Shown piece by piece: positions 1 through 64,000 of a stretch of DNA of 64,000 bases. A program made the translations under genes and the position numbers. Source of the DNA: Fodinicola acaciae. GTDB lineage: Bacteria > Actinomycetota > Actinomycetes > Mycobacteriales > HKI-0501. Within the stretch, counting starts at the first letter, position 1. Each line of letters starts with the position of its first letter. Location: the NCBI RefSeq assembly GCF_010993745.1, contig NZ_WOTN01000003.1, forward strand, positions 1,736,001 through 1,800,000, given 5' to 3'. The notes below the pieces were generated by a model. That model did not search any database. It saw only the letters and a program-made list of their open reading frames with translations, and was not told where the DNA came from.

Positions 1-64
1 CAAGGCCGCCTTCGACCCGGCCGGCATTCTCAATCCCGGCAAGGTGTTCGACGCTACGGCCTAA
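1..64 (+). CDS. C-terminal end of an FAD-linked oxidase (partial)
   Basis: Only the last 20 codons are present, reading from base 2 and ending at TAA (62-64), with a second in-frame TAA right after. The tail carries the DPAGILNPGKV motif seen at the C-terminus of FAD-linked oxidases of the GlcD / alkyl-DHAP synthase / lactate dehydrogenase type (established family knowledge). These flavoproteins oxidise 2-hydroxy acids or related substrates. The gene enters the window from the left, so substrate and length cannot be judged. A relative of this family beside glpD would fit glycerol/ether-lipid metabolism, but that is inference. Confidence 0.7.
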   Translation, partial: KAAFDPAGILNPGKVFDATA

Positions 65-529
65 TAAGGACGGAAAAGTTCCGACGGCAAAGGGCTTATA
101 GCCCACTTTGCGTGGGTGAATCGGTACACAGGATATTTACAACGTTGCAGCCTTGTGCGCAGAATAATGCCTGCGACCGAGGTGGGGCCGGTTGCACTCG
201 ACAAGGGGAGCGGCTAGGCGGACCCTAGGCTGCCGCGACCCACGGGCTGCGACACCTGTGGAGTCCCAATGGTCAGATCCGTCCCGCACCTGCCGGCGCT
301 GGATCCCGCCCGGCACCAGTCAACCGCAAAACTCGGGTCACCGCAGGCGTTCGGAGCAGAACGCCGCTAGACCGACAGGCCTCGCGCTGGCCGGCGAAGT
401 CCAGCGCCATCATCCGCCACCGAGAGCCCGCGGCCACGTGGCGCCTGTCGGGACGCCGTACGGCCGGAAACGCAGCACGACAACCGGGTCACCTGCGCAG
501 CGACCGCGACCGCTGCCGAGGAGGAGACG
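65..529. other. Intergenic region with two hairpins
   Basis: This is a 465-base gap between the oxidase stop and the GH89 gene. Two dyads lie just after the stop: CGGAA-aag-TTCCG (71-83) and GCAAAGggc...gcccaCTTTGC (87-111). They could fold into a terminator, although no T-run follows. The rest shows no convincing gene; a 113-codon plus-strand frame has no ribosome-binding site and no recognisable protein. Confidence 0.4.
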
Positions 530-3097
530 TTGAGTCCGCTGGGAAGATCTCAACAGAGGCTGCCTGAGAACGTTGCCAGAAAGTCCAACTTCGCCGGTGC
601 CGCGCTGGCCGGAGCCCCGACCAGCCCCGCCGTCGGCGGACCGCTCGGCTATCAACGCACACCGCTCGACCTGCACCAGGCGCGCGCGTCGATCACGCGG
701 CTGCTCGGCGGCGATGTGGCTCGCGCGCTGCAGTTCAAGCTGCGGTCGATGATGGCGCCGGCCGGCACCGCCGACGCCTTCCGGATCAGCGGCGCGACCG
801 GCGCGGTCACCCTGGAAGGCACCTCGACGGTCGCCGTGGTGTCGGCATTTCACTGGTGGTTGAAATACGTGGCACGCGGCCACATCTCGTGGACCGGTGA
901 CCGGCTGCTCCTCCCCCGGCTGCTGCCGGCGCCGGCAAGACCGATCGTCAAGACCACGCCGATGACGCACCGGTACGCGTACAACTTCTGCGTTTTTGGC
1001 TATACGACGCCTTATTGGCAGTGGCCGGAATGGCAGCGCGAGCTGGACTATCTCGCCGCTTCCGGCACCACCCTCGCGCTGTGCCTGACCGGCCAGGAGA
1101 TCGTCTGGTACGAGACGCTGCGCGAGTTCGGCCTGACCGGCGAGCAGGTGCTCGGCTGGATTCCGGACGCGGCGCACGTGCCATGGCAGTGGTACGGCAG
1201 CATCTCCGCCGACGGTGGCGTGACGCTGGACTACCTGCGCCGCCGCGCTCAGCTCGGCCGGCGGATCGCCGACCGGATGCGTGACCTCGGCATCACACCG
1301 GTTTTCCCCGCTTTCATCGGCCACGTGCCCAACGACGTGTTCGCCGCCGCCAACCCGCGCGCGACTGTCGTGCCGCAGGGCGACTACGCCGGCCAGCGGC
1401 GACCGGACTGGCTGGCCTGCACCGATCCGCTCTACGCCGAGGTCGCGGCGAAGTTCTACGAATGTCAGGCCGAAAATTTCGGCGCCACGACGCATTTCTC
1501 CAACGACCTGCTGCACGAGGGCGGCACGCTCGGCGAGGTGCCGCTGAGCGAGGCCGGCCGCGCCGTACAGCGTGCGATGACCGCCGCCAACCCCGGGTCC
1601 GTCTGGGTTTTGCAGGCCTGGCAGGGAAATCCGCGGCAGGAGCTGATGACGGCCATCGACACCAGCCGGACGCTGGTGCTCGACCTGGACGCGGATGACT
1701 GTCCACAGTGGACGAAGACGGACGCGTTCTGGGGCGCGCCCTGGGCGTGGGGAAGCGTCGGCAACTTCGGTGGCCGGCTGGGGATGTTTGGCAGCGTGCA
1801 CGAGCCGATGCGCACCCTGCCACGCGTACGCGCGTTGCCGCCGGAGGAGCGCGGCCGGCTGGTCGGCACCGCGCTGATGCCGGAGGGCCACCAGCACAAC
1901 CCGGTGGTCGGCGACCTGTGGAGCGAGACGCCGTGGCGGCCGGCGCCGGTCGACCCGGCGCTGTGGATCCGCGATTACGCATTGCGGCGCTATGGCCGCG
2001 ACGACCCGCGCGCGGCGGCCGCCTGGAACGTGCTGCTGACGACCGCGTACGCCGTGCGCGCGAGCGGTCACCGTGGCGGCGAGGGGCCGCACGAGACGCC
2101 GTTCGCGGCGATCCCGAGCCTGGAGGTGACCAACGCGTCGCCGTACGGCCCGGCCGGTCCGCGCTATGACCTGGAGCTGTTCGTGCCGGCGGTGGTGGAG
2201 CTGGCCGCGGTGCATCCGGCACTGCGCGGGCTGGACACCTACCAGTACGACCTGCTGGACGTGACACGCCAGTTCCTGGCCAACCGCGCGCGCCTGCTGC
2301 TGGCCGACATCCGTGCCGCCTATCGCGCGCGCGACCGTAAGCGGCTGGCGGTGCTGACCAATCGCTTCCTGCACTACATGGACCTGACCAACGACCTGCT
2401 CGGCACCGGCGAGCATTGGCTGTTTGGCCGCTGGCAGCAGGCGGCCCGCGGCTGGGGTCGTACGCAGGAAGAGCGGGAGCGGCTGGAGGTCGGCGCGCGG
2501 ACCATCCTCAGCGTGTGGACCGGCGACGCCTTCGGTGGCCTGCACGACTACGGCAACCGCGACTGGCACGGCATGATCGCCGACTACTACAAGCCGCGCT
2601 GGGCCCGGTATTTCGCCGATCTGGCCGCCAGTGTGGACACCGGCCGGCCGCCGAGCAGCGATCCGGCCGACTGGCGGGCGATCAGCGAGGACTGGACGAC
2701 CCGCACCGAGACCTATCCGGCGCGGCCGCGCGGCGACACGTACGCGACCGTGCGGCGCATCCTCAACGACATCTCATCCGAGCCCGGCCAGGGCACCGTC
2801 CGCGTGCTGCCGGTGAAGGACGCGCGCGCCGGGGAGACCGTCACGGTGACCGTACGGTTCACCAACCACGACCCGGTGAGGCCGCGTACGAAGGTGCGGA
2901 TCGCGTTGCCGGCGCCCGCCGGTGGCACGGCCGCGGCGCTCGGGCAGAGCTCCTTCGGCACGGTCGAGCCCGGCGAGTCCGTCCACGCGCGCTGGCAGGT
3001 CGAGGTGCCGGCGAGCGGCCTGTGCCTGACGCCGCGCGCGTCGTACGTGGACCGCCGCACCACCTACACCGCCGAGTCTCCCCTCACCTGCCACTGA
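530..3097 (+). CDS. Alpha-N-acetylglucosaminidase, GH89 family
   Basis: This 855-residue protein resembles GH89 alpha-N-acetylglucosaminidase (NAGLU), which removes terminal alpha-linked GlcNAc from glycoconjugates. The conserved N-terminal core shows [20 protein letters not shown], with GQE further on (residues about 145-200), and a later EGHQHNP...WSETPW block fits the second catalytic-acid region. The last ~110 residues (from about 745) look like a beta-sandwich NEW3-type domain ([11 protein letters not shown]). The TTG start at 530 is chosen because GAGGAGG lies just upstream. No clear signal peptide is visible after this start, which is odd for a family that is often exported. It converges on glpD. 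The family call is firm; the natural substrate is not known. Confidence 0.85.
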
Positions 3098-3138
3098 AAA
3101 ACGGAACGTCTGGTGCACGGAAAGGGGCGTTCGGAAAA
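3097..3138. terminator. Repeated terminator-like element, deleted copy
   Basis: A block between the convergent GH89 and glpD genes reads A-run, CGGAACG, TCTGGTGC, then ACGGAAAGGGGCGTTC and an A-run. It matches the reverse complement of the perfect hairpin at 27024-27079 except for a 14-base internal deletion that removes most of one arm. The residual CGGAACG...CGTTCGG dyad may still terminate transcription. Confidence 0.55.
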
Positions 3139-3142
3139 CCCG

Positions 3143-4909
3143 TCAGGCGTGGGTGGCGCCGGCGTCCACGGCATAGCCGCGTACGTCCGGGGCACCGTGC
3201 CGCGCGGCGTCGGCGGTCAGGTCGTCCGGCATCCGCTGCGACTCGCGCTCGGCGGCCACGCGCGCGCGATAGTGCTCCACCTCGCGCCGCCGCGTCGCCG
3301 CGTCCCAGCCGAGCTCGGCGGCCATCAGGTCGGCCACCTCGTCCATGCTGTCCAGGCCGCGGTGCTCGGTCTCGATGGAGATCCTGGTGCGCCGCGTCAG
3401 CACGTCGTCCAGGTGCAGCGCGCCCTCCATCCGGGTCGCGTACGTGACCTCGACGCGCAGGTACTCCGGCGCGCCGGCCAGCGGCCCCGCCAGCGTCGGA
3501 TTGGCGTCGACCAGCGCCAACAGCTCGCCGGCGAGCGTCCCGTAGCGCTCCAGCAGGTGCTCCATCACGCCGGCGCTGAGGCCGTGCCGGCGAGCCGTCG
3601 ACGCGCGCGACGACCAGGCGGCGGTGAAGCCGTCGGCCCCGAGCAGCGGCACCTCGGTCGTGCGGCTCGGCGGCACGTTGCGCAGCCGCCGGGCGGCGGC
3701 GTCGACGGCGTCCTTGGCCATCACGCGGTAGGTCGTGTATTTGCCGCCGGCGATCAGCACCAGGCCGAGCATCGGCTCGACCACCGCGTGCTCGCGGGAC
3801 AGCTTGCTGGTCGCCTCGTCCTCGCCGGCCAGCAGCGGCCGCAGGCCGGCGTAGACACCTTCGATGTCGTCGTGCGTCAACGGCCGCTCGAGCACGCGGT
3901 TGACGTGCTCCAGGATGTAGTCGATGTCGACACTGGAGGCGGCCGGATGCGCGCGGTCGAGGTTCCAGTCGGTGTCGGTGGTGCCGATCAGCCAGTGGCC
4001 ACCCCAGGGGATGACGAACAGCACCGACTTCTCGGTGCGCAGGATCAGCCCGCTGTCGCCGGTGATCGCGCTGCGCGGCACCAGCAGGTGGACACCCTTG
4101 CTGGCGCGTACGCGCAGGCCGGGCCGGCCGCCGAGCATCTCGGAGATGTCGTCGCTCCAGACGCCGGTGGCGGCGACGACCGTCCTCGCCTTGATCTCGT
4201 ATTCCTCGTTGCACTCCATGTCGCGTACGCGCACACCGACCACCTCGCGCGCGTTACGCAGCACGTCGATGACGCGCGTACTCGTGACGACGGCGGCGCC
4301 GAGCGAGGCGGCCGTACGGGCGACGGTCACGGTGTGCCGAGCGTCGTCGATCTGGCCGTCGAAGTAACGGATCGCGCCGATCAACGCGTCGTTGCGCAGG
4401 CCGGGAAAGAGCCGGCGCGCGCCGGTGCGGCTGTAGTGCTTGTGGATCGGCAGGCCGCGCGAGGTGCCGAAGATGCTGCCGAGGAAGTCATAGAGCAGCA
4501 CGCCGGAGCCGTAGTAGAACCGCTGCCAGACGTGGTGGTTGAGCGGCACCAGGAACGGCACCGGTCGTACGAGGTGCGGCGCCAGCTTGGTGAGCAGCAG
4601 CCCCCGCTCCTTGAGCGCCTCGCGTACCAGGCTGAAGTTGAGCTGTTCGAGATAGCGCAGGCCACCGTGGATCAGCTTGCTGGACCGACTGGAGGTGCCA
4701 GCGGCGAAGTCGCGGGCCTCCACCAGCGCGACCGACAAGCCGCGCGAGGCGGCGTCCAGCGCCACGCCGGCGCCGGTCACGCCACCGCCGATGACCACCA
4801 CGTCGAAGGTCTCCGACCGCATCCGCTCGACAGCCCGTTTGCGCTGGACAGGGCCGAGATGGCTGGCGGCGAACCGGGACACTGCGCTGTCTCGAGGCAC
4901 GCCGTTCAC
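3143..4909 (-). CDS. glpD: Aerobic glycerol-3-phosphate dehydrogenase
   Basis: GlpD is an FAD enzyme at the membrane that oxidises sn-glycerol 3-phosphate to dihydroxyacetone phosphate and passes electrons to quinone. The FAD-binding GGGVTGAGVALDAASRG motif lies near residue 37, followed by the family signature SSRSSKLIHGGLRYLE. The last ~130 residues form the usual C-terminal DAO_C domain. I place the start at GTG 4909 (588 aa) because GGAG sits 7 bases upstream; an upstream in-frame start at 4954 lacks a ribosome-binding site. It converges with the GH89 gene. Identification is secure. Confidence 0.93.
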   Translation of the reverse strand: MNGVPRDSAVSRFAASHLGPVQRKRAVERMRSETFDVVVIGGGVTGAGVALDAASRGLSVALVEARDFAAGTSSRSSKLIHGGLRYLEQLNFSLVREALKERGLLLTKLAPHLVRPVPFLVPLNHHVWQRFYYGSGVLLYDFLGSIFGTSRGLPIHKHYSRTGARRLFPGLRNDALIGAIRYFDGQIDDARHTVTVARTAASLGAAVVTSTRVIDVLRNAREVVGVRVRDMECNEEYEIKARTVVAATGVWSDDISEMLGGRPGLRVRASKGVHLLVPRSAITGDSGLILRTEKSVLFVIPWGGHWLIGTTDTDWNLDRAHPAASSVDIDYILEHVNRVLERPLTHDDIEGVYAGLRPLLAGEDEATSKLSREHAVVEPMLGLVLIAGGKYTTYRVMAKDAVDAAARRLRNVPPSRTTEVPLLGADGFTAAWSSRASTARRHGLSAGVMEHLLERYGTLAGELLALVDANPTLAGPLAGAPEYLRVEVTYATRMEGALHLDDVLTRRTRISIETEHRGLDSMDEVADLMAAELGWDAATRRREVEHYRARVAAERESQRMPDDLTADAARHGAPDVRGYAVDAGATHA

Positions 4910-4990
4910 GTTACTGCTCCCGCGTGCCCGCCGCTGCCCGCCCGTCGCGTCCACTTCTGTGTCGCGGATCTCGCCGGGCGGGCAGGCTGG

Positions 4991-5398
4991 CTAGCAGGCG
5001 AAACGGGTCTCGCTGGAGTAGTAGTAATAGGTGCCGATGGCGTTGTCGAAGCGGCCGTTCAGCCGGTACGTGTAGGTGCCCTGACCGTCACAGTGATAGC
5101 TGAGCGAAGCGCTGTAGCCGACGTACGCCTTGAGGGTGGCGGAGTAGGAGTCGAGCTTCTCCCAGCCGTACCAGCGCTTGCGCTCCAGCTTCACCACCCA
5201 CGGGCCGGGCGTGGTGAAGCAGACGTTCCAGTTGGCCCACACCTCGGTGCCGTCGAACTTGCTGTACGGCGGCTGCAGGCTCACGTGCGGCGAGCAGGCC
5301 GCGAGGGTCGTCGGCGCGGCGGAGGCGGCGGTCGGCGCGGCCATCGCGCCGACCAGGGCCGCGACCAACGCGAGCGCGACGAGCATCTTCCTGATCAT
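4991..5398 (-). CDS. Small secreted cysteine-containing protein, unknown function
   Basis: This 135-residue protein starts with a typical Sec signal peptide (MIRKMLVALALVAALVGAM, cleavage likely after PTAASA). The mature part is about 105 residues, rich in Tyr and Trp, with four cysteines spaced across it, enough for two disulfides. I do not recognise the family. The start at 5398 is preferred because it begins the signal peptide directly and has GGGAG upstream, though spaced 11 bases away; a GTG nine codons earlier is possible. It is divergent from the subtilase gene at 5503. Confidence 0.7.
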   Translation of the reverse strand: MIRKMLVALALVAALVGAMAAPTAASAAPTTLAACSPHVSLQPPYSKFDGTEVWANWNVCFTTPGPWVVKLERKRWYGWEKLDSYSATLKAYVGYSASLSYHCDGQGTYTYRLNGRFDNAIGTYYYYSSETRFAC

Positions 5399-5488
5399 CT
5401 TCGGCTGGACTCCCTTTGTCGTCACTGCCCCGCCGAGGAGGCTGTCGCAAGCCGCTAACCAGGCACTAAGTCCCGGCTAAGCCGGCCG

Positions 5489-5494
5489 TAGAGT
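5489..5494 (+). promoter_or_regulatory. Possible -10 box for a leaderless transcript
   Basis: TAGAGT fits the actinobacterial TANNNT -10 pattern and lies 8 bases before the ATG at 5503. That gene lacks a ribosome-binding site, so a leaderless mRNA is plausible. This is inference from spacing only. Confidence 0.35.
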
Positions 5495-5502
5495 ACGCGT
5501 GC

Positions 5503-7752
5503 ATGCGGGAAAGCACGCGGCAGGGATGGGCCGCCCTCGGTGCCGCCCTCATCGGCCTCATCGCGGTCGGCCTCACCGTCATCGTCGCGTCCATTGGCTG
5601 GCTGGCCGAGCAGATCGCGCTCGCGTCCGAGGTCCACCTGTGGGCCGGCATCAGCCCGCTGGTCGCGATCGTGCCGCCGCTGATGACCGGCGCGGTCGCC
5701 TCAATCGTCGGCCTGGTGGTCACGTTGCCGTGGCTGCGCGCCACGATGCGGCTGTGGGCCGTCGCCGCCGGTTGTGCCGTGTTGCTCGGCCTGACCAGGC
5801 TGGTCCCGTACGACCGCGACATCGTGCTGCGCAACAGCCTCGCGTTCGGCGCCACCATCCTGATCGCCGGCGCGCTGGCGGTCTTGCTGCTTTTCGTGTG
5901 GCGTACGGCCAAAAAGACGCCGGCTCAGTGGCTGACGGCGGCAGCGGCCGGGATTCTCGCCTTGCTGCCGTGGGCCCTGCTCGGCGCACTCGGATCGCCC
6001 TGGATGACGCTTCTGGCCGCGCTCGCCGCGGCCGCCGTAGCGCTGCTGCTGACCGCTCTGCCGACCGATGACCTGCCGGACAACGCGGTGCTGCGCGGCC
6101 TCGTCCTCGGTGTCGCGTACGCGGTCGTGGCGGTCAACGCGGCACCGAGCGGCCTCGGTGTGTTGCTCATGTTTTCGTTGCCGCCATTGGCTTTCGTGGC
6201 CGCCACGCTGGTGAACCGATGGGCCGCCGCGGTCGCGGTCGCGCTGGCGATCTTCGGCACGTTCGCGTACGTCGACGCGAGCCAGCTCTCGTTGGTGCTG
6301 GAGTTCGACGATGTCAGCAAATACGCGACGATCGCCGCCGGCATCAGCTGGCTGGTCGCCATCGCGGTCGCGTTTTTGCCGCTGCTCCTCAAGAAAAAGT
6401 GGATCGCCGGGGCGGTCGCCGCCTGTTGCCTGGCAGCGTTGGTGGTCGCCGGTGTGACCGTACGGCCCGGATTCCACGCCAACGCGATTTTCGTGACGCT
6501 GAAACAGGCCGACCTGTCCGCGGTCGCCACGATCCAGGACCCGAGGCAGCGGCGGCGCGCCGTCTATCAGAAACTGACCGCGTACGCGGACGGCAGCCAG
6601 CGTGCGATCCGCCGGGCGCTGACCGGTCGGGGCCTGGATTTTCGTTCGTACTATCTGGTGAACGCGGTCGAGGTCATCACCGACGACCCGGCGACCAGAG
6701 CCTGGCTGGCCGGTTTCGACGGTGTCACCGCGATCACCGACGCCCCCGTTTTGCGCCCACTGCCGGAAACACCGGCACCGATGACCGGCAACGCGACGGC
6801 GCCGACCGGTCCGCTGTGGAACATCACCGCGATCGGCGCCGACAAGGCGTGGACGGCCGGCGCTCGCGGCCAGGGCATCGTCGTCGGCGAGTCGGATTCC
6901 GGTGTCGACGTCACGCATCCGGTGCTGGCAAAGGGATTTCGCGGCGGAGCGGACAGCTGGTACGACCCGTGGTATCAGACCAGCACACCGCACGACCCCA
7001 ACGGCCACGGCACGCACACGACCGCGACCGCCGTCGGTCGTAACGGCATCGGTGTCGCGCCAGACGCACAGTGGATCGCCTGCTCCAACCTCGCGCGCAA
7101 CACCGCCAATCCGGGTTATTACCTGGACTGCCTGCAGTTCATGCTGGCGCCGTTTCCGCGCGGCGGCGACGCCTTCCACGCCAACCCGGACCGCGGCGCG
7201 GACGTACTCAACAACTCCTGGGGTTGTACGGAGTTCGAAGGCTGCCAACCGAAAACTCTGGAACCGGCGGCACACGCGCTGGAAACCGCCGGCGTTTTCG
7301 CGGTTTTCGGCGCCGGCAACTCCGGACCGAGGTGCGGCTCGATCGTCGACCCGCTGGCCAACAGCCCAGACGTGGTCTCCGTCGGCGCGGTCGACCGCAA
7401 CCGCCAGATGGCCGACTTTTCCAGCCGTGGACCGGTTTCCGGCGCCGCCAAACCTGACGTCGTGGCGCCTGGCGTCGGCGTCACGTCGGCGCTGCCGGGC
7501 GGCATGTACGGCAGCCTCGACGGCACCTCGATGGCGACGCCGCATGTCACGGGAGTCGTCGCGCTGATGTGGTCGGTGAGTCCGCAGCTGCGTGGCAACG
7601 TCACGCAAACCGCCGCCATCCTGCGTACGACCGCCGACCGGCAGGTGCACGACAACAGCACCTGCGGCCGTAACAACGCCGTCGGCGCCGGCGAGGTCGA
7701 CGCGGCCGCCGCCGTCACGGCCGCACGCGCATACCAACCAGCCCGAGGCTGA
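5503..7752 (+). CDS. Polytopic membrane protein fused to an S8 subtilisin-like protease
   Basis: This is a 749-residue protein in two halves. Residues about 10-335 form roughly ten hydrophobic segments, an integral membrane domain of no family I recognise. Residues about 440-740 are a subtilisin (S8) domain with the full triad: Asp465 in SDSG, His502 in GHGTHT, and Ser676 in GTSMATPH, plus a NNSWG oxyanion-type block. The linker may fold like an inhibitor I9-type region, but I cannot confirm that. A protease behind so many membrane spans could be a cell-surface or regulated-proteolysis enzyme. No ribosome-binding site is seen; translation may be leaderless. The catalytic domain is certain, the role is not. 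Confidence 0.85.
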   Translation: MRESTRQGWAALGAALIGLIAVGLTVIVASIGWLAEQIALASEVHLWAGISPLVAIVPPLMTGAVASIVGLVVTLPWLRATMRLWAVAAGCAVLLGLTRLVPYDRDIVLRNSLAFGATILIAGALAVLLLFVWRTAKKTPAQWLTAAAAGILALLPWALLGALGSPWMTLLAALAAAAVALLLTALPTDDLPDNAVLRGLVLGVAYAVVAVNAAPSGLGVLLMFSLPPLAFVAATLVNRWAAAVAVALAIFGTFAYVDASQLSLVLEFDDVSKYATIAAGISWLVAIAVAFLPLLLKKKWIAGAVAACCLAALVVAGVTVRPGFHANAIFVTLKQADLSAVATIQDPRQRRRAVYQKLTAYADGSQRAIRRALTGRGLDFRSYYLVNAVEVITDDPATRAWLAGFDGVTAITDAPVLRPLPETPAPMTGNATAPTGPLWNITAIGADKAWTAGARGQGIVVGESDSGVDVTHPVLAKGFRGGADSWYDPWYQTSTPHDPNGHGTHTTATAVGRNGIGVAPDAQWIACSNLARNTANPGYYLDCLQFMLAPFPRGGDAFHANPDRGADVLNNSWGCTEFEGCQPKTLEPAAHALETAGVFAVFGAGNSGPRCGSIVDPLANSPDVVSVGAVDRNRQMADFSSRGPVSGAAKPDVVAPGVGVTSALPGGMYGSLDGTSMATPHVTGVVALMWSVSPQLRGNVTQTAAILRTTADRQVHDNSTCGRNNAVGAGEVDAAAAVTAARAYQPARG

Positions 7753-7755
7753 CAG

Positions 7756-8925
7756 TCAGCTGTCGACGTCCTCGATGCGTACGCGCGAAGGACCGCGGCG
7801 CGCCTGCAGGTCGCGCGCGACCGCCTCGGCGTCCCGGAGCGTACGGATCAGGTTGCCGCCGGCCAGCGCGACCAGGTCGCCGTCCGACCAGCCGCGGTCG
7901 GCCAGCTCGGCGAACAGCGCCGGATAGCCGGCCACATCCGGCATGTCGTCGGGGAAAAGCGGATAGCCGTCGTAGTCGCCGCCGATCCCCACGTGCGCGA
8001 CGCCGGCCACCTCGCGTACGTGCTCGACGTGGTCGGCGACCGTCTTCGCGGTCACCACCGGCCGCGGGTTGCCGGCCAGCCAGTCGCTCATCTCCCTGAG
8101 CCCCTCCACCGACAGGTCGACACCGCGGCGTTCTCGCTCGGCCGAATAGCGGCGGCCCCACTCGGCCGCCTCGTCGGTCAGGAACGGCGGCACGAACGTC
8201 ACCATCACCACGCCGCCGTTGGCCGGCATCCGCGCGAGCACCGGGTCGGGCACGTTTCGTACGTGGTCGCAGACCGCACGCGCCGAGGAATGGCTGAAAA
8301 CCAGTGGCGCCTCGGTCGCGTCCAGCGCGTCGTCCATTGTGGACGGTGCGACGTGCGAGATGTCGACCAGCATCCCCATCCGGTTCATCTCGCGTACGAC
8401 CTCGACACCGAAGGCCGTCAGGCCGCCGTGCGCCGGCTCGTCGGTCGCCGCGTCGGCCCAGTCGGTGTTTTTCTCGTGTGTCAACGTCAGGTAGCGGACG
8501 CCGAGCGCATACAGCGTACGCAGCGTGGCCAGCGAGTTGCCGATCGAGTGGCCACCCTCGGCGCCGAACAGCGACGCGATCCGGCCACTGGCAAAGATCT
8601 TCTCGATGTCGTCCGCGGTCGCGGCCAGGCCGAAGTCGGTCGCGTATCGCTCGATCAGCGCGTGACCGGCGTCGATCTGCTCCAGGGTCGCGGTGACCGC
8701 CTGCGCCGGGGGCAGCTCGCACGGCACCCACACCGACCAGAACTGCGCGCCGACGCCGCCGGCGCGCAGTCGCGGGATGTCGGTCTGCGTCCTGGCCACC
8801 GGACCGGCCACGTCGACCGCGTCCAGGTCGTAGTTGGCCAGCGTACGCAGCTCCCAGAGCAGGTCGTTATGGCCGTCAACCAGCGGATGGCGGCTCAGCA
8901 GGTCGGTGATCCGGCTCGTCGTCAT
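7756..8925 (-). CDS. Membrane dipeptidase-like protein, peptidase family M19
   Basis: The 389-residue protein matches the M19 (renal dipeptidase) family, binuclear-zinc enzymes that cleave dipeptides, including D-amino-acid-containing ones. Visible metal-site motifs are DGHND near residue 18, GAEGGHS, the catalytic DISHV and FSHSSARAVCDHVRN, all with the family spacing. No signal peptide is present, so it is probably cytosolic. The gene overlaps the small membrane-protein gene upstream by 50 bases and ends 3 bases after the convergent subtilase. Actinobacterial members are often annotated only as dipeptidase; the substrate is unknown. Confidence 0.88.
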   Translation of the reverse strand: MTTSRITDLLSRHPLVDGHNDLLWELRTLANYDLDAVDVAGPVARTQTDIPRLRAGGVGAQFWSVWVPCELPPAQAVTATLEQIDAGHALIERYATDFGLAATADDIEKIFASGRIASLFGAEGGHSIGNSLATLRTLYALGVRYLTLTHEKNTDWADAATDEPAHGGLTAFGVEVVREMNRMGMLVDISHVAPSTMDDALDATEAPLVFSHSSARAVCDHVRNVPDPVLARMPANGGVVMVTFVPPFLTDEAAEWGRRYSAERERRGVDLSVEGLREMSDWLAGNPRPVVTAKTVADHVEHVREVAGVAHVGIGGDYDGYPLFPDDMPDVAGYPALFAELADRGWSDGDLVALAGGNLIRTLRDAEAVARDLQARRGPSRVRIEDVDS

Positions 8926-9250
8926 GGCCTTGATCCTGCCCCACCGCGCCGGGCCGCTTCATGCCGATCGGAAAGCCGGCGAAGATCACCGCCGGCAGCA
9001 GGAACCACCCCAGCGACGCGATCGCGATCACCGTGCAGAACGCGAGCAGCGCCGTGCCGGCGATCAGCGCCGGCCGCCACGACCAGTTGAACAGCGCCAC
9101 CAGCAGCGCCAGGCCGGCGACCACCAGCGCGGCCACATACCAGGCCGCCGGCACTCCGCCGAGCCGCTGGACGGTGACCACGTACGTCCAGGCGTACGCG
9201 GCCGTCCACACGATCCCCCAGAACACCAGCCACCGCGGCCGTACGGTCAT
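8876..9250 (-). CDS. Small four-helix membrane protein, unknown
   Basis: This 124-residue protein begins MTVRPRWLVFWG and has about four transmembrane segments, ending in a polar, acidic/His-containing tail. It starts 10 bases after the EXLDI gene stop, with only weak GAG upstream, so it is probably translated by coupling. Its end overlaps the M19 gene by 50 bases, so the three genes likely form one transcript. I do not recognise the family. The hydrophobic periodicity supports this frame over the shadow frames. Confidence 0.6.
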   Translation of the reverse strand: MTVRPRWLVFWGIVWTAAYAWTYVVTVQRLGGVPAAWYVAALVVAGLALLVALFNWSWRPALIAGTALLAFCTVIAIASLGWFLLPAVIFAGFPIGMKRPGAVGQDQGHDDEPDHRPAEPPSAG

Positions 9251-9260
9251 GGCTCGATTA

Positions 9261-9833
9261 TCAGATGTCCAGGTCCTCGACCTGCGGCGTACCCAGGTTT
9301 TCCTCGACCAGGTCGGCCAGCTCGGCCGGCACGCGCTCGCGCATCGCCGCCACCGACTCGTACACCTCCAGCACCGCCTCGCCGTGCGGCCCCGACCAGT
9401 CGACCCCGCCGGTCGTCGACTCGCCGTCCCAGCCGGCGTGCCAGTCGACGTCCCAGTCCTTGTCCCACACCGAGTTCTCGCCACTGGCCCAGCGGCGCGG
9501 ATCGCTCCACCTGCGCCAGTCGGCGTGCGTGCGGCGGTGCACGGCGAACTGCTCCTTGGCCGTGCGATAGACGGTGAAGTCCTCGACCTGACCGTCGCCG
9601 GTCGGATGCTGCCAGCGCGCCGCCAACGCGCCCCTGAACCGCTTGTAACGCGGCACGCCGCCGCGGCCGACCCGGACTTTCACCTCGGACAAACCCTGCA
9701 TCTGCGCCTCCCTGGCCTCGACGTACCGGTGCAGTGCCTGGGTGATCGCCGCCGACAGACTGCCGGCGAGCTCCTGCGCTCGCTGGAACACCGGCAGGTC
9801 GCTGTCCGCCACGTAGATCGTCTTGTTCGGCAT
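9261..9833 (-). CDS. EXLDI family protein
   Basis: The 190-residue protein begins MPNKTIYVADSDLPVFQRA and ends in EDLDI, the C-terminal signature that names the actinobacterial EXLDI family. The N-terminal ~40 residues look like a ribbon-helix-helix-type regulatory segment (KTIYVADSDLPVFQRAQELA). The rest is basic and Trp-rich. The start at 9833 has a perfect AGGAGG 4 bases upstream; the reading frame continues further upstream only through a palindromic repeat, so that extension is not real. The molecular function of the family is not known to me. Confidence 0.82.
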   Translation of the reverse strand: MPNKTIYVADSDLPVFQRAQELAGSLSAAITQALHRYVEAREAQMQGLSEVKVRVGRGGVPRYKRFRGALAARWQHPTGDGQVEDFTVYRTAKEQFAVHRRTHADWRRWSDPRRWASGENSVWDKDWDVDWHAGWDGESTTGGVDWSGPHGEAVLEVYESVAAMRERVPAELADLVEENLGTPQVEDLDI

Positions 9834-9843
9834 CGCACCTCCT

Positions 9844-9880
9844 CGTTGACTATGCTTATACATATACGTACGTCCGTCAA
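9844..9880 (-). promoter_or_regulatory. Promoter/operator region of the EXLDI gene
   Basis: On the minus strand TTGACG (a -35-like hexamer, 9875-9880) is followed by an AT-rich, partly palindromic stretch containing ACGTACGT and TATGTATAAG, then the AGGAGG of the EXLDI gene. This is unusually AT-rich for the window and resembles a promoter overlapped by an operator. A comparable TTGACA/ATGTATGT arrangement precedes the hydrolase gene at 25582. Confidence 0.45.
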
Positions 9881-9908
9881 GCCCCCTTCTACGCTTGCGG
9901 CAGAAGCA

Positions 9909-9955
9909 CGCATGGCCCCCATGCGTGCGCCCAACGCACGCATGGGGGCCATGCG
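9909..9955. repeat. Dispersed palindromic repeat, family A, copy 1
   Basis: Two perfect 21-base arms (CGCATGGCCCCCATGCGTGCG and its complement) are separated by the 5-base loop CCCAA. Each arm contains its own smaller palindrome CGCATGG...CCATGCG, so it can form a nested cruciform. It lies downstream of groEL. Related copies are at 33577-33625 and 63396-63448. Confidence 0.85.
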
Positions 9956-10017
9956 AACAATGCGAAAGGCGGGCCTGGCCGAAGCCAGACCCGCCTCTCA
10001 GGACGAGCTGCGGACTC

Positions 10018-11688
<1,671 letters not shown>

Positions 11689-11781
11689 TCAGGCTGCGTC
11701 TGCTGGCTGGTTTCCACGGCCGGGCCCGATGCCCGCGACGGACGAGTCCACTTGCCGACCCTCACCGCCCCGACCTACGTG

Positions 11782-11808
11782 TTGGCACTCGTCGACACCG
11801 AGTGCCAA
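11782..11808. promoter_or_regulatory. CIRCE operator 1 (HrcA site)
   Basis: TTGGCACTC, a 9-base spacer and GAGTGCCAA form a perfect inverted repeat matching the CIRCE pattern TTAGCACTC-N9-GAGTGCTAA in layout and nearly in sequence. It lies about 130 bases upstream of groEL. Confidence 0.88.
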
Positions 11809-11816
11809 CCCAAGGT

Positions 11817-11843
11817 TTAGCACTCTCGGCCCGAGAGTGCAAG
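11817..11843. promoter_or_regulatory. CIRCE operator 2 (HrcA site)
   Basis: TTAGCACTC-N9-GAGTGCAAG: the left arm is the exact CIRCE consensus and the right arm differs at two outer bases. It lies 8 bases from operator 1, so HrcA could bind both cooperatively (inference). Confidence 0.85.
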
Positions 11844-11859
11844 AAAGCGGCTGTCGATC

Positions 11860-12266
11860 GGCCTCGGCGGCGAGCTGGCCGGCGGACAGCGGCCCATGCC
11901 GGGCGCGGGGGCTCGCGTACGCGGTGGTCTGGAGCGCGATGGTGAGGATCGAGATGCCGGCGGTGAGCACCGAGGAGATCACGACATTTGACGAACACCT
12001 CGCCGTGCTCGAAGAGCAGCACCGGCACCAGCACGAGATACGACAGGTAGAGGTAGAGGCTGGGAAGGACACACAGCATCAGGCCGATGGCGACCCAGCA
12101 GGCCGAACAGGACGAACCAGCGGATCGCGACCGGCAGACGAGAGGCTGTCGCCAACACCGGGCCCGCGCCGCGATTGACCGCGACCACCAACCTCCCTGG
12201 TCGGTGGCGATCAGCGGATCACCCGGACCGCCGTACGCCGGGCTGGCCGTAGCCGTAGCTGGTCAT
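11860..12266 (-). pseudogene. Degraded paralogue of the adjacent membrane gene
   Basis: A start ATG at 12266 with GGGGAG upstream opens MTSYGYGQPG but hits a stop after 14 codons. Shifting frames recovers PGDPLIATDQGGWWSR, then VLATASRLP...WFVLFGLL, then [17 protein letters not shown]...LLFEHGE, then [38 protein letters not shown]. Each piece matches, in order, the intact neighbour at 12298-13185 (NDPLVAGDYSGWWSR; ALVFGALAFVGFIACVVPGL; VLAAAIGLLTYPLQVVAYATLRGRRTPVSTAQL). At least three frame changes and two internal deletions are needed. It is therefore the wreck of a tandem duplicate, and its dead 3' end runs up to the CIRCE sites. Confidence 0.75.
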
Positions 12267-12297
12267 GCCTTGCTCCCCCGTGGCCGACAGTCGCCGG

Positions 12298-13185
12298 TTA
12301 CGGCTGGCTCAGCTCCTGGACCAGCTGCGCCGTGGAGACGGGCGTGCGGCGGCCGCGCAGGGTCGCGTACGCGACGACCTGCAACGGATACGTGAGCAGC
12401 CCGATCGCCGCGGCCAACACCGCGCTGACCAGCGTCGCGAGGATCGTGCCGCCGATCAGCGCACCGGTGCTCCGCGCGACCACGGCCCCGACGCCGGCCA
12501 CGCCGCCGAGGCAGCCGGCGATCAGCGAGGCGACCAGGCTGAGGCCGTAGATGGTCGCGGCGAAGCCCAGCGCCAGGCCGAAGTTCTGGTTGAACAGCGA
12601 GAAGGCGCGGCTGAGCGGGTTGTCCCGCTCGAAGGCCACGACCGACGGCAGCAGCAGCGAGACCAGTCCGACGTACAGGCCGGGCACGACGCAGGCGATG
12701 AAGCCGACGAAGGCCAGCGCGCCGAAGACCAGGGCCCAGAGCACGATGTGCGGCATCCGCCGAGCGGCGCGCTGGAGGGCGACCCCGAGCGCCGGCCGCT
12801 CGTTGGCCGCCGCCATCGCCACCAGGTGTACGGCGACCAGGCCGATGACCGAGCCGATCACGGCCGTCACGACGGTGGCGGCCAGCTGCAGGAGGCTCGA
12901 CCCGAGCTGGAAGCCGGGGTTGGCGGTGCCGCGGCCGGTCAGGTCGATGCTGGTCAGCCGCCACACCGAGATCGGGGTGACCAGCAGCAGGGTGAGTACG
13001 ACGAGCGCGATCTCCAGCACCAGGATCTGCTGCCAGGTGCGCTTGGCCAGTTCCAGGCCGCGGCTCCACCAACCGCTGTAGTCACCGGCCACCAGCGGGT
13101 CGTTGGGATCGGACAGGCCGGGGCCTGGATAGTGCGCGTACGGATCGCCACTCGGCGGTTCCTCTGGCGGACGCTGGTCGGACAT
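12298..13185 (-). CDS. Multi-pass membrane protein (GDPD-membrane-domain-like)
   Basis: This 295-residue protein has a Pro-rich cytosolic N-terminus (PPEEPPSGDPYAHYPGPG) and about six transmembrane helices. It contains the VVPGLYVGL...FERDNPLSRAF pattern of the membrane domain found in glycerophosphodiester-phosphodiesterase-like proteins and related actinobacterial proteins. No phosphodiesterase domain is attached. The start at 13185 is chosen because GGGGAG is 6 bases upstream; the ATG two codons earlier abuts that site. Function is unknown. A broken copy lies immediately downstream. Confidence 0.7.
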   Translation of the reverse strand: MSDQRPPEEPPSGDPYAHYPGPGLSDPNDPLVAGDYSGWWSRGLELAKRTWQQILVLEIALVVLTLLLVTPISVWRLTSIDLTGRGTANPGFQLGSSLLQLAATVVTAVIGSVIGLVAVHLVAMAAANERPALGVALQRAARRMPHIVLWALVFGALAFVGFIACVVPGLYVGLVSLLLPSVVAFERDNPLSRAFSLFNQNFGLALGFAATIYGLSLVASLIAGCLGGVAGVGAVVARSTGALIGGTILATLVSAVLAAAIGLLTYPLQVVAYATLRGRRTPVSTAQLVQELSQP

Positions 13186-13286
13186 CGCCATCTCCCCGTT
13201 CGGGTCGTCGACAGGTGTGGACGCACAACCTATCGGCCGGCACCGACAGCCGCCGCCGGTTGGAAAGAAGTGGCCAGCTGATGCAA

Positions 13287-13322
13287 CAGGACCCGTCCCG
13301 CCGGAGCGGAGAACGGGTCCTG
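13287..13322. terminator. Hairpin between csp and the membrane gene
   Basis: CAGGACCCGT and ACGGGTCCTG form a perfect 10-base inverted repeat around a 16-base loop, just downstream of the cold-shock gene. It lacks a T-run, as is common in actinomycetes, and would block read-through into the membrane gene. Confidence 0.6.
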
Positions 13323-13363
13323 GTCATGCAGGGTCTTTGTCGTCGGGCTAGGCAGCCAGCTGG

Positions 13364-13567
13364 CTAGCCGACGACATGGACCGCCTCGGCCTGCGGGCCC
13401 TTCTGGCCCTGGGTCACCTCGAACTCGACGCGCTGGCCGTCCTCGAGCGACTTGTAGCCGTCCATCTGGATGGCGGAGAAGTGGACGAACACGTCCTGGC
13501 CGCCATCGACGGCAATGAAGCCGTAGCCCTTTTCAGCGTTGAACCACTTGACGGTTCCCTGTGCCAC
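13364..13567 (-). CDS. Cold-shock protein, CspA family
   Basis: The 67-residue protein is a single OB-fold cold-shock domain with both nucleic-acid-binding motifs, KGYGFI (RNP1) and VFVHF (RNP2). It binds single-stranded RNA/DNA and acts as an RNA chaperone. The GTG start at 13567 gives the family length and has GGAAGG 5 bases upstream; an ATG five codons earlier is less likely. In Streptomyces I recall csp lying between groEL2 and thrC, as here. Confidence 0.93.
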
Positions 13568-14309
13568 TGGAGCCTTCCTCACTGCTGGTGCGACAGGTCA
13601 CGCCCTACTGCGAGACCCGGGTCTTCGTCCGTATAGCCGTGGGAGACCCGCCCGGCAGGTTGAGCACGATCTGGCTAGAACTACGACCGATCGGAACGCT
13701 ACACGACATCCGGCCCGCTGGGGATGCCCTCTGCGCCGGAAATATTCTTCGACAGCCACCACCGGCCGCGACCGACAAACCGGCGATTACCGCAGGTGAT
13801 CGCCGTTGTGATTACGTTGCGTGAAATCCGTGGCGATGCCTCGGTCACCGCGACTTCGGCGGAGGTTTTCCTTTGTGCTAACGACAGGTTGCCGGCCAGC
13901 GTACGGTCCGACCGGAATCCCACCACCCAACGACCACCGGACGCGACCGGCGTTCGCACCTGAATACCGCTCCAGATCAGCCAAAATGCAAGTGCGCGCC
14001 AGTCGCAGGCCGGCACCGCGGAGCGGTTGCGACAAAACCCACTCAAGCGGGCTTTCCCGACTCCGCACCACAAAGACCAAGTTTTCTTGACCATCGACCG
14101 AGATTACGCGGAGCGACCGCCGCGGCCTGTCCGACTGGTCAGGATCGGCCCGGTTCCGATGCCGAAACTACGTGCAGCGAATCTGAGTTCACCGGCAAAA
14201 TTTGGTCCCTGGCAACAACAAAGCGACCGCCCCGGACCAGACCTGTGCGGTTTTTGCACCTTTTGCACACATCTTTGGATCCGCAGCGGCCGCTCGGCGT
14301 TGAATCCGT
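13568..14309. other. Gene-free region between csp and thrC
   Basis: About 740 bases with lower GC than the surroundings. The first ~150 bases are probably the csp leader and promoter. A 131-codon minus-strand frame (13699-14094) and short plus-strand frames show no protein family, no credible start and no actinobacterial codon bias. In Streptomyces I recall a small MoaD/ThiS-like gene next to thrC; I see no trace of it here. Confidence 0.5.
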
Positions 14310-15557
14310 TCAGTCGATCAGGCCGGCCTCGGCCGCCGATTTCAGCGACGGCTTGATCCGGTGGGTGGGGCTCACGTCGAGCACCTCGGCGGTCTTCAGG
14401 CCCTCGCCGGTGTTGTAGACCACCGTCTCCTGCGAGGTGTCGATCAGGCCGTCCTTGACCAGCTTCGCCAGGCACGAGACGGTCACTCCGCCGGCCGTCT
14501 CGGCGAAGACGCCGGTCGTACGCGCCAGCAGTGAAATGCCTTCGCGGATGTCGTCGTCATCGGCCACCGCGATCGAGCCACCGGTCCGCCGCACCGCGTC
14601 CAGCACGTACGGCCCGTCGGCCGGGTTGCCGATGTTGAGGCTCTTGGCGATGCCGGTCGGCCGCACCGGCCGTACGACGTCGTGACCGGCCTGGAAGGCC
14701 TCGTAGACCGGCGAGCAGCCCAGCGACTGCGCGCCGAAGACCTTCCACGGGGTGTCCTCGACCAGGCCGATCCTGACCAGCTCACCGAAAGCCTTGTCGA
14801 TCTTGGTGAGCAGCGAGCCGGAGGCGATCGGGATGACCACCTGCGCCGGCAGCTTCCAGCCGAGCTGCTCGGCGACCTCGTAGCCGAGCGTCTTGGAACC
14901 CTCGGCGTAGTAGGGCCGCACGTTCTGGTTGACGAACGCGGTCTTCTCGAACTCGTCGGTCTCGCCGAGCTCGCTGGTCAGCCGGTTGACGTCGTCGTAC
15001 GACCCGTCGACGGCGACCAGCCGCGGCGCGTACACCGAGCTGGCGACGACCTTCATGGCCTCCAGGTCGGACGGGATGAACACGGTCGCCTGCCAGCCGA
15101 CCCTGGCCGCGTGCGCGGCCACCGAGTTGGCCAGGTTGCCGGTGGACGCGCAGGCCACCGAGGTGTAGCCGAGGCCCTTGGCGGCGGTCATCGCCATCGA
15201 CACCACGCGGTCCTTGAAGGCGTGCGTGGGGTTGCCGCTGTCGTCCTTGACCCACAGCGGCGCGGTGAAGCCGAGCTCGGCTCCGAGCCGGTCGGCCCGC
15301 ACCAGCTTGGTCATGCCGGGGTTGAGGCTGGCCCGGCTGTCCGGGTCCTGGCCGACCGGCAGCAGCGGCGCGTACCGCCAGATGTTCTGCGGACCGGCCT
15401 CGATCTGCTCGCGGGTGACCGCGGACAACGTCGCCTGGTCGTAGCCGACCTCCAGTGGGCCGAAACACTCGGCACAGGCATGGATGGCGATCAGGGGATA
15501 TTCGGCGCCACAGTTGCGACAACGCAGACAGCTGGCCGGGGACGGCGCGACGGTCAA
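14310..15557 (-). CDS. thrC: Threonine synthase
   Basis: This 415-residue PLP enzyme converts O-phosphohomoserine to threonine. It has an N-terminal zinc-ribbon-like segment (CLRCRNC...CAEC), the PLP-lysine motif NPTHAFKDR and the STGNLANS phosphate-binding loop. The TTG start at 15557 is set by GAGGAGG 7 bases upstream; longer frames run through the riboswitch and are not coding. The SAM riboswitch directly upstream places its ribosome-binding site next to the P1 stem, so control is probably at translation. Some relatives with this zinc ribbon may use other substrates. Confidence 0.9.
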   Translation of the reverse strand: MTVAPSPASCLRCRNCGAEYPLIAIHACAECFGPLEVGYDQATLSAVTREQIEAGPQNIWRYAPLLPVGQDPDSRASLNPGMTKLVRADRLGAELGFTAPLWVKDDSGNPTHAFKDRVVSMAMTAAKGLGYTSVACASTGNLANSVAAHAARVGWQATVFIPSDLEAMKVVASSVYAPRLVAVDGSYDDVNRLTSELGETDEFEKTAFVNQNVRPYYAEGSKTLGYEVAEQLGWKLPAQVVIPIASGSLLTKIDKAFGELVRIGLVEDTPWKVFGAQSLGCSPVYEAFQAGHDVVRPVRPTGIAKSLNIGNPADGPYVLDAVRRTGGSIAVADDDDIREGISLLARTTGVFAETAGGVTVSCLAKLVKDGLIDTSQETVVYNTGEGLKTAEVLDVSPTHRIKPSLKSAAEAGLID

Positions 15558-15572
15558 AGCAGAGCCTCCTCG

Positions 15573-15689
15573 CTCATCTTTCCCGCTCTCGCGGGCCGGA
15601 GTTGGCACCTGTCCCGCGGTCGACGACGACACGCGCGCGATGGTTGCCGGGGCTTCACCGGGCCGGATCCCTCTGCCCCTCTGGATGAG
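15573..15689 (-). ncRNA. SAM riboswitch (S-box type) upstream of thrC
   Basis: Reading the minus strand, CTCATCCAGAGGGGCAGAGGG, then GGCCCGGTGAAGCCCCGGCAACC, then GGTGCCAACTCC, and finally GCGGGAAAGATGAG reproduce the ordered conserved blocks of the SAM-I/SAM-IV core. The first CTCATC (ending 15689) pairs with the final GATGAG (15573-15578) to make P1. The thrC ribosome-binding site GAGGAGG begins 2 bases after P1, and no terminator stem is evident, which suggests SAM-controlled ribosome access (inference). Confidence 0.9.
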
Positions 15690-15804
15690 TGCATGTTCAG
15701 TTATGGCTGTGAGCATACGTGGTGGGAGCGGGATCGCGACAACCCCGCGTCCCGCTCTGTGAGCATGCGAACACCACGGCTGACGCGCGAACGCCGTTCG
15801 CGTG

Positions 15805-16380
15805 TCAGGAGGCGGACGGCGACGGCGACGGGTTGTCGAGCTTGTCGATCACCTTCTGCGCGATGCTTTTCTGTACGGCGATGCTGTCGTCGCCACCGCC
15901 GCCGAAAATGACGGTGATCTCGGTGGTGCCGTGCAGCACGGTGAGGATGCCGTGGTTCTCGTACGCGCCGTCGCCGATGCCGGTCACCGCCTGATAGCCG
16001 CCGGACTCGTCGTCGAACTTGGCTTTGGTCTTGTTGGCAAGATAAATCGTGGTGACGGCGCCGCCGTCCGCGCTCGACCACGCGCAATCGGGCTGGTCCT
16101 TGGTGGACTTGTCGTCGGGCTTGGCGTCGGTGATCGTCGCCTTGGTCAGCGCGCCGATCTCGTCGTTGGTGAACAGCTTGCAGACGTCAGGAAAACCCGG
16201 GCCGGCCGACGGGCTCGGCGACTCGGCGGCCTGTGGCAGGCCGGTGGCCGACGGCGACGGCGCCGCCTTGGGGATCAGGCCGCAGCCGGTGAGCGCGGCG
16301 CCACCGGCGCCGAGCGCGACGGCGGCGATGCCGGCGACGACAGCCCGGCGGATCGCCGGGGGACCGAAGAACGTGGACAC
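15805..16380 (-). CDS. Lipoprotein, DUF3558-like
   Basis: The 191-residue precursor has a signal peptide with lipobox LTGC near residue 28, so it is a membrane-anchored lipoprotein. A Pro/Ser-rich linker follows, then a domain with CKLFTNDEIGAL and a second Cys in PDCAWS, the layout of DUF3558-type actinobacterial lipoproteins. The tail is again PSPSPSAS. The GTG start at 16380 has GAGGGAG upstream and puts the signal peptide at the start; longer frames are less likely. Function is unknown. Confidence 0.75.
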   Translation of the reverse strand: MSTFFGPPAIRRAVVAGIAAVALGAGGAALTGCGLIPKAAPSPSATGLPQAAESPSPSAGPGFPDVCKLFTNDEIGALTKATITDAKPDDKSTKDQPDCAWSSADGGAVTTIYLANKTKAKFDDESGGYQAVTGIGDGAYENHGILTVLHGTTEITVIFGGGGDDSIAVQKSIAQKVIDKLDNPSPSPSAS

Positions 16381-16636
16381 GGGTGCTCCCTCGCGGTTAG
16401 CGGAATTGGTTGGCGGACGGCCGCTGGCCATGCTGGCACGGAACGACCACGAATCCGCCGGGAACATAGCAGTGGATTAGCGTACGAGTCAGCAGAAACC
16501 CGGCGCCGCGAACGGCACTATTCCCTCATTGCTGCCTTCTCGGGCAGCCAACGGGGTAAACAGCCGAAACCGACGAGGTCACCAACCACCGCACGTCGTG
16601 GGGCCCGGGTCCGCGCGCAGTGCGGTGGCGTGACGA

Positions 16637-17596
16637 GTGCAGACTATGCGCATGCATCCCCGCGCTCGTCGCTGGTTCGCGCAGCACACCACCGCGGCCG
16701 GCGACTGGCCGGTGCAGCGGCTGCGGGCCGCGAAGGGGCTGACGGTGGTCAGCGTCGTGCTGCCGGCGCTCAACGAGGAACACACCATCGGCACCATCGT
16801 CGAAGGCCTGGTGAAGCTGGCCGAGCGGACCAGCCTGGTCGACGAGATCGTGGTGATGGACTCCGGTTCCACCGACCGCACGGCCGAGGTCGCCCGGCAG
16901 GCCGGCGCGAGCGTCTTCCACCGCGACGACGTGCTGGCCGACTACGGATCGCGGCCCGGCAAAGGCGAAGTGCTGTGGAAGTCGCTGTACGTGACCCACG
17001 GCGACGTGCTGGTGTTCGTCGACGCGGATCTGTTGGACTTCGGTGAACATTACGTCACCGGCCTGCTCGGCCCGCTGCTCACCGACCCGGAAACGTTGCT
17101 GGTCAAGGCTTTCTACGACCGGCCGCTGCTGGACGTCTCGGTCACCGGCGGCGGCCGCGTCACCGAGCTGATGGCGCGGCCGCTGCTGTGCACGTTCTTC
17201 CCGGAGCTGGCCGGCGTGGCACAGCCGCTGGCCGGCGAATACGCGGCACGCCGGGATCTGTTGGAAAAACTTCCGTTCGCGCCGGGTTACGGCGTGGAGA
17301 CCGGGCTGTTGGTGGACACCCTGCGCACGCACGGGCTCGACGCGATCGCGCAGGTCGACCTCGGTGAGCGTACGCACGGCCACCAGGACACCGCGGCACT
17401 CGGCCGGATGGCCGCGAGCATCCTGGCGACGGTCGCCACGCGCGTCGTACCAGAGCATCCGCTGTGGCCGGCGCTCACCCAGTTTCAACGCGAGGACGGC
17501 GAACTGCGTGCCGTCGACTCGGTGGTCAGCTCCGAGGAGCGGCAGCCGATCGTGGAACTTCCGGAATATCGCTATCGGACGCGTACGCTCGACTGA
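16637..17596 (+). CDS. gpgS: Glucosyl-3-phosphoglycerate synthase
   Basis: This 319-residue GT-A glycosyltransferase transfers glucose from an NDP-glucose donor to 3-phosphoglycerate, the first step to glucosylglycerate and the polymethylated polysaccharides of actinobacteria. Visible motifs are SVVLPALNEEHTI, the DSGSTDRT nucleotide pocket, VDADL (the DXD-like metal site) and the family block AGEYAARRDLLEKLPFAPGYGVE. It matches mycobacterial GpgS in length. The exact start is uncertain: GTG 16637 and nearby ATGs all lack a strong ribosome-binding site. Its 3' end overlaps the convergent MFS gene by 71 bases. Confidence 0.88.
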   Translation: MQTMRMHPRARRWFAQHTTAAGDWPVQRLRAAKGLTVVSVVLPALNEEHTIGTIVEGLVKLAERTSLVDEIVVMDSGSTDRTAEVARQAGASVFHRDDVLADYGSRPGKGEVLWKSLYVTHGDVLVFVDADLLDFGEHYVTGLLGPLLTDPETLLVKAFYDRPLLDVSVTGGGRVTELMARPLLCTFFPELAGVAQPLAGEYAARRDLLEKLPFAPGYGVETGLLVDTLRTHGLDAIAQVDLGERTHGHQDTAALGRMAASILATVATRVVPEHPLWPALTQFQREDGELRAVDSVVSSEERQPIVELPEYRYRTRTLD

Positions 17597-19031
17597 CTTT
17601 CGCCCGCATCAACAGGAAAACCGCCAACGCTCCGACCGCGGCGACCGCTCCCGCCACCAGGTACGCGGCGTCCAGACCGGCCGCGAAGGCCTCGCGCAGC
17701 AGCTGCCCGCCGACGGAGGTTTCGGCCGTACCGCTGGAAAGTCGCTGCGCCACCGCGAGCGGATCGCTGACCCGTCCGGTCAGCGCGCCGGCCATGCCGG
17801 CGGCCGTCACCGAGCCGAGTACGGCGACGCCGAGCGCCAGGCCGAGTTGCCGGAAGGTGTTCATCGCCGCGCCGGCGACTCCGGCGCGTTCCGGCGGCGC
17901 CGCGGCCAGCGCGGCACCGGCGAGCACCGGTCCGACCATGCCGACCCCCACGCCGACCAACAGGCTGCCGGGCAGGATGACCCACGCCGCGGAACCGCCG
18001 GAAATGACCGCCTGGCCAAAAGCGCCGGCGGCCACGGCCAGCAGCGCGACCGCGATGACATCGCGGTGCGGAAACCGGTGCAGCCAGCGGCCGAACGCCA
18101 ACGGAACCACGAAAGACATGACACTCAGCGGAAACTGGATGAGACCGGCCTGCAGCGCACTCAGGCCGAGCACCGACTGCAGCCACACCGAGGTGTACGG
18201 CAGGACCGTGAAAGCGCCGGCCTGCAGGGCGACACCGGCGACCAGCACGCCGACGAACGCCGGCCGGCGGAACAACCGCAGGTCCAGCATCGGGTCCGAA
18301 GCGCGGTTTTCCCACCAGACCAAGGCACCGAGTCCGGCGGCTGCGACCGCCAGGCTTGCCAGCGTACGCACCGAAAGCCCGCCGTCCTCGCCGCCGGCGA
18401 TGATCGCGTACGTGGTCGCCGAGGCGGCCACCACCAGCGCCACCATGCCGCCGATGTCCAGCCGTCCGCGGTGCGCCAGCCGGCTTTCGGTCATGCTGGT
18501 CAGCACCAGCGCGACCGCGATCGCGCAAACCGGCAGGTTGACCAGGAAAATCCACCGCCAGCCAACGGTTTCGGTGATGACACCACCGGCCAGCGGACCG
18601 ATCGCGGCCGCCGCGCCGGCCACCGCCGACCAGACCGACAGCGCCGTGCCGCGATCGCGACCGTGATAGGTCGCGCCGATCAACGACAACGTGGTCGCGA
18701 ACATCGTGGCGCCACCAATGCCTTGCAACGCACGTGCGGCCACCAGCAGCCAAACCGTCGGCGCCAGGCCGCAGCCGAGCGAGCCGAGTGCGAAAATCCC
18801 CAGTCCGGCAACGAAAACGCGCCGTCGGCCGGCCCGGTCGGCGAGTGAGCCGGCGGTCAGCAGCAGTGACGCGAGCACCAGCGCGTACGCGTCGATCACC
18901 CATTGCAGGCCGGACAGCGGCGTGTGCAGTGCCGCGGCCATCCGCGGCAGCGCGACGATCACGATGGTCACGTCCAGCAGCAACATGAACGTGCCGAGGC
19001 ACACCGCGACCAGCGGTATCCACTTACGCAT
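17526..19031 (-). CDS. MFS drug exporter, DHA2 (14-TM) family
   Basis: The 501-residue protein has about 14 transmembrane helices and the DHA2 motifs: LDVTIVIVALPRMA in helix 1 and SLADRAGRRRVFV in the helix 2-3 loop. Proton-driven members export drugs and other small molecules. It is divergent from the Lrp-type regulator at 19147 with 115 bases between the starts, so that regulator probably controls it (inference). The substrate cannot be predicted. Confidence 0.88.
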   Translation of the reverse strand: MRKWIPLVAVCLGTFMLLLDVTIVIVALPRMAAALHTPLSGLQWVIDAYALVLASLLLTAGSLADRAGRRRVFVAGLGIFALGSLGCGLAPTVWLLVAARALQGIGGATMFATTLSLIGATYHGRDRGTALSVWSAVAGAAAAIGPLAGGVITETVGWRWIFLVNLPVCAIAVALVLTSMTESRLAHRGRLDIGGMVALVVAASATTYAIIAGGEDGGLSVRTLASLAVAAAGLGALVWWENRASDPMLDLRLFRRPAFVGVLVAGVALQAGAFTVLPYTSVWLQSVLGLSALQAGLIQFPLSVMSFVVPLAFGRWLHRFPHRDVIAVALLAVAAGAFGQAVISGGSAAWVILPGSLLVGVGVGMVGPVLAGAALAAAPPERAGVAGAAMNTFRQLGLALGVAVLGSVTAAGMAGALTGRVSDPLAVAQRLSSGTAETSVGGQLLREAFAAGLDAAYLVAGAVAAVGALAVFLLMRAKVSRAYASDSDIPEVPRSAAAPRS

Positions 19032-19146
19032 CTACTGTTTCCTCGTTTCGTCATTCTTGACAGCACCGAGGGTGACGTGAGCACACTTGGTTTATCCAGC
19101 CATGCCGGTTGGCGTGACGGTTTTCGACATTTGGACGCGGGGGACG

Positions 19147-20106
19147 ATGACATCCGACACATACGACCTGCTCGACAGGCAACTGCTCAACGGCCTGCTG
19201 ATCGACGGCCGAGCCGGCTTCAGCACGATGGCCGAAGTGTTCGGCGTCTCCGACCAGACGATAGCGCGCCGCTATCGCCGGCTGCGCGCGTCCGGCGTAC
19301 GCGTGCTGGCGCGGCTCCAGCCGGCGATGTTCGGCGACACCGTCTGGTTCATCCGGCTGCGCTGCACACCGGATGCGGCCGTCCCGATCGCCACCGCGCT
19401 GGCCAAGCGGCCGGACACCTCCTACATCAAGCTGACCTCCGGCGGCACCGAGATCAACTGCATCGTGCACGCGCCGGACGACGACGCGCGAGACGCGTTG
19501 CTGCTGCAGAAACTGCCGCGTACGCCGCGGATCGTGTCGATGACCGCGCACTGCCTGATCCACACCTTCTATGGCGGCCCGCAGACCTGGAACGGCAGTC
19601 CGGACGCGCTCACCCCCGAGCAGGTGCTGGCGCTGGTGCCGCCGCCGGTGCACGAGGCCGAGCACGTCACGCTCGACGCCGATGACCGGCTTTTGCTGGC
19701 GGAGCTGCAAAAGGACGGCCGGATGAGCTATCGCGAGCTGGCCGCCGCGACCGGCATGTCGGAGACCAGCGCGCGGCGGCGAGTCGAGCACCTGCGCCGT
19801 TCGGGCGCGATGTATTTCGACGTGGAGTTCGACCCGGAGCCGCTCGGCTTCCACACCACCGCGATGCTCTGGCTGACCGTGTCACCGGCCGCGCTGGCCT
19901 CGGTGGGCAAAGCGGTCGGTCAGCATCCGGAGATCGCTTTCGCCGCCGCGACGACCGGCACGTCCAACCTGTGCGCGGTGGCGATCTGCCGCAACAGTGC
20001 GCATCTTTATCGCTATCTGAGCGGCACGCTCGGCTCGCTCGACGACGTGCGGCACATCGAGACGGCGCCTGTCATGCGTACGATCAAACAGCTTTCGTAC
20101 GACTAG
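19147..20106 (+). CDS. Double-domain Lrp/AsnC family regulator
   Basis: The 319-residue protein has two Lrp-like units in tandem: an HTH near residues 5-50 (LLDRQLLNGLLIDGRAGFSTMA) with its ligand-binding RAM-like part, then a second HTH (LLLAELQKDGRMSYRELAAATGMS) and a second RAM-like part. Such fused double-length AsnC regulators occur widely in actinomycetes. ATG 19147 is preferred because GGGGGACG lies just before it; the longer frame from 19087 adds an unrelated tail. It probably regulates the divergent exporter. Its TAG stop forms part of the CTAG bordering the MITE. Confidence 0.85.
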   Translation: MTSDTYDLLDRQLLNGLLIDGRAGFSTMAEVFGVSDQTIARRYRRLRASGVRVLARLQPAMFGDTVWFIRLRCTPDAAVPIATALAKRPDTSYIKLTSGGTEINCIVHAPDDDARDALLLQKLPRTPRIVSMTAHCLIHTFYGGPQTWNGSPDALTPEQVLALVPPPVHEAEHVTLDADDRLLLAELQKDGRMSYRELAAATGMSETSARRRVEHLRRSGAMYFDVEFDPEPLGFHTTAMLWLTVSPAALASVGKAVGQHPEIAFAAATTGTSNLCAVAICRNSAHLYRYLSGTLGSLDDVRHIETAPVMRTIKQLSYD

Positions 20107-20279
20107 GGTCTGTTTCGAAGTCCCACGTGGATGAGAGTCGAGATCCAAACGTCGTCTGGCGGTGCGGCGGGACCGCCCGGCGTGGCAGCGCCACGTGGCG
20201 GTTTCGCCGTGCCGTCAGGCGGCCCGAGACAGATGTGACAGCGGCTCGGCTATCGCAGCGTGGGACTTCGAACCAGGCC
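20107..20279. mobile_element. MITE-like element, copy 1 (complete)
   Basis: A 173-base non-coding element has 21-base terminal inverted repeats matching at 19 positions (GGTCTGTTTCGAAGTCCCACG and GGCCTGGTTCGAAGTCCCACG). It is flanked by CTAG on both sides (20103-20106 and 20280-20283), which I read as the target duplication. The left CTAG holds the stop of the Lrp gene and the right one the stop of the minus-strand permease gene. The interior resembles 36305-36383. The parent transposase is unknown; an IS5-like origin is a guess from end sequence and target. Confidence 0.75.
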
Positions 20280-21128
20280 CTAGCTGACGATGTCCTTGCG
20301 CAGAAACGATCGCCAGGCGAGCGTGAGGAAAACGACCGAGTAGAGCAGCGCGGAAATGGCGCCTTTGGCCATGTCGTCGAGTTGCACGGGCGAGGCGAAC
20401 AGACCGAGCCAGGCCAGGTTGTATGCCGTCGGCAGCACCGGACGGATGTTTTCCAGCGCCGGCACCAGATCCAGGATGTTGGAGATGATGTAGAGCATCA
20501 CCGCGCCACCGACCGCGAGCAGCGGCTGGTCCGTACGCACCGACAGCAGAAAGCCGAGCGAGCCGACCATCAGCAGGTGCACCAGGATGAAGGCGGCCGC
20601 CGCCAGCAAAAGCAGCAACGCGGTGCCGGCGTCGACCTGCGTGCCGGTCGGCGTGAGCAGCGGATGCCAGCCGTAGACGATCGTGCCGCCGACCACCGCC
20701 GATGCCAGCAGCAACACCGTCGCCACGACGGTCGACAGCAGGCCGACCACGAGTTTCTGCACCAGCAGGCGCGATCGCGGCACCGGCGCGGCCAGCAGAT
20801 AGCGCAGGCTTGCCCAGGACGCCTCGCCGGCGACGGTGTCGCCGCAGAAAAGCGCCACCATCACCACGAGCAGAAACGTGGAGGAGGCATAGAAAACGAA
20901 GGCGGCGAAGTTGGGACCGCCGGTGGTTGCCAGGTCCACCAACGAAACTCCACGCGCCGACGGTGGCGAGCTCGGCCCGCCGAACTGGAAGGCGATCAGC
21001 AGGATGACCGGCAACAGCACCATGAAACCCAGCGCATACTGCGTACGCCGGCGCTTGAGCTGGCGGCGGACCTCGGTCGCCAACGTCAGCGTCGCACCGC
21101 GCCGATAGCCGGTCACCGCCCCGGTCAT
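20280..21128 (-). CDS. ABC-2 type transporter permease
   Basis: The 282-residue protein has six transmembrane segments arranged as in ABC-2 family permeases, with a basic N-terminus (RRQLKRRRTQYALG). Its ATG overlaps the stop of the upstream ATPase fusion by 4 bases (ATGA), so the two are co-translated and make one exporter. The frame continues far upstream but there it is only a shadow of the ATPase gene. The stop TAG lies in the CTAG next to the MITE. The substrate is unknown. Confidence 0.85.
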   Translation of the reverse strand: MTGAVTGYRRGATLTLATEVRRQLKRRRTQYALGFMVLLPVILLIAFQFGGPSSPPSARGVSLVDLATTGGPNFAAFVFYASSTFLLVVMVALFCGDTVAGEASWASLRYLLAAPVPRSRLLVQKLVVGLLSTVVATVLLLASAVVGGTIVYGWHPLLTPTGTQVDAGTALLLLLAAAAFILVHLLMVGSLGFLLSVRTDQPLLAVGGAVMLYIISNILDLVPALENIRPVLPTAYNLAWLGLFASPVQLDDMAKGAISALLYSVVFLTLAWRSFLRKDIVS

Positions 21129-23794
21129 CGGTCCTCCCCCACCAGTCGCAGGAAAACGTCTTCGAGCCGCCGTCGCGGTGTCACGCGGTCGACGCGTACG
21201 CCGCCGGACACCAGCCGCGACACCACCGCGCCGCGTGCCAGCCCGTCGAGGGCCGGATTGAGGTCGACAACCAAGCCACCATTGGCCAACTCGGCTGACA
21301 ACACCTCGTCTGCCTTGCGCAGCAACGCCATCGCGGCCTGCGGGTCGTCGACGCCGATGAGTACCGAGGTCGACTCGCCGGTCACGTCGTCCACCGGACC
21401 GTCCGCCACCACCTCGCCGTGGTTCATGACGACCACGTGCGTACACGTCTGCTCCACCTCGGCGAGCAGATGGCTGGACACCAGCACGCTGCGACCGTCG
21501 TTCGCGTACGCGCGCATCATCCGGCGCATTTCGGCGATCTGCGGTGGATCCAGGCCGTTGGTCGGCTCGTCGAGCACCAGCAGCTCCGGCCTGCCGAGCA
21601 TGGCCTGCGCGATGGCCAGGCGCTGCCGCATGCCCTGGCTGTAAGTGCGGACGGCGCGGTTGACCGCGGCGCCGAGGTCGGCAAGCTCCAGCGCCTCGTC
21701 CATCCGCGCGTCCCGCGCCGGCCGTCCGGTGGCGCGCCAGTAAAGCCGGAGGTTGTCCAGGCCGGACAGATGCGGCAGGAATCCGGTGCCTTCCACCAAG
21801 GAACCGATCCTGGACAGCACCGGTGCGCCTGGCTCGACGCGATGACCGTAGAGCAGGATCTCGCCGGCGGTCGGCCGGATCAGCCCCATCATCGTCCGCA
21901 GCAACGTCGTCTTGCCGGCGCCGTTGGGACCGAGCAGGCCGACGACCTGGTTGCGCCGTACCGAAAACGACACGTCCCTGGCCGCGACGAAACCGTCGGC
22001 GTATTCCTTCCGCAGGCCGCGTACGACCAACGGGCTGTCGTCCTCGTCCACAATGGACACCTGCCGGCGGCGACGCCAGCGCGCGACCATCGCGGCGGCC
22101 GCGACGCCGATCGCCAGTGCCAGCACCAAAAGCGCGAGCATGCCCGGCCAGAACCACGACATGCCGCCGCCGGTCGTCGGCACCTGCGGCGCGGTCAGCG
22201 GCGACGCGACGGCCACCGTGTACGACGCCGGATCGGTCGGCATCGCGTATGCCTGGTCGGTCGTGGACACCGCGACCCGGATCTGGTGACCGGCCTGGAA
22301 TCGGTAGGCGAGCGCGGAAAGCGTGATCGTCACCGGCTTGGCGGCCTCGACCGTCTTCGGCAGGCCGGTCAGCCGTACCGGTGTGACCAGGCCCTGCGGC
22401 AGGCTCGGCTGGCCGCTGGTCGACAGATCTTCCAGTCGTACGAACAAAACCGCCGAGCCGGTGGTGGAGGCGACCTTCAGCTGGATCCTGGCCGATCCGG
22501 TCAGCGCGACGGACTGGCTGAGGACCTGGCTCGGAAAATACGCGGTCTGGCCGGGCACATCGCTGGCGACCCGGCTGGCCAGCGAGCCGAGGCCGGGCAC
22601 GCTGGAGATCGCCGCCGGCGTGCCGTTTGGCGGCGCCGCGATCGGCTGCGGACCGCCGGTGAGCGCGACAGCTTGCCGATTTACGCCGTCAAGTCCCGGA
22701 TAGTCTGTGGCGGACAGTTCGGTCGCGCTCGTGCGGCCGGTCTGCAGGTTGAGGTCACCGCTGTTGCTGAACGAAAAACCGCGGCCGCTGCTGACATTTT
22801 TTCTTGCCGCGTACTGGTTGAGCCAGTCCAGCGTCTGCCGCCGCACGGTCGGGTCGTCGGACGGCGAGCCGGCGTCGTGGCCGCCGGCAAACCAGGTCAC
22901 CTTGACCGGCGCGGGAATGCCGGCCGCGTTGGCATCGGCTTCGGACAACGGGAAGAGCGAGTCGGTCTGACCCTGCACCAACAAAGTCGGCGCCTTGATC
23001 CTCGACAGGATGCTGGCCGGGCTCGACTTTTCCAGCAACGCGTACAATTCCGGAGTCAGCTGGCCGGTGGTCGCGGCCCGCAGATACGCGTCGCAGAGGT
23101 CGGCGGCGAAGCGTCCGCAGCGCGGATCGGCGACCTTCGGCGGTGGTGGCGTACGGCCCTCGACCGGTGTCTGGTCCGGGCTCATGCCACTGCTGAAGAA
23201 CAGGCCGGCCCAGAGCTTTTTGAAGACACCGTTGGGAAAGAACGACTTGGCCAGGTCGTTCCAGGTGATCTGCGCGACCACTGCGTCGACCCGCTGGTCA
23301 TAGCCGGCCAGCAACAGCGCGAGCGCGCCACCGTACGACCCGCCGACCGCGGCGACGCGCGGATCGCCTTGGCTGTCGCGAATCACATCCGTGCGCGCCG
23401 CGAGCCGGTCGACCAGCAGCTTCGCGTCGGCCACCTCGTAGTCAGGACTGTCCAGATGGATCTGGCCGCCGGAGGCACCGAAACCCTCGGCGCTCCAGGT
23501 CACCACCAGATAGCCCTGGCCGGCCAACCTCTCCGCGTCGGTCGCGACGCTGAGCTTCGAGCCGCCGAAACCGTGCGCGAGCAACACCGCCGGCACCGGA
23601 TCGCGCGCGGACGCGTTGTCTGGCACGTACGTCGTCGTGTCGATGCGTACGCCGTCGCGTACCAGGACCATCGCCGACTCCCGGTGGAACGGACCGCCGC
23701 CCGGCCACGCCAGCCAGGTGATCGCCGCCGCGACCAGCACCAGCACGACGACGGCCGGCACCAACCGGCGCCGGGTCAGCAGACGTTTCGGCAC
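21125..23794 (-). CDS. Extracytoplasmic alpha/beta-hydrolase fused to an ABC transporter ATPase
   Basis: This 889-residue fusion starts with a membrane anchor (residues about 10-28). Then comes an S15/X-Pro-type alpha/beta-hydrolase with nucleophile motif GGSYGG and a His in FAGGHD (about 40-340). A beta-sandwich X-Pro C-terminal-like domain follows (about 380-550), then a second membrane helix (about 565-590) and a full ABC ATPase with Walker A GPNGAGKTT, signature YSQGMRQR and Walker B LLVLDEPTNGLD. Topology puts the peptidase outside and the ATPase inside. It pairs with the permease overlapping its stop. The hydrolase may process the exported or an incoming peptide; that is inference. Confidence 0.85.
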   Translation of the reverse strand: MPKRLLTRRRLVPAVVVLVLVAAAITWLAWPGGGPFHRESAMVLVRDGVRIDTTTYVPDNASARDPVPAVLLAHGFGGSKLSVATDAERLAGQGYLVVTWSAEGFGASGGQIHLDSPDYEVADAKLLVDRLAARTDVIRDSQGDPRVAAVGGSYGGALALLLAGYDQRVDAVVAQITWNDLAKSFFPNGVFKKLWAGLFFSSGMSPDQTPVEGRTPPPPKVADPRCGRFAADLCDAYLRAATTGQLTPELYALLEKSSPASILSRIKAPTLLVQGQTDSLFPLSEADANAAGIPAPVKVTWFAGGHDAGSPSDDPTVRRQTLDWLNQYAARKNVSSGRGFSFSNSGDLNLQTGRTSATELSATDYPGLDGVNRQAVALTGGPQPIAAPPNGTPAAISSVPGLGSLASRVASDVPGQTAYFPSQVLSQSVALTGSARIQLKVASTTGSAVLFVRLEDLSTSGQPSLPQGLVTPVRLTGLPKTVEAAKPVTITLSALAYRFQAGHQIRVAVSTTDQAYAMPTDPASYTVAVASPLTAPQVPTTGGGMSWFWPGMLALLVLALAIGVAAAAMVARWRRRRQVSIVDEDDSPLVVRGLRKEYADGFVAARDVSFSVRRNQVVGLLGPNGAGKTTLLRTMMGLIRPTAGEILLYGHRVEPGAPVLSRIGSLVEGTGFLPHLSGLDNLRLYWRATGRPARDARMDEALELADLGAAVNRAVRTYSQGMRQRLAIAQAMLGRPELLVLDEPTNGLDPPQIAEMRRMMRAYANDGRSVLVSSHLLAEVEQTCTHVVVMNHGEVVADGPVDDVTGESTSVLIGVDDPQAAMALLRKADEVLSAELANGGLVVDLNPALDGLARGAVVSRLVSGGVRVDRVTPRRRLEDVFLRLVGEDR

Positions 23795-24135
23795 GCGATC
23801 ACGTTACGGCGGCTTGCTGATAACCGGCTGAGCCGGCCTCGCCGCCGCCGCTGCTGGCCGAGCCACCCTCGCCGCCGCCCGCCACCTCCACCAGCCCCGA
23901 CGTTCCAATCGGATTCCGATTGGTGCCACAGATGCCGCCTGACCTGCGAGAACAGCGAGGCCCGCGCACCGGTTGCAACCTTCTTGACCATCTGAATCGA
24001 TCCGCACGGTCAACAAGGTGCCAATCGGGCGCCGAACCGCGTGTCCGAATGCGACCGCCGGAGGCATCGCCGCAGGTCGGAGGGGGCCGGAGGTTCCCAT
24101 CGGATTCCGATTGGAAAATCCGGTGGCGGCGTGGG
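23795..24135. other. Intergenic region occupied by a long imperfect palindrome
   Basis: 341 bases between the ABC fusion and the TetR gene. No coding frame is credible; most of it is the palindromic element at 23903-24117. The first ~100 bases are a GC-rich leader for the fusion gene with no site I can name. Confidence 0.5.
23903..24117. repeat. Long imperfect palindrome with family B ends
   Basis: The ends read TTCCAATCGGATTCCGATTGG on the left and, read as complement, TTCCAATCGGAATCCGATGGG on the right. Inside, several shorter blocks recur in inverted order, such as GACCTGCG on each side, and near the centre CCTTCTTGACC against GGTCAACAAGG. The whole behaves as a ~215-base hyphenated palindrome, like a small non-autonomous element or a structured intergenic unit. 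Single copies of the end palindrome occur at 36154 and 63369. Confidence 0.6.
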
Positions 24136-24729
24136 TCAGCGGGGGACGAGGCCGGACAGGAGGACCAGCAGGGATTGCTCGGCGTCCGCCCTGGCCTGCC
24201 TGCGGTCGTCGGCGTGCGCGATGAGCAGGCCGGCCTCGATGACCGCGCTGAGGATCAGCTGCGCGAGCACCGGCGCCGGCGCCGGCAGCACCAGGCCGGC
24301 CTCGACGGCGCCTTCCAGGAAGCCGACCAGCAGGCCGAGACCGTGCTCGGCCTCGATGTCGCGCCAGGCCTGCCAACCGAGTACGGCCGGCGCGTCGGTC
24401 AAACCTATGCGCAGGACGTCCGGCCGGTCGAAGATGTCCAGGATCGTGTGCAGGCCGGCCAGCAGCTTGGCCGCCGGCTCCGGCGGCGCGTCCATCGCCG
24501 CGGTCAGCTCGGCGGTGATCTCGTCCTCCAACTCGAGGAAGACCGCGCGAAACAGGTCCTGCTTGTCGGTGAAGTGGTGATAGAGCGCGCCGCGCGTCAG
24601 GCCGGCCGCGGCGACGATCTCCGCGGCCGACACCTGCGCGTAGCCGCGCTCGGCGAACATCCGCCGTGCGGTCCGTACGAGAGCGGCGCGAGTCAACCGC
24701 GACCGCTCCTCCTGGCTAGGTGGTGGCAT
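24136..24729 (-). CDS. TetR family transcriptional regulator
   Basis: The 197-residue protein has the TetR N-terminal HTH (LVRTARRMFAERGYAQVSAAEIVAAAGLTRGALYHHF, described by its AAGLTRGALYHHF recognition part, residues about 15-50) and an all-helical ligand domain. Its start overlaps the hydrolase stop by 14 bases, so both are one transcription unit. It is the natural candidate to bind the perfect palindrome at 25614-25634 and repress its own operon, with release by the hydrolase substrate or a related compound (inference). Confidence 0.9.
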   Translation of the reverse strand: MPPPSQEERSRLTRAALVRTARRMFAERGYAQVSAAEIVAAAGLTRGALYHHFTDKQDLFRAVFLELEDEITAELTAAMDAPPEPAAKLLAGLHTILDIFDRPDVLRIGLTDAPAVLGWQAWRDIEAEHGLGLLVGFLEGAVEAGLVLPAPAPVLAQLILSAVIEAGLLIAHADDRRQARADAEQSLLVLLSGLVPR

Positions 24730-25582
24730 GTTTCCTGACGAACTCGACGACTCTCTCGGCCAGCCACCGCGGCTGGTCCTCCGGCACGAAAGTGTACGAG
24801 TCGCCTACGGTCTCGATGGTGGCGTCCGGCAGGATCGCGGCGAGCCGGCGCGGCAGCTCCATCGGGAACAGCTTGTCCTCCTCGGCCCACGCCAGCAGCA
24901 CCGGCCGGTCGAAGGCGGCGAGTTTGTTCGCCGCGGCAAGCGTGTGGCGCTTGTCGACACCGCGCAGAAACCGGCCGAGATCGGCGCGGATGGCCCGGTT
25001 TCGCTGCAACGACGCGGCGTAGGACTTGACGACCTCGGCCGGCACGCCGTGTTTGGCGGCGAAACCGAGGACATTCGGCAGCCGGTGCAACGCGCGGACC
25101 CGGATTGTCTGCGCCAGCAGCCAAATCGCGCCGGGCATCCGGCCGATCGCCGACAGGTACGCGAACATCGGCGGAAAGAACCGGTCGAAGCAGTCCGACG
25201 GCGTCAGCACCACCTGGCTGACCCGCTCTGGCTGACTGGCAACGAAAATCTGGGTGAGCGCGCCACCGGTGTCGTTGGCCACCAGCGTCACGTCACGCAG
25301 GTCGAGCCTTTCCAGGAAATCACCGATCATTCCCGCCACGCCAGGTGGCGTCAGGTCCGCCTCCGGCACCGGCACCTCGTGTCCGCCGAGCGGCCAGTCC
25401 GGTGTGATGCAACGAAAACCGGCGTCCGCGACAACCGGCACGACGTTGCGCCAGATGTCGCCGTTGACCAGCACGCCGTGCACGAACACCACCGGCGGAC
25501 CGTCGCCGCGCTCCCGATAACGGATCGTCCCGCCGCTGAGCCGCACCTCGCGTACGGCGCCAAGGGCCTCGCTCTTCGACAT
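24716..25582 (-). CDS. Alpha/beta-hydrolase, haloalkane-dehalogenase-like
   Basis: The 288-residue protein has the alpha/beta-hydrolase fold: FVHGVLVNGDIW around the oxyanion region and VANDTGG at the nucleophile elbow, which gives an Asp nucleophile as in haloalkane dehalogenases rather than Ser. At the usual catalytic-His position the sequence reads SYTFVPEDQP where dehalogenases have a His before the aromatic residue, so the His is apparently missing. Activity may therefore differ. ATG 25582 is set by GAGGAGGG. It is co-transcribed with the TetR gene. Confidence 0.8.
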   Translation of the reverse strand: MSKSEALGAVREVRLSGGTIRYRERGDGPPVVFVHGVLVNGDIWRNVVPVVADAGFRCITPDWPLGGHEVPVPEADLTPPGVAGMIGDFLERLDLRDVTLVANDTGGALTQIFVASQPERVSQVVLTPSDCFDRFFPPMFAYLSAIGRMPGAIWLLAQTIRVRALHRLPNVLGFAAKHGVPAEVVKSYAASLQRNRAIRADLGRFLRGVDKRHTLAAANKLAAFDRPVLLAWAEEDKLFPMELPRRLAAILPDATIETVGDSYTFVPEDQPRWLAERVVEFVRKHATT

Positions 25583-25613
25583 CGTCCCTCCTCGGTTCGA
25601 TGCCTTGAGAGAA

Positions 25614-25634
25614 ACATACATACAGAATGTATGT
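25614..25634. promoter_or_regulatory. Perfect operator palindrome upstream of the hydrolase/TetR operon
   Basis: ACATACAT-ACAGA-ATGTATGT is a perfect 8-5-8 inverted repeat. On the minus strand it overlaps a consensus -35 hexamer TTGACA (25632-25637), 32 bases before the hydrolase start. Its size and symmetry suit a TetR dimer. Confidence 0.8.
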
Positions 25635-25682
25635 CAATGGCGAGGTGCGACTCCCGTGCGGGCTCCTAGTGGTGTCCCGAGG

Positions 25683-26204
25683 CTAGAGGGTGTTGGAGCG
25701 GCGGATCAGCGACTGCGCCTTGGACTTGGCGGCGTCGTACCGGCTCGGGTACGCCGACCGCTGCACGCTCTGCGCGACCTTGCCGGCACTCCAGCTCGGG
25801 TGGTTGCGCGAGTTGGGGATGGCCTGGTCGAGGAACTTGTTGGCGGCGTGCTTCACATCCATGCACTGCGCCTTGGTCCCCCAGCCGTTGCTCGGCGACT
25901 GCTGGAAGACGCCGACCGAGTCGCCGGTGCCGCAGCCGAGGTTGTTGGCGTGCGACTCGACCCACGCGGTCTCGAACATCGCGAGCCTGACCTTGGCGGT
26001 CACGTGCCGCGCGTCGCCGACCTGCTTCAGCTTCTTCAGCACGCCGTCGTTGGCCTTGGCCGGGATGGTGCACGCGAGCGGCGCGGCGATCGTCGCCGGA
26101 ACGTGCGCACCAGCGGACACCGCGTCAGCGGAGGCCGGAGCGGTGAAACCGAGCACGGCCGCCGCGGCGACGCCGAGCATGACGAAACGCAAGGGGGTGG
26201 ACAT
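25683..26204 (-). CDS. Secreted lysozyme-like peptidoglycan hydrolase
   Basis: The 173-residue precursor has a Sec signal peptide (MSTPLRFVMLGVAAAAVLG, cleavage near PASA). The mature part has FETAWVESHANNLGCGTGDS followed by VGVFQQSPSNGWG and later VAQSVQRSAYPSRY. This is the pattern of lysozyme-like transglycosylase domains in actinobacterial exported proteins and phage lysins, with the Glu in VES as probable catalytic acid. ATG 26204 has AAAGGAG upstream; the longer frame precedes the signal peptide. A small hairpin GTGGA-TTT-TCCAC lies just before the ribosome-binding site. Confidence 0.8.
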   Translation of the reverse strand: MSTPLRFVMLGVAAAAVLGFTAPASADAVSAGAHVPATIAAPLACTIPAKANDGVLKKLKQVGDARHVTAKVRLAMFETAWVESHANNLGCGTGDSVGVFQQSPSNGWGTKAQCMDVKHAANKFLDQAIPNSRNHPSWSAGKVAQSVQRSAYPSRYDAAKSKAQSLIRRSNTL

Positions 26205-26401
26205 GGGGTTCTCCTTTGCGGACGTGGAAAATCCACGGGTCAGCACGGACGCCTTGCTCGCCCAGTCCCTCGCCTGCTCGGGGATCACCCGAGGCGAAAG
26301 ATAATTGCCGCCTTAACCCGAATGCCTGTCAACGACTTTCATACAGGACGCCGGAGGTCAGGTAAAGCGGTTTCGGCCAATTTGCAGCGTTGTAAACGAA
26401 G

Positions 26402-27016
26402 TTAGGCCGGATCGCGCCACATGGGATAGATGGTCGGACCATTGCGCGGCAACGTGACGCCATCGCGTACGACGAATCCGAAGCGCTCGTAGTAGGGCAC
26501 ATTTGCCTCCTTCGACGACTCCAGATACGCCGGCAGGCCCTCGGCGTCACATCGCGACAGGCGTGACTCCAGCAGCGCGCGGCCGCAGCCACCGCCCTGC
26601 GCGACCGGATCCGTGCCGAGGACGCCGAGATACCAGTGCGGCTCACGCGGATGGACCCTGGCGAGCAGCTCCAGCGCGCTCAGTCCGCGGATGGCGCCGA
26701 CCACGTGCCGGCCGAGCAGGAAGACCAACGGCGAGAGCTGCATGATCTCGGTGACCAGCGGGGTCTGCCAGTTGTCCGGCGGGTCCCACATCGCGCCCGC
26801 GACGATCTTCCCGTCGCGTACGACCACCTCACAGCCGCCGCGTGGCAGATGGACCGTCTTCAGCAGGATCCGGAACAGGCCGTGCAGCTTGCGCCGGCGT
26901 ACGTCGTCGTTCGGGATGGCCCACCTGAACGGCGGGTCGTCGTAGAACGCGCGTCCCATCACATGCGCCAGCTCGGTCACGTCCTCAGCGGCCGCCGGCC
27001 GTACGACAAGGCTCAT
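26402..27016 (-). CDS. GNAT family acetyltransferase
   Basis: The 204-residue protein shows the GNAT fold: VVRPAAAEDVTELAHV at the N-terminus and the acetyl-CoA loop GTDPVAQGGGCGRALLE (motif A), then YYERFGFVVRDG (motif B). The substrate is unknown. The start at ATG 27016 has only a weak GGCCGG upstream. A perfect bidirectional hairpin separates it from the S15 peptidase gene. Confidence 0.85.
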   Translation of the reverse strand: MSLVVRPAAAEDVTELAHVMGRAFYDDPPFRWAIPNDDVRRRKLHGLFRILLKTVHLPRGGCEVVVRDGKIVAGAMWDPPDNWQTPLVTEIMQLSPLVFLLGRHVVGAIRGLSALELLARVHPREPHWYLGVLGTDPVAQGGGCGRALLESRLSRCDAEGLPAYLESSKEANVPYYERFGFVVRDGVTLPRNGPTIYPMWRDPA

Positions 27017-27023
27017 CCGGCCA

Positions 27024-27079
27024 TTTTTTCGGAACGCCCCTTCCGCGCACCAGACGCACGGAAAGGGGCGTTCCGTTTT
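27024..27079. terminator. Perfect hairpin terminator, full copy of a repeated element
   Basis: T-run, CGGAACGCCCCTTCCG, a 14-base loop region, CGGAAAGGGGCGTTCCG, T-run. The arms are complementary over 16 bases apart from one bulged A, and U-tracts exist on both strands. It ends transcription of the S15 gene on the minus strand. A shortened relative sits at 3097-3138. Confidence 0.85.
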
Positions 27080-28986
27080 TACGGCCGGAAGAAGGAGTCG
27101 ACGCGTTGTGGCTTGGTGAGAGGCCGCGGGGCCGACTTCGTGGTGACGGAGGCAGGCGTGGCCGCGTACGGCAGCGCACCGGTGGCAGGCAGGAGCAGAT
27201 AGCTGCCCGCCAGCGACACCTGTACGGTCGCGCCGGTCGTCGTCGGCGCGGTGTATTCCTGGTCGCTCGCGGTCACCACCAGGCCGAGCACGTGGCCGGC
27301 TTTCACCACCGTCTCGTACGCGTCCATCGGCACCGGCACGTTGTACCAGCGGTCTGGCCGCAGCTGGTTGACCGTCTTGAGGCTCAGATAATGCGCCGCG
27401 TCGCGCCAACCGCGACTCATCACGTTGACGTCGCTGTCGACGAAATCCTCGGCGTCGTCGTTGAAACACGCGGTGTCGGTCGCCGACGACTCACCCCAAC
27501 ACGACTCGGTGTCCAGATAGTGCACGCCTTCACCAGGCGGACCGGCCGACTGGTAGTCGACGCGATGCTGCTCGCCATAGTCCACCAGCCGCACGGACAG
27601 CTCGGTGGTCGGCTTGTTCACCTTGACCCGCAGCATCGCCTGCGGAATCCCGGAAATCCGGAGGTCGCGCGGCAGTTTTCCGGACAGAAAAACCAGTCTC
27701 GAGCCCGATGGTTGATTGGGGTTGGCGACCGCGGCGGCCTCGGTGAGATCAGGATTGTCGGTGAACGTACGCACCGCCGCCGACGGAGCGCCGCCAAGTG
27801 TGCCGTTTCCCAGGAAAACCGGCCGGTGTACGGCGGTCGGCGCCGGCCAGGTCGGCGCGGTGATCCACGTGCCGTCCTGGCGCTCGATGTCGACCTTCGG
27901 CTCGGACATGATGCCGTTCGGGATTTTCTGCAGCCAGTAGTCGAACCAGTGGTGCACCGCGCGTACCCACTGCGGCCGGCGGATCTCGAACGGGTCGACA
28001 TGTCCTTGCTGCGTCAGCCACAGCTTGCGCGGCACGCCACGCGCGGCGAGCAGGTCCCACCATCGAGCGAGCTGTGAAGTCGTGACGTTGAGGTCGTTGA
28101 TGCCGTGGATGGCGAAGACGCTGGCGTGGACTTTGTTGGCGTTGAGCCGATAGTCGCGCGCCGCCCAGTACGCGTTGTAGCTGCCGGTGCTGTCGTCGCT
28201 GGCATTCTGCAGGTCTGCTGTCACCGCGTCGCACACGCCTTTGGCGCGGCCATTGACAAAGTTGGCCAGATACGTGTGATAGCCGGGATAACGCAGCACG
28301 CCGCCCAACCGCTCGTAGTCATACCAGCTGGAGATCGCCGACACCGGCACGATCGTCTCCAGGCCGCGTACGCCGGTCGAGGCGACGGCGTTGGGAATCG
28401 TGCCGTCCCACGATTTTCCCACCATGCCAACGCGTCCGGTCGTCCAGTCGGCCGTCACCGGCTTGCCGTTCAGGTCGAATCCGAGCGCGCGGCCGTTGAA
28501 CCAGTCGACAACGGCCTTCGCGCCGAGCACCTCGGCCGGTCCGCCGACATCGGGACAACCCTGCGACTTCGTCGTGCCGGTCAGGTCGAGCGCGGCCCAC
28601 GCGTAGCCGCGCGGCACGAAGTAGTTGTCATAGAAAGCCGGGAAAAGATTCACCGTGCCGTCGGCCGCGTACTGCTTGACCTGCTTCTTGCTGCCTCTCG
28701 CGCAGCAGCTCCAGTACGGCGAGGCCTCCATGATCACCGGCACCCTGACACCGGTCCGGGCGGCCTCGCGCGGCCGGATGATGTCCACGCGTACGCGGTC
28801 CGGCTTGCCGTCGCGGTCGCTGTCGACCGGTGTCTGTACGAAGACGGCCTCGCGGATGGCGTTGTCGTACGAGTAGACCGGCTGCGTCTCACCGCCTTCG
28901 ACGTACGGCCGAGCCGCATGCGCGGCCGGCACGTATCCGAACAGGCCGGCGGCCAGCACCACCAGCACGGCGAGCACACGGGACAC
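27079..28986 (-). CDS. Secreted Xaa-Pro dipeptidyl-peptidase-like protein (S15), copy 1
   Basis: The 635-residue precursor has a Sec signal peptide ending AAHAA. The S15 (CocE/PepX) catalytic domain shows Ser in GKSWDGT, Asp in HGINDLN and His in QQGHVDP, followed by the C-terminal beta-sandwich. Such enzymes release X-Pro dipeptides or hydrolyse related amide/ester bonds outside the cell. GTG 28986 is chosen for GGAGGAG upstream. A closely similar copy lies 48 bases upstream at 29035-30945, so this is a tandem duplication. Confidence 0.9.
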   Translation of the reverse strand: MSRVLAVLVVLAAGLFGYVPAAHAARPYVEGGETQPVYSYDNAIREAVFVQTPVDSDRDGKPDRVRVDIIRPREAARTGVRVPVIMEASPYWSCCARGSKKQVKQYAADGTVNLFPAFYDNYFVPRGYAWAALDLTGTTKSQGCPDVGGPAEVLGAKAVVDWFNGRALGFDLNGKPVTADWTTGRVGMVGKSWDGTIPNAVASTGVRGLETIVPVSAISSWYDYERLGGVLRYPGYHTYLANFVNGRAKGVCDAVTADLQNASDDSTGSYNAYWAARDYRLNANKVHASVFAIHGINDLNVTTSQLARWWDLLAARGVPRKLWLTQQGHVDPFEIRRPQWVRAVHHWFDYWLQKIPNGIMSEPKVDIERQDGTWITAPTWPAPTAVHRPVFLGNGTLGGAPSAAVRTFTDNPDLTEAAAVANPNQPSGSRLVFLSGKLPRDLRISGIPQAMLRVKVNKPTTELSVRLVDYGEQHRVDYQSAGPPGEGVHYLDTESCWGESSATDTACFNDDAEDFVDSDVNVMSRGWRDAAHYLSLKTVNQLRPDRWYNVPVPMDAYETVVKAGHVLGLVVTASDQEYTAPTTTGATVQVSLAGSYLLLPATGALPYAATPASVTTKSAPRPLTKPQRVDSFFRP

Positions 28987-29034
28987 GGCGACTCCTCCAT
29001 CGGCGAGCAGCTGCCGCAACGCGGCAAACGAACG

Positions 29035-30945
29035 TTAGCGGAAGTCGCCGCGGCGCAGAGGCTCGGAAAACGCGCGCTTCTGCGGTGCGGTGACCACCTG
29101 CGGAGCCGTACGCACCGACGGCAGCGAGCCGATGCTCGGCAGCAGCAGATAGCTGCCCAGCAGCGACACCTGGATGGTCGCTCCGGTGCTGGTCGGCGAC
29201 GTGCTCTCGGTGTCGCTGCCGGCGACCACCAGGCCGAGCACGTGACCGGCTTTGACGACCGTGTCGTACGCGTCCATCGGCACCGGCACGTCATACCAGC
29301 GATCAGGCTGGAGCGGCGTCACCAGCCGCAGGCTCTGGTAATGCGCCGCGTCCCGCCAGCCGCGCGTCAACACCATCGTGTCGCTGTCCACGTAGTCGAC
29401 GGCGGTGTCCAGATAGCACGCGTTGTCGGTCGCGGTGGCCGGTCCCCAGCACGACTCTGTCGTCAGGTTGTGTACGCCCGACCCCGACGACAGGTAGTCG
29501 ACGCGATGCTGCTGGCCGTAGTCCACCAGCCGTACGGTCAGCTCGTTGGTCGGCTTGCTGACCTTGACCCGCAGCGTCACCTGCGGAATGCCGGAGATCC
29601 GCAGGTCGCGGGTCAGCCGGCCGGACAGGAACACCGCGCGCGAGCCGGTCGGCTGGTTGGGGTTGGCGACCGCGGTCGCCTCGGTCAGGTTGGGGTCGTC
29701 GACGACCGTACGCGTGGCCAGCGACGGCACACTGCCGAGCGTGCCGGTCCTGCCGTCGCCGTTGCCGAAGAAGACCGGCTTGCCGACCGCGCCGAGCGCC
29801 GGCCAGGTCCGCGCGGTGGTCCACTGGCCGGACGGCAGCTCGATCGAGGCCTGCGGCTGCGACATGATGCCGTTGGGCAGCTTCTGCAGCCAGAAGTCGA
29901 ACCACTTGTGCAGCGTGTCGACCCAGTCGGCGCGGCGGATGTCGAACGGGTCGACGTGGCCCTGCTGCGACAGCCAGATCTTGCGCGGCACGCCACGCGC
30001 GGCCAGCTCGTCCCACCAGCGGCCGAACTGCGAGGTGGTCACGTTGAGGTCGTTGATGCCGTGTACGACGAAGACGCTCGCGTGCACCTTGCTCGCGCTC
30101 GCCCGATAGTCGCGGGCCTGCCAGTAGGCGTTGTAGCTGCCCGTACTGTCGTCGCTGGCCGCCTGCGCGTCGGCGATCGGCTTGGCGCAGGTCGAGCCGC
30201 GGCCGTTGACCAGGCTGGCGAGGTAGGTGACGTAGTCCGGCGAGCGCAGCACACCGCCGAAGCGCTGGTAGTCGTACCAGCTGGAGATCGCCGAGATCGG
30301 CACGATCGTCTCGAGCCCTTGTACGCCGGTCGCGGCCACACCGTTGGCGATCGTGCCGTCCCACGACTTGCCGATCATGCCGACCCGGCCGGTGGTCCAG
30401 CTCGCGGTGACCGCGCTGCCGTCCGCCGCGAAGCCGCGCGCGCGTCCGTTGAGCCAGTCGACGACCGCCTTCGCGCCGAGGATCTCGGCCGGGCCACCGA
30501 CGTCCGGACAGCCCTGCGACTTGTTGGAGCCGGTCAGGTCGACGGCCGCGAACGCGTAGCCGCGCGGCACGAAGTAGTTGTCGTAGTAGAGCGGCATCGC
30601 GTCGACCGTGCCGTTGGCGGCGTAGCCCTTGAGCTCGCTCTCGTTGCCGCGGCCGCAGCAGGCGTAATACGGCGAGGCCTCCAGGATCACCGGCACCTTC
30701 AGGCCGGCGCTGGCCGCCTCACTCGGCCGTACGATGTCGACTCGTACCCGGTCGAGCTTGCCGTCCCGGTCGCTGTCCAGCGGGATCTCGACCCACACCG
30801 CCTCGCGGATGGCCTTCTGGTAGGAGTACACCGGCTGGGTCTCGGTGCCGTGCACGTACGGCGGTGGCGCCGCGGACGCGGCCGGGCTGATCATCAACAA
30901 GCTGGCCAACACGGCCATCGTCAGGACGAGAAATCGGCGCGGCAC
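29035..30945 (-). CDS. Secreted Xaa-Pro dipeptidyl-peptidase-like protein (S15), copy 2
   Basis: The 636-residue precursor starts with a signal peptide (LTMAVLASLLMISPAASA) and then follows copy 1 almost residue for residue: GKSWDGT, HGINDLN and QQGHVDPF for the triad. Differences cluster in the C-terminal part and in the substrate-facing loops. The GTG at 30945 is preferred over 30951 because AGAAGG then lies 7 bases away. With only 48 bases to copy 1, both are probably co-transcribed. Confidence 0.9.
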   Translation of the reverse strand: MPRRFLVLTMAVLASLLMISPAASAAPPPYVHGTETQPVYSYQKAIREAVWVEIPLDSDRDGKLDRVRVDIVRPSEAASAGLKVPVILEASPYYACCGRGNESELKGYAANGTVDAMPLYYDNYFVPRGYAFAAVDLTGSNKSQGCPDVGGPAEILGAKAVVDWLNGRARGFAADGSAVTASWTTGRVGMIGKSWDGTIANGVAATGVQGLETIVPISAISSWYDYQRFGGVLRSPDYVTYLASLVNGRGSTCAKPIADAQAASDDSTGSYNAYWQARDYRASASKVHASVFVVHGINDLNVTTSQFGRWWDELAARGVPRKIWLSQQGHVDPFDIRRADWVDTLHKWFDFWLQKLPNGIMSQPQASIELPSGQWTTARTWPALGAVGKPVFFGNGDGRTGTLGSVPSLATRTVVDDPNLTEATAVANPNQPTGSRAVFLSGRLTRDLRISGIPQVTLRVKVSKPTNELTVRLVDYGQQHRVDYLSSGSGVHNLTTESCWGPATATDNACYLDTAVDYVDSDTMVLTRGWRDAAHYQSLRLVTPLQPDRWYDVPVPMDAYDTVVKAGHVLGLVVAGSDTESTSPTSTGATIQVSLLGSYLLLPSIGSLPSVRTAPQVVTAPQKRAFSEPLRRGDFR

Positions 30946-31038
30946 GGCCACCCCTTCTTGGCGGACCCCTCTTGGCGGACGCAGTTGCCAAACAGGCAGG
31001 AGCCTACAAGTCGGGACGACGTTTTCGGGGAGGTTTTC

Positions 31039-31362
31039 CTAAAGCTCGATGCCGAGGCGGCGCGCGGACCGGGCGCGTTGTCGCGCGGCACGCAACCGGC
31101 GCAGGCGTTTCACCAGCATCGGGTCGTACGCGAGCGCTTCCTGACGGTCGATCAGCGCGTTCAGCACCTGGTAATAGCGCGTGCCGGACATGTTGAACAG
31201 GTCGCGGATGGCCTGCTCCTTGGCGCCGGCGTACTGCCACCACTTGCGCTCGAACGCGAGCACCTCGCGCTCGCGCCGGGTCAGGCCGGAGGCATCCTCG
31301 GCAGCCGGATCGACGGCATCGGCATCGGGCTCGTCAGGCAGCCTGTTGACCGCGGCGTCCAT
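31039..31362 (-). CDS. DUF3263 family protein
   Basis: The 107-residue protein has the DUF3263 signature LTRREREVLAFERKWW...GAKEQAIRDLFNMSGTRYYQ, an HTH-like conserved actinobacterial domain, then a basic tail. A DNA-binding role is likely but unproven. ATG 31362 is set by GACGAGGAG upstream; the frame extends further but without a start signal. Confidence 0.85.
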   Translation of the reverse strand: MDAAVNRLPDEPDADAVDPAAEDASGLTRREREVLAFERKWWQYAGAKEQAIRDLFNMSGTRYYQVLNALIDRQEALAYDPMLVKRLRRLRAARQRARSARRLGIEL

Positions 31363-31709
31363 CTCGCTCCTCGTCCTCGTCGACGTCGTGTGCGGCGGGT
31401 CTTCGTAGCTGTCGTAGTGCCTTTCCCGCAGACCCACACCGACCGGTGCGGCCGAGAGGGGCAGCGGCAAATCACACTGTTGTGATTCCGAGTCCCATTC
31501 AACCACGGCTCACCGGCCGAAGCCGTGCAGCACACTCTGGAGTTCGACCGAAGCAGCGCATCACACGGTTCACCTTACTTCCCGGCCGGACCAAATATTC
31601 CGTACCGGATGTGACGACTCCGGCGAAAAACGCGCGACGCATGAAAACATTTGCCACTGCTGACGACACAATTCACATCGATAACAGCAGCCCCACAAAC
31701 GTACGGCCG
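31363..31709. other. Intergenic region with a palindrome
   Basis: A 347-base gap of lower GC between two minus-strand genes, so it holds the DUF3263 promoter. The palindrome AATCACA-CTGT-TGTGATT (31470-31487) is perfect and looks like a regulator site about 110 bases upstream of the DUF3263 start. No gene is seen. Confidence 0.45.
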
Positions 31710-32171
31710 TCAGCCACCGCTGGCGATGTACGCCTCCAGATGCGAGCGGTGCTCCTCCAGCTCGCTGATCCGGCTCTTCACGATGTCGCCGATGCTGACG
31801 ATGCCGACCAGCTGACCGTCCTCGACCACCGGCACGTGCCGGATCCGCCGGTTGGTCATCACCCGCATGATGTCGTCGACCGCGTCGTCCGGCCGGCAGG
31901 TCGTGACGGTCGTCGACATGATGTCGCCGACCGGGCGGTCGAGCAGGCCGACGCCGTTGTCGTTGAGCCGGCGTACGACGTCACGCTCCGACGCCATGCC
32001 GACGACCGGATGGCTGCCGGAGCTGATGTCCACGCTCGCGTCGCTGGCGACCACCGGCAGCGCGCCGACGTTGTGCGCGGCGAGCAGTGTGAGCAGCTGT
32101 GCGATCGGTGCCTGTGGCGTGATGGTGGCGACCTCGGTGCCCTTGCCACGGAGGATGTCGTTGATTCGCAT
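31710..32171 (-). CDS. CBS-domain protein
   Basis: The 153-residue protein is a pair of CBS domains (PIAQLLTLLAAHNVGALPVV and DDIMRVMTNRRIRHVPVVEDG), which bind adenine nucleotides. It resembles small stand-alone two-CBS proteins such as mycobacterial Hrp1, but no hypoxia box was identified. ATG 32171 is chosen because the CBS repeat begins at once and GGGAAG lies upstream. It is divergent from the L,D-transpeptidase gene with a 210-base shared region. Confidence 0.85.
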   Translation of the reverse strand: MRINDILRGKGTEVATITPQAPIAQLLTLLAAHNVGALPVVASDASVDISSGSHPVVGMASERDVVRRLNDNGVGLLDRPVGDIMSTTVTTCRPDDAVDDIMRVMTNRRIRHVPVVEDGQLVGIVSIGDIVKSRISELEEHRSHLEAYIASGG

Positions 32172-32381
32172 GAGGCATCTTCCCTTCGTCATGACCGGCA
32201 TGACTCGTTGTTCACACGGCGCCGCTGCCGTCGGTGACGACCAAGTCCATCCACGATAGTGACGTAAAGCACGACAGCAAAGCCCCCCGTTCAGTGACAA
32301 TCCGGACGTTTTCTGTCACATGTGTGTGATGGAGCGGCGCGAGCGGGTCGATGTTGTCGGCCGGGGCTGCACAATGGAGGC

Positions 32382-33575
32382 GTGAGGTTTTCACGAACAG
32401 CGTCGTTCGGCGCCATCAGTCTGACCCTCGTGGTCGCTCTGGCCGCCTGCTCCAGTGGCGGCCAGGGTGGCGGAAAGAGCAACGGAGCGCAGCCGCCGGC
32501 CGCGGCCAGCTTCGCCATGACCCCGAAGAGCGGCGCGACCGAGGTGGCACCGGCCGAGCCGGTGACCGTCACGGTCAGCAACGGCACGCTGTCCGCCGTC
32601 ACCGTCAAGTCGGCCAAGGGCGACACCGTCGACGGCACGCTCAGCGGCAACAAGTGGACCAGCAAGGGCAAGCTCGCCTTCGGCTCCACGTACACGGTGC
32701 AGGCCACCGAGGCCGGCAAGCCGGCCGCCACGGTCGGCACCTTCACCACCGCGGCGACCCCGTCCGGGTCCAACTCGGTGCGCGTGACCAGCTTCAACGG
32801 CGACGGCGCCGCGTACGGCGTCGGCATGCCGATCGTGCTGAAGCTGCCAAACGGCGGCCTCACCGACAAGGCGCAGCGCGCCGCGCTGGAGAAGGCGCTG
32901 AAGGTCACCACCACCCCGCCGAGCACCGGCGCGTGGGGCTGGATCAGCAGCTCCGAGCTGCACTTCCGGCCGCAGAACTACTGGGCCGGCGGCACCAAGA
33001 TCCACCTCGCCGTGGACACCGCCGGTGTCAGCCTCGGCGGTGGCAAGTGGGGCCGTACGGACATCACCGTCGACTTCAAGATCGGCCGTGACCAGCGGCT
33101 GACCGCCGACGCGAGCACGCACCGGCTGGTCATGACGCAGGACGGCAAGACGGTGAAAAACCTGCCGGTCAGCCTCGGCTCACCGAAGCATCCGTCCTCC
33201 GAAGGCACCCTGCTGATCATCGAGAAGCGGCCGACCGCGGTCTTCGACTCCGGCACGTACGGAGTGCCGGCATCCTCGCCTGGCGGCTACAAGACCAACG
33301 TCAACGACGTGGAGCGGCTGACCTGGGGTGGCGAGTTCATCCACTCGGCGCCGTGGTCGGTCGGCCAGCAGGGCAACACCAACGTGTCGCACGGCTGCAT
33401 CAACGTGGCGCCGACGCCGGCCGACTGGCTCTATCGCAACCTGCAGGTCGGCGATCCGATCGTCGTACGCAACACCGGGTCGCCGGTGAAGGCCAACGAC
33501 GGCTGGACCGACTGGACCCTGTCGTGGGACAAGTGGCTGGAGAAGTCGGCCGCCGGAGCCGTCTCGACCGGATGA
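32382..33575 (+). CDS. L,D-transpeptidase lipoprotein
   Basis: The 397-residue precursor has a lipobox LAAC near residue 23. Two Ig-like domains follow (residues about 50-240), then the YkuD catalytic domain with HGCINV, where Cys is the nucleophile. It cross-links peptidoglycan 3-3 or anchors proteins, outside the membrane. The layout matches the Ig-Ig-YkuD proteins of actinobacteria such as mycobacterial LdtMt2. GTG 32382 follows GGAGG by one base and begins the signal peptide; the longer frame lacks a signal. A family A palindrome follows the stop. Confidence 0.92.
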   Translation: MRFSRTASFGAISLTLVVALAACSSGGQGGGKSNGAQPPAAASFAMTPKSGATEVAPAEPVTVTVSNGTLSAVTVKSAKGDTVDGTLSGNKWTSKGKLAFGSTYTVQATEAGKPAATVGTFTTAATPSGSNSVRVTSFNGDGAAYGVGMPIVLKLPNGGLTDKAQRAALEKALKVTTTPPSTGAWGWISSSELHFRPQNYWAGGTKIHLAVDTAGVSLGGGKWGRTDITVDFKIGRDQRLTADASTHRLVMTQDGKTVKNLPVSLGSPKHPSSEGTLLIIEKRPTAVFDSGTYGVPASSPGGYKTNVNDVERLTWGGEFIHSAPWSVGQQGNTNVSHGCINVAPTPADWLYRNLQVGDPIVVRNTGSPVKANDGWTDWTLSWDKWLEKSAAGAVSTG

Positions 33576-33576
33576 C

Positions 33577-33625
33577 CGCATGGTCACCATGCGTGCGTTG
33601 GACGCACGCATGGTGGCCATGCGGA
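33577..33625. repeat. Dispersed palindromic repeat, family A, copy 2
   Basis: Arms CCGCATGG...ATGCGTGCG and CGCACGCATGG...CATGCGG, 22 bases each with a single mismatch (a G-U pair in RNA), and the loop TTGGA. It sits between the convergent L,D-transpeptidase and C39-like genes, where it could serve as a bidirectional terminator. Confidence 0.85.
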
Positions 33626-33637
33626 CCCAGCAGACCG

Positions 33638-34891
33638 CTAGCCGCGGATCCAGGGAGACTTGATCAGATAGCCGACGCCGCTGGTGGAGTCGAGCCACCG
33701 GTACTCGAACTGCGACCGCTTGTAGACGTGCCGCACCTCCGTGTTCGTCGGCGACGCCGGGTCGTTGACGATCGCGTCGCCGCTGGCGGTCAGGCCGACC
33801 AGGGTCACCAGGTGGCCGCTGGTGCCGCTGATCGACGAGCCGTCGAGGTGGTCGCGCGGGTCGGGCGAGGTGTTGTCCCAGTGCAGTGACACGATCACCG
33901 GTACGCCGCGGCGCAGCCACTTCTCCGCGTCACGCAGCGAGGTGAACATCCGCACCGAGCCGTCCAGGCCGTACGCGGAGGCGTACGCCGTGTTGAACGG
34001 CCAGTTGCCGGCACCCTGGTAGACCGAATCGTAGGTGTGGATGGCCGACCAGTCGACGATGCCGTCGGCGCGGTTGTTCTTGTCGAAGACCGGGTCCGCC
34101 GGCAGTGAGGCGATGTCCTGCTGGCTCGGCCCCTTCTTCCAGTACGACAACACCATCGACGTCGAGGTCGGGCTGCACCACGCCTCGCCGCCGCCGTCGA
34201 AGCTCGGATATTCGCCGTGGTGCGTCTCCTGCGAGTACGACGGCACCTTCAGCTCGACCGCGCGCTTCTGGATCGGCGTGCTGGTGACGGTCGGCGTGGC
34301 GGCCGGCGGCAGTGCGGCGACGGCGCCGACCTGACGCAGCACCGGTCGCGCCGACTTGGTGCCGTGCAGGGTGACCTTCAACCGGTACGACGTCGGGTTG
34401 CCGCCGGCCGGCGCGCTGCGGGTGAAGAAGGTGTCTGTGCTGATCAGGCCGACCGCGTCCTTCTGCCCGTCTGTCGAGTGCCTGGTGATCGCCGAGGTGT
34501 CGAAGGCCCAGTCGCCCATCACGTACCACTGGCTGTCGGTGGTGGACGTACGCGCCTGCATGCCGATCTCGGCCCAGCTGCCGGCCGGCGTGTCGATCTG
34601 CCAGGAGGCGACCAGCTCGTTGAAGCCGCCCTTCGGCGAATACCACGGAGAGGTCCAGCTGCCGGCGTCCTGGCCGGGCGTCAGCGTGACCGCGCCGTCG
34701 CCGGACAGCGCCGGGCGTACGTGCTCGCCGGTGCCGCGGAAGAAGTCGGCGTAGGTGGTCCAGGCGTGGAAGTCGTCGGGGAACCCCGTGTCGGCCGCCG
34801 CCGCCGGCGCGAGCGGCGTCAGCGCCAGAGCGGCCGACGTGCCGGCGACGACGGCGGCCGCGAGGACACATCGGAGGGAATTTTTGTGCAC
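33638..34891 (-). CDS. Secreted peptidase C39-like protein
   Basis: The 417-residue precursor has a signal peptide ending in LAPAAAA. Residues about 30-190 form a beta-rich domain (SWTSPWYSPKGGFNELVASW). The C-terminal half has the papain-like C39 layout with Cys in GGGEAWCSPTSTSM and His in SGTSGHLVTLVG, followed by VNDPASP. The ligand or substrate is unknown; members are annotated as C39 family peptidases in many actinomycetes. GTG 34891 follows AGGAGG by 6 bases; the frame continues upstream but the signal peptide starts here. Confidence 0.82.
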   Translation of the reverse strand: MHKNSLRCVLAAAVVAGTSAALALTPLAPAAAADTGFPDDFHAWTTYADFFRGTGEHVRPALSGDGAVTLTPGQDAGSWTSPWYSPKGGFNELVASWQIDTPAGSWAEIGMQARTSTTDSQWYVMGDWAFDTSAITRHSTDGQKDAVGLISTDTFFTRSAPAGGNPTSYRLKVTLHGTKSARPVLRQVGAVAALPPAATPTVTSTPIQKRAVELKVPSYSQETHHGEYPSFDGGGEAWCSPTSTSMVLSYWKKGPSQQDIASLPADPVFDKNNRADGIVDWSAIHTYDSVYQGAGNWPFNTAYASAYGLDGSVRMFTSLRDAEKWLRRGVPVIVSLHWDNTSPDPRDHLDGSSISGTSGHLVTLVGLTASGDAIVNDPASPTNTEVRHVYKRSQFEYRWLDSTSGVGYLIKSPWIRG

Positions 34892-35013
34892 CACGAGCCT
34901 CCTGAAGGTGAACACTTTGCAGCAGTACACGAGCCCGCGGGCCGGCGTGTCAAGCGGTTGCGTGACCTTTGCGGGCCATGAAAATTGATTGCGACGCATT
35001 AGGCTGGCAAGCC

Positions 35014-36015
35014 GTGGACATTATGGTGGTCGGCGCCGGGATTGTCGGACTCACCACGGCGGTCCGGCTGCTGGAGGCCGGCCATCGCGTACGCGTCCTC
35101 GCCGCCGATCCGCCGGAGCGCTCGACCTCCAACCTGGCCGCCGCGATCTGGTATCCGACCGGTTTCGGGCCACGGGCCGGCGTGCTCGACTGGGCCGCGA
35201 CGGCGTTCGCCACCTATCGCGAGATGGCCGCCGCCGGCGTGCCAGGTGTCGTCATGCGCGACAGCCGCCAACTGCTGCGCGCGCGGCCAGACGGCCAGCC
35301 GTGGTGGGCCGCCGCGGTCGGCGGCGTCGAGGTGCTCACCGGCGGCCAGCCGCCATACGCTGGCGCGTATCGCTTTTCGGTGCCATTGGTGGAAATGCCG
35401 GTGCATCTGCGGTGGCTGGTCGGCTGGTTCCACCGACTCGGCGGCACGATCGAGCGCCGCCGGCTGGCGTCGCTGGACGAGCTCGACGGCCTCGCCTCCG
35501 TCATCGTGAACTGCACCGGCCTTGGTGCCCGAGAGCTGTGCGCGGACGACTCCGTCCACCCGGTGCGCGGCCAGGTCGTACGCGTGGCGAATCCAGGCCT
35601 GACCGAGTCGGTCCGCGACGAGCAGCATCCAGCCGGCCGCGCGTACGTCCATCCGCGCAGCGACGACTGCATCCTGGGCGGCACGGCCGACGCGGACGCG
35701 TGGGACACCGCGCCGGATCCCGCGGTGACCGCGGCGATCGTCAAGCGCTGCACCGAAATCGTGCCGCGGCTGGCCGGTTGCGCGATCCTCGGCGTACACG
35801 TCGGACTGCGGCCGGCGCGTCCGTCCGTACGCCTGGAGGTCGATCCGCGGCGAGACACCATGCTCATCCACAATTACGGCCACTCCGGCGCCGGCATCAC
35901 CCTCGGCTGGGGATGCGCGGCGACCGTACGCGCGCTGGTCGACCCCACGGACGACGGCGCAGGACCAGGACGGCCAGCAGCAGGAGCGCCAGCAGAGCAC
36001 CGCCGCCGTCAATGA
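35014..36015 (+). CDS. D-amino-acid oxidase-like FAD enzyme (DAO family)
   Basis: The 333-residue protein starts at the dinucleotide-binding motif VVGAGIVGLTTAVRL and ends with HNYGHSGAGITLGWG, the FAD-binding C-terminal signature of D-amino-acid oxidases. These oxidise D-amino acids to keto acids with release of ammonia and H2O2. GTG 35014 puts the FAD fold at the N-terminus; ATG 34978 is an alternative. No ribosome-binding site is visible. The final ~20 residues are Ala/Gly/Pro-rich and overlap a decayed gene on the other strand, so the original C-terminus may have been altered. Confidence 0.82.
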   Translation: MDIMVVGAGIVGLTTAVRLLEAGHRVRVLAADPPERSTSNLAAAIWYPTGFGPRAGVLDWAATAFATYREMAAAGVPGVVMRDSRQLLRARPDGQPWWAAAVGGVEVLTGGQPPYAGAYRFSVPLVEMPVHLRWLVGWFHRLGGTIERRRLASLDELDGLASVIVNCTGLGARELCADDSVHPVRGQVVRVANPGLTESVRDEQHPAGRAYVHPRSDDCILGGTADADAWDTAPDPAVTAAIVKRCTEIVPRLAGCAILGVHVGLRPARPSVRLEVDPRRDTMLIHNYGHSGAGITLGWGCAATVRALVDPTDDGAGPGRPAAGAPAEHRRRQ

Positions 36016-36155
36016 CCGCTGCCGGCAGCACACCGGCCGGTCCGTAGCGCTCGATGACCACCGTCCACATGACCAGCGGGATGCGGATCCAGCCCGGGCG
36101 CAACCAGAACGCCAGGATCCCAGCGCGTTGCCGACCACGTACGCGGCACCACCCA
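35897..36155 (-). pseudogene. Truncated, frameshifted small membrane protein remnant
   Basis: Two hydrophobic frames join across a single frame change near 36115: GGAAYVVGNALG continues as ILAFWLRPGWIRIPLVMWTVV and then a second membrane helix ALLALLLLAVLVLRRR. Upstream of this the sequence runs directly into a family B palindrome, so the 5' part is missing. A 68-codon frame from TTG 36103 could be read as a gene, but the frameshifted extension argues for decay. I do not recognise the family. Confidence 0.4.
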
Positions 36156-36170
36156 ATCGGAATCCGATTG
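36154..36170. repeat. Family B palindrome, single copy
   Basis: CAATCGGAATCCGATTG is a perfect 17-base palindrome about one central base. It sits at the junction between the membrane-protein remnant and the TetR remnant. The same palindrome occurs at 23905, 24096 (imperfect) and 63371. Confidence 0.75.
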
Positions 36171-36191
36171 TGAAGCCGGCGGCCGAGTCGG

Positions 36192-36290
36192 ACACGCCGG
36201 CTGGCCGCGAAACTCGGCGTCCAGTCGCCGACGCTCTACTGCCACGTACGCGGCAAGGACGAGCTGCTCGGATTCACCGAGCCGGCGGCG
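36192..36290 (+). pseudogene. TetR regulator fragment
   Basis: About 30 codons read RLAAKLGVQSPTLYCHVRGK followed by DELLGF, an unmistakable piece of a TetR-type HTH (usual form LAARLGVQAPALYWHVRSK). There is no start, no N-terminal helix and no ligand domain; the reading is cut off on the left by the palindrome and on the right by the MITE-like sequence. It is the remains of a lost regulator gene. Confidence 0.6.
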
Positions 36291-36304
36291 GCCGCCAGCT
36301 CCCG

Positions 36305-36383
36305 GCGCCACGTGGGCGGTGTCGCCGTGCCGTCAGGCGCCGTTTGGACTCGGCTATCGCTCCGCGGAATATGGAGACAGGCC
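36305..36383. mobile_element. MITE-like element, copy 2 (left end missing)
   Basis: GCGCCACGTGGGCGGTGTCGCC, then GTGCCGTCAGGCG, then CTCGGCTATCGC and the terminal ACAGGCC follow the order of 20188-20279 in the complete element. The right end abuts CTAG (36384-36387), as in copy 1. The left terminal repeat is absent. The IS1380 element is inserted at the same CTAG. Confidence 0.6.
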
Positions 36384-36387
36384 CTAG

Positions 36388-38043
36388 CCTCGGGCTTTCA
36401 TCTGTTGGCCGGTGACACGGCCTAGAAATGCACGGAAGTGCCTGTCCAGTGCGGGAAACTTGGGATTGCGACGTCTCAAGGGTCACTGCACTGGAAGGCA
36501 CTCCGTAGGTGAAGGTTAACAGGGTTGGCGGGTTGGTTCTGGATCCGGCTCGCGAGTCGTTGGTGTCCTCTGCTGGCGGACTGTTGTTACGGCAGACGAT
36601 CCGGTTGTCAGGTGTGCGGCGAGCGTTGTCGGTAGCCCTTGATCCGTGGCGTGGTCGCCGGGTCCGCCACGGTCCGGGGAAGATCGTTTGCGACCTGGCG
36701 ACCGCGGTTGCGCTCGGCGGTGACTGTTTAGCGGATGTGAGCGTGGTCCGGGCGCAACCTGGACTGTTCGGGCCGGTGGCCAGCGATCCGACGATATCGC
36801 GGCTGGTCAGCACGTTGGCTGGCGATGTTGATGCTGTCCTGCCGGCGATCCGGTCCGCGCGGGCTCAGGCGCGGTGCGCGGTCTGGAAGCGGCGCCGGCC
36901 GTTGGCCGGCCGTGCGGGTAGTCGCGACGGCGGCCAAGTCATCATCGATCTGGACTCGACATTGGTGACCGCGCACTCGGACAAAGAACGTGCCTGCGCT
37001 ACCCACAAACGCGGGTTCGGATTCGCGCCGATGTGCGCGTTCGTCGACCATGGCCAGTACGGGACCGGAGAAAGCCTGGTGCTGCAACTGCGTCCTGGCA
37101 ACGCTTCACCGTGGAACAAGCAGGACCATGTCCAGGCTCTGGATCTGGCGCTGGCCCAGCTGCCCGAAGGCGAGCGCGCGCAGGTGTTGGTCCGTGCCGA
37201 TTCCGGCGCGTGTTCCAAGGCGTTCCTGCATCACATCACCGATCTGGGGTTGGAGTATTCGATCGGATTCCCGGCCCATGAAACGGTCAAAGCCGCGATG
37301 GAGGCTATCCCGCCGCAGGCCTGGAGACCGGCTGTTGACGGTGACGGCCAGCCGCGCGAGGGCGCGCAGGTCGCCGAGCTCACGCGATGGATGCCCGACC
37401 CGACCCCGGCAACCCGACCCGGTCCTCAACAATGGCCAGCCGGGATGCGGGTGATCGCCCGCCGGGAACGACCACACCCCGGCGCGCAACTACGCCTCAC
37501 CGACCAGGACGGGTGGCGCATCACCTGCTTCGCCACCAACACCCACGGCCCCGGCTGGACACTGGACACACTGGAAGTACGCCACCGGCAACGAGCCCGT
37601 TGCGAGGACCGTATCCGCGCGCAGAAAGACACCGGCATGCGCAACCTGCCCTTCCACGGATACGCCCACAACCAGATCTGGCTGGAAATCGCCGCACTAG
37701 CGGCGGACTTGCTGGCCTGGACCCAAACCCTGGCCTGGGACACACACCAACCCGCCAGACGCTGGGAACCCAAACGCCTACGGCTACGCATCCTGGCCGT
37801 CGCCGGCCGCATCATCCACAGCGGCCGACGACGACGCCTACGACTACCCCGCAACTGGCCCTTCAACCACCTCATCGACAACGCCTGGAAATCCCTACAA
37901 CCCAGCTAAAAACGACGAACCAACCCCACAACCAGGACCGGAGAACCGGCGACACAGCGCCGGAAACCAGCCCTGCCACAAACAAACACACAGACCCCAC
38001 AACCAGCCAAACAGTCACTCAACTCCCACGCGAAAGATCGAGG
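36388..38043 (+). mobile_element. IS1380-family insertion sequence
   Basis: The element is about 1656 bases long. Its ends are imperfect inverted repeats: CCTCGGGCTTTCATCTG on the left and, as complement, CCTCGATCTTTCGCGTG on the right. CTAG lies immediately outside both ends (36384-36387 and 38044-38047), consistent with a 4-base target duplication. It carries one intact transposase gene. The right-hand CTAG contains the stop codon of the ferritin gene, so the insertion left that gene whole. Confidence 0.85.
36509..37909 (+). CDS. IS1380-family transposase
   Basis: The 466-residue protein has an RNase-H-like DDE core: first Asp in IIDLDSTLV, second in VLVRADSGAC, and a Glu in RARCEDRIRAQKDTG (the usual A-x-x-E-x-R-I region). 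Length is normal for the family, and the frame is intact, so the element may still be active. It starts with GTG after AGG at 36505; the tail is very basic. Codon use late in the gene has more third-position A than the neighbours, a sign of recent arrival. Confidence 0.9.
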   Translation: MKVNRVGGLVLDPARESLVSSAGGLLLRQTIRLSGVRRALSVALDPWRGRRVRHGPGKIVCDLATAVALGGDCLADVSVVRAQPGLFGPVASDPTISRLVSTLAGDVDAVLPAIRSARAQARCAVWKRRRPLAGRAGSRDGGQVIIDLDSTLVTAHSDKERACATHKRGFGFAPMCAFVDHGQYGTGESLVLQLRPGNASPWNKQDHVQALDLALAQLPEGERAQVLVRADSGACSKAFLHHITDLGLEYSIGFPAHETVKAAMEAIPPQAWRPAVDGDGQPREGAQVAELTRWMPDPTPATRPGPQQWPAGMRVIARRERPHPGAQLRLTDQDGWRITCFATNTHGPGWTLDTLEVRHRQRARCEDRIRAQKDTGMRNLPFHGYAHNQIWLEIAALAADLLAWTQTLAWDTHQPARRWEPKRLRLRILAVAGRIIHSGRRRRLRLPRNWPFNHLIDNAWKSLQPS

Positions 38044-38589
38044 CTAGATGGCGCCGCCGGCGGCTTTCGGCGCGTTGGCGCCGCCGCCGTCATCGGCGCC
38101 GATGGACTCGCGCGCGATGAAGTTCTCCACGTCGAACAGGTTGTCTCCGGCGCGCGAGGCCACGTTGACCAGCGTGCTCATCTGCGCCACCTCCTCGACC
38201 TGCTCCTGCAGGAACCACTGCATGAACTGCTCGCCGATGTAGTCGCCCTCGTCGCGGGCCGCCTTGGCCAGCCGTACGATATCGGCGGTCACGTCCTTTT
38301 CCTGCTGCAGAGCCAACTCCAGCAGCTGGCGCGGCGAGGAGAAGTCGTTGCGCACCGGGTCGACGCCGGGGATGGTCACCTTGATCCCCTGGTCGAGCAG
38401 ATACCGCACGATCATCATCGCGTGGTTGCGCTCCTCCAGCGCCTGCCGGTAGAAATGCTTGGCCAGCCGCGGCAAATCCTCCGCGTCGAACCAGGTGGCC
38501 AGCGCCACGTACTGCTGGTGCGCGTTGAACTCGTTCTTGATCTGTTCGTGCAGCAGGTCAACGAATTTCGAGGTGTCCTTCTCAGCCAT
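38044..38589 (-). CDS. bfrB: Ferritin, BfrB type
   Basis: The 181-residue protein matches mycobacterial BfrB in length and sequence: QIKNEFNAHQQYVALA with the ferroxidase Glu, ALEERNHAMMIVRYLLDQGI with the E-x-x-H metal motif, and EQFMQWFLQEQVEEVA. It stores iron in a 24-subunit shell in the cytosol. Two DtxR/IdeR-like boxes lie 38-80 bases upstream; in mycobacteria, IdeR with iron activates bfrB through such tandem boxes (established knowledge). Its TAG stop lies in the CTAG next to the IS element. Confidence 0.93.
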   Translation of the reverse strand: MAEKDTSKFVDLLHEQIKNEFNAHQQYVALATWFDAEDLPRLAKHFYRQALEERNHAMMIVRYLLDQGIKVTIPGVDPVRNDFSSPRQLLELALQQEKDVTADIVRLAKAARDEGDYIGEQFMQWFLQEQVEEVAQMSTLVNVASRAGDNLFDVENFIARESIGADDGGGANAPKAAGGAI

Positions 38590-38626
38590 GGTCGGCAGAG
38601 TACTCGGGATCGCTCACGAAGAGTAA

Positions 38627-38645
38627 CTAGGATCGGCTACCCTTA
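38627..38645. promoter_or_regulatory. IdeR/DtxR-like iron box 1
   Basis: CTAGGATCGGCTACCCTTA matches the DtxR/IdeR consensus TTAGGTTAGGCTAACCTAA at 14 of 19 positions. It sits 38 bases upstream of the ferritin start, in the divergent-looking gap between ferritin and pepN. Confidence 0.7.
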
Positions 38646-38651
38646 TTTGTT

Positions 38652-38670
38652 TCAGGATAGCCGATCCTAA
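38652..38670. promoter_or_regulatory. IdeR/DtxR-like iron box 2
   Basis: Read on the minus strand, TTAGGATCGGCTATCCTGA matches the DtxR/IdeR consensus at 15 of 19 positions. The spacing of 25 bases to box 1 puts both on about the same DNA face region for tandem binding. The box lies just after the pepN stop. Confidence 0.75.
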
Positions 38671-38676
38671 CCGTCC

Positions 38677-41202
38677 TCAGTGGACAGTGCCGTCCGGGAA
38701 CGCGGTTCGCGCGGCGAGTGCCCGCCGCATGTCGTGTGTCATGTCGACCAGCGCTCGGCGCAGTCCGGCCGGCGGACCGGTCGCGATCAACTGGTCCGCG
38801 GCCGCCACCGTACGCTCGTCGACGGCAAACCGCGGATAGGCTGATTTCCCCAGCATCAGCCCCATCCATTCGGTGTGGCTGGCGGCAACTCCTGGCATGT
38901 CAACGAAATATCGCTGAACGTACGGCTCGGTCAGCTCCGCCTGCTCCGGCTGCCAGAAACCGAGCGCGATCGCCTCCATGATGCGGTTGGACAGCTTCTC
39001 CTCGCCGGTCAGGTTGGCCCACGCGGCGGTTTTCGCCGCGCTGGTCGGCAGAGCGGCGCGGCAACCGGCCGCGTGTACGGCGCCGTGCGCACTGCCGTCA
39101 CGCGCGAGCTCGGAGTCGATGTCGGAAATGCCAGCACGGCCGAGGATCACCAGCCGCCGCAGCACGGCCCAGCGCAACTCGTCGTCCAGCCGCAGTCCCG
39201 CTGGAATGCCGCGACCGGCAAGCCAACCGGCGATCAGCTCCAGATCCGGTTCGTCGACCGCGACGCGCGCCATTCCGCGCGCTCCGAACAACTGCCGCGG
39301 GCCGCCGGCCTCGGACGTTTCCACCAATTCTCGATATGCCACCGCGAGAGTCCGCAACGCGGCCACGCGCGCGTCGCCGGAAAGGCAGCGATCGACCGGA
39401 AACGCACGGGTCGAGTTGAGCAGCCGGTCGAGCACCGCCGGATGCGTCTCGCGCCGCACCCCTCGCGCGACGATGTCGACGTACGTGCTCGCCGGCAGCA
39501 GGCCGTCGCGCACCATTTCCCAGGCGGCGCCCCACATCACGGCGCGGGTCAGCGGATCCTCGACCAGCGGCAGCAGCTCCACCAGGCCGGCGGCCGACCG
39601 CTCGTCGAAGCGGATCTTGGCGAAAGTGAGGTCGCCGTCGTTGAGCAGCAGGATGTCCGCCGCCGGCACACCGGTCAACTGTGGCAACGGCGTGATGTCG
39701 CCGTGCGCGACCGGATCGAGATCCACCTCCAACCGCCGGTCGAGGCGTACGACGTCATCGTCGCGACGATAAAGACCGACACCGATCCGATGCGGCCGCG
39801 GGACCGCGCCGGACTGTTCGATGCGTACGCTGGAATATCCGCCGTCCGCGTCGGTCTCGACCAGCGGCCGCAAGGTGTTGACACCGGAGAGTTCCAGCCA
39901 CGACCGCGACCATTCCTTCAACGGCCGGCCACTGCTGTTTTCCCACGCCGCCAACAAATCCACCAGCGCCGCGTTGCCGTACGCATGCCGGCGGAAATGG
40001 TCGTTGATGCCGGCCAGGAACGCCTCGTCGCCGAGCCAGGCGACCAGCTGTCTGAGCGCGGAGGCGCCTTTCGCGTACGAGATGCCGTCGAAGTTGGTCA
40101 GCGCGCCGCCGGTGTCGGCGACCGGTGACGAGATCGGATGCGTCGAGGGCGACTGGTCCGCCTCGTAGCCCCACATCTTCCGGTTGACGCCGAACTCGAC
40201 CCAGTTGTTCTCGAACCTGGTGGCCTCGGTGACGACCCGGTATCCCATGTACTCGGCGAAAGACTCGTTCAGCCACAGGTCGTCCCACCAGCGCATGCTG
40301 ACCAGGTCGCCGAACCACATGTGCGCCATCTCGTGCGCGACCACGCAGGCACGCAGCTCACGCTCGGCGTCGGTGACCGCGGAGCGAAAGAGCAGCTCGT
40401 CCCGAAACGTCACGCAACCGGGATTTTCCATCGCTCCGGCGTTGAACTCCGGCACGAAGACCTGGTCGTAGGTGTCGCCGAACGGATAGCGCTGCTCGAA
40501 CATCCGGTGATAGGCGTCGAAACACTGCTTGGTGACGGTGAAAAGCTCGTCGGTGTCCGGGTCGAGCGCGTCGGCGAGCGACGCGCGGCAGTGCAGGCCG
40601 AGCTGGATGCCGTCGTGCTCGTCGTGGATCGAGTGGTATTCGCCGGCGCAGATGGAGAACAGATAAGGCGGGATCGGCTTGGTCTCGGCAAACTGCCACA
40701 CACCCGGCTCGGTTTGGCTGCCGCGCTCGTTGCCGATCACCGTCCAGCTTTCCGGCACGCGTACGCGCACCACCAGCGGCGCCTTGAGGTCGGGTTGGTC
40801 GAAACAGCCGAAGATCCGCTGCGCGTCGGCGAGAAAGCTCTGTGCGTAAAGGTAAACCCGGCCGTCGGCCGGATCGACGAACCGGTGGATGCCTTCGCCG
40901 GTCCGCGAGTATGGCAGCACCGCCTCGATCCGCAGCTCGTTCTCGGTCTGTTCCAGGGCCAACGGCAACCGGTTTTCGGCTCTGCTGCCGGGATCCAGCG
41001 GCTCGCCGTTGAGCAGCGCGGCGGTCAGCTCGCCGGCGATCTCCACGAACGTCGACACGCCGGTCCTGGCCGCGTCGAAGCTGATCCGGCAGCTGGACGC
41101 GAACGTCTCGTCGCCGGCCGTCAGGTCGAGGTCGATGACATAACGGCGGACGGAAATCAGCGCAGCGCGTGCGGTGGCCTCACCGGCGGTCAAACTCGTC
41201 AT
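38677..41202 (-). CDS. pepN: Aminopeptidase N (M1 family)
   Basis: The 841-residue zinc aminopeptidase has GAMEN (substrate N-terminus recognition) and HEMAH...NESFAEY (the HExxH-x18-E zinc site), with a C-terminal helical ERAP1-like domain. It trims N-terminal residues in the cytosol. Its ATG overlaps the stop of the thymidylate-kinase-like gene by 4 bases, so it is translationally coupled to the last gene of the big operon. It may be a housekeeping enzyme that was always here, or a pathway enzyme removing an N-terminal residue from a product precursor; the sequence cannot decide. Confidence 0.93.
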   Translation of the reverse strand: MTSLTAGEATARAALISVRRYVIDLDLTAGDETFASSCRISFDAARTGVSTFVEIAGELTAALLNGEPLDPGSRAENRLPLALEQTENELRIEAVLPYSRTGEGIHRFVDPADGRVYLYAQSFLADAQRIFGCFDQPDLKAPLVVRVRVPESWTVIGNERGSQTEPGVWQFAETKPIPPYLFSICAGEYHSIHDEHDGIQLGLHCRASLADALDPDTDELFTVTKQCFDAYHRMFEQRYPFGDTYDQVFVPEFNAGAMENPGCVTFRDELLFRSAVTDAERELRACVVAHEMAHMWFGDLVSMRWWDDLWLNESFAEYMGYRVVTEATRFENNWVEFGVNRKMWGYEADQSPSTHPISSPVADTGGALTNFDGISYAKGASALRQLVAWLGDEAFLAGINDHFRRHAYGNAALVDLLAAWENSSGRPLKEWSRSWLELSGVNTLRPLVETDADGGYSSVRIEQSGAVPRPHRIGVGLYRRDDDVVRLDRRLEVDLDPVAHGDITPLPQLTGVPAADILLLNDGDLTFAKIRFDERSAAGLVELLPLVEDPLTRAVMWGAAWEMVRDGLLPASTYVDIVARGVRRETHPAVLDRLLNSTRAFPVDRCLSGDARVAALRTLAVAYRELVETSEAGGPRQLFGARGMARVAVDEPDLELIAGWLAGRGIPAGLRLDDELRWAVLRRLVILGRAGISDIDSELARDGSAHGAVHAAGCRAALPTSAAKTAAWANLTGEEKLSNRIMEAIALGFWQPEQAELTEPYVQRYFVDMPGVAASHTEWMGLMLGKSAYPRFAVDERTVAAADQLIATGPPAGLRRALVDMTHDMRRALAARTAFPDGTVH

Positions 41203-41837
41203 GCGTCCATCATCCATCCTCCGGCCGCCGCGGCCACCAGCGCCGCGATCTCGGTGGCCAGCTCGCCGGCCGGCCGGCTGCCGTCGAGCACCCAGTAACC
41301 GGGCGTCCGGCCCCACGGCTGGGTCAACAGCGCCGCGCGTACGGCCGCCACCCGCGCCAGGTCGCGCTCCTCCCAGCGAGCCTGGTCACCACGTGCCCGC
41401 AGCCGGCCGAGCGCGGTGAGCGGGTCGACGTCGAGCACGATGCTCACATCGGGCGTCGGCAGGTGGCGGTTGAGCTCGCGAAGCCACCGCAGATCGCGAA
41501 AACCGCGCGCGACGGCCCACGCGTACGCGGAGAAGACGAACCGGTCGAGGATCACCACGCAGCCGTCCAGCAGCCGTGGCCGGACTTCCGTACGAAACTG
41601 CCGAAGCCGGTCAGCGGCCGACAACATGCCGACATGTCGGAGCACACCGGGGATGTCGGCGTCCGGCGTATCACCGGCGAGAAACCTGACCACCTCCGGG
41701 TCCGCCGCGTACGCCGGCGTCGTCGACCGGAGCACGCACACCTCTTTGGCCGTACGCAGCCGGTCGGCGAGCAACCGGACCTGCGTCGTCTTCCCCGAGC
41801 CGTCGAGCCCACAGAAGGAAACGAGCATCCCGGTCAC
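41199..41837 (-). CDS. Thymidylate-kinase-like protein 1
   Basis: The 212-residue P-loop kinase has Walker A GLDGSGKTTQ at the N-terminus and ILDRFVFSAYAWAVARG in place of the DRY/F-x-x-S-x-x-A-Y-Q block of thymidylate kinases. True dTMP kinases make dTDP from dTMP. Here the substrate-pocket residues differ and the gene is paralogous to 44374-45039, so a pathway monophosphate substrate is likely (inference). The GTG at 41837 overlaps the upstream stop (GTGA); ATG 41828 is an alternative. Confidence 0.82.
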   Translation of the reverse strand: MTGMLVSFCGLDGSGKTTQVRLLADRLRTAKEVCVLRSTTPAYAADPEVVRFLAGDTPDADIPGVLRHVGMLSAADRLRQFRTEVRPRLLDGCVVILDRFVFSAYAWAVARGFRDLRWLRELNRHLPTPDVSIVLDVDPLTALGRLRARGDQARWEERDLARVAAVRAALLTQPWGRTPGYWVLDGSRPAGELATEIAALVAAAAGGWMMDA

Positions 41838-43117
41838 CGGATCCGCGCCCCGAGCGCGCGAAGTTTTCCTGGCAGATCCTCGTGTCCACGGCCGAGGTGA
41901 TACGCACCGGCGACAGTGGAGTCGCCGTCGGCCGCCAACGCGGCGAGCACGTACGCGACCGCGCACCTGATGTCGGTGCCGACGACATCCGCGCCGGTCA
42001 GCCGGGTGTCGCCGGCGACCTCAGCGGCATGGCCGGTTTCGCTGGATCTGACGCCAAACTCGGCCAAGCCGCGCAAATGGCTGGTTCTGCGCGGAAAAAC
42101 GCGTTCGACGATCCGGGACCGGCCGCGCAGGCGGGCCAGCAGGACGGTCGCCGGCGGCTGCAGATCGGTCGGAAAGGCCGGATGCGGTCCGGTCACGATC
42201 GTCTGTCCTGGTCCCGATGCCACGCCGCTGACCGTGAGCGCATTGCCGGTGTCGGCCAACCGGATGCCGGAAACGCCAAGAAACTCGCGAAAGCCGGCCG
42301 GAAGCTGGTCGACCGAGATGCCGTCCAGAGCGATCGCGCCACCGGTGACGGCCGCCGCGATCGCGAGTGTGCCGGCCTCCATCCGGTCGGCTGGCACGCA
42401 GTAGGTCACCTCGGCCATCCGCCTGGTGCCGGCCACCAGCAACGTTCCGCGTGGGCCCATGCGAATCGCCACACCGGCAGCACGAAGAAACCGGCAGACA
42501 TGCGTGATTTCCGGCTCAGGACTGGGATGACGCAGCACCGAGATGCCGTCTGCATGCGCTGCCAACAACAACGCGCTCAGCGTCGCGCCGAGGCTCGGCC
42601 CGTACGGCGTGAGTGCGGAGAAATCGAACGCCTGCGGCCGCCCTCTCGGCAGTGTGGCCACCAGCTGTCCGCCGGTCTCCCGCAGAGTGGCGCCGGCGGC
42701 GCACATCGCCGCCAGGTGGCGGTCGATCGGACGCTCGCAGAAGCCATCGCCGCCAGGCAACGGAAAACTGACCGTTCCGCGGCGTGCCAACACGGCCGCG
42801 GCGATGCTGATGCTGAGCCGGATCCGGCTTGCGATCAGTGGATCAAGTTCTCCGGACGTCAGCTCCGCGGCCGGAAACTGGAACACTCCGGCGTTGAAGC
42901 CGGCCGGCACGCCGAGACCGGTCGCGATCCGGATGACCGCTGCCGTGTCCGCCACCGCCGGAGCTTTCGTCAGCGTCACGGCCGCGTTCATCGCGAAGGC
43001 TGCCGCGTACAAGCTGAGTGCGGTGTTCTTCGAGCCCTGTATGGCGACCCGGCCGCAGAGCGGGACTCCGCCGGTTATCTGAACCGCCAGCTCGGTCGAG
43101 GCGCCGACGGCCGTCAC
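41834..43117 (-). CDS. MurA-like enolpyruvyl transferase 1
   Basis: The 427-residue protein has the two-lobed EPT fold of MurA. The Lys-Asn pair (QGSKN, Lys30-Asn31), the FPTDLQ block and the DIRCAVAY Arg block are present. The active-site loop reads PGGDGF with Asp124 where E. coli MurA has Cys115; the Asp form is natural in mycobacteria and insensitive to fosfomycin. MurA transfers enolpyruvate from PEP to UDP-GlcNAc; NikO/PolA relatives act on nucleotides in nucleoside-antibiotic pathways. GTG start overlaps the upstream stop by 4 bases. Which acceptor it uses is unknown. Confidence 0.85.
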   Translation of the reverse strand: MTAVGASTELAVQITGGVPLCGRVAIQGSKNTALSLYAAAFAMNAAVTLTKAPAVADTAAVIRIATGLGVPAGFNAGVFQFPAAELTSGELDPLIASRIRLSISIAAAVLARRGTVSFPLPGGDGFCERPIDRHLAAMCAAGATLRETGGQLVATLPRGRPQAFDFSALTPYGPSLGATLSALLLAAHADGISVLRHPSPEPEITHVCRFLRAAGVAIRMGPRGTLLVAGTRRMAEVTYCVPADRMEAGTLAIAAAVTGGAIALDGISVDQLPAGFREFLGVSGIRLADTGNALTVSGVASGPGQTIVTGPHPAFPTDLQPPATVLLARLRGRSRIVERVFPRRTSHLRGLAEFGVRSSETGHAAEVAGDTRLTGADVVGTDIRCAVAYVLAALAADGDSTVAGAYHLGRGHEDLPGKLRALGARIR

Positions 43118-43941
43118 GTACGCGCTCCGGCCAGTTTGGCGAACTCGTCACGAAGACAGACATACGTCGGCGGCACGGAGTTTCGCTCGGCGCAGCTGTG
43201 CGCGGCGACAGCCACCGCGTCCCATCGGCTGATCCGCGGGTTGTCTTGCACACGCAGCCAGGCAGCGTCTTCGCCGATGAGGTCACTCGGCGCGTACGGC
43301 CTGATCCGATCCAAGGCAGGCTCCAGTGAGAAGTCCCGGTATTCCACGGCATTCTCAAGTTGTGTGAGTGTGCGTACGACGTCGTCGCTGGTCGCGGCGA
43401 AGACGCGCCGCCGTTGCTCGGTGTCCAGGAATATCCCCAATTCGCGTACGACGTCGATCGGCTCGTCCGGCGTGTGGACATACGTCAGCGGGCCGACCTG
43501 CGAGACGCCAGGCAGCGACCTCAGGTGGTGTGGTCGCCGGTCTCTCGGCTGGCTCGGACCTTTCAACGCCCGCAATCTGCGCGCCGCGTCATCCGGATGG
43601 CGAACGACGACGAGCAGACAATCGCCGGCGGTGAGGAGAAAATCCAGCAAGCGCAACCGCGACGGTGGAGTGCCGTTGAGATCGTGTCGCCAGATTTCTC
43701 TGACCATCCGCCGGTCAAACCGTATCGGCACGGCCGTCAGCGGGGTGAAACCGGCCGAACGCGCGCGACCGAGGACAGTGCACCCGACGCGTGCGACGAT
43801 CGCTTCCGGTCGTAGCAACAGAAAAGTCGTCGCAGGCAGCCAGCCGGCCGGCAGCTCTCGCCAGGTCTCGACGACGTACGGATCGCTGCCGAACACGACG
43901 CGTTTCTCCGGACTGTCCGAACACCAGTCGGGAACCCGCAT
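43114..43941 (-). CDS. NDP-kinase-like protein 1
   Basis: The 275-residue protein contains a divergent nucleoside-diphosphate-kinase domain: LLRPEAI (like IKPDGV) at residue 43, LKGPSQP (like GPTDP) near 127, and YVHTPDEPIDVVRELG, where His156 aligns with the catalytic His of NIIHGSDS. About 100 extra C-terminal residues follow, unlike the ~140-residue canonical enzyme. NDP kinases move the gamma phosphate of an NTP to an NDP via phospho-His. The ATG has GGAGG 11 bases upstream. Two paralogues are at 51355 and 58222. Activity is unproven. Confidence 0.75.
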   Translation of the reverse strand: MRVPDWCSDSPEKRVVFGSDPYVVETWRELPAGWLPATTFLLLRPEAIVARVGCTVLGRARSAGFTPLTAVPIRFDRRMVREIWRHDLNGTPPSRLRLLDFLLTAGDCLLVVVRHPDDAARRLRALKGPSQPRDRRPHHLRSLPGVSQVGPLTYVHTPDEPIDVVRELGIFLDTEQRRRVFAATSDDVVRTLTQLENAVEYRDFSLEPALDRIRPYAPSDLIGEDAAWLRVQDNPRISRWDAVAVAAHSCAERNSVPPTYVCLRDEFAKLAGART

Positions 43942-43946
43942 CCGCG

Positions 43947-44384
43947 CTATCGCCTCCGTAGTTGGTCGTACGCCGCTGACGCCAGGAAGAGCGTCAGGAA
44001 GTGCCGAGCACCCTGGGCCAGGTCGAGTGCCTGGATGTCCTGCGGCGGAACGAAAACCATCGCCGCGCCTTCGCCGACGACAACGTCCTCCTGGCGTACG
44101 GCGGTCGGCGCGCAGTAGACGAACCACTCCAGCGGGTGATCGAGGCTGAATGCGCGCGTTCCGTACCAGAACAGCTCGAGTTTCCCGGTGAGCTCGATGC
44201 CGGTCTCCTCGCGGATCTCTCGCCGCGCGGCCGACTCCGGGTGCTCGCCCGGCTCCACGCCGCCACCCGGCACGGCCCATTTGTGCCTGCCGACCGGTGC
44301 GTTGCCGTCCCGCAACTGCAAAAGTACGCGACCGTCCGGGTCGACCAGCATGACGGCGGCCGTACGCGGTGGCTCACCGACCAT
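43947..44384 (-). CDS. Nudix hydrolase
   Basis: The 145-residue protein has a complete Nudix box, GGGVEPGEHPE followed by SAARREIREETGI, which binds Mg2+ and cleaves nucleoside-diphosphate-linked substrates. In a cluster full of nucleotide kinases it could clean up or release a phosphorylated intermediate (inference). ATG 44384 has GGAG 8 bases upstream and overlaps the thymidylate-kinase-like gene by 11 bases. Confidence 0.9.
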   Translation of the reverse strand: MVGEPPRTAAVMLVDPDGRVLLQLRDGNAPVGRHKWAVPGGGVEPGEHPESAARREIREETGIELTGKLELFWYGTRAFSLDHPLEWFVYCAPTAVRQEDVVVGEGAAMVFVPPQDIQALDLAQGARHFLTLFLASAAYDQLRRR

Positions 44385-45039
44385 GGTCACGGCTCCGCAG
44401 CGTCTGGCCAACCAATTTGCGAACAATGATCGCGAGATCGTCGGCCGGCTGCTCGGCATCCAGGATGTGGTAGGTGTCGCTGGTCCCCCACGGCTGGTCC
44501 AGGAACGCCTGGCGTACTCGTCGCATCCGCTCGGTGTCCTGCTCCTCCCAGCGCGGCAGCTCACCTCTGGCCAGGATCCGTTGGCGTGCGGTCGAAACGT
44601 CGACGTCGAAGCACATCGTCAGGTCAGCCGGTGGAAAATACCTGTTCAGCTCGGCCAGCCAGGCGGCGTCGTCGAGTCCTCTGGCGATGGCCCAGGTCCA
44701 CGACGTGTGGACGTAGCGGTCCATCAGCACGATCTCGCCGGCGGCCAGCCGTGGCAGCACCTCGGTCCTGGTCTGCCGATAGCGGTCGGCGGCACTGAAA
44801 AGCGCCAGCTCCGCGACCATATCGTGGCGCTGCTCCGGCGACATCGAACCGTCCATATAGGACCGGATGACCGGATCCTGCCGCCGGTACCACTCGGTGT
44901 TCGGCCGCAGGACGGTGACTTTTTCGCTGACGGCAAGCCATTCCGCCGCCAACCGCACCTGTGTGCTTTTGCCGGATCCGTCGATGCCACAGAAGGCGAT
45001 CAGCACACCTGGATGAGGCATCGGCTCGCGCATCCCCAT
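44374..45039 (-). CDS. Thymidylate-kinase-like protein 2
   Basis: The 221-residue P-loop kinase has Walker A GIDGSGKSTQ and the substrate block VLMDRYVHTSWTWAIARGL, nearly the same as in protein 1 (41199), so the two are paralogues of one subfamily rather than two copies of housekeeping Tmk. The N-terminus MGMREPMPHPG precedes the P-loop. ATG 45039 has GGAAGG 8 bases upstream. It lies 18 bases after the second MurA-like gene, giving the gene order MurA-like then kinase, as in the other pair. Confidence 0.82.
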   Translation of the reverse strand: MGMREPMPHPGVLIAFCGIDGSGKSTQVRLAAEWLAVSEKVTVLRPNTEWYRRQDPVIRSYMDGSMSPEQRHDMVAELALFSAADRYRQTRTEVLPRLAAGEIVLMDRYVHTSWTWAIARGLDDAAWLAELNRYFPPADLTMCFDVDVSTARQRILARGELPRWEEQDTERMRRVRQAFLDQPWGTSDTYHILDAEQPADDLAIIVRKLVGQTLRSRDHGR

Positions 45040-45057
45040 TTTCCCGTCCTTCCTGGA

Positions 45058-46332
45058 TCAGTTGGTCCGGACCACGTCGGCGCCGAGCGCGCTGAGTTGG
45101 CCGACCAGGTCCGCGTGACCGCGGTCCAGGTGAGCGAGGCCGCCGACCGTCGACACTCCGTCTGCGGTCAACGCGGCGGTCAGATACGAGGTCACGCAAC
45201 GAACATCGGAGCCGGTCACCGCGGCCGGCATCAGCTCGCGCGGTCCGCGTACGGTCACCACCGGCCCGTCGACGCGAATATCCGCGCCGAACTCGCGTAA
45301 ACCCGGGACGTGGCTGTCCCTGCTCCGATAGACCCGCTCGGTCACCGTCGAACGGCCAGCGAGCCCCGAAAGCGCGGCCGTCGCGACTGGCTGCAGGTCG
45401 GTCGGAAAGCCGACGCGCGGACCGGTCTCCAAGTCGACCGCCATGCCGGTGGCGACCGCGGCGATCTCGACACCGTCCGGCACATCACGTACACGACCGC
45501 CGGCGGTCGTCAGGAAGTCCCGCACTGGCGCGGAAAGATCGGCGGCCGCGCAGGATCGCAAGATGACCGAACCACCGGTCACCAACGCGGCGATCGCGAG
45601 CGTACCTGCCTCGATGCGGTCAACTGGTACGCATTGCCGCGAACCGTGGACGATTCCGCCGCCGGTGAGCTCGTACGCGCCGTCGAAACGTGGCTCGACG
45701 CGGGCACCGCCGGCACGCAGAAATGCCACCGTCCGATCGATTTCCGGCTCTGGACTGGCTTCCGTGACAAGCGACGTTCCGGACGCGCACGCGGCGAGGA
45801 CCAGCGCGGTGACGGTCGCGCCGACGCTTGGACCGTACGGCGTGCCGGCCGATGCCTTGAACGGCCGGACACGACCGCCTGCCAACCTGGCACGTACGGT
45901 GCCGCCGACAATGTCGACCGTCGCACCAGCCGCACGCATCGCGTCCAGGTGGCGATCGATCGGTCGCGCGCAGAAGGCATCGCCGCCAGGGAACGGAAAC
46001 TCCACCTGACCGGTGCGAGCGAGCACGGCCGCTGCCAGCGACGGCGTGACACGCAGCGCTCGGCCGAGCTGACCGTCCACAGTGGACCTGTGAATGGTGG
46101 CGCTGATCCGCAACCAGTCGTCGCCGCGTTCGACAGCGGCGCCGAGTTTGGTCGCCAGCTCGGCGAAAACGGCCGTGTCCGAGATGGCTGGCACCCGGTC
46201 GAGCAGTACGTCGGTCGCGCATGCCAGGGAGGCGGCGAAAAGCAGGACAGCAGTGCCTTTCGCCCCTTGTGGCGTAACCGATCCGTGCAGCGGACGACCA
46301 CCACGCACTCGTATGACGGCGGTGGTCGTCAT
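45058..46332 (-). CDS. MurA-like enolpyruvyl transferase 2
   Basis: The 424-residue paralogue of 41834-43117 has PGGDAF with Asp118 in the Cys115 position, FPTDLQP and DVRCVTSY. The N-terminal motif is QGAKG: Lys25 is kept but Asn23 of E. coli MurA is replaced by Gly26. That Asn contacts UDP-GlcNAc and the reaction intermediate in MurA, so the substrate probably differs from UDP-GlcNAc. ATG 46332 overlaps the SDR stop by 4 bases. It is not likely to be the cell-wall MurA. Confidence 0.85.
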   Translation of the reverse strand: MTTTAVIRVRGGRPLHGSVTPQGAKGTAVLLFAASLACATDVLLDRVPAISDTAVFAELATKLGAAVERGDDWLRISATIHRSTVDGQLGRALRVTPSLAAAVLARTGQVEFPFPGGDAFCARPIDRHLDAMRAAGATVDIVGGTVRARLAGGRVRPFKASAGTPYGPSVGATVTALVLAACASGTSLVTEASPEPEIDRTVAFLRAGGARVEPRFDGAYELTGGGIVHGSRQCVPVDRIEAGTLAIAALVTGGSVILRSCAAADLSAPVRDFLTTAGGRVRDVPDGVEIAAVATGMAVDLETGPRVGFPTDLQPVATAALSGLAGRSTVTERVYRSRDSHVPGLREFGADIRVDGPVVTVRGPRELMPAAVTGSDVRCVTSYLTAALTADGVSTVGGLAHLDRGHADLVGQLSALGADVVRTN

Positions 46333-47351
46333 GCCGCGACCAAGGCCCACGGCTCCGGCAGCCGCGCGGCCAGCCGTGGCTTGCTGTCAGCCCACCATCG
46401 TACGGACCGGCGCAGGACCTCGGCCGGATCCACCACCTGGTTGGTCGGCTCGAACGGCTCCATCATGCTCGTGTAGCTTTCGAACATGCCGAGCAGCTGC
46501 ACCGCCCTGTGCTGCACCTCGGACAGGTGTTGTTCGGCCAGCGGCAGGAAAAACCGGTGCCAGCGCTCGGTCGACACGATCGGCGGCCGTTCCAGCGGTG
46601 GCACGCCGTGCGCCACCCGCCAGTCGTTGAGCGTTTCCAGTGAAAGCGTGAGCAGATCGTCCAGCCGCAGGCTGGCCGTGCCGCCGGCCACCACCTCGAT
46701 CTGCTGCCGGCAATTGCCGTCGACAGCCGCGACGACCGCCTCGGCCACCTGATCGACCGGCGCGATTTCGGCGTATCCGCCGGGATCTCCGACCACGACC
46801 GCGGCCAGGCCGGACACCAACGCCTGCAACAGGCTGTACGGTCCGGAAAACCGGCTGATGCCACCGTCGTCGCGACGGCCGAGGATCAGCGGTGGCCGGA
46901 TGACCGTGAGCTGGCCGGCATGTCGCGTCCGTACCAGCTCCTCGCCCTGAGCCTTGGACCACTCGTAGCCGTTGCGAAAACCGCCGAACTCATCGGACAC
47001 CAGGTCATCGTCGGTGCGATAGCCGCCGACGTACGCGGTGGAGACGTGCACAAGATGCGTCCGCTCGTCGACCAGGTCGAGCATCGCCGCGATCGGTGCG
47101 ATGTTTGCCTGCTCCGCCTCGGATTTCGTCATCGTCCAGCGCGTCGACGCGGCGAGGTGAACGACCACGTCCCAGTGCCGGCGCAGTTGCTCCGGCATCG
47201 GTTCTCGACCGATGTGCCAGCCGATCCGCCGCGGTCCCGGTCTGCGTCTGCTGACCGTGTAGCAGTCCAGATCCGGCCGGATCGCCAGCCGCGCCATCAC
47301 CTCGCTGCCGACCACACCGTCCGGACCGGTCACCAGCACACTGCGTTTCAC
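46329..47351 (-). CDS. Extended SDR (NAD-dependent epimerase / thioester-reductase-like)
   Basis: The 340-residue protein has the Rossmann motif VTGPDGVVG, VVHLAAST and the catalytic YEWSK pair of extended short-chain dehydrogenases. The ALD/VHVSTAYVGG region resembles the male-sterility/thioester-reductase branch, which reduces acyl thioesters to aldehydes. Next to an ACP, KAS and aminotransferase this would give an aldehyde for transamination (inference). GTG 47351 has GAGG 8 bases upstream; an earlier start at 47405 would overlap the KAS gene. Confidence 0.78.
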   Translation of the reverse strand: MKRSVLVTGPDGVVGSEVMARLAIRPDLDCYTVSRRRPGPRRIGWHIGREPMPEQLRRHWDVVVHLAASTRWTMTKSEAEQANIAPIAAMLDLVDERTHLVHVSTAYVGGYRTDDDLVSDEFGGFRNGYEWSKAQGEELVRTRHAGQLTVIRPPLILGRRDDGGISRFSGPYSLLQALVSGLAAVVVGDPGGYAEIAPVDQVAEAVVAAVDGNCRQQIEVVAGGTASLRLDDLLTLSLETLNDWRVAHGVPPLERPPIVSTERWHRFFLPLAEQHLSEVQHRAVQLLGMFESYTSMMEPFEPTNQVVDPAEVLRRSVRWWADSKPRLAARLPEPWALVAA

Positions 47352-47377
47352 GCTGTTTTCCTCTTCCGCGGAGACAT

Positions 47378-48625
47378 CTATCGAGCCGGCACCAGGACGA
47401 GACATGCGTTGTGGCCACCGAAGCCGAAAGAATTGGACAGCGCCGGAGCCGGACCGACCAGCCGCGCCTCACCGGCCACCACGTCGATCGGCTCTTCGAT
47501 GCCAGGAGCGGAAAAGTTGGCGACCGGTGGCACGACGCCACGGCTCGCGGACAACAACGCGACCAGCGCCTCGTACGCACCGGCTCCACCCATCATGTGG
47601 CCGACGACCGACTTCGGCGCGGTCACCGGCGGCCCGGCCGAGCCGAAGACGCGTAGCAGTGCCGCGCTTTCGGCGCGGTCGTTGAGAACCGTACTCGTGC
47701 CGTGCGCGTTGACATGACCGACTCCGGCCGGCGTGAGGCCGGCGTCGGCGATCGCGGTCGTCATGCATCGCGCCGCGACCACACCTTCGGCCGCCGGCGC
47801 GACGATGTGGAAAGCGTCGCAGTTGCTCGCATATCCAGCGATCTCGCCATAGATACGCGCGCCGCGCCGCTGCGCCAGATCCCAGTCTTCCAGCACCAGG
47901 AAGGTGGCGCCTTCAGCCATCACGAAACCGTCGCGGTCAGCGTCGAACGGTCGCGAGGCAGCGGCTGGGTCGTCGACACGCGAGGAAAGCGCCCGAAGCC
48001 GGCCAAAAGACGCCATGATGCCGACGGTCACCGGAGTGTCCACGCCGCCCGCGATGGCACAGTCCAGCTCGCCATGCCGGATTTTCTGCGCGGCTGCGCC
48101 AATCGCGTCCGTGCCACTGGCGCAGGCCGTCACGTGTGTCGTGCATGGGCCGCGAAAGCCGAGCTGCAGCGCGATCCGCGCGGCCGGTGAGTTGGGCATG
48201 ATCCGTGCCACGGTGAAAGCCGGGTAGTCGCCAGGACTCGCGCCGTACGAGAGAACCGCCTCCTCGGTGGAAGAAATGCCTCCCATCGCGCTGCCGACGC
48301 TGACGCCGGCGCGGTCCGGATCGACCTCGGTGAGACCGGCATCGACGTACGCGTCTCGCGCCGCCGCGACGGCGAGCTGTGTCGCGCGATCGGTTTTCCG
48401 TTGCTCTCTCGGCGGAAAGTAGTCGTCCATCGCCGGTGGCGGGGGCACCGTACAGGCGAAGGTCACCGGCAGTTCCGCAGCCGCCAACTCCGGCACCGGC
48501 GCGGCCAGCGACTCACCTTTGAGCATTGCGGCGAAAACCGACTCCACGTCCGCGCCGGCAGGTGCGCGTACGCCGGCGCCGGTCACCGCGACCCGGCGCC
48601 GGTCCGGCCGGCCGGTGGCCGTCAT
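47378..48625 (-). CDS. Beta-ketoacyl-ACP synthase (KAS II / FabF-like)
   Basis: The 415-residue thiolase-fold enzyme has the full triad: Cys in TACASGTDAIG, His in NAHGTST and His in GHMMGGAGA, with the KAS II Lys in PKSVVGH. It condenses malonyl-ACP with an acyl primer. Its ATG overlaps the ACP stop by 4 bases, so it pairs with that carrier. It lacks a chain-length-factor partner, so it behaves as a stand-alone elongating enzyme rather than a type II PKS pair. Confidence 0.93.
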   Translation of the reverse strand: MTATGRPDRRRVAVTGAGVRAPAGADVESVFAAMLKGESLAAPVPELAAAELPVTFACTVPPPPAMDDYFPPREQRKTDRATQLAVAAARDAYVDAGLTEVDPDRAGVSVGSAMGGISSTEEAVLSYGASPGDYPAFTVARIMPNSPAARIALQLGFRGPCTTHVTACASGTDAIGAAAQKIRHGELDCAIAGGVDTPVTVGIMASFGRLRALSSRVDDPAAASRPFDADRDGFVMAEGATFLVLEDWDLAQRRGARIYGEIAGYASNCDAFHIVAPAAEGVVAARCMTTAIADAGLTPAGVGHVNAHGTSTVLNDRAESAALLRVFGSAGPPVTAPKSVVGHMMGGAGAYEALVALLSASRGVVPPVANFSAPGIEEPIDVVAGEARLVGPAPALSNSFGFGGHNACLVLVPAR

Positions 48626-48882
48626 GCCGCCGGTCCGGCGACCAGCAGCCGCTCGGCGAGCAGGTCGACGGCGTGGCCGACAGTCTCCGCCTTGATCAGG
48701 TCGCCGACACCGATCCGGACGTTCACCGCCTTCTCCACGCGTGCGCCGATTTCCAGCAGTTCCAGGCTGTCCACGCCATAGTCGGTGTCCAGCGCGGTCC
48801 GCTCGGTGATCTCGTCGAGCTCGACGCCAACCACCTCGGCGACCTTCGTCCGTACGATCGAGGAAAGTTCTTCGCGGGTCAT
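48622..48882 (-). CDS. Acyl carrier protein
   Basis: The 86-residue protein has the ACP core with GVDSLELLEI; Ser39 takes the phosphopantetheine arm. No phosphopantetheinyl transferase is in the window, so it must be charged by an enzyme encoded elsewhere. It overlaps the acyl-CoA dehydrogenase stop and the KAS start, 4 bases each. Confidence 0.93.
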   Translation of the reverse strand: MTREELSSIVRTKVAEVVGVELDEITERTALDTDYGVDSLELLEIGARVEKAVNVRIGVGDLIKAETVGHAVDLLAERLLVAGPAA

Positions 48883-50123
48883 CCGTTTTTCCTTTCGAAC
48901 TTGCCCAAAGCCGGTGCGCTTTCGTCCAGGTCGAGGCCGGCCGGCAGGTCGAGCGCGGTGCGGCCGAGAAACTGCCGGACGGCCGGCCTGGTCGGCGGAT
49001 GGAAGCGGATCGCCTGGCTGTCGCGCCACAACCGCTCCAGTCCGGTCGCACGTGCGTACGCGGCACCGCCGCAGGCCTCCATCAGCCGCTCCACGGCGGC
49101 CGGAATCGCTTCGACGCCACGCTGTTTCACCGCCAGCGCCGCCGGCAGCAACTCCACCGGATCGGCGCCCGTATCCATCCGAGCAGCGAGTCCGCCGCAA
49201 GCCGATTCGATCGCCAGCAGATCCGCGGTCGCGTCACCGACGACCGCCTGATAGCTCGGAAGTTCGGCGCGGCTGGCGTCCAGATGACGGATCCGCATGC
49301 GATCGAGCAGCCGCCGCGCGTCACGCAGCGCCGCCTCGGCGAGTCCAATGTAGACGGCCGTGCTGGTGAGGCTGAACCACACGACGCCGGCCGCCACCAC
49401 GTCGTCCAACTCGGTTTCCACTGGCGCGCGATAGAAAACCAGGTCGTCCGGGACGAAGCAGTCCTCGATCAGGATGGTGTTGGAGGCCGAGCCGCGCATG
49501 CCGAGCGTGTCCCAGGTTTCGCGTACGGTCAGGCCAGGTGCGTGCGTCGGCAGCATCGCCACCAGCAACTCGTCCGGACCGTCCAGGCTCGGTTCGCTCT
49601 GCATCTGCAGGCAGATCAGGTCGGCATCGGCGGCCAGCGAACACGGCGCCTTGGTGCCGCTCACCCGCCAACCCTTGCCGTCGCGGCGAGCGCGCAACGT
49701 GGACCGGACGACCGATCCTCCCAGCTGCGGTTCGGCGAAAGCCGAGGCGAGCAGGCGGTTCTGCGTCGCGATGGCCTCCATCAGCAGCCATGCCGTGTCG
49801 GCGCGCCGGCGCCAGTGCTCGACCATCAGGCCGACCGAAAACAGGTGCATGTTGACCGCGATCGCCAGACCTGGGTCGACCATCCCCAGTTTTCGTTGTG
49901 CCGCACAGCATTTCAGGAGCCCAGCGCCACCACCGGAAAACTCCTTCGGCACGGCCAGACCCGGCCAGCCGGCCGACTTGAGGGCGGCGATGCCGGCGGT
50001 GGACGGACGACCGTCGCGATCCGCGGCCGCCGCGGCCGCCGCGATCGTCGTCAGCAACTCGGCCGGTATGTCGGCTGTCACGTCCGGCCACAGAATGTCG
50101 GCCGCTGCGAAGAAATCGTCCAT
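48879..50123 (-). CDS. Acyl-CoA dehydrogenase-like flavoprotein
   Basis: The 414-residue protein has the acyl-CoA dehydrogenase fold: LASAFAEPQLGG (FAD/substrate motif), LGMRGSASNTILIEDCFVP and the C-terminal EACGGAAYARATGLERLWRD block. Where MCAD-type enzymes carry the catalytic-base YEGT, this one has FHPPTRPAV, so the base must lie elsewhere or the reaction differs. It probably desaturates an ACP- or CoA-bound acyl chain. ATG 50123 overlaps the aminotransferase stop. Confidence 0.87.
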   Translation of the reverse strand: MDDFFAAADILWPDVTADIPAELLTTIAAAAAAADRDGRPSTAGIAALKSAGWPGLAVPKEFSGGGAGLLKCCAAQRKLGMVDPGLAIAVNMHLFSVGLMVEHWRRRADTAWLLMEAIATQNRLLASAFAEPQLGGSVVRSTLRARRDGKGWRVSGTKAPCSLAADADLICLQMQSEPSLDGPDELLVAMLPTHAPGLTVRETWDTLGMRGSASNTILIEDCFVPDDLVFYRAPVETELDDVVAAGVVWFSLTSTAVYIGLAEAALRDARRLLDRMRIRHLDASRAELPSYQAVVGDATADLLAIESACGGLAARMDTGADPVELLPAALAVKQRGVEAIPAAVERLMEACGGAAYARATGLERLWRDSQAIRFHPPTRPAVRQFLGRTALDLPAGLDLDESAPALGKFERKNG

Positions 50124-51358
50124 CACGAAGCCAATCCGGAGACGGTCGCGCTCGCTCGTGCGATCGCGTTTTCCAACAGCTCCAGCGCTTCGGCCACCTC
50201 CGCGGTGGATGCCACGATCGGTGGCAGCAACCGGATCGTGGCCGGCCGGCTCAGGCACGGCGAGACGATCAGGCCGAGTTGCGCGACCTCGACCAGCACC
50301 TCGCCGGCGAGCGCCGCGGACGCGAGGTCGACACCCCACAGCAGGCCACGGCCGCGTACGCCGGCGATCGCGTCAGGATGCTTTGCCCGTACGGCTGCGA
50401 GTCCGTCACGCATTTCCACCTCGATACGCGCACCGTCCACCGCATGCGCCTCGATGAGGTCCAATACGACCGGCACGACCGCACACCCCAGTGGATTGCC
50501 ACCGAAAGTGGCGGTGTGCAGGAACGGATCACGCGCCAGCGGACGGAAAAGTCGCTCGCTCATCACCGCGGCGGACATCGGCAGAACCGCTCCGCCGAGC
50601 GGCTTTCCGACCAGGAGCGCGTCCACGTCCAGGCCGACGGCCAGCGCCGGCGACCGAGGACCACAACGGCGCAGGCCGGCCTGGATCTCGTCGGCTATCA
50701 CCATGGTGCCAGCACTCCGAGCCGCGTCGCACCAACTCGCCAACACCGCCGGATCGAGCGGCACGACACCGTTCTCTCCTTGCACAGGCTCGAAAACCAG
50801 TGCCGCGGCGGGTCCGTCCGCGAGTGCCTTCGCGACCGCGTCAGGATCGTCGGCCGGCACATGTAAGACCTCGGACAGCGCGTTTTCCAGGCCTCGCCGG
50901 AAATGTTCGTGGTGCGTGAGCGCGAGAGCGCCGAGTGACTTTCCGTGATAGCCACCTTCGACCGCGACCACCCTGGTGTGTCCGGTCGCCAGTCGGGCGA
51001 GTTTCACCGCCACCTCGACAGCGTCCGCACCATTCAGTCCAAAGTGGACGCGCGGCAACCGGCCATCGAAATACTCCACGATCGCCGCCGCTGCCGCCGC
51101 CGTCATCGGATTCACCAGCGTACGCGTGGAAACCGGCATCGCTGCGAGCTGCCGCGTCACCGCAGCGAGCACTTCCGGATGCCGATGCCCCAACAGCGGC
51201 ACCGCGTACGAGCCGAAGTCCAGCAGTCGCCGGCCGTCCGACAACTCCACACGACAGCCGCTTGCCGACTTCTCCACCGCACCACCACCGGCGAGTTTTC
51301 CCGCCAGCGCGAGTGGCGGCGACAGATGAGCGCGCACCTGACGCAACGCGTCCGTCAT
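50123..51358 (-). CDS. Class III aminotransferase
   Basis: The 411-residue PLP enzyme of the ornithine/acetylornithine aminotransferase group has VIADEIQAG and the PLP-lysine motif LLVGKPLGG. Such enzymes aminate aldehydes or ketones, often omega-terminal. Beside a thioester-reductase-like SDR this suggests formation of an amine on an acyl chain (inference). ATG 51358 overlaps the upstream stop by 4 bases. Confidence 0.92.
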   Translation of the reverse strand: MTDALRQVRAHLSPPLALAGKLAGGGAVEKSASGCRVELSDGRRLLDFGSYAVPLLGHRHPEVLAAVTRQLAAMPVSTRTLVNPMTAAAAAAIVEYFDGRLPRVHFGLNGADAVEVAVKLARLATGHTRVVAVEGGYHGKSLGALALTHHEHFRRGLENALSEVLHVPADDPDAVAKALADGPAAALVFEPVQGENGVVPLDPAVLASWCDAARSAGTMVIADEIQAGLRRCGPRSPALAVGLDVDALLVGKPLGGAVLPMSAAVMSERLFRPLARDPFLHTATFGGNPLGCAVVPVVLDLIEAHAVDGARIEVEMRDGLAAVRAKHPDAIAGVRGRGLLWGVDLASAALAGEVLVEVAQLGLIVSPCLSRPATIRLLPPIVASTAEVAEALELLENAIARASATVSGLAS

Positions 51359-52356
51359 CGGACACCTGCCAGCACGCTTCCGGGCTGCGGCAGCATCCGG
51401 CCCTCGCCGTTCATCCACATCCGCCGGCCGGTGCCACTGACAACGCAGGTGCCGCCGGGAATGTCGTGCTGGATGTGCTGCGACGCGACCAGCAACACCG
51501 GCCAACTCGCGGTGTCGACACCGGCCAGCCGCAGTTCGCGTTGCCACTCCTGCCAGTCCAGCGGCGCCACACCGGACTCGGCCGCGGTCAACCGCAGGTT
51601 TGCGCGCTCGGCGGCGGTTTTCTCACCGGTCGCCGCGGCGAGCCGGCGTCGTACGATCGCCGCCGCCTCTCCGGCATTCAGCGTGTACGTCTCGGTGACC
51701 GGCTCCGACACCTCCACCGGCACCGCGTTTTCCACGCCGTCAGCCAGAATGTCCGGCCACTGCTGGTAAATCCTGGTGAGCCGCGGCGGATCGAAGGCGA
51801 TCCCCAGCTCGCGTACGATGTCGATCGGCTCGTCCGGACAGTGCACCAGCACCATCAGCCGGTTCGGCGCGCCGAGCACCGTACGCAGGTGCCAGTCCTC
51901 GCGAGCGGCCGGAAATGCCGATCCCTTCAGGGTTGCCAGCCGCGAGCTGGCCGGAATCGGCCCGGCCGTACGGTCGGCGAGCACCAGCGTGAGCGAATCC
52001 CTGCGCTGGTGGAGCAGGTCGGACAGCGCGAGCCGGTCGAGGGTGGCGATGTTCCACTGATAGCGCCACAGTTCGCGGGTCATCGGCCGTTGGTAGCGAA
52101 ACCGCATCGCCTGCACCGGCACGAGCCCGTGACCGGCCAGGAAACGCACGCATTCGGCCAGCCGGCCAGCCAGCAGCCCGTCCGGTTTGACGGTGAGCAC
52201 CGCGAGCCGCTGGAAATACCAGGCGGCGTCCGGACCGAGCAGCTGCCGCGCGGTCCGCCAGCTCTCCCGAAAAGCGCTGTCGTGGGTGAAAATCCGGAAC
52301 TTCTCCGGCTGCGTGGTCAGCGTCCGCCAGGTCTGCTGGTCGGCGAGCTGCGACAT
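51355..52356 (-). CDS. NDP-kinase-like protein 2
   Basis: The 333-residue protein is the second member of the divergent NDP-kinase set: LTVKPDGLLAGRL (residue 55), LKGSAFP (near 143, missing the Pro of GPT) and VLVHCPDEPIDIVRELG with His172 at the catalytic position. It has a ~50-residue N-terminal and a ~140-residue C-terminal extension. ATG 52356 begins 7 bases after the aldolase stop; GTG 52371, overlapping that stop, is possible. Function is unknown. Confidence 0.75.
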   Translation of the reverse strand: MSQLADQQTWRTLTTQPEKFRIFTHDSAFRESWRTARQLLGPDAAWYFQRLAVLTVKPDGLLAGRLAECVRFLAGHGLVPVQAMRFRYQRPMTRELWRYQWNIATLDRLALSDLLHQRRDSLTLVLADRTAGPIPASSRLATLKGSAFPAAREDWHLRTVLGAPNRLMVLVHCPDEPIDIVRELGIAFDPPRLTRIYQQWPDILADGVENAVPVEVSEPVTETYTLNAGEAAAIVRRRLAAATGEKTAAERANLRLTAAESGVAPLDWQEWQRELRLAGVDTASWPVLLVASQHIQHDIPGGTCVVSGTGRRMWMNGEGRMLPQPGSVLAGVR

Positions 52357-52363
52357 GTCCTCG

Positions 52364-53416
52364 TCAAGCACGTACGTGTCCCGGCCAGGTCGCCGCCAGC
52401 AGGCCACGGCCAGCGGACCCCAGCTGCCGGCACGCGGCGGCCACTCGGTTGGCCATCGACTTTTCCGCCGGGCGCAGGAAAGCACGCGGGTCGTAATGCT
52501 TCTTCGACCCCATTTCACCGTCGACACGCAACACTTTGTCATAATTGCTCAGCACGTGATGCGCGACCGCGCGGCTGAACGCGTACATCGTGTCGGTGTC
52601 GATGTTCATCTTCACGACGCCGTACGAGACGGCCTCCTCGATCGCGGTCGGATCCGATCCCGACCCGCCGTGGAAGACCAGGTCGAACGGCGACTCGATG
52701 CCGGTCCGCTCGGCGATGTGGCGCTGGATGACCTCCAGCACTTTCGGTTGTAGGCTGACGTTTCCCGGGCGGTAGACACCGTGTACGTTGCCGAAGGAGG
52801 CGGCCAGCAGATAGCGACCGCGCTCACCCATGCCGAGCACGTCGACGACCCGGTCAGCGTCCTCCGGAGTGGACAGCTGCTTTTCCTCCGTTATCCCGGA
52901 AAGCCCGGCGTTCTCCTCGCCGACGACACCGATCTCCACCTCCAGGATCGCGTCGACCTCGGCGGCGAGCGCCAGCAACCGCGCCGAGATCGCCAGGTTC
53001 TCCTCCAGCGGCAGGGCGGAGCCGTCCCACATGTGCGATTGGAAGAGCGGACCGCCGGCGGCCGCGTGCCGCTGGCGTGACTCGGCGAGCAGCGGCAGCA
53101 GGAATCCCTCGTATTTCTCCTTGGGACAGTGATCGGTGTGCAACGCCACGGTGACCGGATAGTTTCTGGCCACCGACCGGGCGCATTCGGCGAAGGTCAC
53201 CGCGCCGCCGACGGCGTCGCGTATCGAGTCGCCGGACCAGAACTCGCCGGAGCCGACGGTGATCTGGATGATTCCGTCGCTGCCGGCCTCGGCGAAACCG
53301 CGCAACGCGGCGTTGAGTGTCTCCGACGACGTGACGTTGATCGCCGGGTAGGCGTAGCCGCCGCTCTTGGCCCGGTCGAGCATTTCGCGATAGGTCTCAG
53401 GATCTGCAACAGGCAT
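52364..53416 (-). CDS. fba: Class II fructose-bisphosphate aldolase
   Basis: The 350-residue protein matches actinobacterial class II FBA along its length: PAINVTSSETLNAALRGF, the zinc ligands in LHTDHCPKEK, LFQSHMWDGS, GNVHGVY and the FHGGSGS phosphate loop. It joins DHAP and glyceraldehyde-3-phosphate reversibly. A glycolytic-type aldolase inside a cluster may be a pathway duplicate that joins DHAP to another aldehyde (inference); a second fba elsewhere would support that. ATG 53416 has GGAG 6 bases upstream. Confidence 0.93.
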   Translation of the reverse strand: MPVADPETYREMLDRAKSGGYAYPAINVTSSETLNAALRGFAEAGSDGIIQITVGSGEFWSGDSIRDAVGGAVTFAECARSVARNYPVTVALHTDHCPKEKYEGFLLPLLAESRQRHAAAGGPLFQSHMWDGSALPLEENLAISARLLALAAEVDAILEVEIGVVGEENAGLSGITEEKQLSTPEDADRVVDVLGMGERGRYLLAASFGNVHGVYRPGNVSLQPKVLEVIQRHIAERTGIESPFDLVFHGGSGSDPTAIEEAVSYGVVKMNIDTDTMYAFSRAVAHHVLSNYDKVLRVDGEMGSKKHYDPRAFLRPAEKSMANRVAAACRQLGSAGRGLLAATWPGHVRA

Positions 53417-53445
53417 AGCTGTCTCCGGTGGTGGTGCGGTCTTCT

Positions 53446-53988
53446 CTATGAATGCGAGGCGCCGTCCTGGGCCGGCTCCGCCGGCAGCCAGGTGCCTGGC
53501 AGGGCCAGCGGCAGATGTGCGCCGCGGTTGACCGGCAGCAGTTCGCGTGCCAATCGCAGGGCCGGAAACAGCCCCTCCGGCCTGCGTACCGAGCCCGGTT
53601 TCTGGTCGAACCCCAGGCTCGTTTCAAGTTCCCTGACGTGGTCGAAAATCCGGTCGGCCGCGATCCGCGCGGACGCGATGTCCTCGGCCGCGGCGAGATC
53701 GCTGGCCAGCCGCAACGCGGTTTCGGTCTCCGACTCGCTGAGTCCTGCGAACGGATCGGCCAGCGGATCCGGTTTGTCCGGCGGAAAACCGCCGGCCAGC
53801 AACGACCGGATGCCGGCGGTGTGCAGGACGATCGTACGACCGGCATACTTCGCCACCGCCAGTTGGCCGGCGTCCAGCGCACCGGTGAGGTCCTCGACAC
53901 TCGCCTGGACCTCCAACAACACCTCGTAAATGCCGAAACAGTGGAACGCGGCCCACCTGCGCGGCTCGGTCACCGTACGGATGTTCAC
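53446..53988 (-). CDS. Conserved-looking protein, unknown
   Basis: This 180-residue protein starts with GTG overlapping the nucleotidyltransferase stop (GTGA) and has GAGGAGG upstream. It is mostly helical, with WAAFHCFGIYEVLLEVQASV near the N-terminus, no membrane segment, no signal and no motif I recognise. The tight coupling to the nucleotidyltransferase suggests that the two work together. Confidence 0.65.
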   Translation of the reverse strand: MNIRTVTEPRRWAAFHCFGIYEVLLEVQASVEDLTGALDAGQLAVAKYAGRTIVLHTAGIRSLLAGGFPPDKPDPLADPFAGLSESETETALRLASDLAAAEDIASARIAADRIFDHVRELETSLGFDQKPGSVRRPEGLFPALRLARELLPVNRGAHLPLALPGTWLPAEPAQDGASHS

Positions 53989-54983
53989 GCCGCCTCCTCG
54001 ATCGCCAGCCACACCAGGCCGTCGGCCACCAGCCGCTCCGCCAACGGCGGCAGCTCGGACACCGGGCCGCGCCAGTTGAGCTGCTCGGATATCCACATCG
54101 CCGGCTCGGCCGTGCTCACCTCGATGCCGCGCAGTCCCCACCGGTGCACCAAATGCCGGTCGCGCACCTTCCACGTCTGCACACCGGCCGCCGGTGAGAG
54201 CACCACGACCGGATCGACCGGCAGTGACCAGCCGGCGCTGAGATCGTCGACAATGGCACGAGTTCTCTTGAGATAGTCCGAAACCTGACCCGGCTCGTAC
54301 GGAACGGCCAGCAGGTCGGAGAAAACCTCGACGAGGTCCGGCCGGCCGATCCGCGCCAGCTTCGGTCCGGTCCACTTCTGGCCGACGTACGGCTCACCGC
54401 CGGCGGCGGCAATTCCGTTCAGGCAGGCGATTCCGGCCTCACAGAAGCGCTGCGCGGCCAGCGGCGGGTTGGTCGCCTGGAGCAGCTGCGCGGCGGTGCG
54501 ATAGCGGATCGTCTCGGCGCGCCACCAGTCCAGTGCCGCCCGCGGATAACCGTCGGCCAGCGAAGCACACCAGTCGCGCCAGGCCGGCTCACCGGTCAGC
54601 ACCTGTCCGAGCGCGAACCGGCCGACCTGGTTGAGCCGCCGATATCGCGCCTTCCACTCGGCGCGGTCGCACGGTGGCTGGAAAACCCCGGCCAGTGAGA
54701 CGGCCGCCTCGGTTATCCAGCTCTGGCCAACATAGTTGACGTCGACCGCTATCCCGAGGTCGTACGACCCGACCGGAAAGTCGGTCACCCGGCCGTCGTC
54801 CACCACGACGTGCAGGTCCAGATCGCTGGAACTGTTGCCGAATCCCTGCAGGACCGAGCCGGCCGCCACGATCGCCTTCGGTGCGCCGAAGCTGTCGTCG
54901 ACCTGCCTGACGAGATCGTCGGCGGTGCAGTCGTGCGGACGCAGGAACGCGTCCAGATATTCCTGTCTCTCCGACGAGAGCAT
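53985..54983 (-). CDS. Nucleotidyltransferase-domain protein (pol-beta superfamily)
   Basis: The 332-residue protein has the pol-beta-type signature GSVLQGFGNSSSDLDLHVVVD (GS followed by D-x-D; third Asp probably in VDVNYV), as in antibiotic nucleotidyltransferases and other NTases. The remainder is helical. It could nucleotidylate a pathway intermediate or the product, or give self-resistance (inference). ATG 54983 has AGGAG upstream. Confidence 0.75.
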   Translation of the reverse strand: MLSSERQEYLDAFLRPHDCTADDLVRQVDDSFGAPKAIVAAGSVLQGFGNSSSDLDLHVVVDDGRVTDFPVGSYDLGIAVDVNYVGQSWITEAAVSLAGVFQPPCDRAEWKARYRRLNQVGRFALGQVLTGEPAWRDWCASLADGYPRAALDWWRAETIRYRTAAQLLQATNPPLAAQRFCEAGIACLNGIAAAGGEPYVGQKWTGPKLARIGRPDLVEVFSDLLAVPYEPGQVSDYLKRTRAIVDDLSAGWSLPVDPVVVLSPAAGVQTWKVRDRHLVHRWGLRGIEVSTAEPAMWISEQLNWRGPVSELPPLAERLVADGLVWLAIEEAA

Positions 54984-55007
54984 GTGAAACTCCTGACTAA
55001 TGACAAA

Positions 55008-55799
55008 CTAGGACTGCGCGGACTTGGCGTTGCGATAGTCCAGGGCGCGCCACGCCAGCACACCGCAGACCAGGGTCATCGCGGCGATGATCGCCACGGC
55101 TTGCAAAGTCGGACCCCACGAGCCGCCGCCGGAGGTGCTCTCGTCCAACGCGCGCAGAGCCCAGTGCTGCGGCGTGGCCAGGCCGAGGAAACGCGAGAAC
55201 GGCGGCAGCTGGCTGTCCGGCACGACACTGCCGCCGACACAGCCGGTGGTGATCAGCACGATGTACGCGAGGCTTTGGAAAGTCGAGGTCGTACGCGTCA
55301 CGATGTAGAGCAGTGCACCGATCGCGCAGCCGACCGCGACCAGCGCGACGGCCACCACCAGCAGCTGCAGGACCGAGCCGTGCAGCGGCGTGCCGTACGC
55401 GATGAACGCGATGGCCCCGAAAACCGTCAACTGAATCATCCCGGCACCGGCCACCGGCAGGACTTTTCCCACCAGGAAGGCGAGTTTGGCCGGCTGGCTG
55501 ACCGCCTGCCGGATCCAGGTGTTGTTGGTGAACTCACGAAACAATGCCAGGCCGACGTAGTTGACCGTCATCAGGCTGAAGAGCACCGCGATGCCGATCA
55601 TCGACCGGCCTCCGGCGGCCGCACCGCCGCCACCGGACACGGCCGGTCCGAGGCTCAGCGAGAGCACCGCCGGCACCGCGAACATGAATGCGAGCGGCGT
55701 TCGCATCCGCCACAGGATGCGGCTGTCGCTGACCGCGAACGCGCTGACCACCGACCAGAATCGCGGCTCAGCCGGCCGGATGCCCGGACTGGTCGTCAT
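55008..55799 (-). CDS. ABC-2 type transporter permease of the cluster
   Basis: The 263-residue protein has six membrane helices in the ABC-2 pattern. Its start overlaps the ATPase gene end by 32 bases, so the two form one exporter. Within the operon it is the likely product exporter. It ends 24 bases before the nucleotidyltransferase start. Confidence 0.85.
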   Translation of the reverse strand: MTTSPGIRPAEPRFWSVVSAFAVSDSRILWRMRTPLAFMFAVPAVLSLSLGPAVSGGGGAAAGGRSMIGIAVLFSLMTVNYVGLALFREFTNNTWIRQAVSQPAKLAFLVGKVLPVAGAGMIQLTVFGAIAFIAYGTPLHGSVLQLLVVAVALVAVGCAIGALLYIVTRTTSTFQSLAYIVLITTGCVGGSVVPDSQLPPFSRFLGLATPQHWALRALDESTSGGGSWGPTLQAVAIIAAMTLVCGVLAWRALDYRNAKSAQS

Positions 55800-56724
55800 C
55801 GAGCAACCCCCTCAGCTCCGGATCGGACACCATCAGCTGCCGCAACGTCTTCCTGGTCAACCGCGCCGCCGTCAGCCGCGCCGCGGAGATCTCCTTGTCG
55901 CGTACCAAAGACGCCACCACCGTCGAAAGGTCGGCGGCGGTGACCGGCGCCGGAGCGCGTACGGTCGCCGGTACGCCTGCGACGTCGACCTCCAGGACGA
56001 GCTCCGCGTCGAGTCCACCGAGCAGCGCGGCCAGCGTCCCCCGCCGGACGATCGTGCCGCCGCGTAGGACCACGGCGTGCGTGCAGGTTTCCTCGATGTC
56101 CTCCGGATAGTGCGAGGTGACGATCATCGCCATCCGCTGCCGGCGCCACTGCCCGATCAGCTCCACCAGGCGGCCACGCGCCTCGAAGTCCAGTGCCGCG
56201 GTCGGCTCGTCCAGCAGCCGGATCGGCGGCGAGTGAACGAAACTCGCGGCGATGTGCGCGAGCCGCTGCCAGCCGCCGGACAGCTTCTCCACCGGCACGC
56301 GGATCACCTGCTCCAGGCCGAACTCCGCGATGGTCCGGTCGACCGCGTCGCCGACCTGTCGCCATGGCACCGAAACCCGCGCCGAATGGCGCAGGTTTTC
56401 CCATACGGTCAGCTGCTGGTAGAGCGCGATGTGCTGGCTGGCGAAGCCGACGACTCGCGGCAGCTCAACGGCGTCACCGTGGACCGACGTGGTGACGCGA
56501 CCGGTCCGTACGCCGCTTTGCGCGTCGAGCAAAGCCTTGAGCAACGTGCTTTTCCCGGAGCCGTTCGGACCGAGAATTCCCAGCACCTCGCCGGCGGTCA
56601 GATCGAACCCGACGCCGGTCAGCACGTCGTCGGCGGCACCGCGATAACAAAAGCCGAGATCGTTGACGCACAACGAAACCGCGGCCGGCACTGTCGCGGT
56701 GTCGAGCCGTTCGATGATGGTCAT
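55768..56724 (-). CDS. ABC transporter ATPase of the cluster
   Basis: The 318-residue ATPase has Walker A GPNGSGKST, signature LSGGWQRLA (Trp in place of the usual Gln) and Walker B RLLDEPTAALD. A ~90-residue C-terminal extension follows, as in drug/lantibiotic exporter ATPases. ATG 56724 lies 5 bases after the SRPBCC stop. The frame is open upstream but there is no other start signal. Confidence 0.9.
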   Translation of the reverse strand: MTIIERLDTATVPAAVSLCVNDLGFCYRGAADDVLTGVGFDLTAGEVLGILGPNGSGKSTLLKALLDAQSGVRTGRVTTSVHGDAVELPRVVGFASQHIALYQQLTVWENLRHSARVSVPWRQVGDAVDRTIAEFGLEQVIRVPVEKLSGGWQRLAHIAASFVHSPPIRLLDEPTAALDFEARGRLVELIGQWRRQRMAMIVTSHYPEDIEETCTHAVVLRGGTIVRRGTLAALLGGLDAELVLEVDVAGVPATVRAPAPVTAADLSTVVASLVRDKEISAARLTAARLTRKTLRQLMVSDPELRGLLDDDQSGHPAG

Positions 56725-56729
56725 CGCCG

Positions 56730-57176
56730 CTAGACCGCGCTCGCTCGCTGCTCGAGCCCCCGCAACATCTTGGTGGAGTTGTCTTCCAACGCGGTCTTGG
56801 CCACCGGGTTGAGCATGTCGGCAAGCAGCGGAATGCCGATCTCGAAGTCCACGTACAGCACGACCTCGCAGCTGTCCGGGCCGTCCGCCTCGATGACCTG
56901 CCAATAGCCGGCGAAATGTTCCAGGTCGCCGTCGACCTGCTGGAAATCGATTCGCCGCCGCTCGTCGTCGATCTGGTCGGACTCGGTCCATTCCAGGATC
57001 GAGCCTTTCAGGAAAACCGACCAGGCGCTGATCCGGTTGGACCGCTTGGTGTCATCGGTGATCTTCACCGACCGTACGTTTTCCATGTACGCCGGATAAC
57101 TTTCCACATCACAGACGGCGTCCCACGCGGCCGCGGGGCTGACCTCCAGCCGCAGGCGCACTTCTACAACAGGCAC
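56730..57176 (-). CDS. SRPBCC / polyketide-cyclase-like protein
   Basis: The 148-residue protein has the START/SRPBCC pattern of actinobacterial cyclase-type proteins (WDAVCDVESYPAYMENVRSVKI; FAGYWQVIE; VDFEIGIPLL). These bind hydrophobic ligands; some aid cyclisation of polyketides, others handle lipids. It is the first gene of the long minus-strand operon. GTG 57176 has AGGGGA upstream. Confidence 0.8.
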   Translation of the reverse strand: MPVVEVRLRLEVSPAAAWDAVCDVESYPAYMENVRSVKITDDTKRSNRISAWSVFLKGSILEWTESDQIDDERRRIDFQQVDGDLEHFAGYWQVIEADGPDSCEVVLYVDFEIGIPLLADMLNPVAKTALEDNSTKMLRGLEQRASAV

Positions 57177-57519
57177 TATTTCCCCTATTCACAGCGAACG
57201 AGAATGCGGGTGTGGCGATGTCATGAATATGTGTGGCCGCGCGCAGCGCCGCCACAAGCAACGCGACCGACCATAGCGGGCTGTGTCAAGGCTTCACGAG
57301 AATTTCATCTTGACCGGTCCTCTCGGTCCTCTTCTGGCCGTCTGAGCCGGATAATCGCGGTTGTCCGTTGATCGGTGACGGCGACTGTGGTTAGGTGCGA
57401 CGGCTCGCACTTGCCAGGACGCCGCGGCGATCGTTGTCATCGAGAGCAAATCTCGTGACAACGGTCATGCCGGATCGCTGACGAACTCAATCTCATCGCG
57501 AAGAAATCATGGAGGAACC
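57177..57519. other. Divergent control region of the biosynthetic operon
   Basis: 343 gene-free bases between the start of the 19-gene minus operon and the plus-strand cupin gene. It is less GC-rich than the genes. It contains the dyad at 57432-57463. No promoter can be assigned with confidence on either strand. Confidence 0.6.
57432..57463. promoter_or_regulatory. Strong dyad, possible operator or leader hairpin
   Basis: CGTTGTCA-t-CGAGA, a 5-base centre, then TCTCG-TGACAACG: 13-base arms matching except for a one-base bulge. It lies 57 bases before the cupin start and is the only strong dyad in the divergent region. Confidence 0.6.
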
Positions 57520-58167
57520 GTGCTCTCCGAGCTTGCGGGTTACACGGTCGACTGGAGCGACCTGAACAAAGCGCACCTGCGCAATTCCGAGTTTCTCAAC
57601 GCGCTGGCCGCCGACAAGGAAGCCCTGGCGACGCTTGTCAACCGCGTACGCGCGCAACGCGACCTGTGGGACATGAGCGAACATCACCGTCTGTTCGACA
57701 AACTGGTGCTGCACGACGCACCGGACCGCAACTTCCGCATCCGGCTGCACGTCTGGTCCCAGATCGAGGTGGCGACACCGCACGACCACCGATGGTCCTT
57801 CACCACTTCGTTGCTGCGCGGCGGATACGAGCACGTTCTCTATGACCTGGTGTCTCCGGACGGCGACCCTGGCCATCCGGCGGCGGCCTTCGCCGAGCGG
57901 TTCAGCTCCACGTTGCGCGCCGGCGACTCCTACACCATTCACCACACCGTCGTGCACGCGACGCTCACGCGCTCCGGCACGGTGTCGCTGATCGTACGCG
58001 GACCGGCGGAGAAAAGTCGTGCGCTGACAACGAATCCGGAGACCGGTGCGGTCCAGTTCGGACTCGGCCGCAAGGACCAGACCGTCGACGACGTGGCCAG
58101 GAGCCGGCTCACCATCGAGCGCTATGAGGAGATCCGTATGCAACTGCGCGAAAGTGGGGTCATCTGA
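57520..58167 (+). CDS. Cupin-like protein, unknown
   Basis: The 215-residue protein has a His-rich core: TPHDHRWSFTT, GGYEHVLYD, and GDSYTIHHTVVHATLT, spaced as in a cupin beta-barrel with a likely metal site (His in H-D-H, and His in IHHTVVH). Cupins of this size include dioxygenases, isomerases and sugar epimerases. The GTG start at 57520 follows GGAGG by 4 bases. It is divergent from the operon and presumably belongs to it. Confidence 0.65.
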   Translation: MLSELAGYTVDWSDLNKAHLRNSEFLNALAADKEALATLVNRVRAQRDLWDMSEHHRLFDKLVLHDAPDRNFRIRLHVWSQIEVATPHDHRWSFTTSLLRGGYEHVLYDLVSPDGDPGHPAAAFAERFSSTLRAGDSYTIHHTVVHATLTRSGTVSLIVRGPAEKSRALTTNPETGAVQFGLGRKDQTVDDVARSRLTIERYEEIRMQLRESGVI

Positions 58168-58221
58168 TCCCTTGCTCTGCGGAGCGATGATGGTCGTACG
58201 CATCCGACCGAACGGAGACCC

Positions 58222-59094
58222 GTGACAACCGTCGTCGCAGAGCCGGACGTCCCCGGCTGGACAACAACCATGGAACGGAAAAGAGAGCTCTTCGACGACG
58301 ACACGTATTATCTCGAGTGCTGGGACGATTTCCGGGACGCGCTGGCGCCGGCTCGGTTGCGTGAATTCTGCGAGCACCACTCGTTTCTTCTGGTCAAACC
58401 GGAGGCCCTGCTCACCGGCCGGCTTCCGGCCATCCTGTCCTGGCTGCGCGCTCGCGGCTGGCTGGTGGCGGCCGTGCGGGACGTGCCGTACTGCCGGCAC
58501 GTTCTGCGCGGACTTTGGCGCTATCACTGGAATGCGGTCAGCCGCCAGCATCGCGAGGTGGTCGACCTGCTTTTCCGTGCCTGTCCCGCTCTTCTGCTAG
58601 TGGTCCGGCACGCGAAGGCCGGCGCGACCGCGGCGCTGGCCGCACAGAAAGGACCGTCGAAACCGGCCAGACGCAGGCCGGGAGAGCTGCGCGCCGAACT
58701 CGGTGCGTACAACGCTTACCTGAATTTCGTCCATTCACCTGACGAACCGGCCGACCTCGTCCGCGAGCTCGGCGTGTTGCTGCCGTCCGCCAGCCGCGCC
58801 GCACTGATCGATGAGGCGACGCGTGGCGCGTCGGTCGCGGTGCCATCGCCGGACGCGGCACTGGATTGGCACGCGCTGGATCGAAAAAACGCCGCCGACC
58901 GGCTGATGCGCCTCACCGCATCGACAGACGCGATCGCGAGCTGCGACGACTGGCTCGCTTTGCGCGCCACGCTGCCGGCGAACGTCACCGAGGATTTCGC
59001 CTTCGCCGTTTTCGCCAGCTATCTCACGACGGCCGAAGTCGACGGCCGGACCCGGCGCATTCCGACGATACGCGACGGCTCCGTCGAGACCTAG
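58222..59094 (+). CDS. NDP-kinase-like protein 3
   Basis: The 290-residue protein is the best-conserved of the three paralogues: LLVKPEALLTGRL (residues 56-68), QKGPSKP followed by PGELRAELG (near 142-161), and FVHSPDEPADLVRELG with His171 at the catalytic position. It is divergent from the main operon, downstream of the cupin gene by 54 bases. The GTG start has GGAG upstream. Its stop shares the palindrome CTAG (59091-59094) with the stop of the ALDH-like gene on the other strand. Confidence 0.78.
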   Translation: MTTVVAEPDVPGWTTTMERKRELFDDDTYYLECWDDFRDALAPARLREFCEHHSFLLVKPEALLTGRLPAILSWLRARGWLVAAVRDVPYCRHVLRGLWRYHWNAVSRQHREVVDLLFRACPALLLVVRHAKAGATAALAAQKGPSKPARRRPGELRAELGAYNAYLNFVHSPDEPADLVRELGVLLPSASRAALIDEATRGASVAVPSPDAALDWHALDRKNAADRLMRLTASTDAIASCDDWLALRATLPANVTEDFAFAVFASYLTTAEVDGRTRRIPTIRDGSVET

Positions 59095-60488
59095 AAGATG
59101 CCGACCGGGCGCGGATCGTAGCTGACCAGCAGGTCCTTGGATCGCTGGTATCGCTCCAAAACCTGCGCGCGCCCGTCGCCGCCGTAGGAGTGTCGGCCGC
59201 TCAGCGCGGCATGTGCCGGATAGCGGTGATAGCAGTTGGTCCAGACCCGCTCGGCGGCGATCCGCCGGCCGGTCCGGTAGGCACGGTCGACGTCGCGCGT
59301 CCACACCGCCGCACCGGAGCCGGAAAAACAGCTGTTGGCCAACCGTACGGCGTCGTCCGGCTGGTCGAAGGCGGCGACCGTGACGACCGGACCGACAGTG
59401 CCGGCCTTGAGATGGCGTACGTCCCGGCCGGCCGCGATGACCGTCGGCTGCAGGTAGAAACCGCCCGCCAGCGCGCCGTCCAGCTCGGCGCGCTCACCGC
59501 CGACCACGACTTTTCCTTCTATCGCCGCCAAAGCGCGGCTCACGTGGTCGGCACTCGGCAATGCGCCGATCATCGTCTCGGTGTCCAGCGGATCCCCCTG
59601 CTGGATCGCCTTGGTTCGGATGGTCGCCAGCTCCAGGAACTCGTCGTACGCTGACTTTTCCACCAGCGCCGCGGAAAGACCGGTTTCCTGGTTGAGCGCG
59701 AACATCGCGAAGCCTTCCAGCGTCTTGTCCTGGAAGTCGTCGTCGGAGCGCAGCACGTCGGAGAAGAAGATCGCCGGACATCGTCCGCTCGCCGTCGCGA
59801 ACGGCACTGTGTCCAGCGCGTCCGCCGCGACGCCGTTGAGCACGTTGAGGACGCCCGGCGGTAGCAAATCCCCTATCAGACCGAGCAAAACATGGATCGA
59901 CGCCGGAGTCCGCTCCGACGCGGCGAGTACGACGGTGTTGCCGGCGGCCAGCGCCGGCGCGAGCTGCCAACCGGCGGTGAGCAACGGAAACTCCGAGCCG
60001 GCTCGCAGGCCGACCACGCCGAGCGGCTCGCGGAAGTGGTACGCGACGGTGGCGCTGTCGATTTCCGAAATGCCGCCTTGCTGCGCGCGCAAAGCACCGG
60101 CACAGTAACGCCACTGGTCGATGGCGATCGGCAGGTCGGCGGCCAGCACCTCGCGGATCGGCCGGCCGGTCTCCCACGTCTCGGCGACCGCCAGCGCCTG
60201 CAGGTTCTGCTCGATCCGGTCGGCGACGCGGTGCAGCACGCCGGCCCGTTCCCCCGGCGCGATGCCGGCCCAGGCCGGCGCGGCGCTGGTCGCGGCCGCG
60301 ACGGCGAGCCGTACGTCGGCCTCCGTCGAGCGGCACAGCTCGGTGAACACCTGGCCGGTGACCGGACTGGTGTCGGCGAAGTAGGCGGCGCGTGTCGACC
60401 GTACGTATCCGCCATCGATCCAGTTGCCATAGCGCGACTCGTACGTCAGCGTGCTACCCGGCTGGCCGGGTGCGGCGAACAGGACCAT
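59091..60488 (-). CDS. Catalytically degenerate aldehyde-dehydrogenase-like protein
   Basis: The 465-residue protein follows actinobacterial AldA-type aldehyde dehydrogenases over its whole length, for instance TIRTKAIQQGDPLDTETMIG, VWTNCYHRYPAHAA and KDLLVSYDP. Yet it has lost the catalytic and NAD-binding signatures: PWNFP is AGSEFP, KPAE is AASE, the FTG...ELGGKSP stretch (about 30 residues) is deleted and ends in SGRCP, NQGEVC is NQETGL, and EEIFGP is KAGTVGP. No frameshift is seen, so selection seems to keep the fold. ATG 60488 has GAGGGGGG upstream. It is probably a pseudoenzyme. Confidence 0.85.
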   Translation of the reverse strand: MVLFAAPGQPGSTLTYESRYGNWIDGGYVRSTRAAYFADTSPVTGQVFTELCRSTEADVRLAVAAATSAAPAWAGIAPGERAGVLHRVADRIEQNLQALAVAETWETGRPIREVLAADLPIAIDQWRYCAGALRAQQGGISEIDSATVAYHFREPLGVVGLRAGSEFPLLTAGWQLAPALAAGNTVVLAASERTPASIHVLLGLIGDLLPPGVLNVLNGVAADALDTVPFATASGRCPAIFFSDVLRSDDDFQDKTLEGFAMFALNQETGLSAALVEKSAYDEFLELATIRTKAIQQGDPLDTETMIGALPSADHVSRALAAIEGKVVVGGERAELDGALAGGFYLQPTVIAAGRDVRHLKAGTVGPVVTVAAFDQPDDAVRLANSCFSGSGAAVWTRDVDRAYRTGRRIAAERVWTNCYHRYPAHAALSGRHSYGGDGRAQVLERYQRSKDLLVSYDPRPVGIF

Positions 60489-60569
60489 GGCGCACCCCCC
60501 TCGGAACGGCGACACGACACCTACCCGGAAGGCTAGGTGGCCGAGGGTTGCAACACCGTTGCGTGCGCG

Positions 60570-61913
60570 CTATCGGAGGGCGCTGTCGAGGTGGCGCAGG
60601 TGCGCCTGGACCTGCGTGCGGCGCGGCGAGCCGACCGGCAGCGCGGCCAGGCAGGCGCGCCAGATCTCCATGTCGGTGCGTCCGTCGGCCGACTCGGCAT
60701 AGCGCAGCAGCACCTCGCCGGTGGCGTGCCGCAACAGGGCCGTACGCAGGCGCTGGCGCAGCTCCTCGCGGATCGCCACCACGCCTGGCGCCTGCGACTG
60801 CGGCAGCACGGCGCCCTGGTAGACCTCCAGCGCCAGCCGGTGCGCGCCGCGGTCGAGCTGGCGGCGGACCTCGGCCACGTCGGTGTCGACCGGCACGGTG
60901 ATCCGGTAGGGCCGGGAGGTCAGGAAGTCGTCGCCGAGCAGCCGGCGCAGCCGGGACATCTCGGCCCGTACGGTCACCAGCGCGGACTCGCGTTCGTGCA
61001 GCTCAACGGCCAGTTGCTCGGCGGAGCGGCCGGCCGGGTGGGTGGCAAGGAGCAGCAGCAGCTCGCTGTGCCGGCCGGACAGCGACGTGACGCGGCCGCC
61101 GCGATGCAGCGTCGCGTGCGTGCGGCCCAGCACGTCCAGCCGCGCGATGGCGGCGTGCGGCAGCCGCGGCGGCCGGGTGCGCGGGGCCGGTGGCCGCGAG
61201 CGCCCCATCAGATGCCGCAGCCGCAGCTCCGCCTCGGCCGCCGCGGCGGTCGCTCGTACCAGCGTGAGCATGTGCGGCGCGGCCACCTGGTCGCCGCCGG
61301 TGATGTCGATGGCGCCGAGGATCGCGCCGGTCTGCGGGTCGTGCACCGGAGCGGCCGAGCAACTCCACGGATGCACCGGGCGGCTGAAGTGCTCGGAGGC
61401 GAAGATCTGCACGGAGTGGTCGACGGCGAGCGCGGTGCCCGGCGCGTTGGTGCCGGCGTCGGCCTCACCCCAGCTGGCGCCTTCGACGAACCGCATGCTC
61501 TCGGCGCGGATCCGCTGGCGGGTCGCGCCCTCGACCCAGAGCATCCGGCCGGACGCGTCGGTGACCGCGACCAGCAGGTCGCTGTCGGTCGCGTCGGTGA
61601 CCAGCAGGCGGCGTACGACCGGCATGATCGCGGCCAGCGGATGCGCCTCGCGATAGCCGTGCAGATCATCGTCGAGCAGGTCGACCGGTGGCTCGCTCAC
61701 GTCCGGGTTGACTCCCGAACGCATCGACCGGCGCCACGACTCGAGCACGATCGAACGGACCGGGATGACCGGTTTTCCGGTCTCCAGAAAGGATTCGTGC
61801 GCCGCATACAGACTGCGGGAAAGCTCGTCGGGGTCGGTGCCGGCCGGCCAGGCGAGCCACGGGCTGCCGCTGCTCATCCGCGCACCGCTCTGTGGCCGGA
61901 CGGCATCCGGCAT
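60570..61913 (-). CDS. GAF-domain transcriptional regulator
   Basis: The 447-residue protein has an N-terminal AcoR/GAF-like sensor part (SRSLYAAHESFLETG, then VVRRLLVTDATDSDLLVAVTD with FVEGASWGEADAGTNAPGT, residues about 30-230). A C-terminal winged-helix domain (about 280-350, with LTLRAEMSRLRRLLGD-type recognition) and a helical tail follow. Regulators of this type sit next to aldehyde dehydrogenase genes in Streptomyces and relatives. Here it precedes the degenerate ALDH. The start is uncertain: 61913 or 61877. Confidence 0.78.
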   Translation of the reverse strand: MPDAVRPQSGARMSSGSPWLAWPAGTDPDELSRSLYAAHESFLETGKPVIPVRSIVLESWRRSMRSGVNPDVSEPPVDLLDDDLHGYREAHPLAAIMPVVRRLLVTDATDSDLLVAVTDASGRMLWVEGATRQRIRAESMRFVEGASWGEADAGTNAPGTALAVDHSVQIFASEHFSRPVHPWSCSAAPVHDPQTGAILGAIDITGGDQVAAPHMLTLVRATAAAAEAELRLRHLMGRSRPPAPRTRPPRLPHAAIARLDVLGRTHATLHRGGRVTSLSGRHSELLLLLATHPAGRSAEQLAVELHERESALVTVRAEMSRLRRLLGDDFLTSRPYRITVPVDTDVAEVRRQLDRGAHRLALEVYQGAVLPQSQAPGVVAIREELRQRLRTALLRHATGEVLLRYAESADGRTDMEIWRACLAALPVGSPRRTQVQAHLRHLDSALR

Positions 61914-62041
61914 CGCGCGGTGGCCAGCAGGACCATCGGACCGCCTTAACGAGTGTTTCGCCGAGGTTAACGTGCCCGCTACATGATCGGTAGTGAAGGC
62001 AGTCTATTTTGACCGCGCCGCCGGCGATTTAGGTTGGACGC

Positions 62042-63235
62042 ATGACATATGACGTGGTGGCCGTACGCAAGCATTTTCCCGCGCTGGCCGAGGGTGCCGC
62101 GCATTTCGACGGTCCCGGCGGCTCGCAGGTGCCGGACGTCGTCGCCGAGGCGGTGGCCGGCACGTTGACCGCCGGCATCGCCAATCGTGGAACGGTGACC
62201 GCGGCCGAGCGACGCGCCACCGGGGTCGTGGAAGACGCTCGGCAGGCGGTCGCCGACCTGCTCGGCGGCGATCCGCGCGGTGTCGTGTTCGGCCGCAGCA
62301 TGACCCAGCTGACGTACGATTTTGCCCGTACTTTGGGGAAAAACTGGGGACCCGGTGACGAGATCGTGGTGAGCCGGCTGGACCACGACGCGAACGTCCG
62401 GCCCTGGGTCCAAGCCGCATCTGCGGCTGGTGCCACGCTCGTATGGGTCGCACCTGACCCGGAATCCACGGAACTTTCGGTGAAAACGCTGACGTCTTCG
62501 CTGACCTCGCGCACCCGGTTGGTCGCGGTGACCGGTGCGTCGAACCTGGTTGGTACGCGACCGGACCTGCCGGCGATCGCGGCCGCGGTGCACGACGCCG
62601 GCGCGCTGTTCTATGTGGACGGTGTGCACCTCACGCCGCACGCGCCGGTCGATGTCGCCGCGCTCGGCGCGGATTTCTACGTGTGTTCGCCGTACAAGTT
62701 TCTCGGTCCGCATCTCGGAGCGCTGATCGCGGCCCCGTCGTTGCTCGAGACGCTGCGTCCGGACAAGCTGCTGCCGTCGACGGACGAGGTGCCGGAACGC
62801 TTCGAGCTCGGCACGCTGCCGTACGAGCTGCTGGCCGGCACCACCGCGGCCGTCGACTTCCTGGCCGGCCTGGTCCCCGGCACCGGCGACCGGCGTTCCC
62901 GGCTGGTCACCAGCATGACGGCGTTGGAGGCGTACGAGGAGTCGCTGCGCGCGCGGCTGGAAGCGGGGTTGTCGGGTCTGGTGACCATGCACAGCCGAGC
63001 CGCACGCCGCACGCCGACGCTGCTCTTTTCCGTGCCCGGCGTGCCGGGACAGGTCGTCTACGCCGAGCTGGGCAAGCGCGGCGTGAACGCGCCGGCCGGC
63101 ACCTTCTACGCGATCGAGTGCTCGCGTGCGCTCGGCCTCGGCGACACCGGTGGCGTACGCGCCGGCCTCGCGCCGTACAACGACATCTCCGACGTCGACC
63201 GCCTGGTGGCCGCCGTCGCCGACATCGCCGGCTGA
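62042..63235 (+). CDS. Cysteine-desulfurase-like PLP enzyme (class V aminotransferase)
   Basis: The 397-residue protein belongs to the SufS/Csd-like class V group: FDGPGGSQVP at the N-terminus, VDGVHLTPHAPVD and the PLP-lysine in CSPYKFLGPHLG. It lacks a clear Cys in the mobile loop region of true desulfurases, so the substrate may differ. The ATG at 62042 follows a gap of 128 bases to the divergent regulator. No adjacent sulfur-transfer genes. Confidence 0.85.
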   Translation: MTYDVVAVRKHFPALAEGAAHFDGPGGSQVPDVVAEAVAGTLTAGIANRGTVTAAERRATGVVEDARQAVADLLGGDPRGVVFGRSMTQLTYDFARTLGKNWGPGDEIVVSRLDHDANVRPWVQAASAAGATLVWVAPDPESTELSVKTLTSSLTSRTRLVAVTGASNLVGTRPDLPAIAAAVHDAGALFYVDGVHLTPHAPVDVAALGADFYVCSPYKFLGPHLGALIAAPSLLETLRPDKLLPSTDEVPERFELGTLPYELLAGTTAAVDFLAGLVPGTGDRRSRLVTSMTALEAYEESLRARLEAGLSGLVTMHSRAARRTPTLLFSVPGVPGQVVYAELGKRGVNAPAGTFYAIECSRALGLGDTGGVRAGLAPYNDISDVDRLVAAVADIAG

Positions 63236-63275
63236 ACTACCCGCTACGGCGCGAAACTGTCGTACCCCCCTGCCA

Positions 63276-63305
63276 ATCTGGGCCCCCACCCAGATCGGGT
63301 GGGGG
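63276..63305. terminator. Hairpin with two competing pairings
   Basis: CCCCCACCC-agatc-GGGTGGGGG (63283-63305) is a perfect 9-base stem. The upstream ATCTGGG (63276-63282) can instead pair with CCCAGAT (63289-63295). The site is 40 bases after the desulfurase-like gene and probably terminates it. Confidence 0.6.
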
Positions 63306-63368
63306 GTGGGTTCGCGTGGCAACTTACATACATAGAAAGTTGATCTTGGCCGCGGCGGCCACGCCCCG

Positions 63369-63391
63369 GGACAATCGGAATCCGATTGTCC
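63369..63391. repeat. Family B palindrome, longest perfect copy
   Basis: GGACAATCGGAATCCGATTGTCC is a perfect 23-base palindrome around one central A. It lies only 5 bases from a family A repeat. Confidence 0.75.
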
Positions 63392-63395
63392 TGGC

Positions 63396-63448
63396 GCACG
63401 CATGGCCACCATGCGTGCGTCGAACGCAAGCATGGTGGCCTTGCGTGC
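63396..63448. repeat. Dispersed palindromic repeat, family A, copy 3
   Basis: 24-base arms GCACGCATGG...ATGCGTGCG and CGCAAGCATGG...TTGCGTGC with two mismatches around loop TCGAA. Same design as copies 1 and 2, in the gap upstream of the ESX-type gene. Confidence 0.8.
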
Positions 63449-63564
63449 ACTCCGACGGTTACCGCGACCACCATCCCGACTGTCAGAAAGTTTCGTCACC
63501 CGGAGGACTTGCGCACCTCTGCTTCAATGGCCGGTGCGGACCCTGACGGCAGTTGGGAGCAAAA

Positions 63565-63915
63565 GTGACGTACTACGACGTACACCCGGAACCGGTGATC
63601 GGCGCGGGCAACAACACCGCCGCGACCTCCTCCGACTGGGACTCCTGGGCCCATCGGACCGAGACGGCGCTGCGGTCGGTGGCCAGCGGCGCCGGCGACT
63701 CGACCGTCGGCGGCGCCTTCGAGAGCTACCTGTCCTCGTGGAACCCGACGCTCAAGGGGATCGCCAAGCAGGCCGAGGCACAGGGCGTCAACGCGACCTC
63801 CGCGGCGAACGTGGTGGTCGGCGCGGACGGCCAGTCGACGTACGTGCTCAACCAGCCGCTGCAGCAGGGTACGCAGCTCAACTCGGTCCTCAACCGGCCG
63901 ATCACCGGGGAGTGA
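63565..63915 (+). CDS. Small ESX/WXG100-like protein
   Basis: The 116-residue protein has no signal peptide and a helical pattern with DWDSWAHR and YLSSWNPTLKGI, the size and character of type VII secretion substrates or associated helper proteins. The match to a named family is loose. GTG 63565 has GGGAG upstream; the next gene begins 4 bases after its stop, so the two are a pair. Confidence 0.55.
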   Translation: MTYYDVHPEPVIGAGNNTAATSSDWDSWAHRTETALRSVASGAGDSTVGGAFESYLSSWNPTLKGIAKQAEAQGVNATSAANVVVGADGQSTYVLNQPLQQGTQLNSVLNRPITGE

Positions 63916-63919
63916 CGCG

Positions 63920-64000
63920 ATGCAGCCGTTCGACAAGCACACCGCCAATGTCGGCCAGCTGGAGTCGTGTGGGACGCAGCTGATCAGCTCGTCGGCGCAG
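63920..64000 (+). CDS. Start of a gene, cut by the window edge
   Basis: ATG 63920 follows GGGGAG and reads MQPFDKHTANVGQLESCGTQ and on to the window edge with no stop. The 27 residues are too few to name; as the partner of the preceding small protein it may be another ESX-associated protein. Confidence 0.5.
   Translation, partial: MQPFDKHTANVGQLESCGTQLISSSAQ

Follow-up and report, generated by a model that had tools for sequence, protein, structure and literature searches.

The window, the 64,000-nucleotide (64-kb) stretch of Fodinicola acaciae DNA analysed here, carries on its minus strand a gene labelled threonine synthase (thrC; positions 14310–15557). The gene starts with TTG at 15557, has its stop codon at 14310–14312 and encodes a protein of 415 aa that scores 238.6 bits against TIGR00260 (thrC; cut-off 167.1) and contains a PALP domain (PF00291). 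Judging from the translation, these family matches and the protein tree described below, it can be classed as a metM-type PLP enzyme. No linkage to hom or thrB is seen in the stretch examined, where the neighbours are a cold-shock domain gene (13364–13582, minus strand; PF00313, 106 bits), a groEL recognized by eye and a DUF3558 gene. The groEL and cold-shock genes occupy 10018–13582 of the minus strand, downstream of metM. We take this order to be that of SCO4293–SCO4296 in Streptomyces, minus the carrier gene.

A full-length SAM-I (S-box) riboswitch aptamer precedes the gene at 15571–15691 (minus strand, read from 15691 to 15571), and 13 nt separate its 3′ end from the TTG start. In the cmscan search it matches RF00162 over the whole model (1–108 of 108) with 79.6 bits and an E-value of 4.2e-17, the gathering threshold being 44.4 bits; it is the single Rfam match above gathering in the whole window. 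The first-pass annotation had placed a SAM riboswitch in front of the thrC-labelled gene and had proposed an Infernal scan with a SAM model as the check, and this is what the scan returned. The location it gave, 14310–15689, holds, except that the upper end misses two bases of the aptamer. A genome-wide scan found no other RF00162 in the 8.86-Mb genome, so that the copy in the window is the sole match. It should be added that the metM frame is open across the entire aptamer, from 14310 up to an ATG at 15716 (minus strand). Automatic annotation may call a 468-aa protein from this ATG and thereby hide the riboswitch.

The arrangement of riboswitch and gene is conserved. A scan of a genome collection confirmed 244 relatives, and 80 loci of these were kept; 74 of the 80 entered the Rfam scan (L086–L091 were left out). 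All scanned loci but one (73 of 74; 18/18, 19/20, 19/19 and 17/17 in the successive batches) have RF00162 immediately 5′ of the orthologue, the exception being L047, where none was found. In 61 of the 80 loci a gene for a ThiS/MoaD-type sulfur carrier follows 3–549 bp downstream of the gene match. Nearly all of these carriers end in or near GG, and the Streptomyces copy (L073) matches PF02597. Among the 19 loci that have no such carrier, 12 belong to the nearest-relative group (L012–L020, L022–L024) and two more are L040 and L041, all with 4 kb of downstream sequence each; the other five offer just 73–1570 downstream bases, which makes absence less sure there. At L047 (5239–5520) the carrier has no stop and no GG end and reads into a longer frame with an ATPase-like GKGGVGKTT motif, recognized by eye. 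A Mumia locus has a TPP riboswitch near metM (L084:7668–7775, minus strand).

How could SAM act on this gene? The leader contains the sequence GAUGAGCGAGGAGGCUCUGCUUUG, in which the Shine-Dalgarno sequence (SD) AGGAGG stands immediately 3′ of the P1 3′ strand GAUGAG, as had been noticed at first pass, where the P1 stem was said to abut the ribosome-binding site. We propose this segment (15560–15578, minus strand) as the expression platform, from the sequence and from computations of SD duplex formation and accessibility. The leaders that were compared number 76 (the 73 loci, the window, L010 and L011; 74 distinct sequences). In 75 of them the start codon follows the aptamer at a distance of 6–19 nt; the first base of the predicted SD falls anywhere from 8 nt within the P1 3′ strand to 3 nt past its end. 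With start codon and SD so near the aptamer there is little space for a terminator, which points to control at the level of translation. Only 32 of the 76 leaders have a TANNNT promoter motif 5′ of the aptamer.

In the accessibility computation, from which L042 was omitted for its distant start (86 nt), the SD is predicted to be less accessible with P1 forced than with the P1 5′ strand open in 48 of 75 leaders, that of the window included, and more accessible in 10. The effect is modest: in a simple folding model that ignores tertiary structure and uses an assumed 16S tail sequence, the median over the 75 leaders is 0.37 with P1 forced and 0.50 with the P1 5′ strand open, and the values for the window leader are 0.30 and 0.48. 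SAM-I switches are OFF switches as a general rule. Taken with the folding predictions this makes an OFF sense likely, and SAM would probably repress the gene through masking of the ribosome-binding site. The opposite sense, which the first-pass annotation had considered, would have SAM free the ribosome-binding site and raise expression of a threonine enzyme. The 10 leaders with higher predicted accessibility agree with it, and a possible pairing in the window leader between GAGC at the P1 end and GCUC after the SD, of ambiguous regulatory sense, may do so too; 24 of 68 leaders have a four-base match of this kind, where shuffling predicts 6.6. This alternative hairpin was nevertheless set aside, for the count of 24 is confounded by the purine-rich SD and by relatedness of the leaders. 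Against the lowered accessibility in most leaders and the general behaviour of SAM-I switches, we consider an ON switch very improbable.

The more difficult question is what the gene product makes. In the first-pass annotation, SAM control of a threonine gene appeared to reverse the expected branch-point logic. In our view the puzzle stems from the gene label. The other suggestion of that annotation, a different role of the enzyme within sulfur metabolism, finds support in the sulfur-carrier synteny, in a separate clade and in the published MetM. It is important to note that TIGR00260 and other family models by themselves do not separate ThrC from MetM activity. In a protein tree of 57 sequences the window protein groups with riboswitch-type proteins, among them both Streptomyces ones, in a clade of 28 members (support 100/99); the Streptomyces orthologues examined are 60% identical to the window protein. 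This clade stands apart from 20 short ThrC proteins (100/100) and from 8 other long ThrC-like proteins (100/99). One very divergent ThrC-like protein, from Streptomyces wuyuanensis (L183, G022:C20:270700-272300), lies outside the short ThrC group on a branch of 3.76. Besides the window protein, the F. acaciae genome encodes a long ThrC-like protein (31% identical) and a short one (35%). The short one scores 295 bits on TIGR00260 and is located at C3:511367, directly after an ORF read by eye as homoserine dehydrogenase (hom). Based on this score and position, we take the short ThrC to be the threonine synthase proper of F. acaciae.

If the gene in the window were nevertheless a true threonine synthase, SAM would repress it so that O-phosphohomoserine or aspartate carbon is spared, opposite to the expected branch-point control. 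The TIGR00260 score above cut-off is in favour of this, as is a related protein from the cyanobacterium Microcystis, 51.6% identical to MetM and encoded beside a metO-like gene, which according to the account in PMC12172450 formed threonine from O-phosphohomoserine in vitro. The Microcystis result means that the chemistry of the MetM clade is not settled everywhere and that some threonine synthase activity is possible. On the other side are the separate short ThrC after the hom-like ORF, the other ThrC-like genes, one or more in each of the 22 genomes searched, the sulfur-carrier gene that follows in most relatives, and the MetM function reported in Streptomyces, as far as PMC12172450 describes it. 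In view of these observations a threonine synthase under SAM repression seems unlikely. Most likely, despite its label, the gene encodes an enzyme of the methionine pathway, and one of a type described only recently.

The carrier that accompanies this enzyme elsewhere, metO, is missing from F. acaciae. The gap where it might be expected (13583–14309, no strand) measures 727 bp. We asked whether a metO had gone unseen there and rejected the idea on the ORF list and on tblastn: with MetO and CysO as queries, neither metO nor a remnant of it was found in the gap or in the whole window (best E-value 0.27). Adjoining metM it is absent from F. acaciae and, over 4 kb downstream, from L012–L020 and L022–L024. 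Elsewhere in the F. acaciae genome no metO was found either, the only MetO/CysO-like match being a CysO-type carrier (L092, G000:C2:1490165-1490437). This carrier, 54% identical, was considered as a displaced metO and rejected, as it sits within a mec-cysO-cysM cluster. The window gene thus reads as encoding an enzyme of the MetM clade that lacks its customary partner, and not as one half of a MetM/MetO pair.

A carrier search over 22 whole genomes gave 39 matches, and for 30 loci the context was determined by motif scanning: 11 adjoin the riboswitch gene (L109–L119) and 19 lie in mec-cysO-cysM clusters (L092, L120–L137). F. acaciae, a genus mate, a family mate, two Klenkia and one Micromonospora have one match each, of the CysO type. 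A second, weaker match (40–46% identical to MetO) is present in two other Micromonospora, Hamadaea, Actinorhabdospora and Phytomonospora (G006:C7:490754, G007:C18:15478, G009:C9:323232, G010:C3:535179 and G011:C5:16888), and in these five metO-less genomes another carrier is possible. Full-length MetX (above 300 bits) was not found in 17 of 25 carrier genomes and MetA was not found in 21 of 22 genomes, which suggests that many of these bacteria need another route to homocysteine, with the reservation that several genomes are drafts in which absence of MetX, MetA or a carrier is not proof.

F. acaciae itself has MetX (NF047917.1, 542 bits) and three strong Cys_Met_Meta_PP matches, so that MetM may be redundant there. 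Could its riboswitch then be a decaying remnant, the genome depending on MetX instead? These proteins and the missing metO would fit such a history. Decay is contradicted by the state of the locus, where the aptamer is complete and the gene intact, and by the full-length RF00162 that scores 76.1 and 82.8 bits in two further family members; we give this explanation hardly any credence. In the metO-less branch (the family of F. acaciae, Geodermatophilaceae and Micromonosporaceae), MetM could have been re-wired to CysO as the source of sulfur, and CysO would then be its sulfur donor in F. acaciae. We offer this tentatively and with somewhat more doubt than belief. If this is true, one carrier feeds cysteine synthesis via CysM and, under SAM control, methionine synthesis via MetM. 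The sharpest case is Micromonospora yasonensis (G005), which has MetM, in which MetX and MetA were not found, and in which CysO is the sole similar carrier found.

Our preferred explanation, to which we assign a probability of about 0.82, is SAM-I feedback on metM as a homocysteine-making ThrC paralogue, with threonine left to the short ThrC. MetM and thiocarboxylated MetO, in the work of Hasebe and colleagues, reportedly convert O-phosphohomoserine to homocysteine. The F. acaciae enzyme would likewise make homocysteine, and through it methionine and SAM, from O-phosphohomoserine with sulfur from the thiocarboxylate of a carrier protein. When SAM is plentiful, its binding would stabilize the aptamer and the P1 stem, P1 would take up RNA that overlaps or touches the SD, and translation would fall. 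When SAM is scarce, P1 would open and the gene would be translated. Threonine would be supplied by the separate short ThrC encoded elsewhere in the genome. With a methionine enzyme behind the riboswitch, SAM regulation that seems backwards becomes ordinary end-product feedback, and the apparent paradox of a SAM-repressed threonine gene is removed. Many actinobacterial genes that are annotated as threonine synthase and have a SAM riboswitch in front probably belong to methionine synthesis as well, and the riboswitch is a good guide to labels that need correcting. The metO-less genomes provide a clean set for asking whether one sulfur carrier serves both cysteine and methionine synthesis.

Regarding known systems, the actinobacterial CysM/CysO/Mec pathway makes cysteine from O-phosphoserine with a PLP enzyme and a carrier thiocarboxylate. 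The proposed reaction shares with it the PLP enzyme acting on a phosphorylated amino acid and the carrier thiocarboxylate, and F. acaciae has the mec-cysO-cysM cluster; the differences are that cysteine is the product there and that the F. acaciae cluster has no SAM-I switch, the genome's only RF00162 being in front of metM. In Streptomyces lividans TK24, an RF00162 leader before SLIV_16930–SLIV_16925 was listed in 2021 under threonine biosynthesis, and 21 of 22 such elements were transcribed (PMC8079986, with the leader in Table 3). RF00162 thus stands in front of a threonine-labelled unit in both organisms, but the unit has two genes in S. lividans and one in F. acaciae. From the synteny of SCO4293/SCO4294, SLIV_16930–SLIV_16925 is presumably the same gene pair as metM and its carrier. 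The closest parallel is the MetM/MetO system of Streptomyces albulus. As outlined in PMC12172450 (citing Hasebe et al. 2024, Appl Environ Microbiol 90:e01247-24), MetM is a newly discovered homocysteine synthase of Streptomyces; a SAM riboswitch lies upstream of its gene, and the carrier gene is metO. What that outline describes has in common with F. acaciae the ThrC-like PLP enzyme and the SAM riboswitch upstream, and the Streptomyces orthologues are in the clade of the window protein; F. acaciae differs in having no metO, either next to metM or elsewhere, in having CysO as its sole similar carrier and in the presence of MetX. To the extent covered by these two sources, the riboswitch–gene pair and its probable resolution are already in print, and what is particular to F. 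acaciae and its nearest relatives is a metM that stands without metO.

Follow-up and report, generated by a model that had tools for sequence, protein, structure and literature searches.

The window analysed here, a stretch of 64,000 nucleotides from Fodinicola acaciae, carries a gene for an aldehyde dehydrogenase (ALDH) of ExaC descent, here called pseudo-ExaC, which we regard with a probability of about 0.7 as a true pseudoenzyme, regulated and selected, with an inferred non-catalytic binding or scaffold role. Comparison of the sequences established the losses, their common ancestry, the ongoing purifying selection, the drift of the active site, and the retention and uniqueness of a promoter box. 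In the course of events that we propose, the exaC operon of the Fodinicola ancestor (GAF regulator, ExaC, DUF779) would have lost DUF779, and the ancestral ExaC the NAD-binding loop and the residues for catalysis; selection would have retained the fold, the regulator and a regulator-type promoter. Pseudo-ExaC is apparently still expressed under ancestral control, by the GAF regulator at an 11-bp direct repeat. Instead of oxidising aldehydes it would work by binding, whether it forms an oligomeric scaffold, pairs with another protein or binds a ligand as an effector.

Lost catalytic and cofactor residues

The features of the gene are listed below, on the minus strand, with residues Asn169, Lys192, Glu268, Cys302 and Glu399 numbered as in ALDH2.

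59091..60488, (-): pseudo-ExaC coding sequence, 465 aa, catalytically degenerate aldehyde dehydrogenase (profile matches, alignments, selection test, AlphaFold model)
59991..59993, (-): codon of residue 166, the Asn169 equivalent, Glu here and Asp in F. feengrottensis (alignments)
59922..59924, (-): codon of residue 189, the Lys192 equivalent, Ala here and Thr in F. feengrottensis (alignments)
59778..59834, (-): remnant of the NAD-binding loop and Glu268 motif (alignment; low model confidence at residues 227-235)
59670..59693, (-): former catalytic Cys302 loop, in which NQETGLSA replaces NQGEVCTCPSR (alignments)
59400..59402, (-): codon of residue 363, the Glu399 equivalent, Gly here and Asp in F. 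feengrottensis (alignments)

The reading frame, from the ATG at 60488 (or from a GTG at 60515, which would add 9 residues), was open throughout, and the absence of stops and frameshifts noted in an earlier, sequence-only reading of this DNA was confirmed. That reading had also described the protein as alignable end to end with AldA-type enzymes; the end-to-end alignment held, and the type was corrected by profile and closest chains to the ExaC-type acetaldehyde dehydrogenase. The Pfam Aldedh profile matched with an E value of 3e-74 and the NCBIfam ExaC profile (NF050026) with 528 bits, below its curated cutoff of 900; the nearest solved chains, 9fm9 and 9koi, are of ExaC type, and ExaC proteins aligned over the entire length with ~44-56% identity. 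Pseudo-ExaC thus belongs to the ExaC lineage by descent (ExaC best matches, adjoining regulator homologue, promoter box) and to the ALDH superfamily by fold (Pfam Aldedh, AlphaFold model against 9koi), and falls outside the ExaC equivalog by its bit score, by the absence of Cys302, Glu268 and Asn169, and by that of Lys192, the FTGST loop and Glu399. It is a pseudoenzyme in that the catalytic residues are gone and the gene was maintained by selection after their loss. The F. acaciae genome, 100% complete, amounts to 8,860,993 bases on 4 contigs, and the same contig number and a size of 8.86 Mbp are published for strain GKU 173 (PMC7232338).

We checked the losses by alignment with 106 full-length canonical ExaC proteins from the fetched loci. 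Asn169, Lys192, the FTG of the NAD loop, Glu268, Cys302 and Glu399 were kept in 106/106 of these, which excludes chance losses, and all were gone in pseudo-ExaC, so that every catalytic signature named as missing in the sequence-only reading was indeed found to be lost. Among the fetched full-length ExaC homologues, only the F. feengrottensis orthologue also lacked the catalytic set. About 30 residues of the NAD-binding loop (FTGST strand and helix) were deleted, with a deletion core common to F. acaciae and F. feengrottensis; ELGGKSP reads TA-SGRCP, by which Glu268 is gone, and the GEVC catalytic loop was deleted. As judged from these alignments, pseudo-ExaC is presumably devoid of catalytic activity.

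The AlphaFold model, built with an alignment of 46 relatives, had a mean pLDDT of 80.5 and a pTM of 0.82, and its best solved structural match was P. aeruginosa ExaC 9koi with a TM of 0.85; the ALDH fold is kept in this predicted structure. Model confidence was poor at residues 139-150, 227-235 (the deletion site) and 421-450. Since part of the surface through which these enzymes usually oligomerise falls in the segments 139-150 and 421-450, oligomer retention in the model is uncertain.

Age of the losses and selection on the gene

F. feengrottensis HKI 0501 is the sole same-genus relative in the genome collection, and only two orthologues are known. The search for an orthologue with the same losses, suggested by the sequence-only reading, found one in this species at the same place, with the order class-V aminotransferase, divergent GAF regulator, then ALDH. 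The corresponding neighbours in the window are:

60570..61913, (-): intact GAF and winged-helix (Trans_reg_C-like) transcriptional regulator, homologue of the regulator beside canonical exaC (dN/dS 0.10)
62042..63235, (+): class-V aminotransferase, cysteine desulfurase-like, divergent (synteny kept with F. feengrottensis)

The F. feengrottensis orthologue has Asn169 replaced by Asp, Lys192 by Thr, Glu268 by Gly, Cys302 by Gly and Glu399 by Asp, with the NAD loop deleted. At 200 near-invariant positions of canonical ExaC, the residue was lost at 77 in F. acaciae, at 65 in F. feengrottensis and at 54 in both, against ~25 expected under independence, and the common losses include 16 changes to an identical new residue and 7 positions in the joint NAD-loop deletion. 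Being common to both orthologues, the losses predate the species split. In a tree that comprised ExaC sequences alone, and so speaks for placements within ExaC, the Fodinicola pair was fully supported on a long stem of 0.71, with tips of 0.65 and 0.54, the pattern to be expected if a shift occurred and evolution then went on. No further pseudo-ExaC gene was detected in 395 genomes of the class by a search (E < 1e-92) limited to close copies with the NAD-loop deletion.

The F. feengrottensis pseudo-ExaC is read in several frames, and so are the adjoining genes for the regulator, the aminotransferase and the aminopeptidase. Short frames were also seen for several further ALDHs of this genome, and marker genes put the completeness of the HKI 0501 assembly at 74%. 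Given the neighbouring genes also hit and this completeness, we took the frameshifts as assembly error; as a sign of gene death they were discarded, the neighbours on the same contig being frameshifted too. The frames were joined for the alignment and the tree, and dN/dS was calculated on the in-frame stretches alone. At the loci on this contig (C79), most genes examined carried frameshifts, in keeping with the 74% completeness; an intact pseudo-ExaC in this species is therefore presumed, and claims of gene loss from this assembly need caution.

A codon model on 447 in-frame codon pairs of F. acaciae and F. feengrottensis gave a dN/dS of ~0.08 for pseudo-ExaC (bootstrap upper bound 0.11; 2dlnL ~260 against 1), a rough value owing to high synonymous divergence. 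The controls, three neighbouring genes on one contig, gave 0.10 for the regulator, 0.057 for the aminotransferase and 0.074 for the aminopeptidase. Change per codon position was 0.235, 0.174 and 0.450 at positions 1, 2 and 3, which indicates that the sense frame is the constrained frame. By these codon comparisons the gene is under strong purifying selection since the species split, like its neighbours. The dN/dS comparison proposed in the sequence-only reading therefore rejected neutrality (2dlnL ~260); unshared losses with neutral evolution, for which that reading had been ready to give up its pseudoenzyme, are contradicted by the losses in the orthologue and the purifying selection, so the pseudoenzyme part of the proposal is well supported.

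The two orthologues were identical at 23/72 positions (32%) within the catalytic and cofactor motifs versus 268/386 (69%) elsewhere (Fisher P 3e-9), the reverse of canonical ExaC pairs of similar divergence, with an identity of 0.77 inside the motifs and 0.65 outside. On this measure, the old catalytic motifs drifted after the loss.

GAF regulator, promoter box and neighbourhood

In the window regulator a GAF domain was recognised, the match to the OmpR-type Trans_reg_C domain stayed below threshold, and a PDB sequence search with its C-terminal part returned only histone matches at chance level. It is 63% identical to the regulator of a canonical exaC operon in a relative (locus L039), where the order is regulator, ExaC, DUF779, and a homologue adjoins exaC in many actinobacterial relatives. 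DUF779 (PF05610), the usual ExaC partner, was absent from both Fodinicola genomes. No second ExaC was encoded in the F. acaciae genome, so that pseudo-ExaC is unlikely to assist an active ExaC as a subunit. From a reading of the ORFs, the closest paralogue of the regulator adjoins genes resembling an acetoin dehydrogenase complex.

A promoter element was located between the regulator and pseudo-ExaC:

60534..60562, (-): exaC-type promoter box GCAAC-N6-GCAAC-N11-TA, upstream of pseudo-ExaC, with the direct repeat at 60547-60562

Upstream of canonical exaC, the 11-bp repeat GCAAC-N6-GCAAC was present in 31/106 regions versus 0.1 expected, with 0-1 for other spacings, and in the listed exaC sites a TA usually lies 11 bases after the direct repeat. 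The loci with the repeat are from Actinobacteria (within L022-L078), many with the GAF regulator adjoining. The box is present in both Fodinicola species, in the best-conserved intergenic stretch, and the full pattern occurs a single time in the 8.86 Mb F. acaciae genome, upstream of pseudo-ExaC. Binding of a winged-helix protein to repeats 11 bp apart is plausible from OmpR/SARP-type regulators. The direct repeat looks like the putative operator of the GAF regulator family, and the GAF regulator would bind the promoter box. The tie of pseudo-ExaC to its GAF regulator, suggested in the sequence-only reading, is strengthened by this box, retained and unique in the genome. In the part of the literature searched, we found no description of an exaC promoter box and nothing that bore directly on GAF regulators of exaC.

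On the other side of pseudo-ExaC, ~18 kb (window 41200-59090) was missing between conserved flanks in F. feengrottensis. Its genes include two EPSP-synthase-type transferases, a thymidylate-kinase-like and a nucleoside-diphosphate-kinase-like gene, an FBP aldolase, a class-III aminotransferase, a ketosynthase-like gene and an ABC transporter, and the stretch looks like an inserted biosynthetic cluster that ends at the pseudo-ExaC stop codon. Membership of pseudo-ExaC in this cluster was rejected, as F. feengrottensis has the regulator-pseudoenzyme pair without the 18-kb stretch. No microcompartment genes were seen beside pseudo-ExaC. A repeat of ~70 bp was noticed at window 63240-63314, with two more diverged copies on the F. 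feengrottensis contig C79 (near 35009 and 41070).

Alternative explanations, known systems and significance

The strong purifying selection could also be that of a neofunctionalised enzyme, in which the dehydrogenase chemistry is gone and another reaction evolved on new residues common to both orthologues. The 16 common replacements at near-invariant positions, several of them clustered in the former substrate/Asn169 region, speak for such a reaction, with Trp131, Cys134, Arg167, Gly169 and an acidic residue 171 (Parafrankia L050 numbering) as candidates. However, the NAD loop is gone, and the old active-site and cofactor loops change fastest and carry indels that differ between the species, so that no conserved new site is visible there, and we regard a new reaction as rather unlikely. 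The adjacent gene order kept in both species, the intact regulator and the sole recognisable promoter box of the genome between regulator and pseudoenzyme would also suit a sensory or feedback partner, a protein that binds the aldehyde or the GAF regulator and tunes the latter. Yet the adjacency was inherited from the canonical operon and so says nothing by itself about a new interaction, and unless the regulator had further targets that the promoter pattern misses, the pair would form a pure loop without output; this explanation appears unlikely to us.

That function was lost systematically along with the DUF779 partner, and that the F. feengrottensis copy is read in several frames, might be expected of a pseudogene decaying slowly, with its stop or frameshift yet to come. 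We judge such decay to be very improbable, because the losses are common and hence old and yet dN/dS is ~0.08 since the split, third codon positions change about 2x as often as first and second ones, and the promoter is conserved; the F. feengrottensis frameshifts, which also affect the regulator, aminotransferase and aminopeptidase of a 74% complete assembly, point to an assembly error. A sequencing or assembly artefact in the window has a negligible chance, with indels in frame, an assembly of 4 contigs that is 100% complete, and the same losses in a second, separately sequenced species.

The selected, presumably non-catalytic pseudoenzyme can be compared with known systems. With ExaC, an NAD-dependent acetaldehyde dehydrogenase, pseudo-ExaC shares the full-length sequence, the predicted fold, the order of GAF regulator and ALDH and the actinobacterial exaC promoter box, but it lacks the catalytic and cofactor residues and a DUF779 gene downstream. 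The ALDH-superfamily domain of PutA reportedly has a non-catalytic structural role; it resembles pseudo-ExaC as a bacterial ALDH fold in a non-catalytic role (inferred for pseudo-ExaC), and differs as part of a larger enzyme from a stand-alone gene with its own regulator. Human ALDH16A1 is an ALDH-fold pseudoenzyme without the whole catalytic set and has been proposed to be a binding protein (PMC10650815, PMC8160307). Pseudo-ExaC likewise keeps the ALDH fold and lacks the whole catalytic set; it is, however, single-domain and ExaC-derived, whereas ALDH16 is of another lineage and has a second, non-functional cofactor domain. The 465 residues of pseudo-ExaC, against ~750 in ALDH16 chains, contain no second ALDH-like C-terminal domain. 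In the second AldDH of GRM1 bacterial microcompartment loci the catalytic Cys is replaced by Ser or Pro (PMC4207490). Pseudo-ExaC is in the same way a bacterial homologue with the catalytic Cys gone, but the GRM1 protein stands beside an active AldDH in a microcompartment locus, and the Fodinicola genome has no second ExaC.

In the partial literature searched, no pseudo-ExaC was found that stands alone and has a conserved regulator to itself. Few stand-alone pseudo-ALDHs have evidence of selection, and the bacterial examples that we found either form a domain of an active enzyme or accompany one. A possible, still tentative, reading of the locus is that an induction circuit has been turned to a non-catalytic ligand- or partner-binding output, the regulator being probably aldehyde- or alcohol-responsive and the dead dehydrogenase its only recognisable genomic target. 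The ancestral regulator and promoter are preserved, which gives an outline of both signal and target and opens the role of the dead protein to direct tests. For exaC genes of Actinobacteria in general, the promoter box suggests a specific pairing of regulator and target, and in Fodinicola, a soil and root bacterium, a dead acetaldehyde-oxidising enzyme probably has a non-catalytic job.
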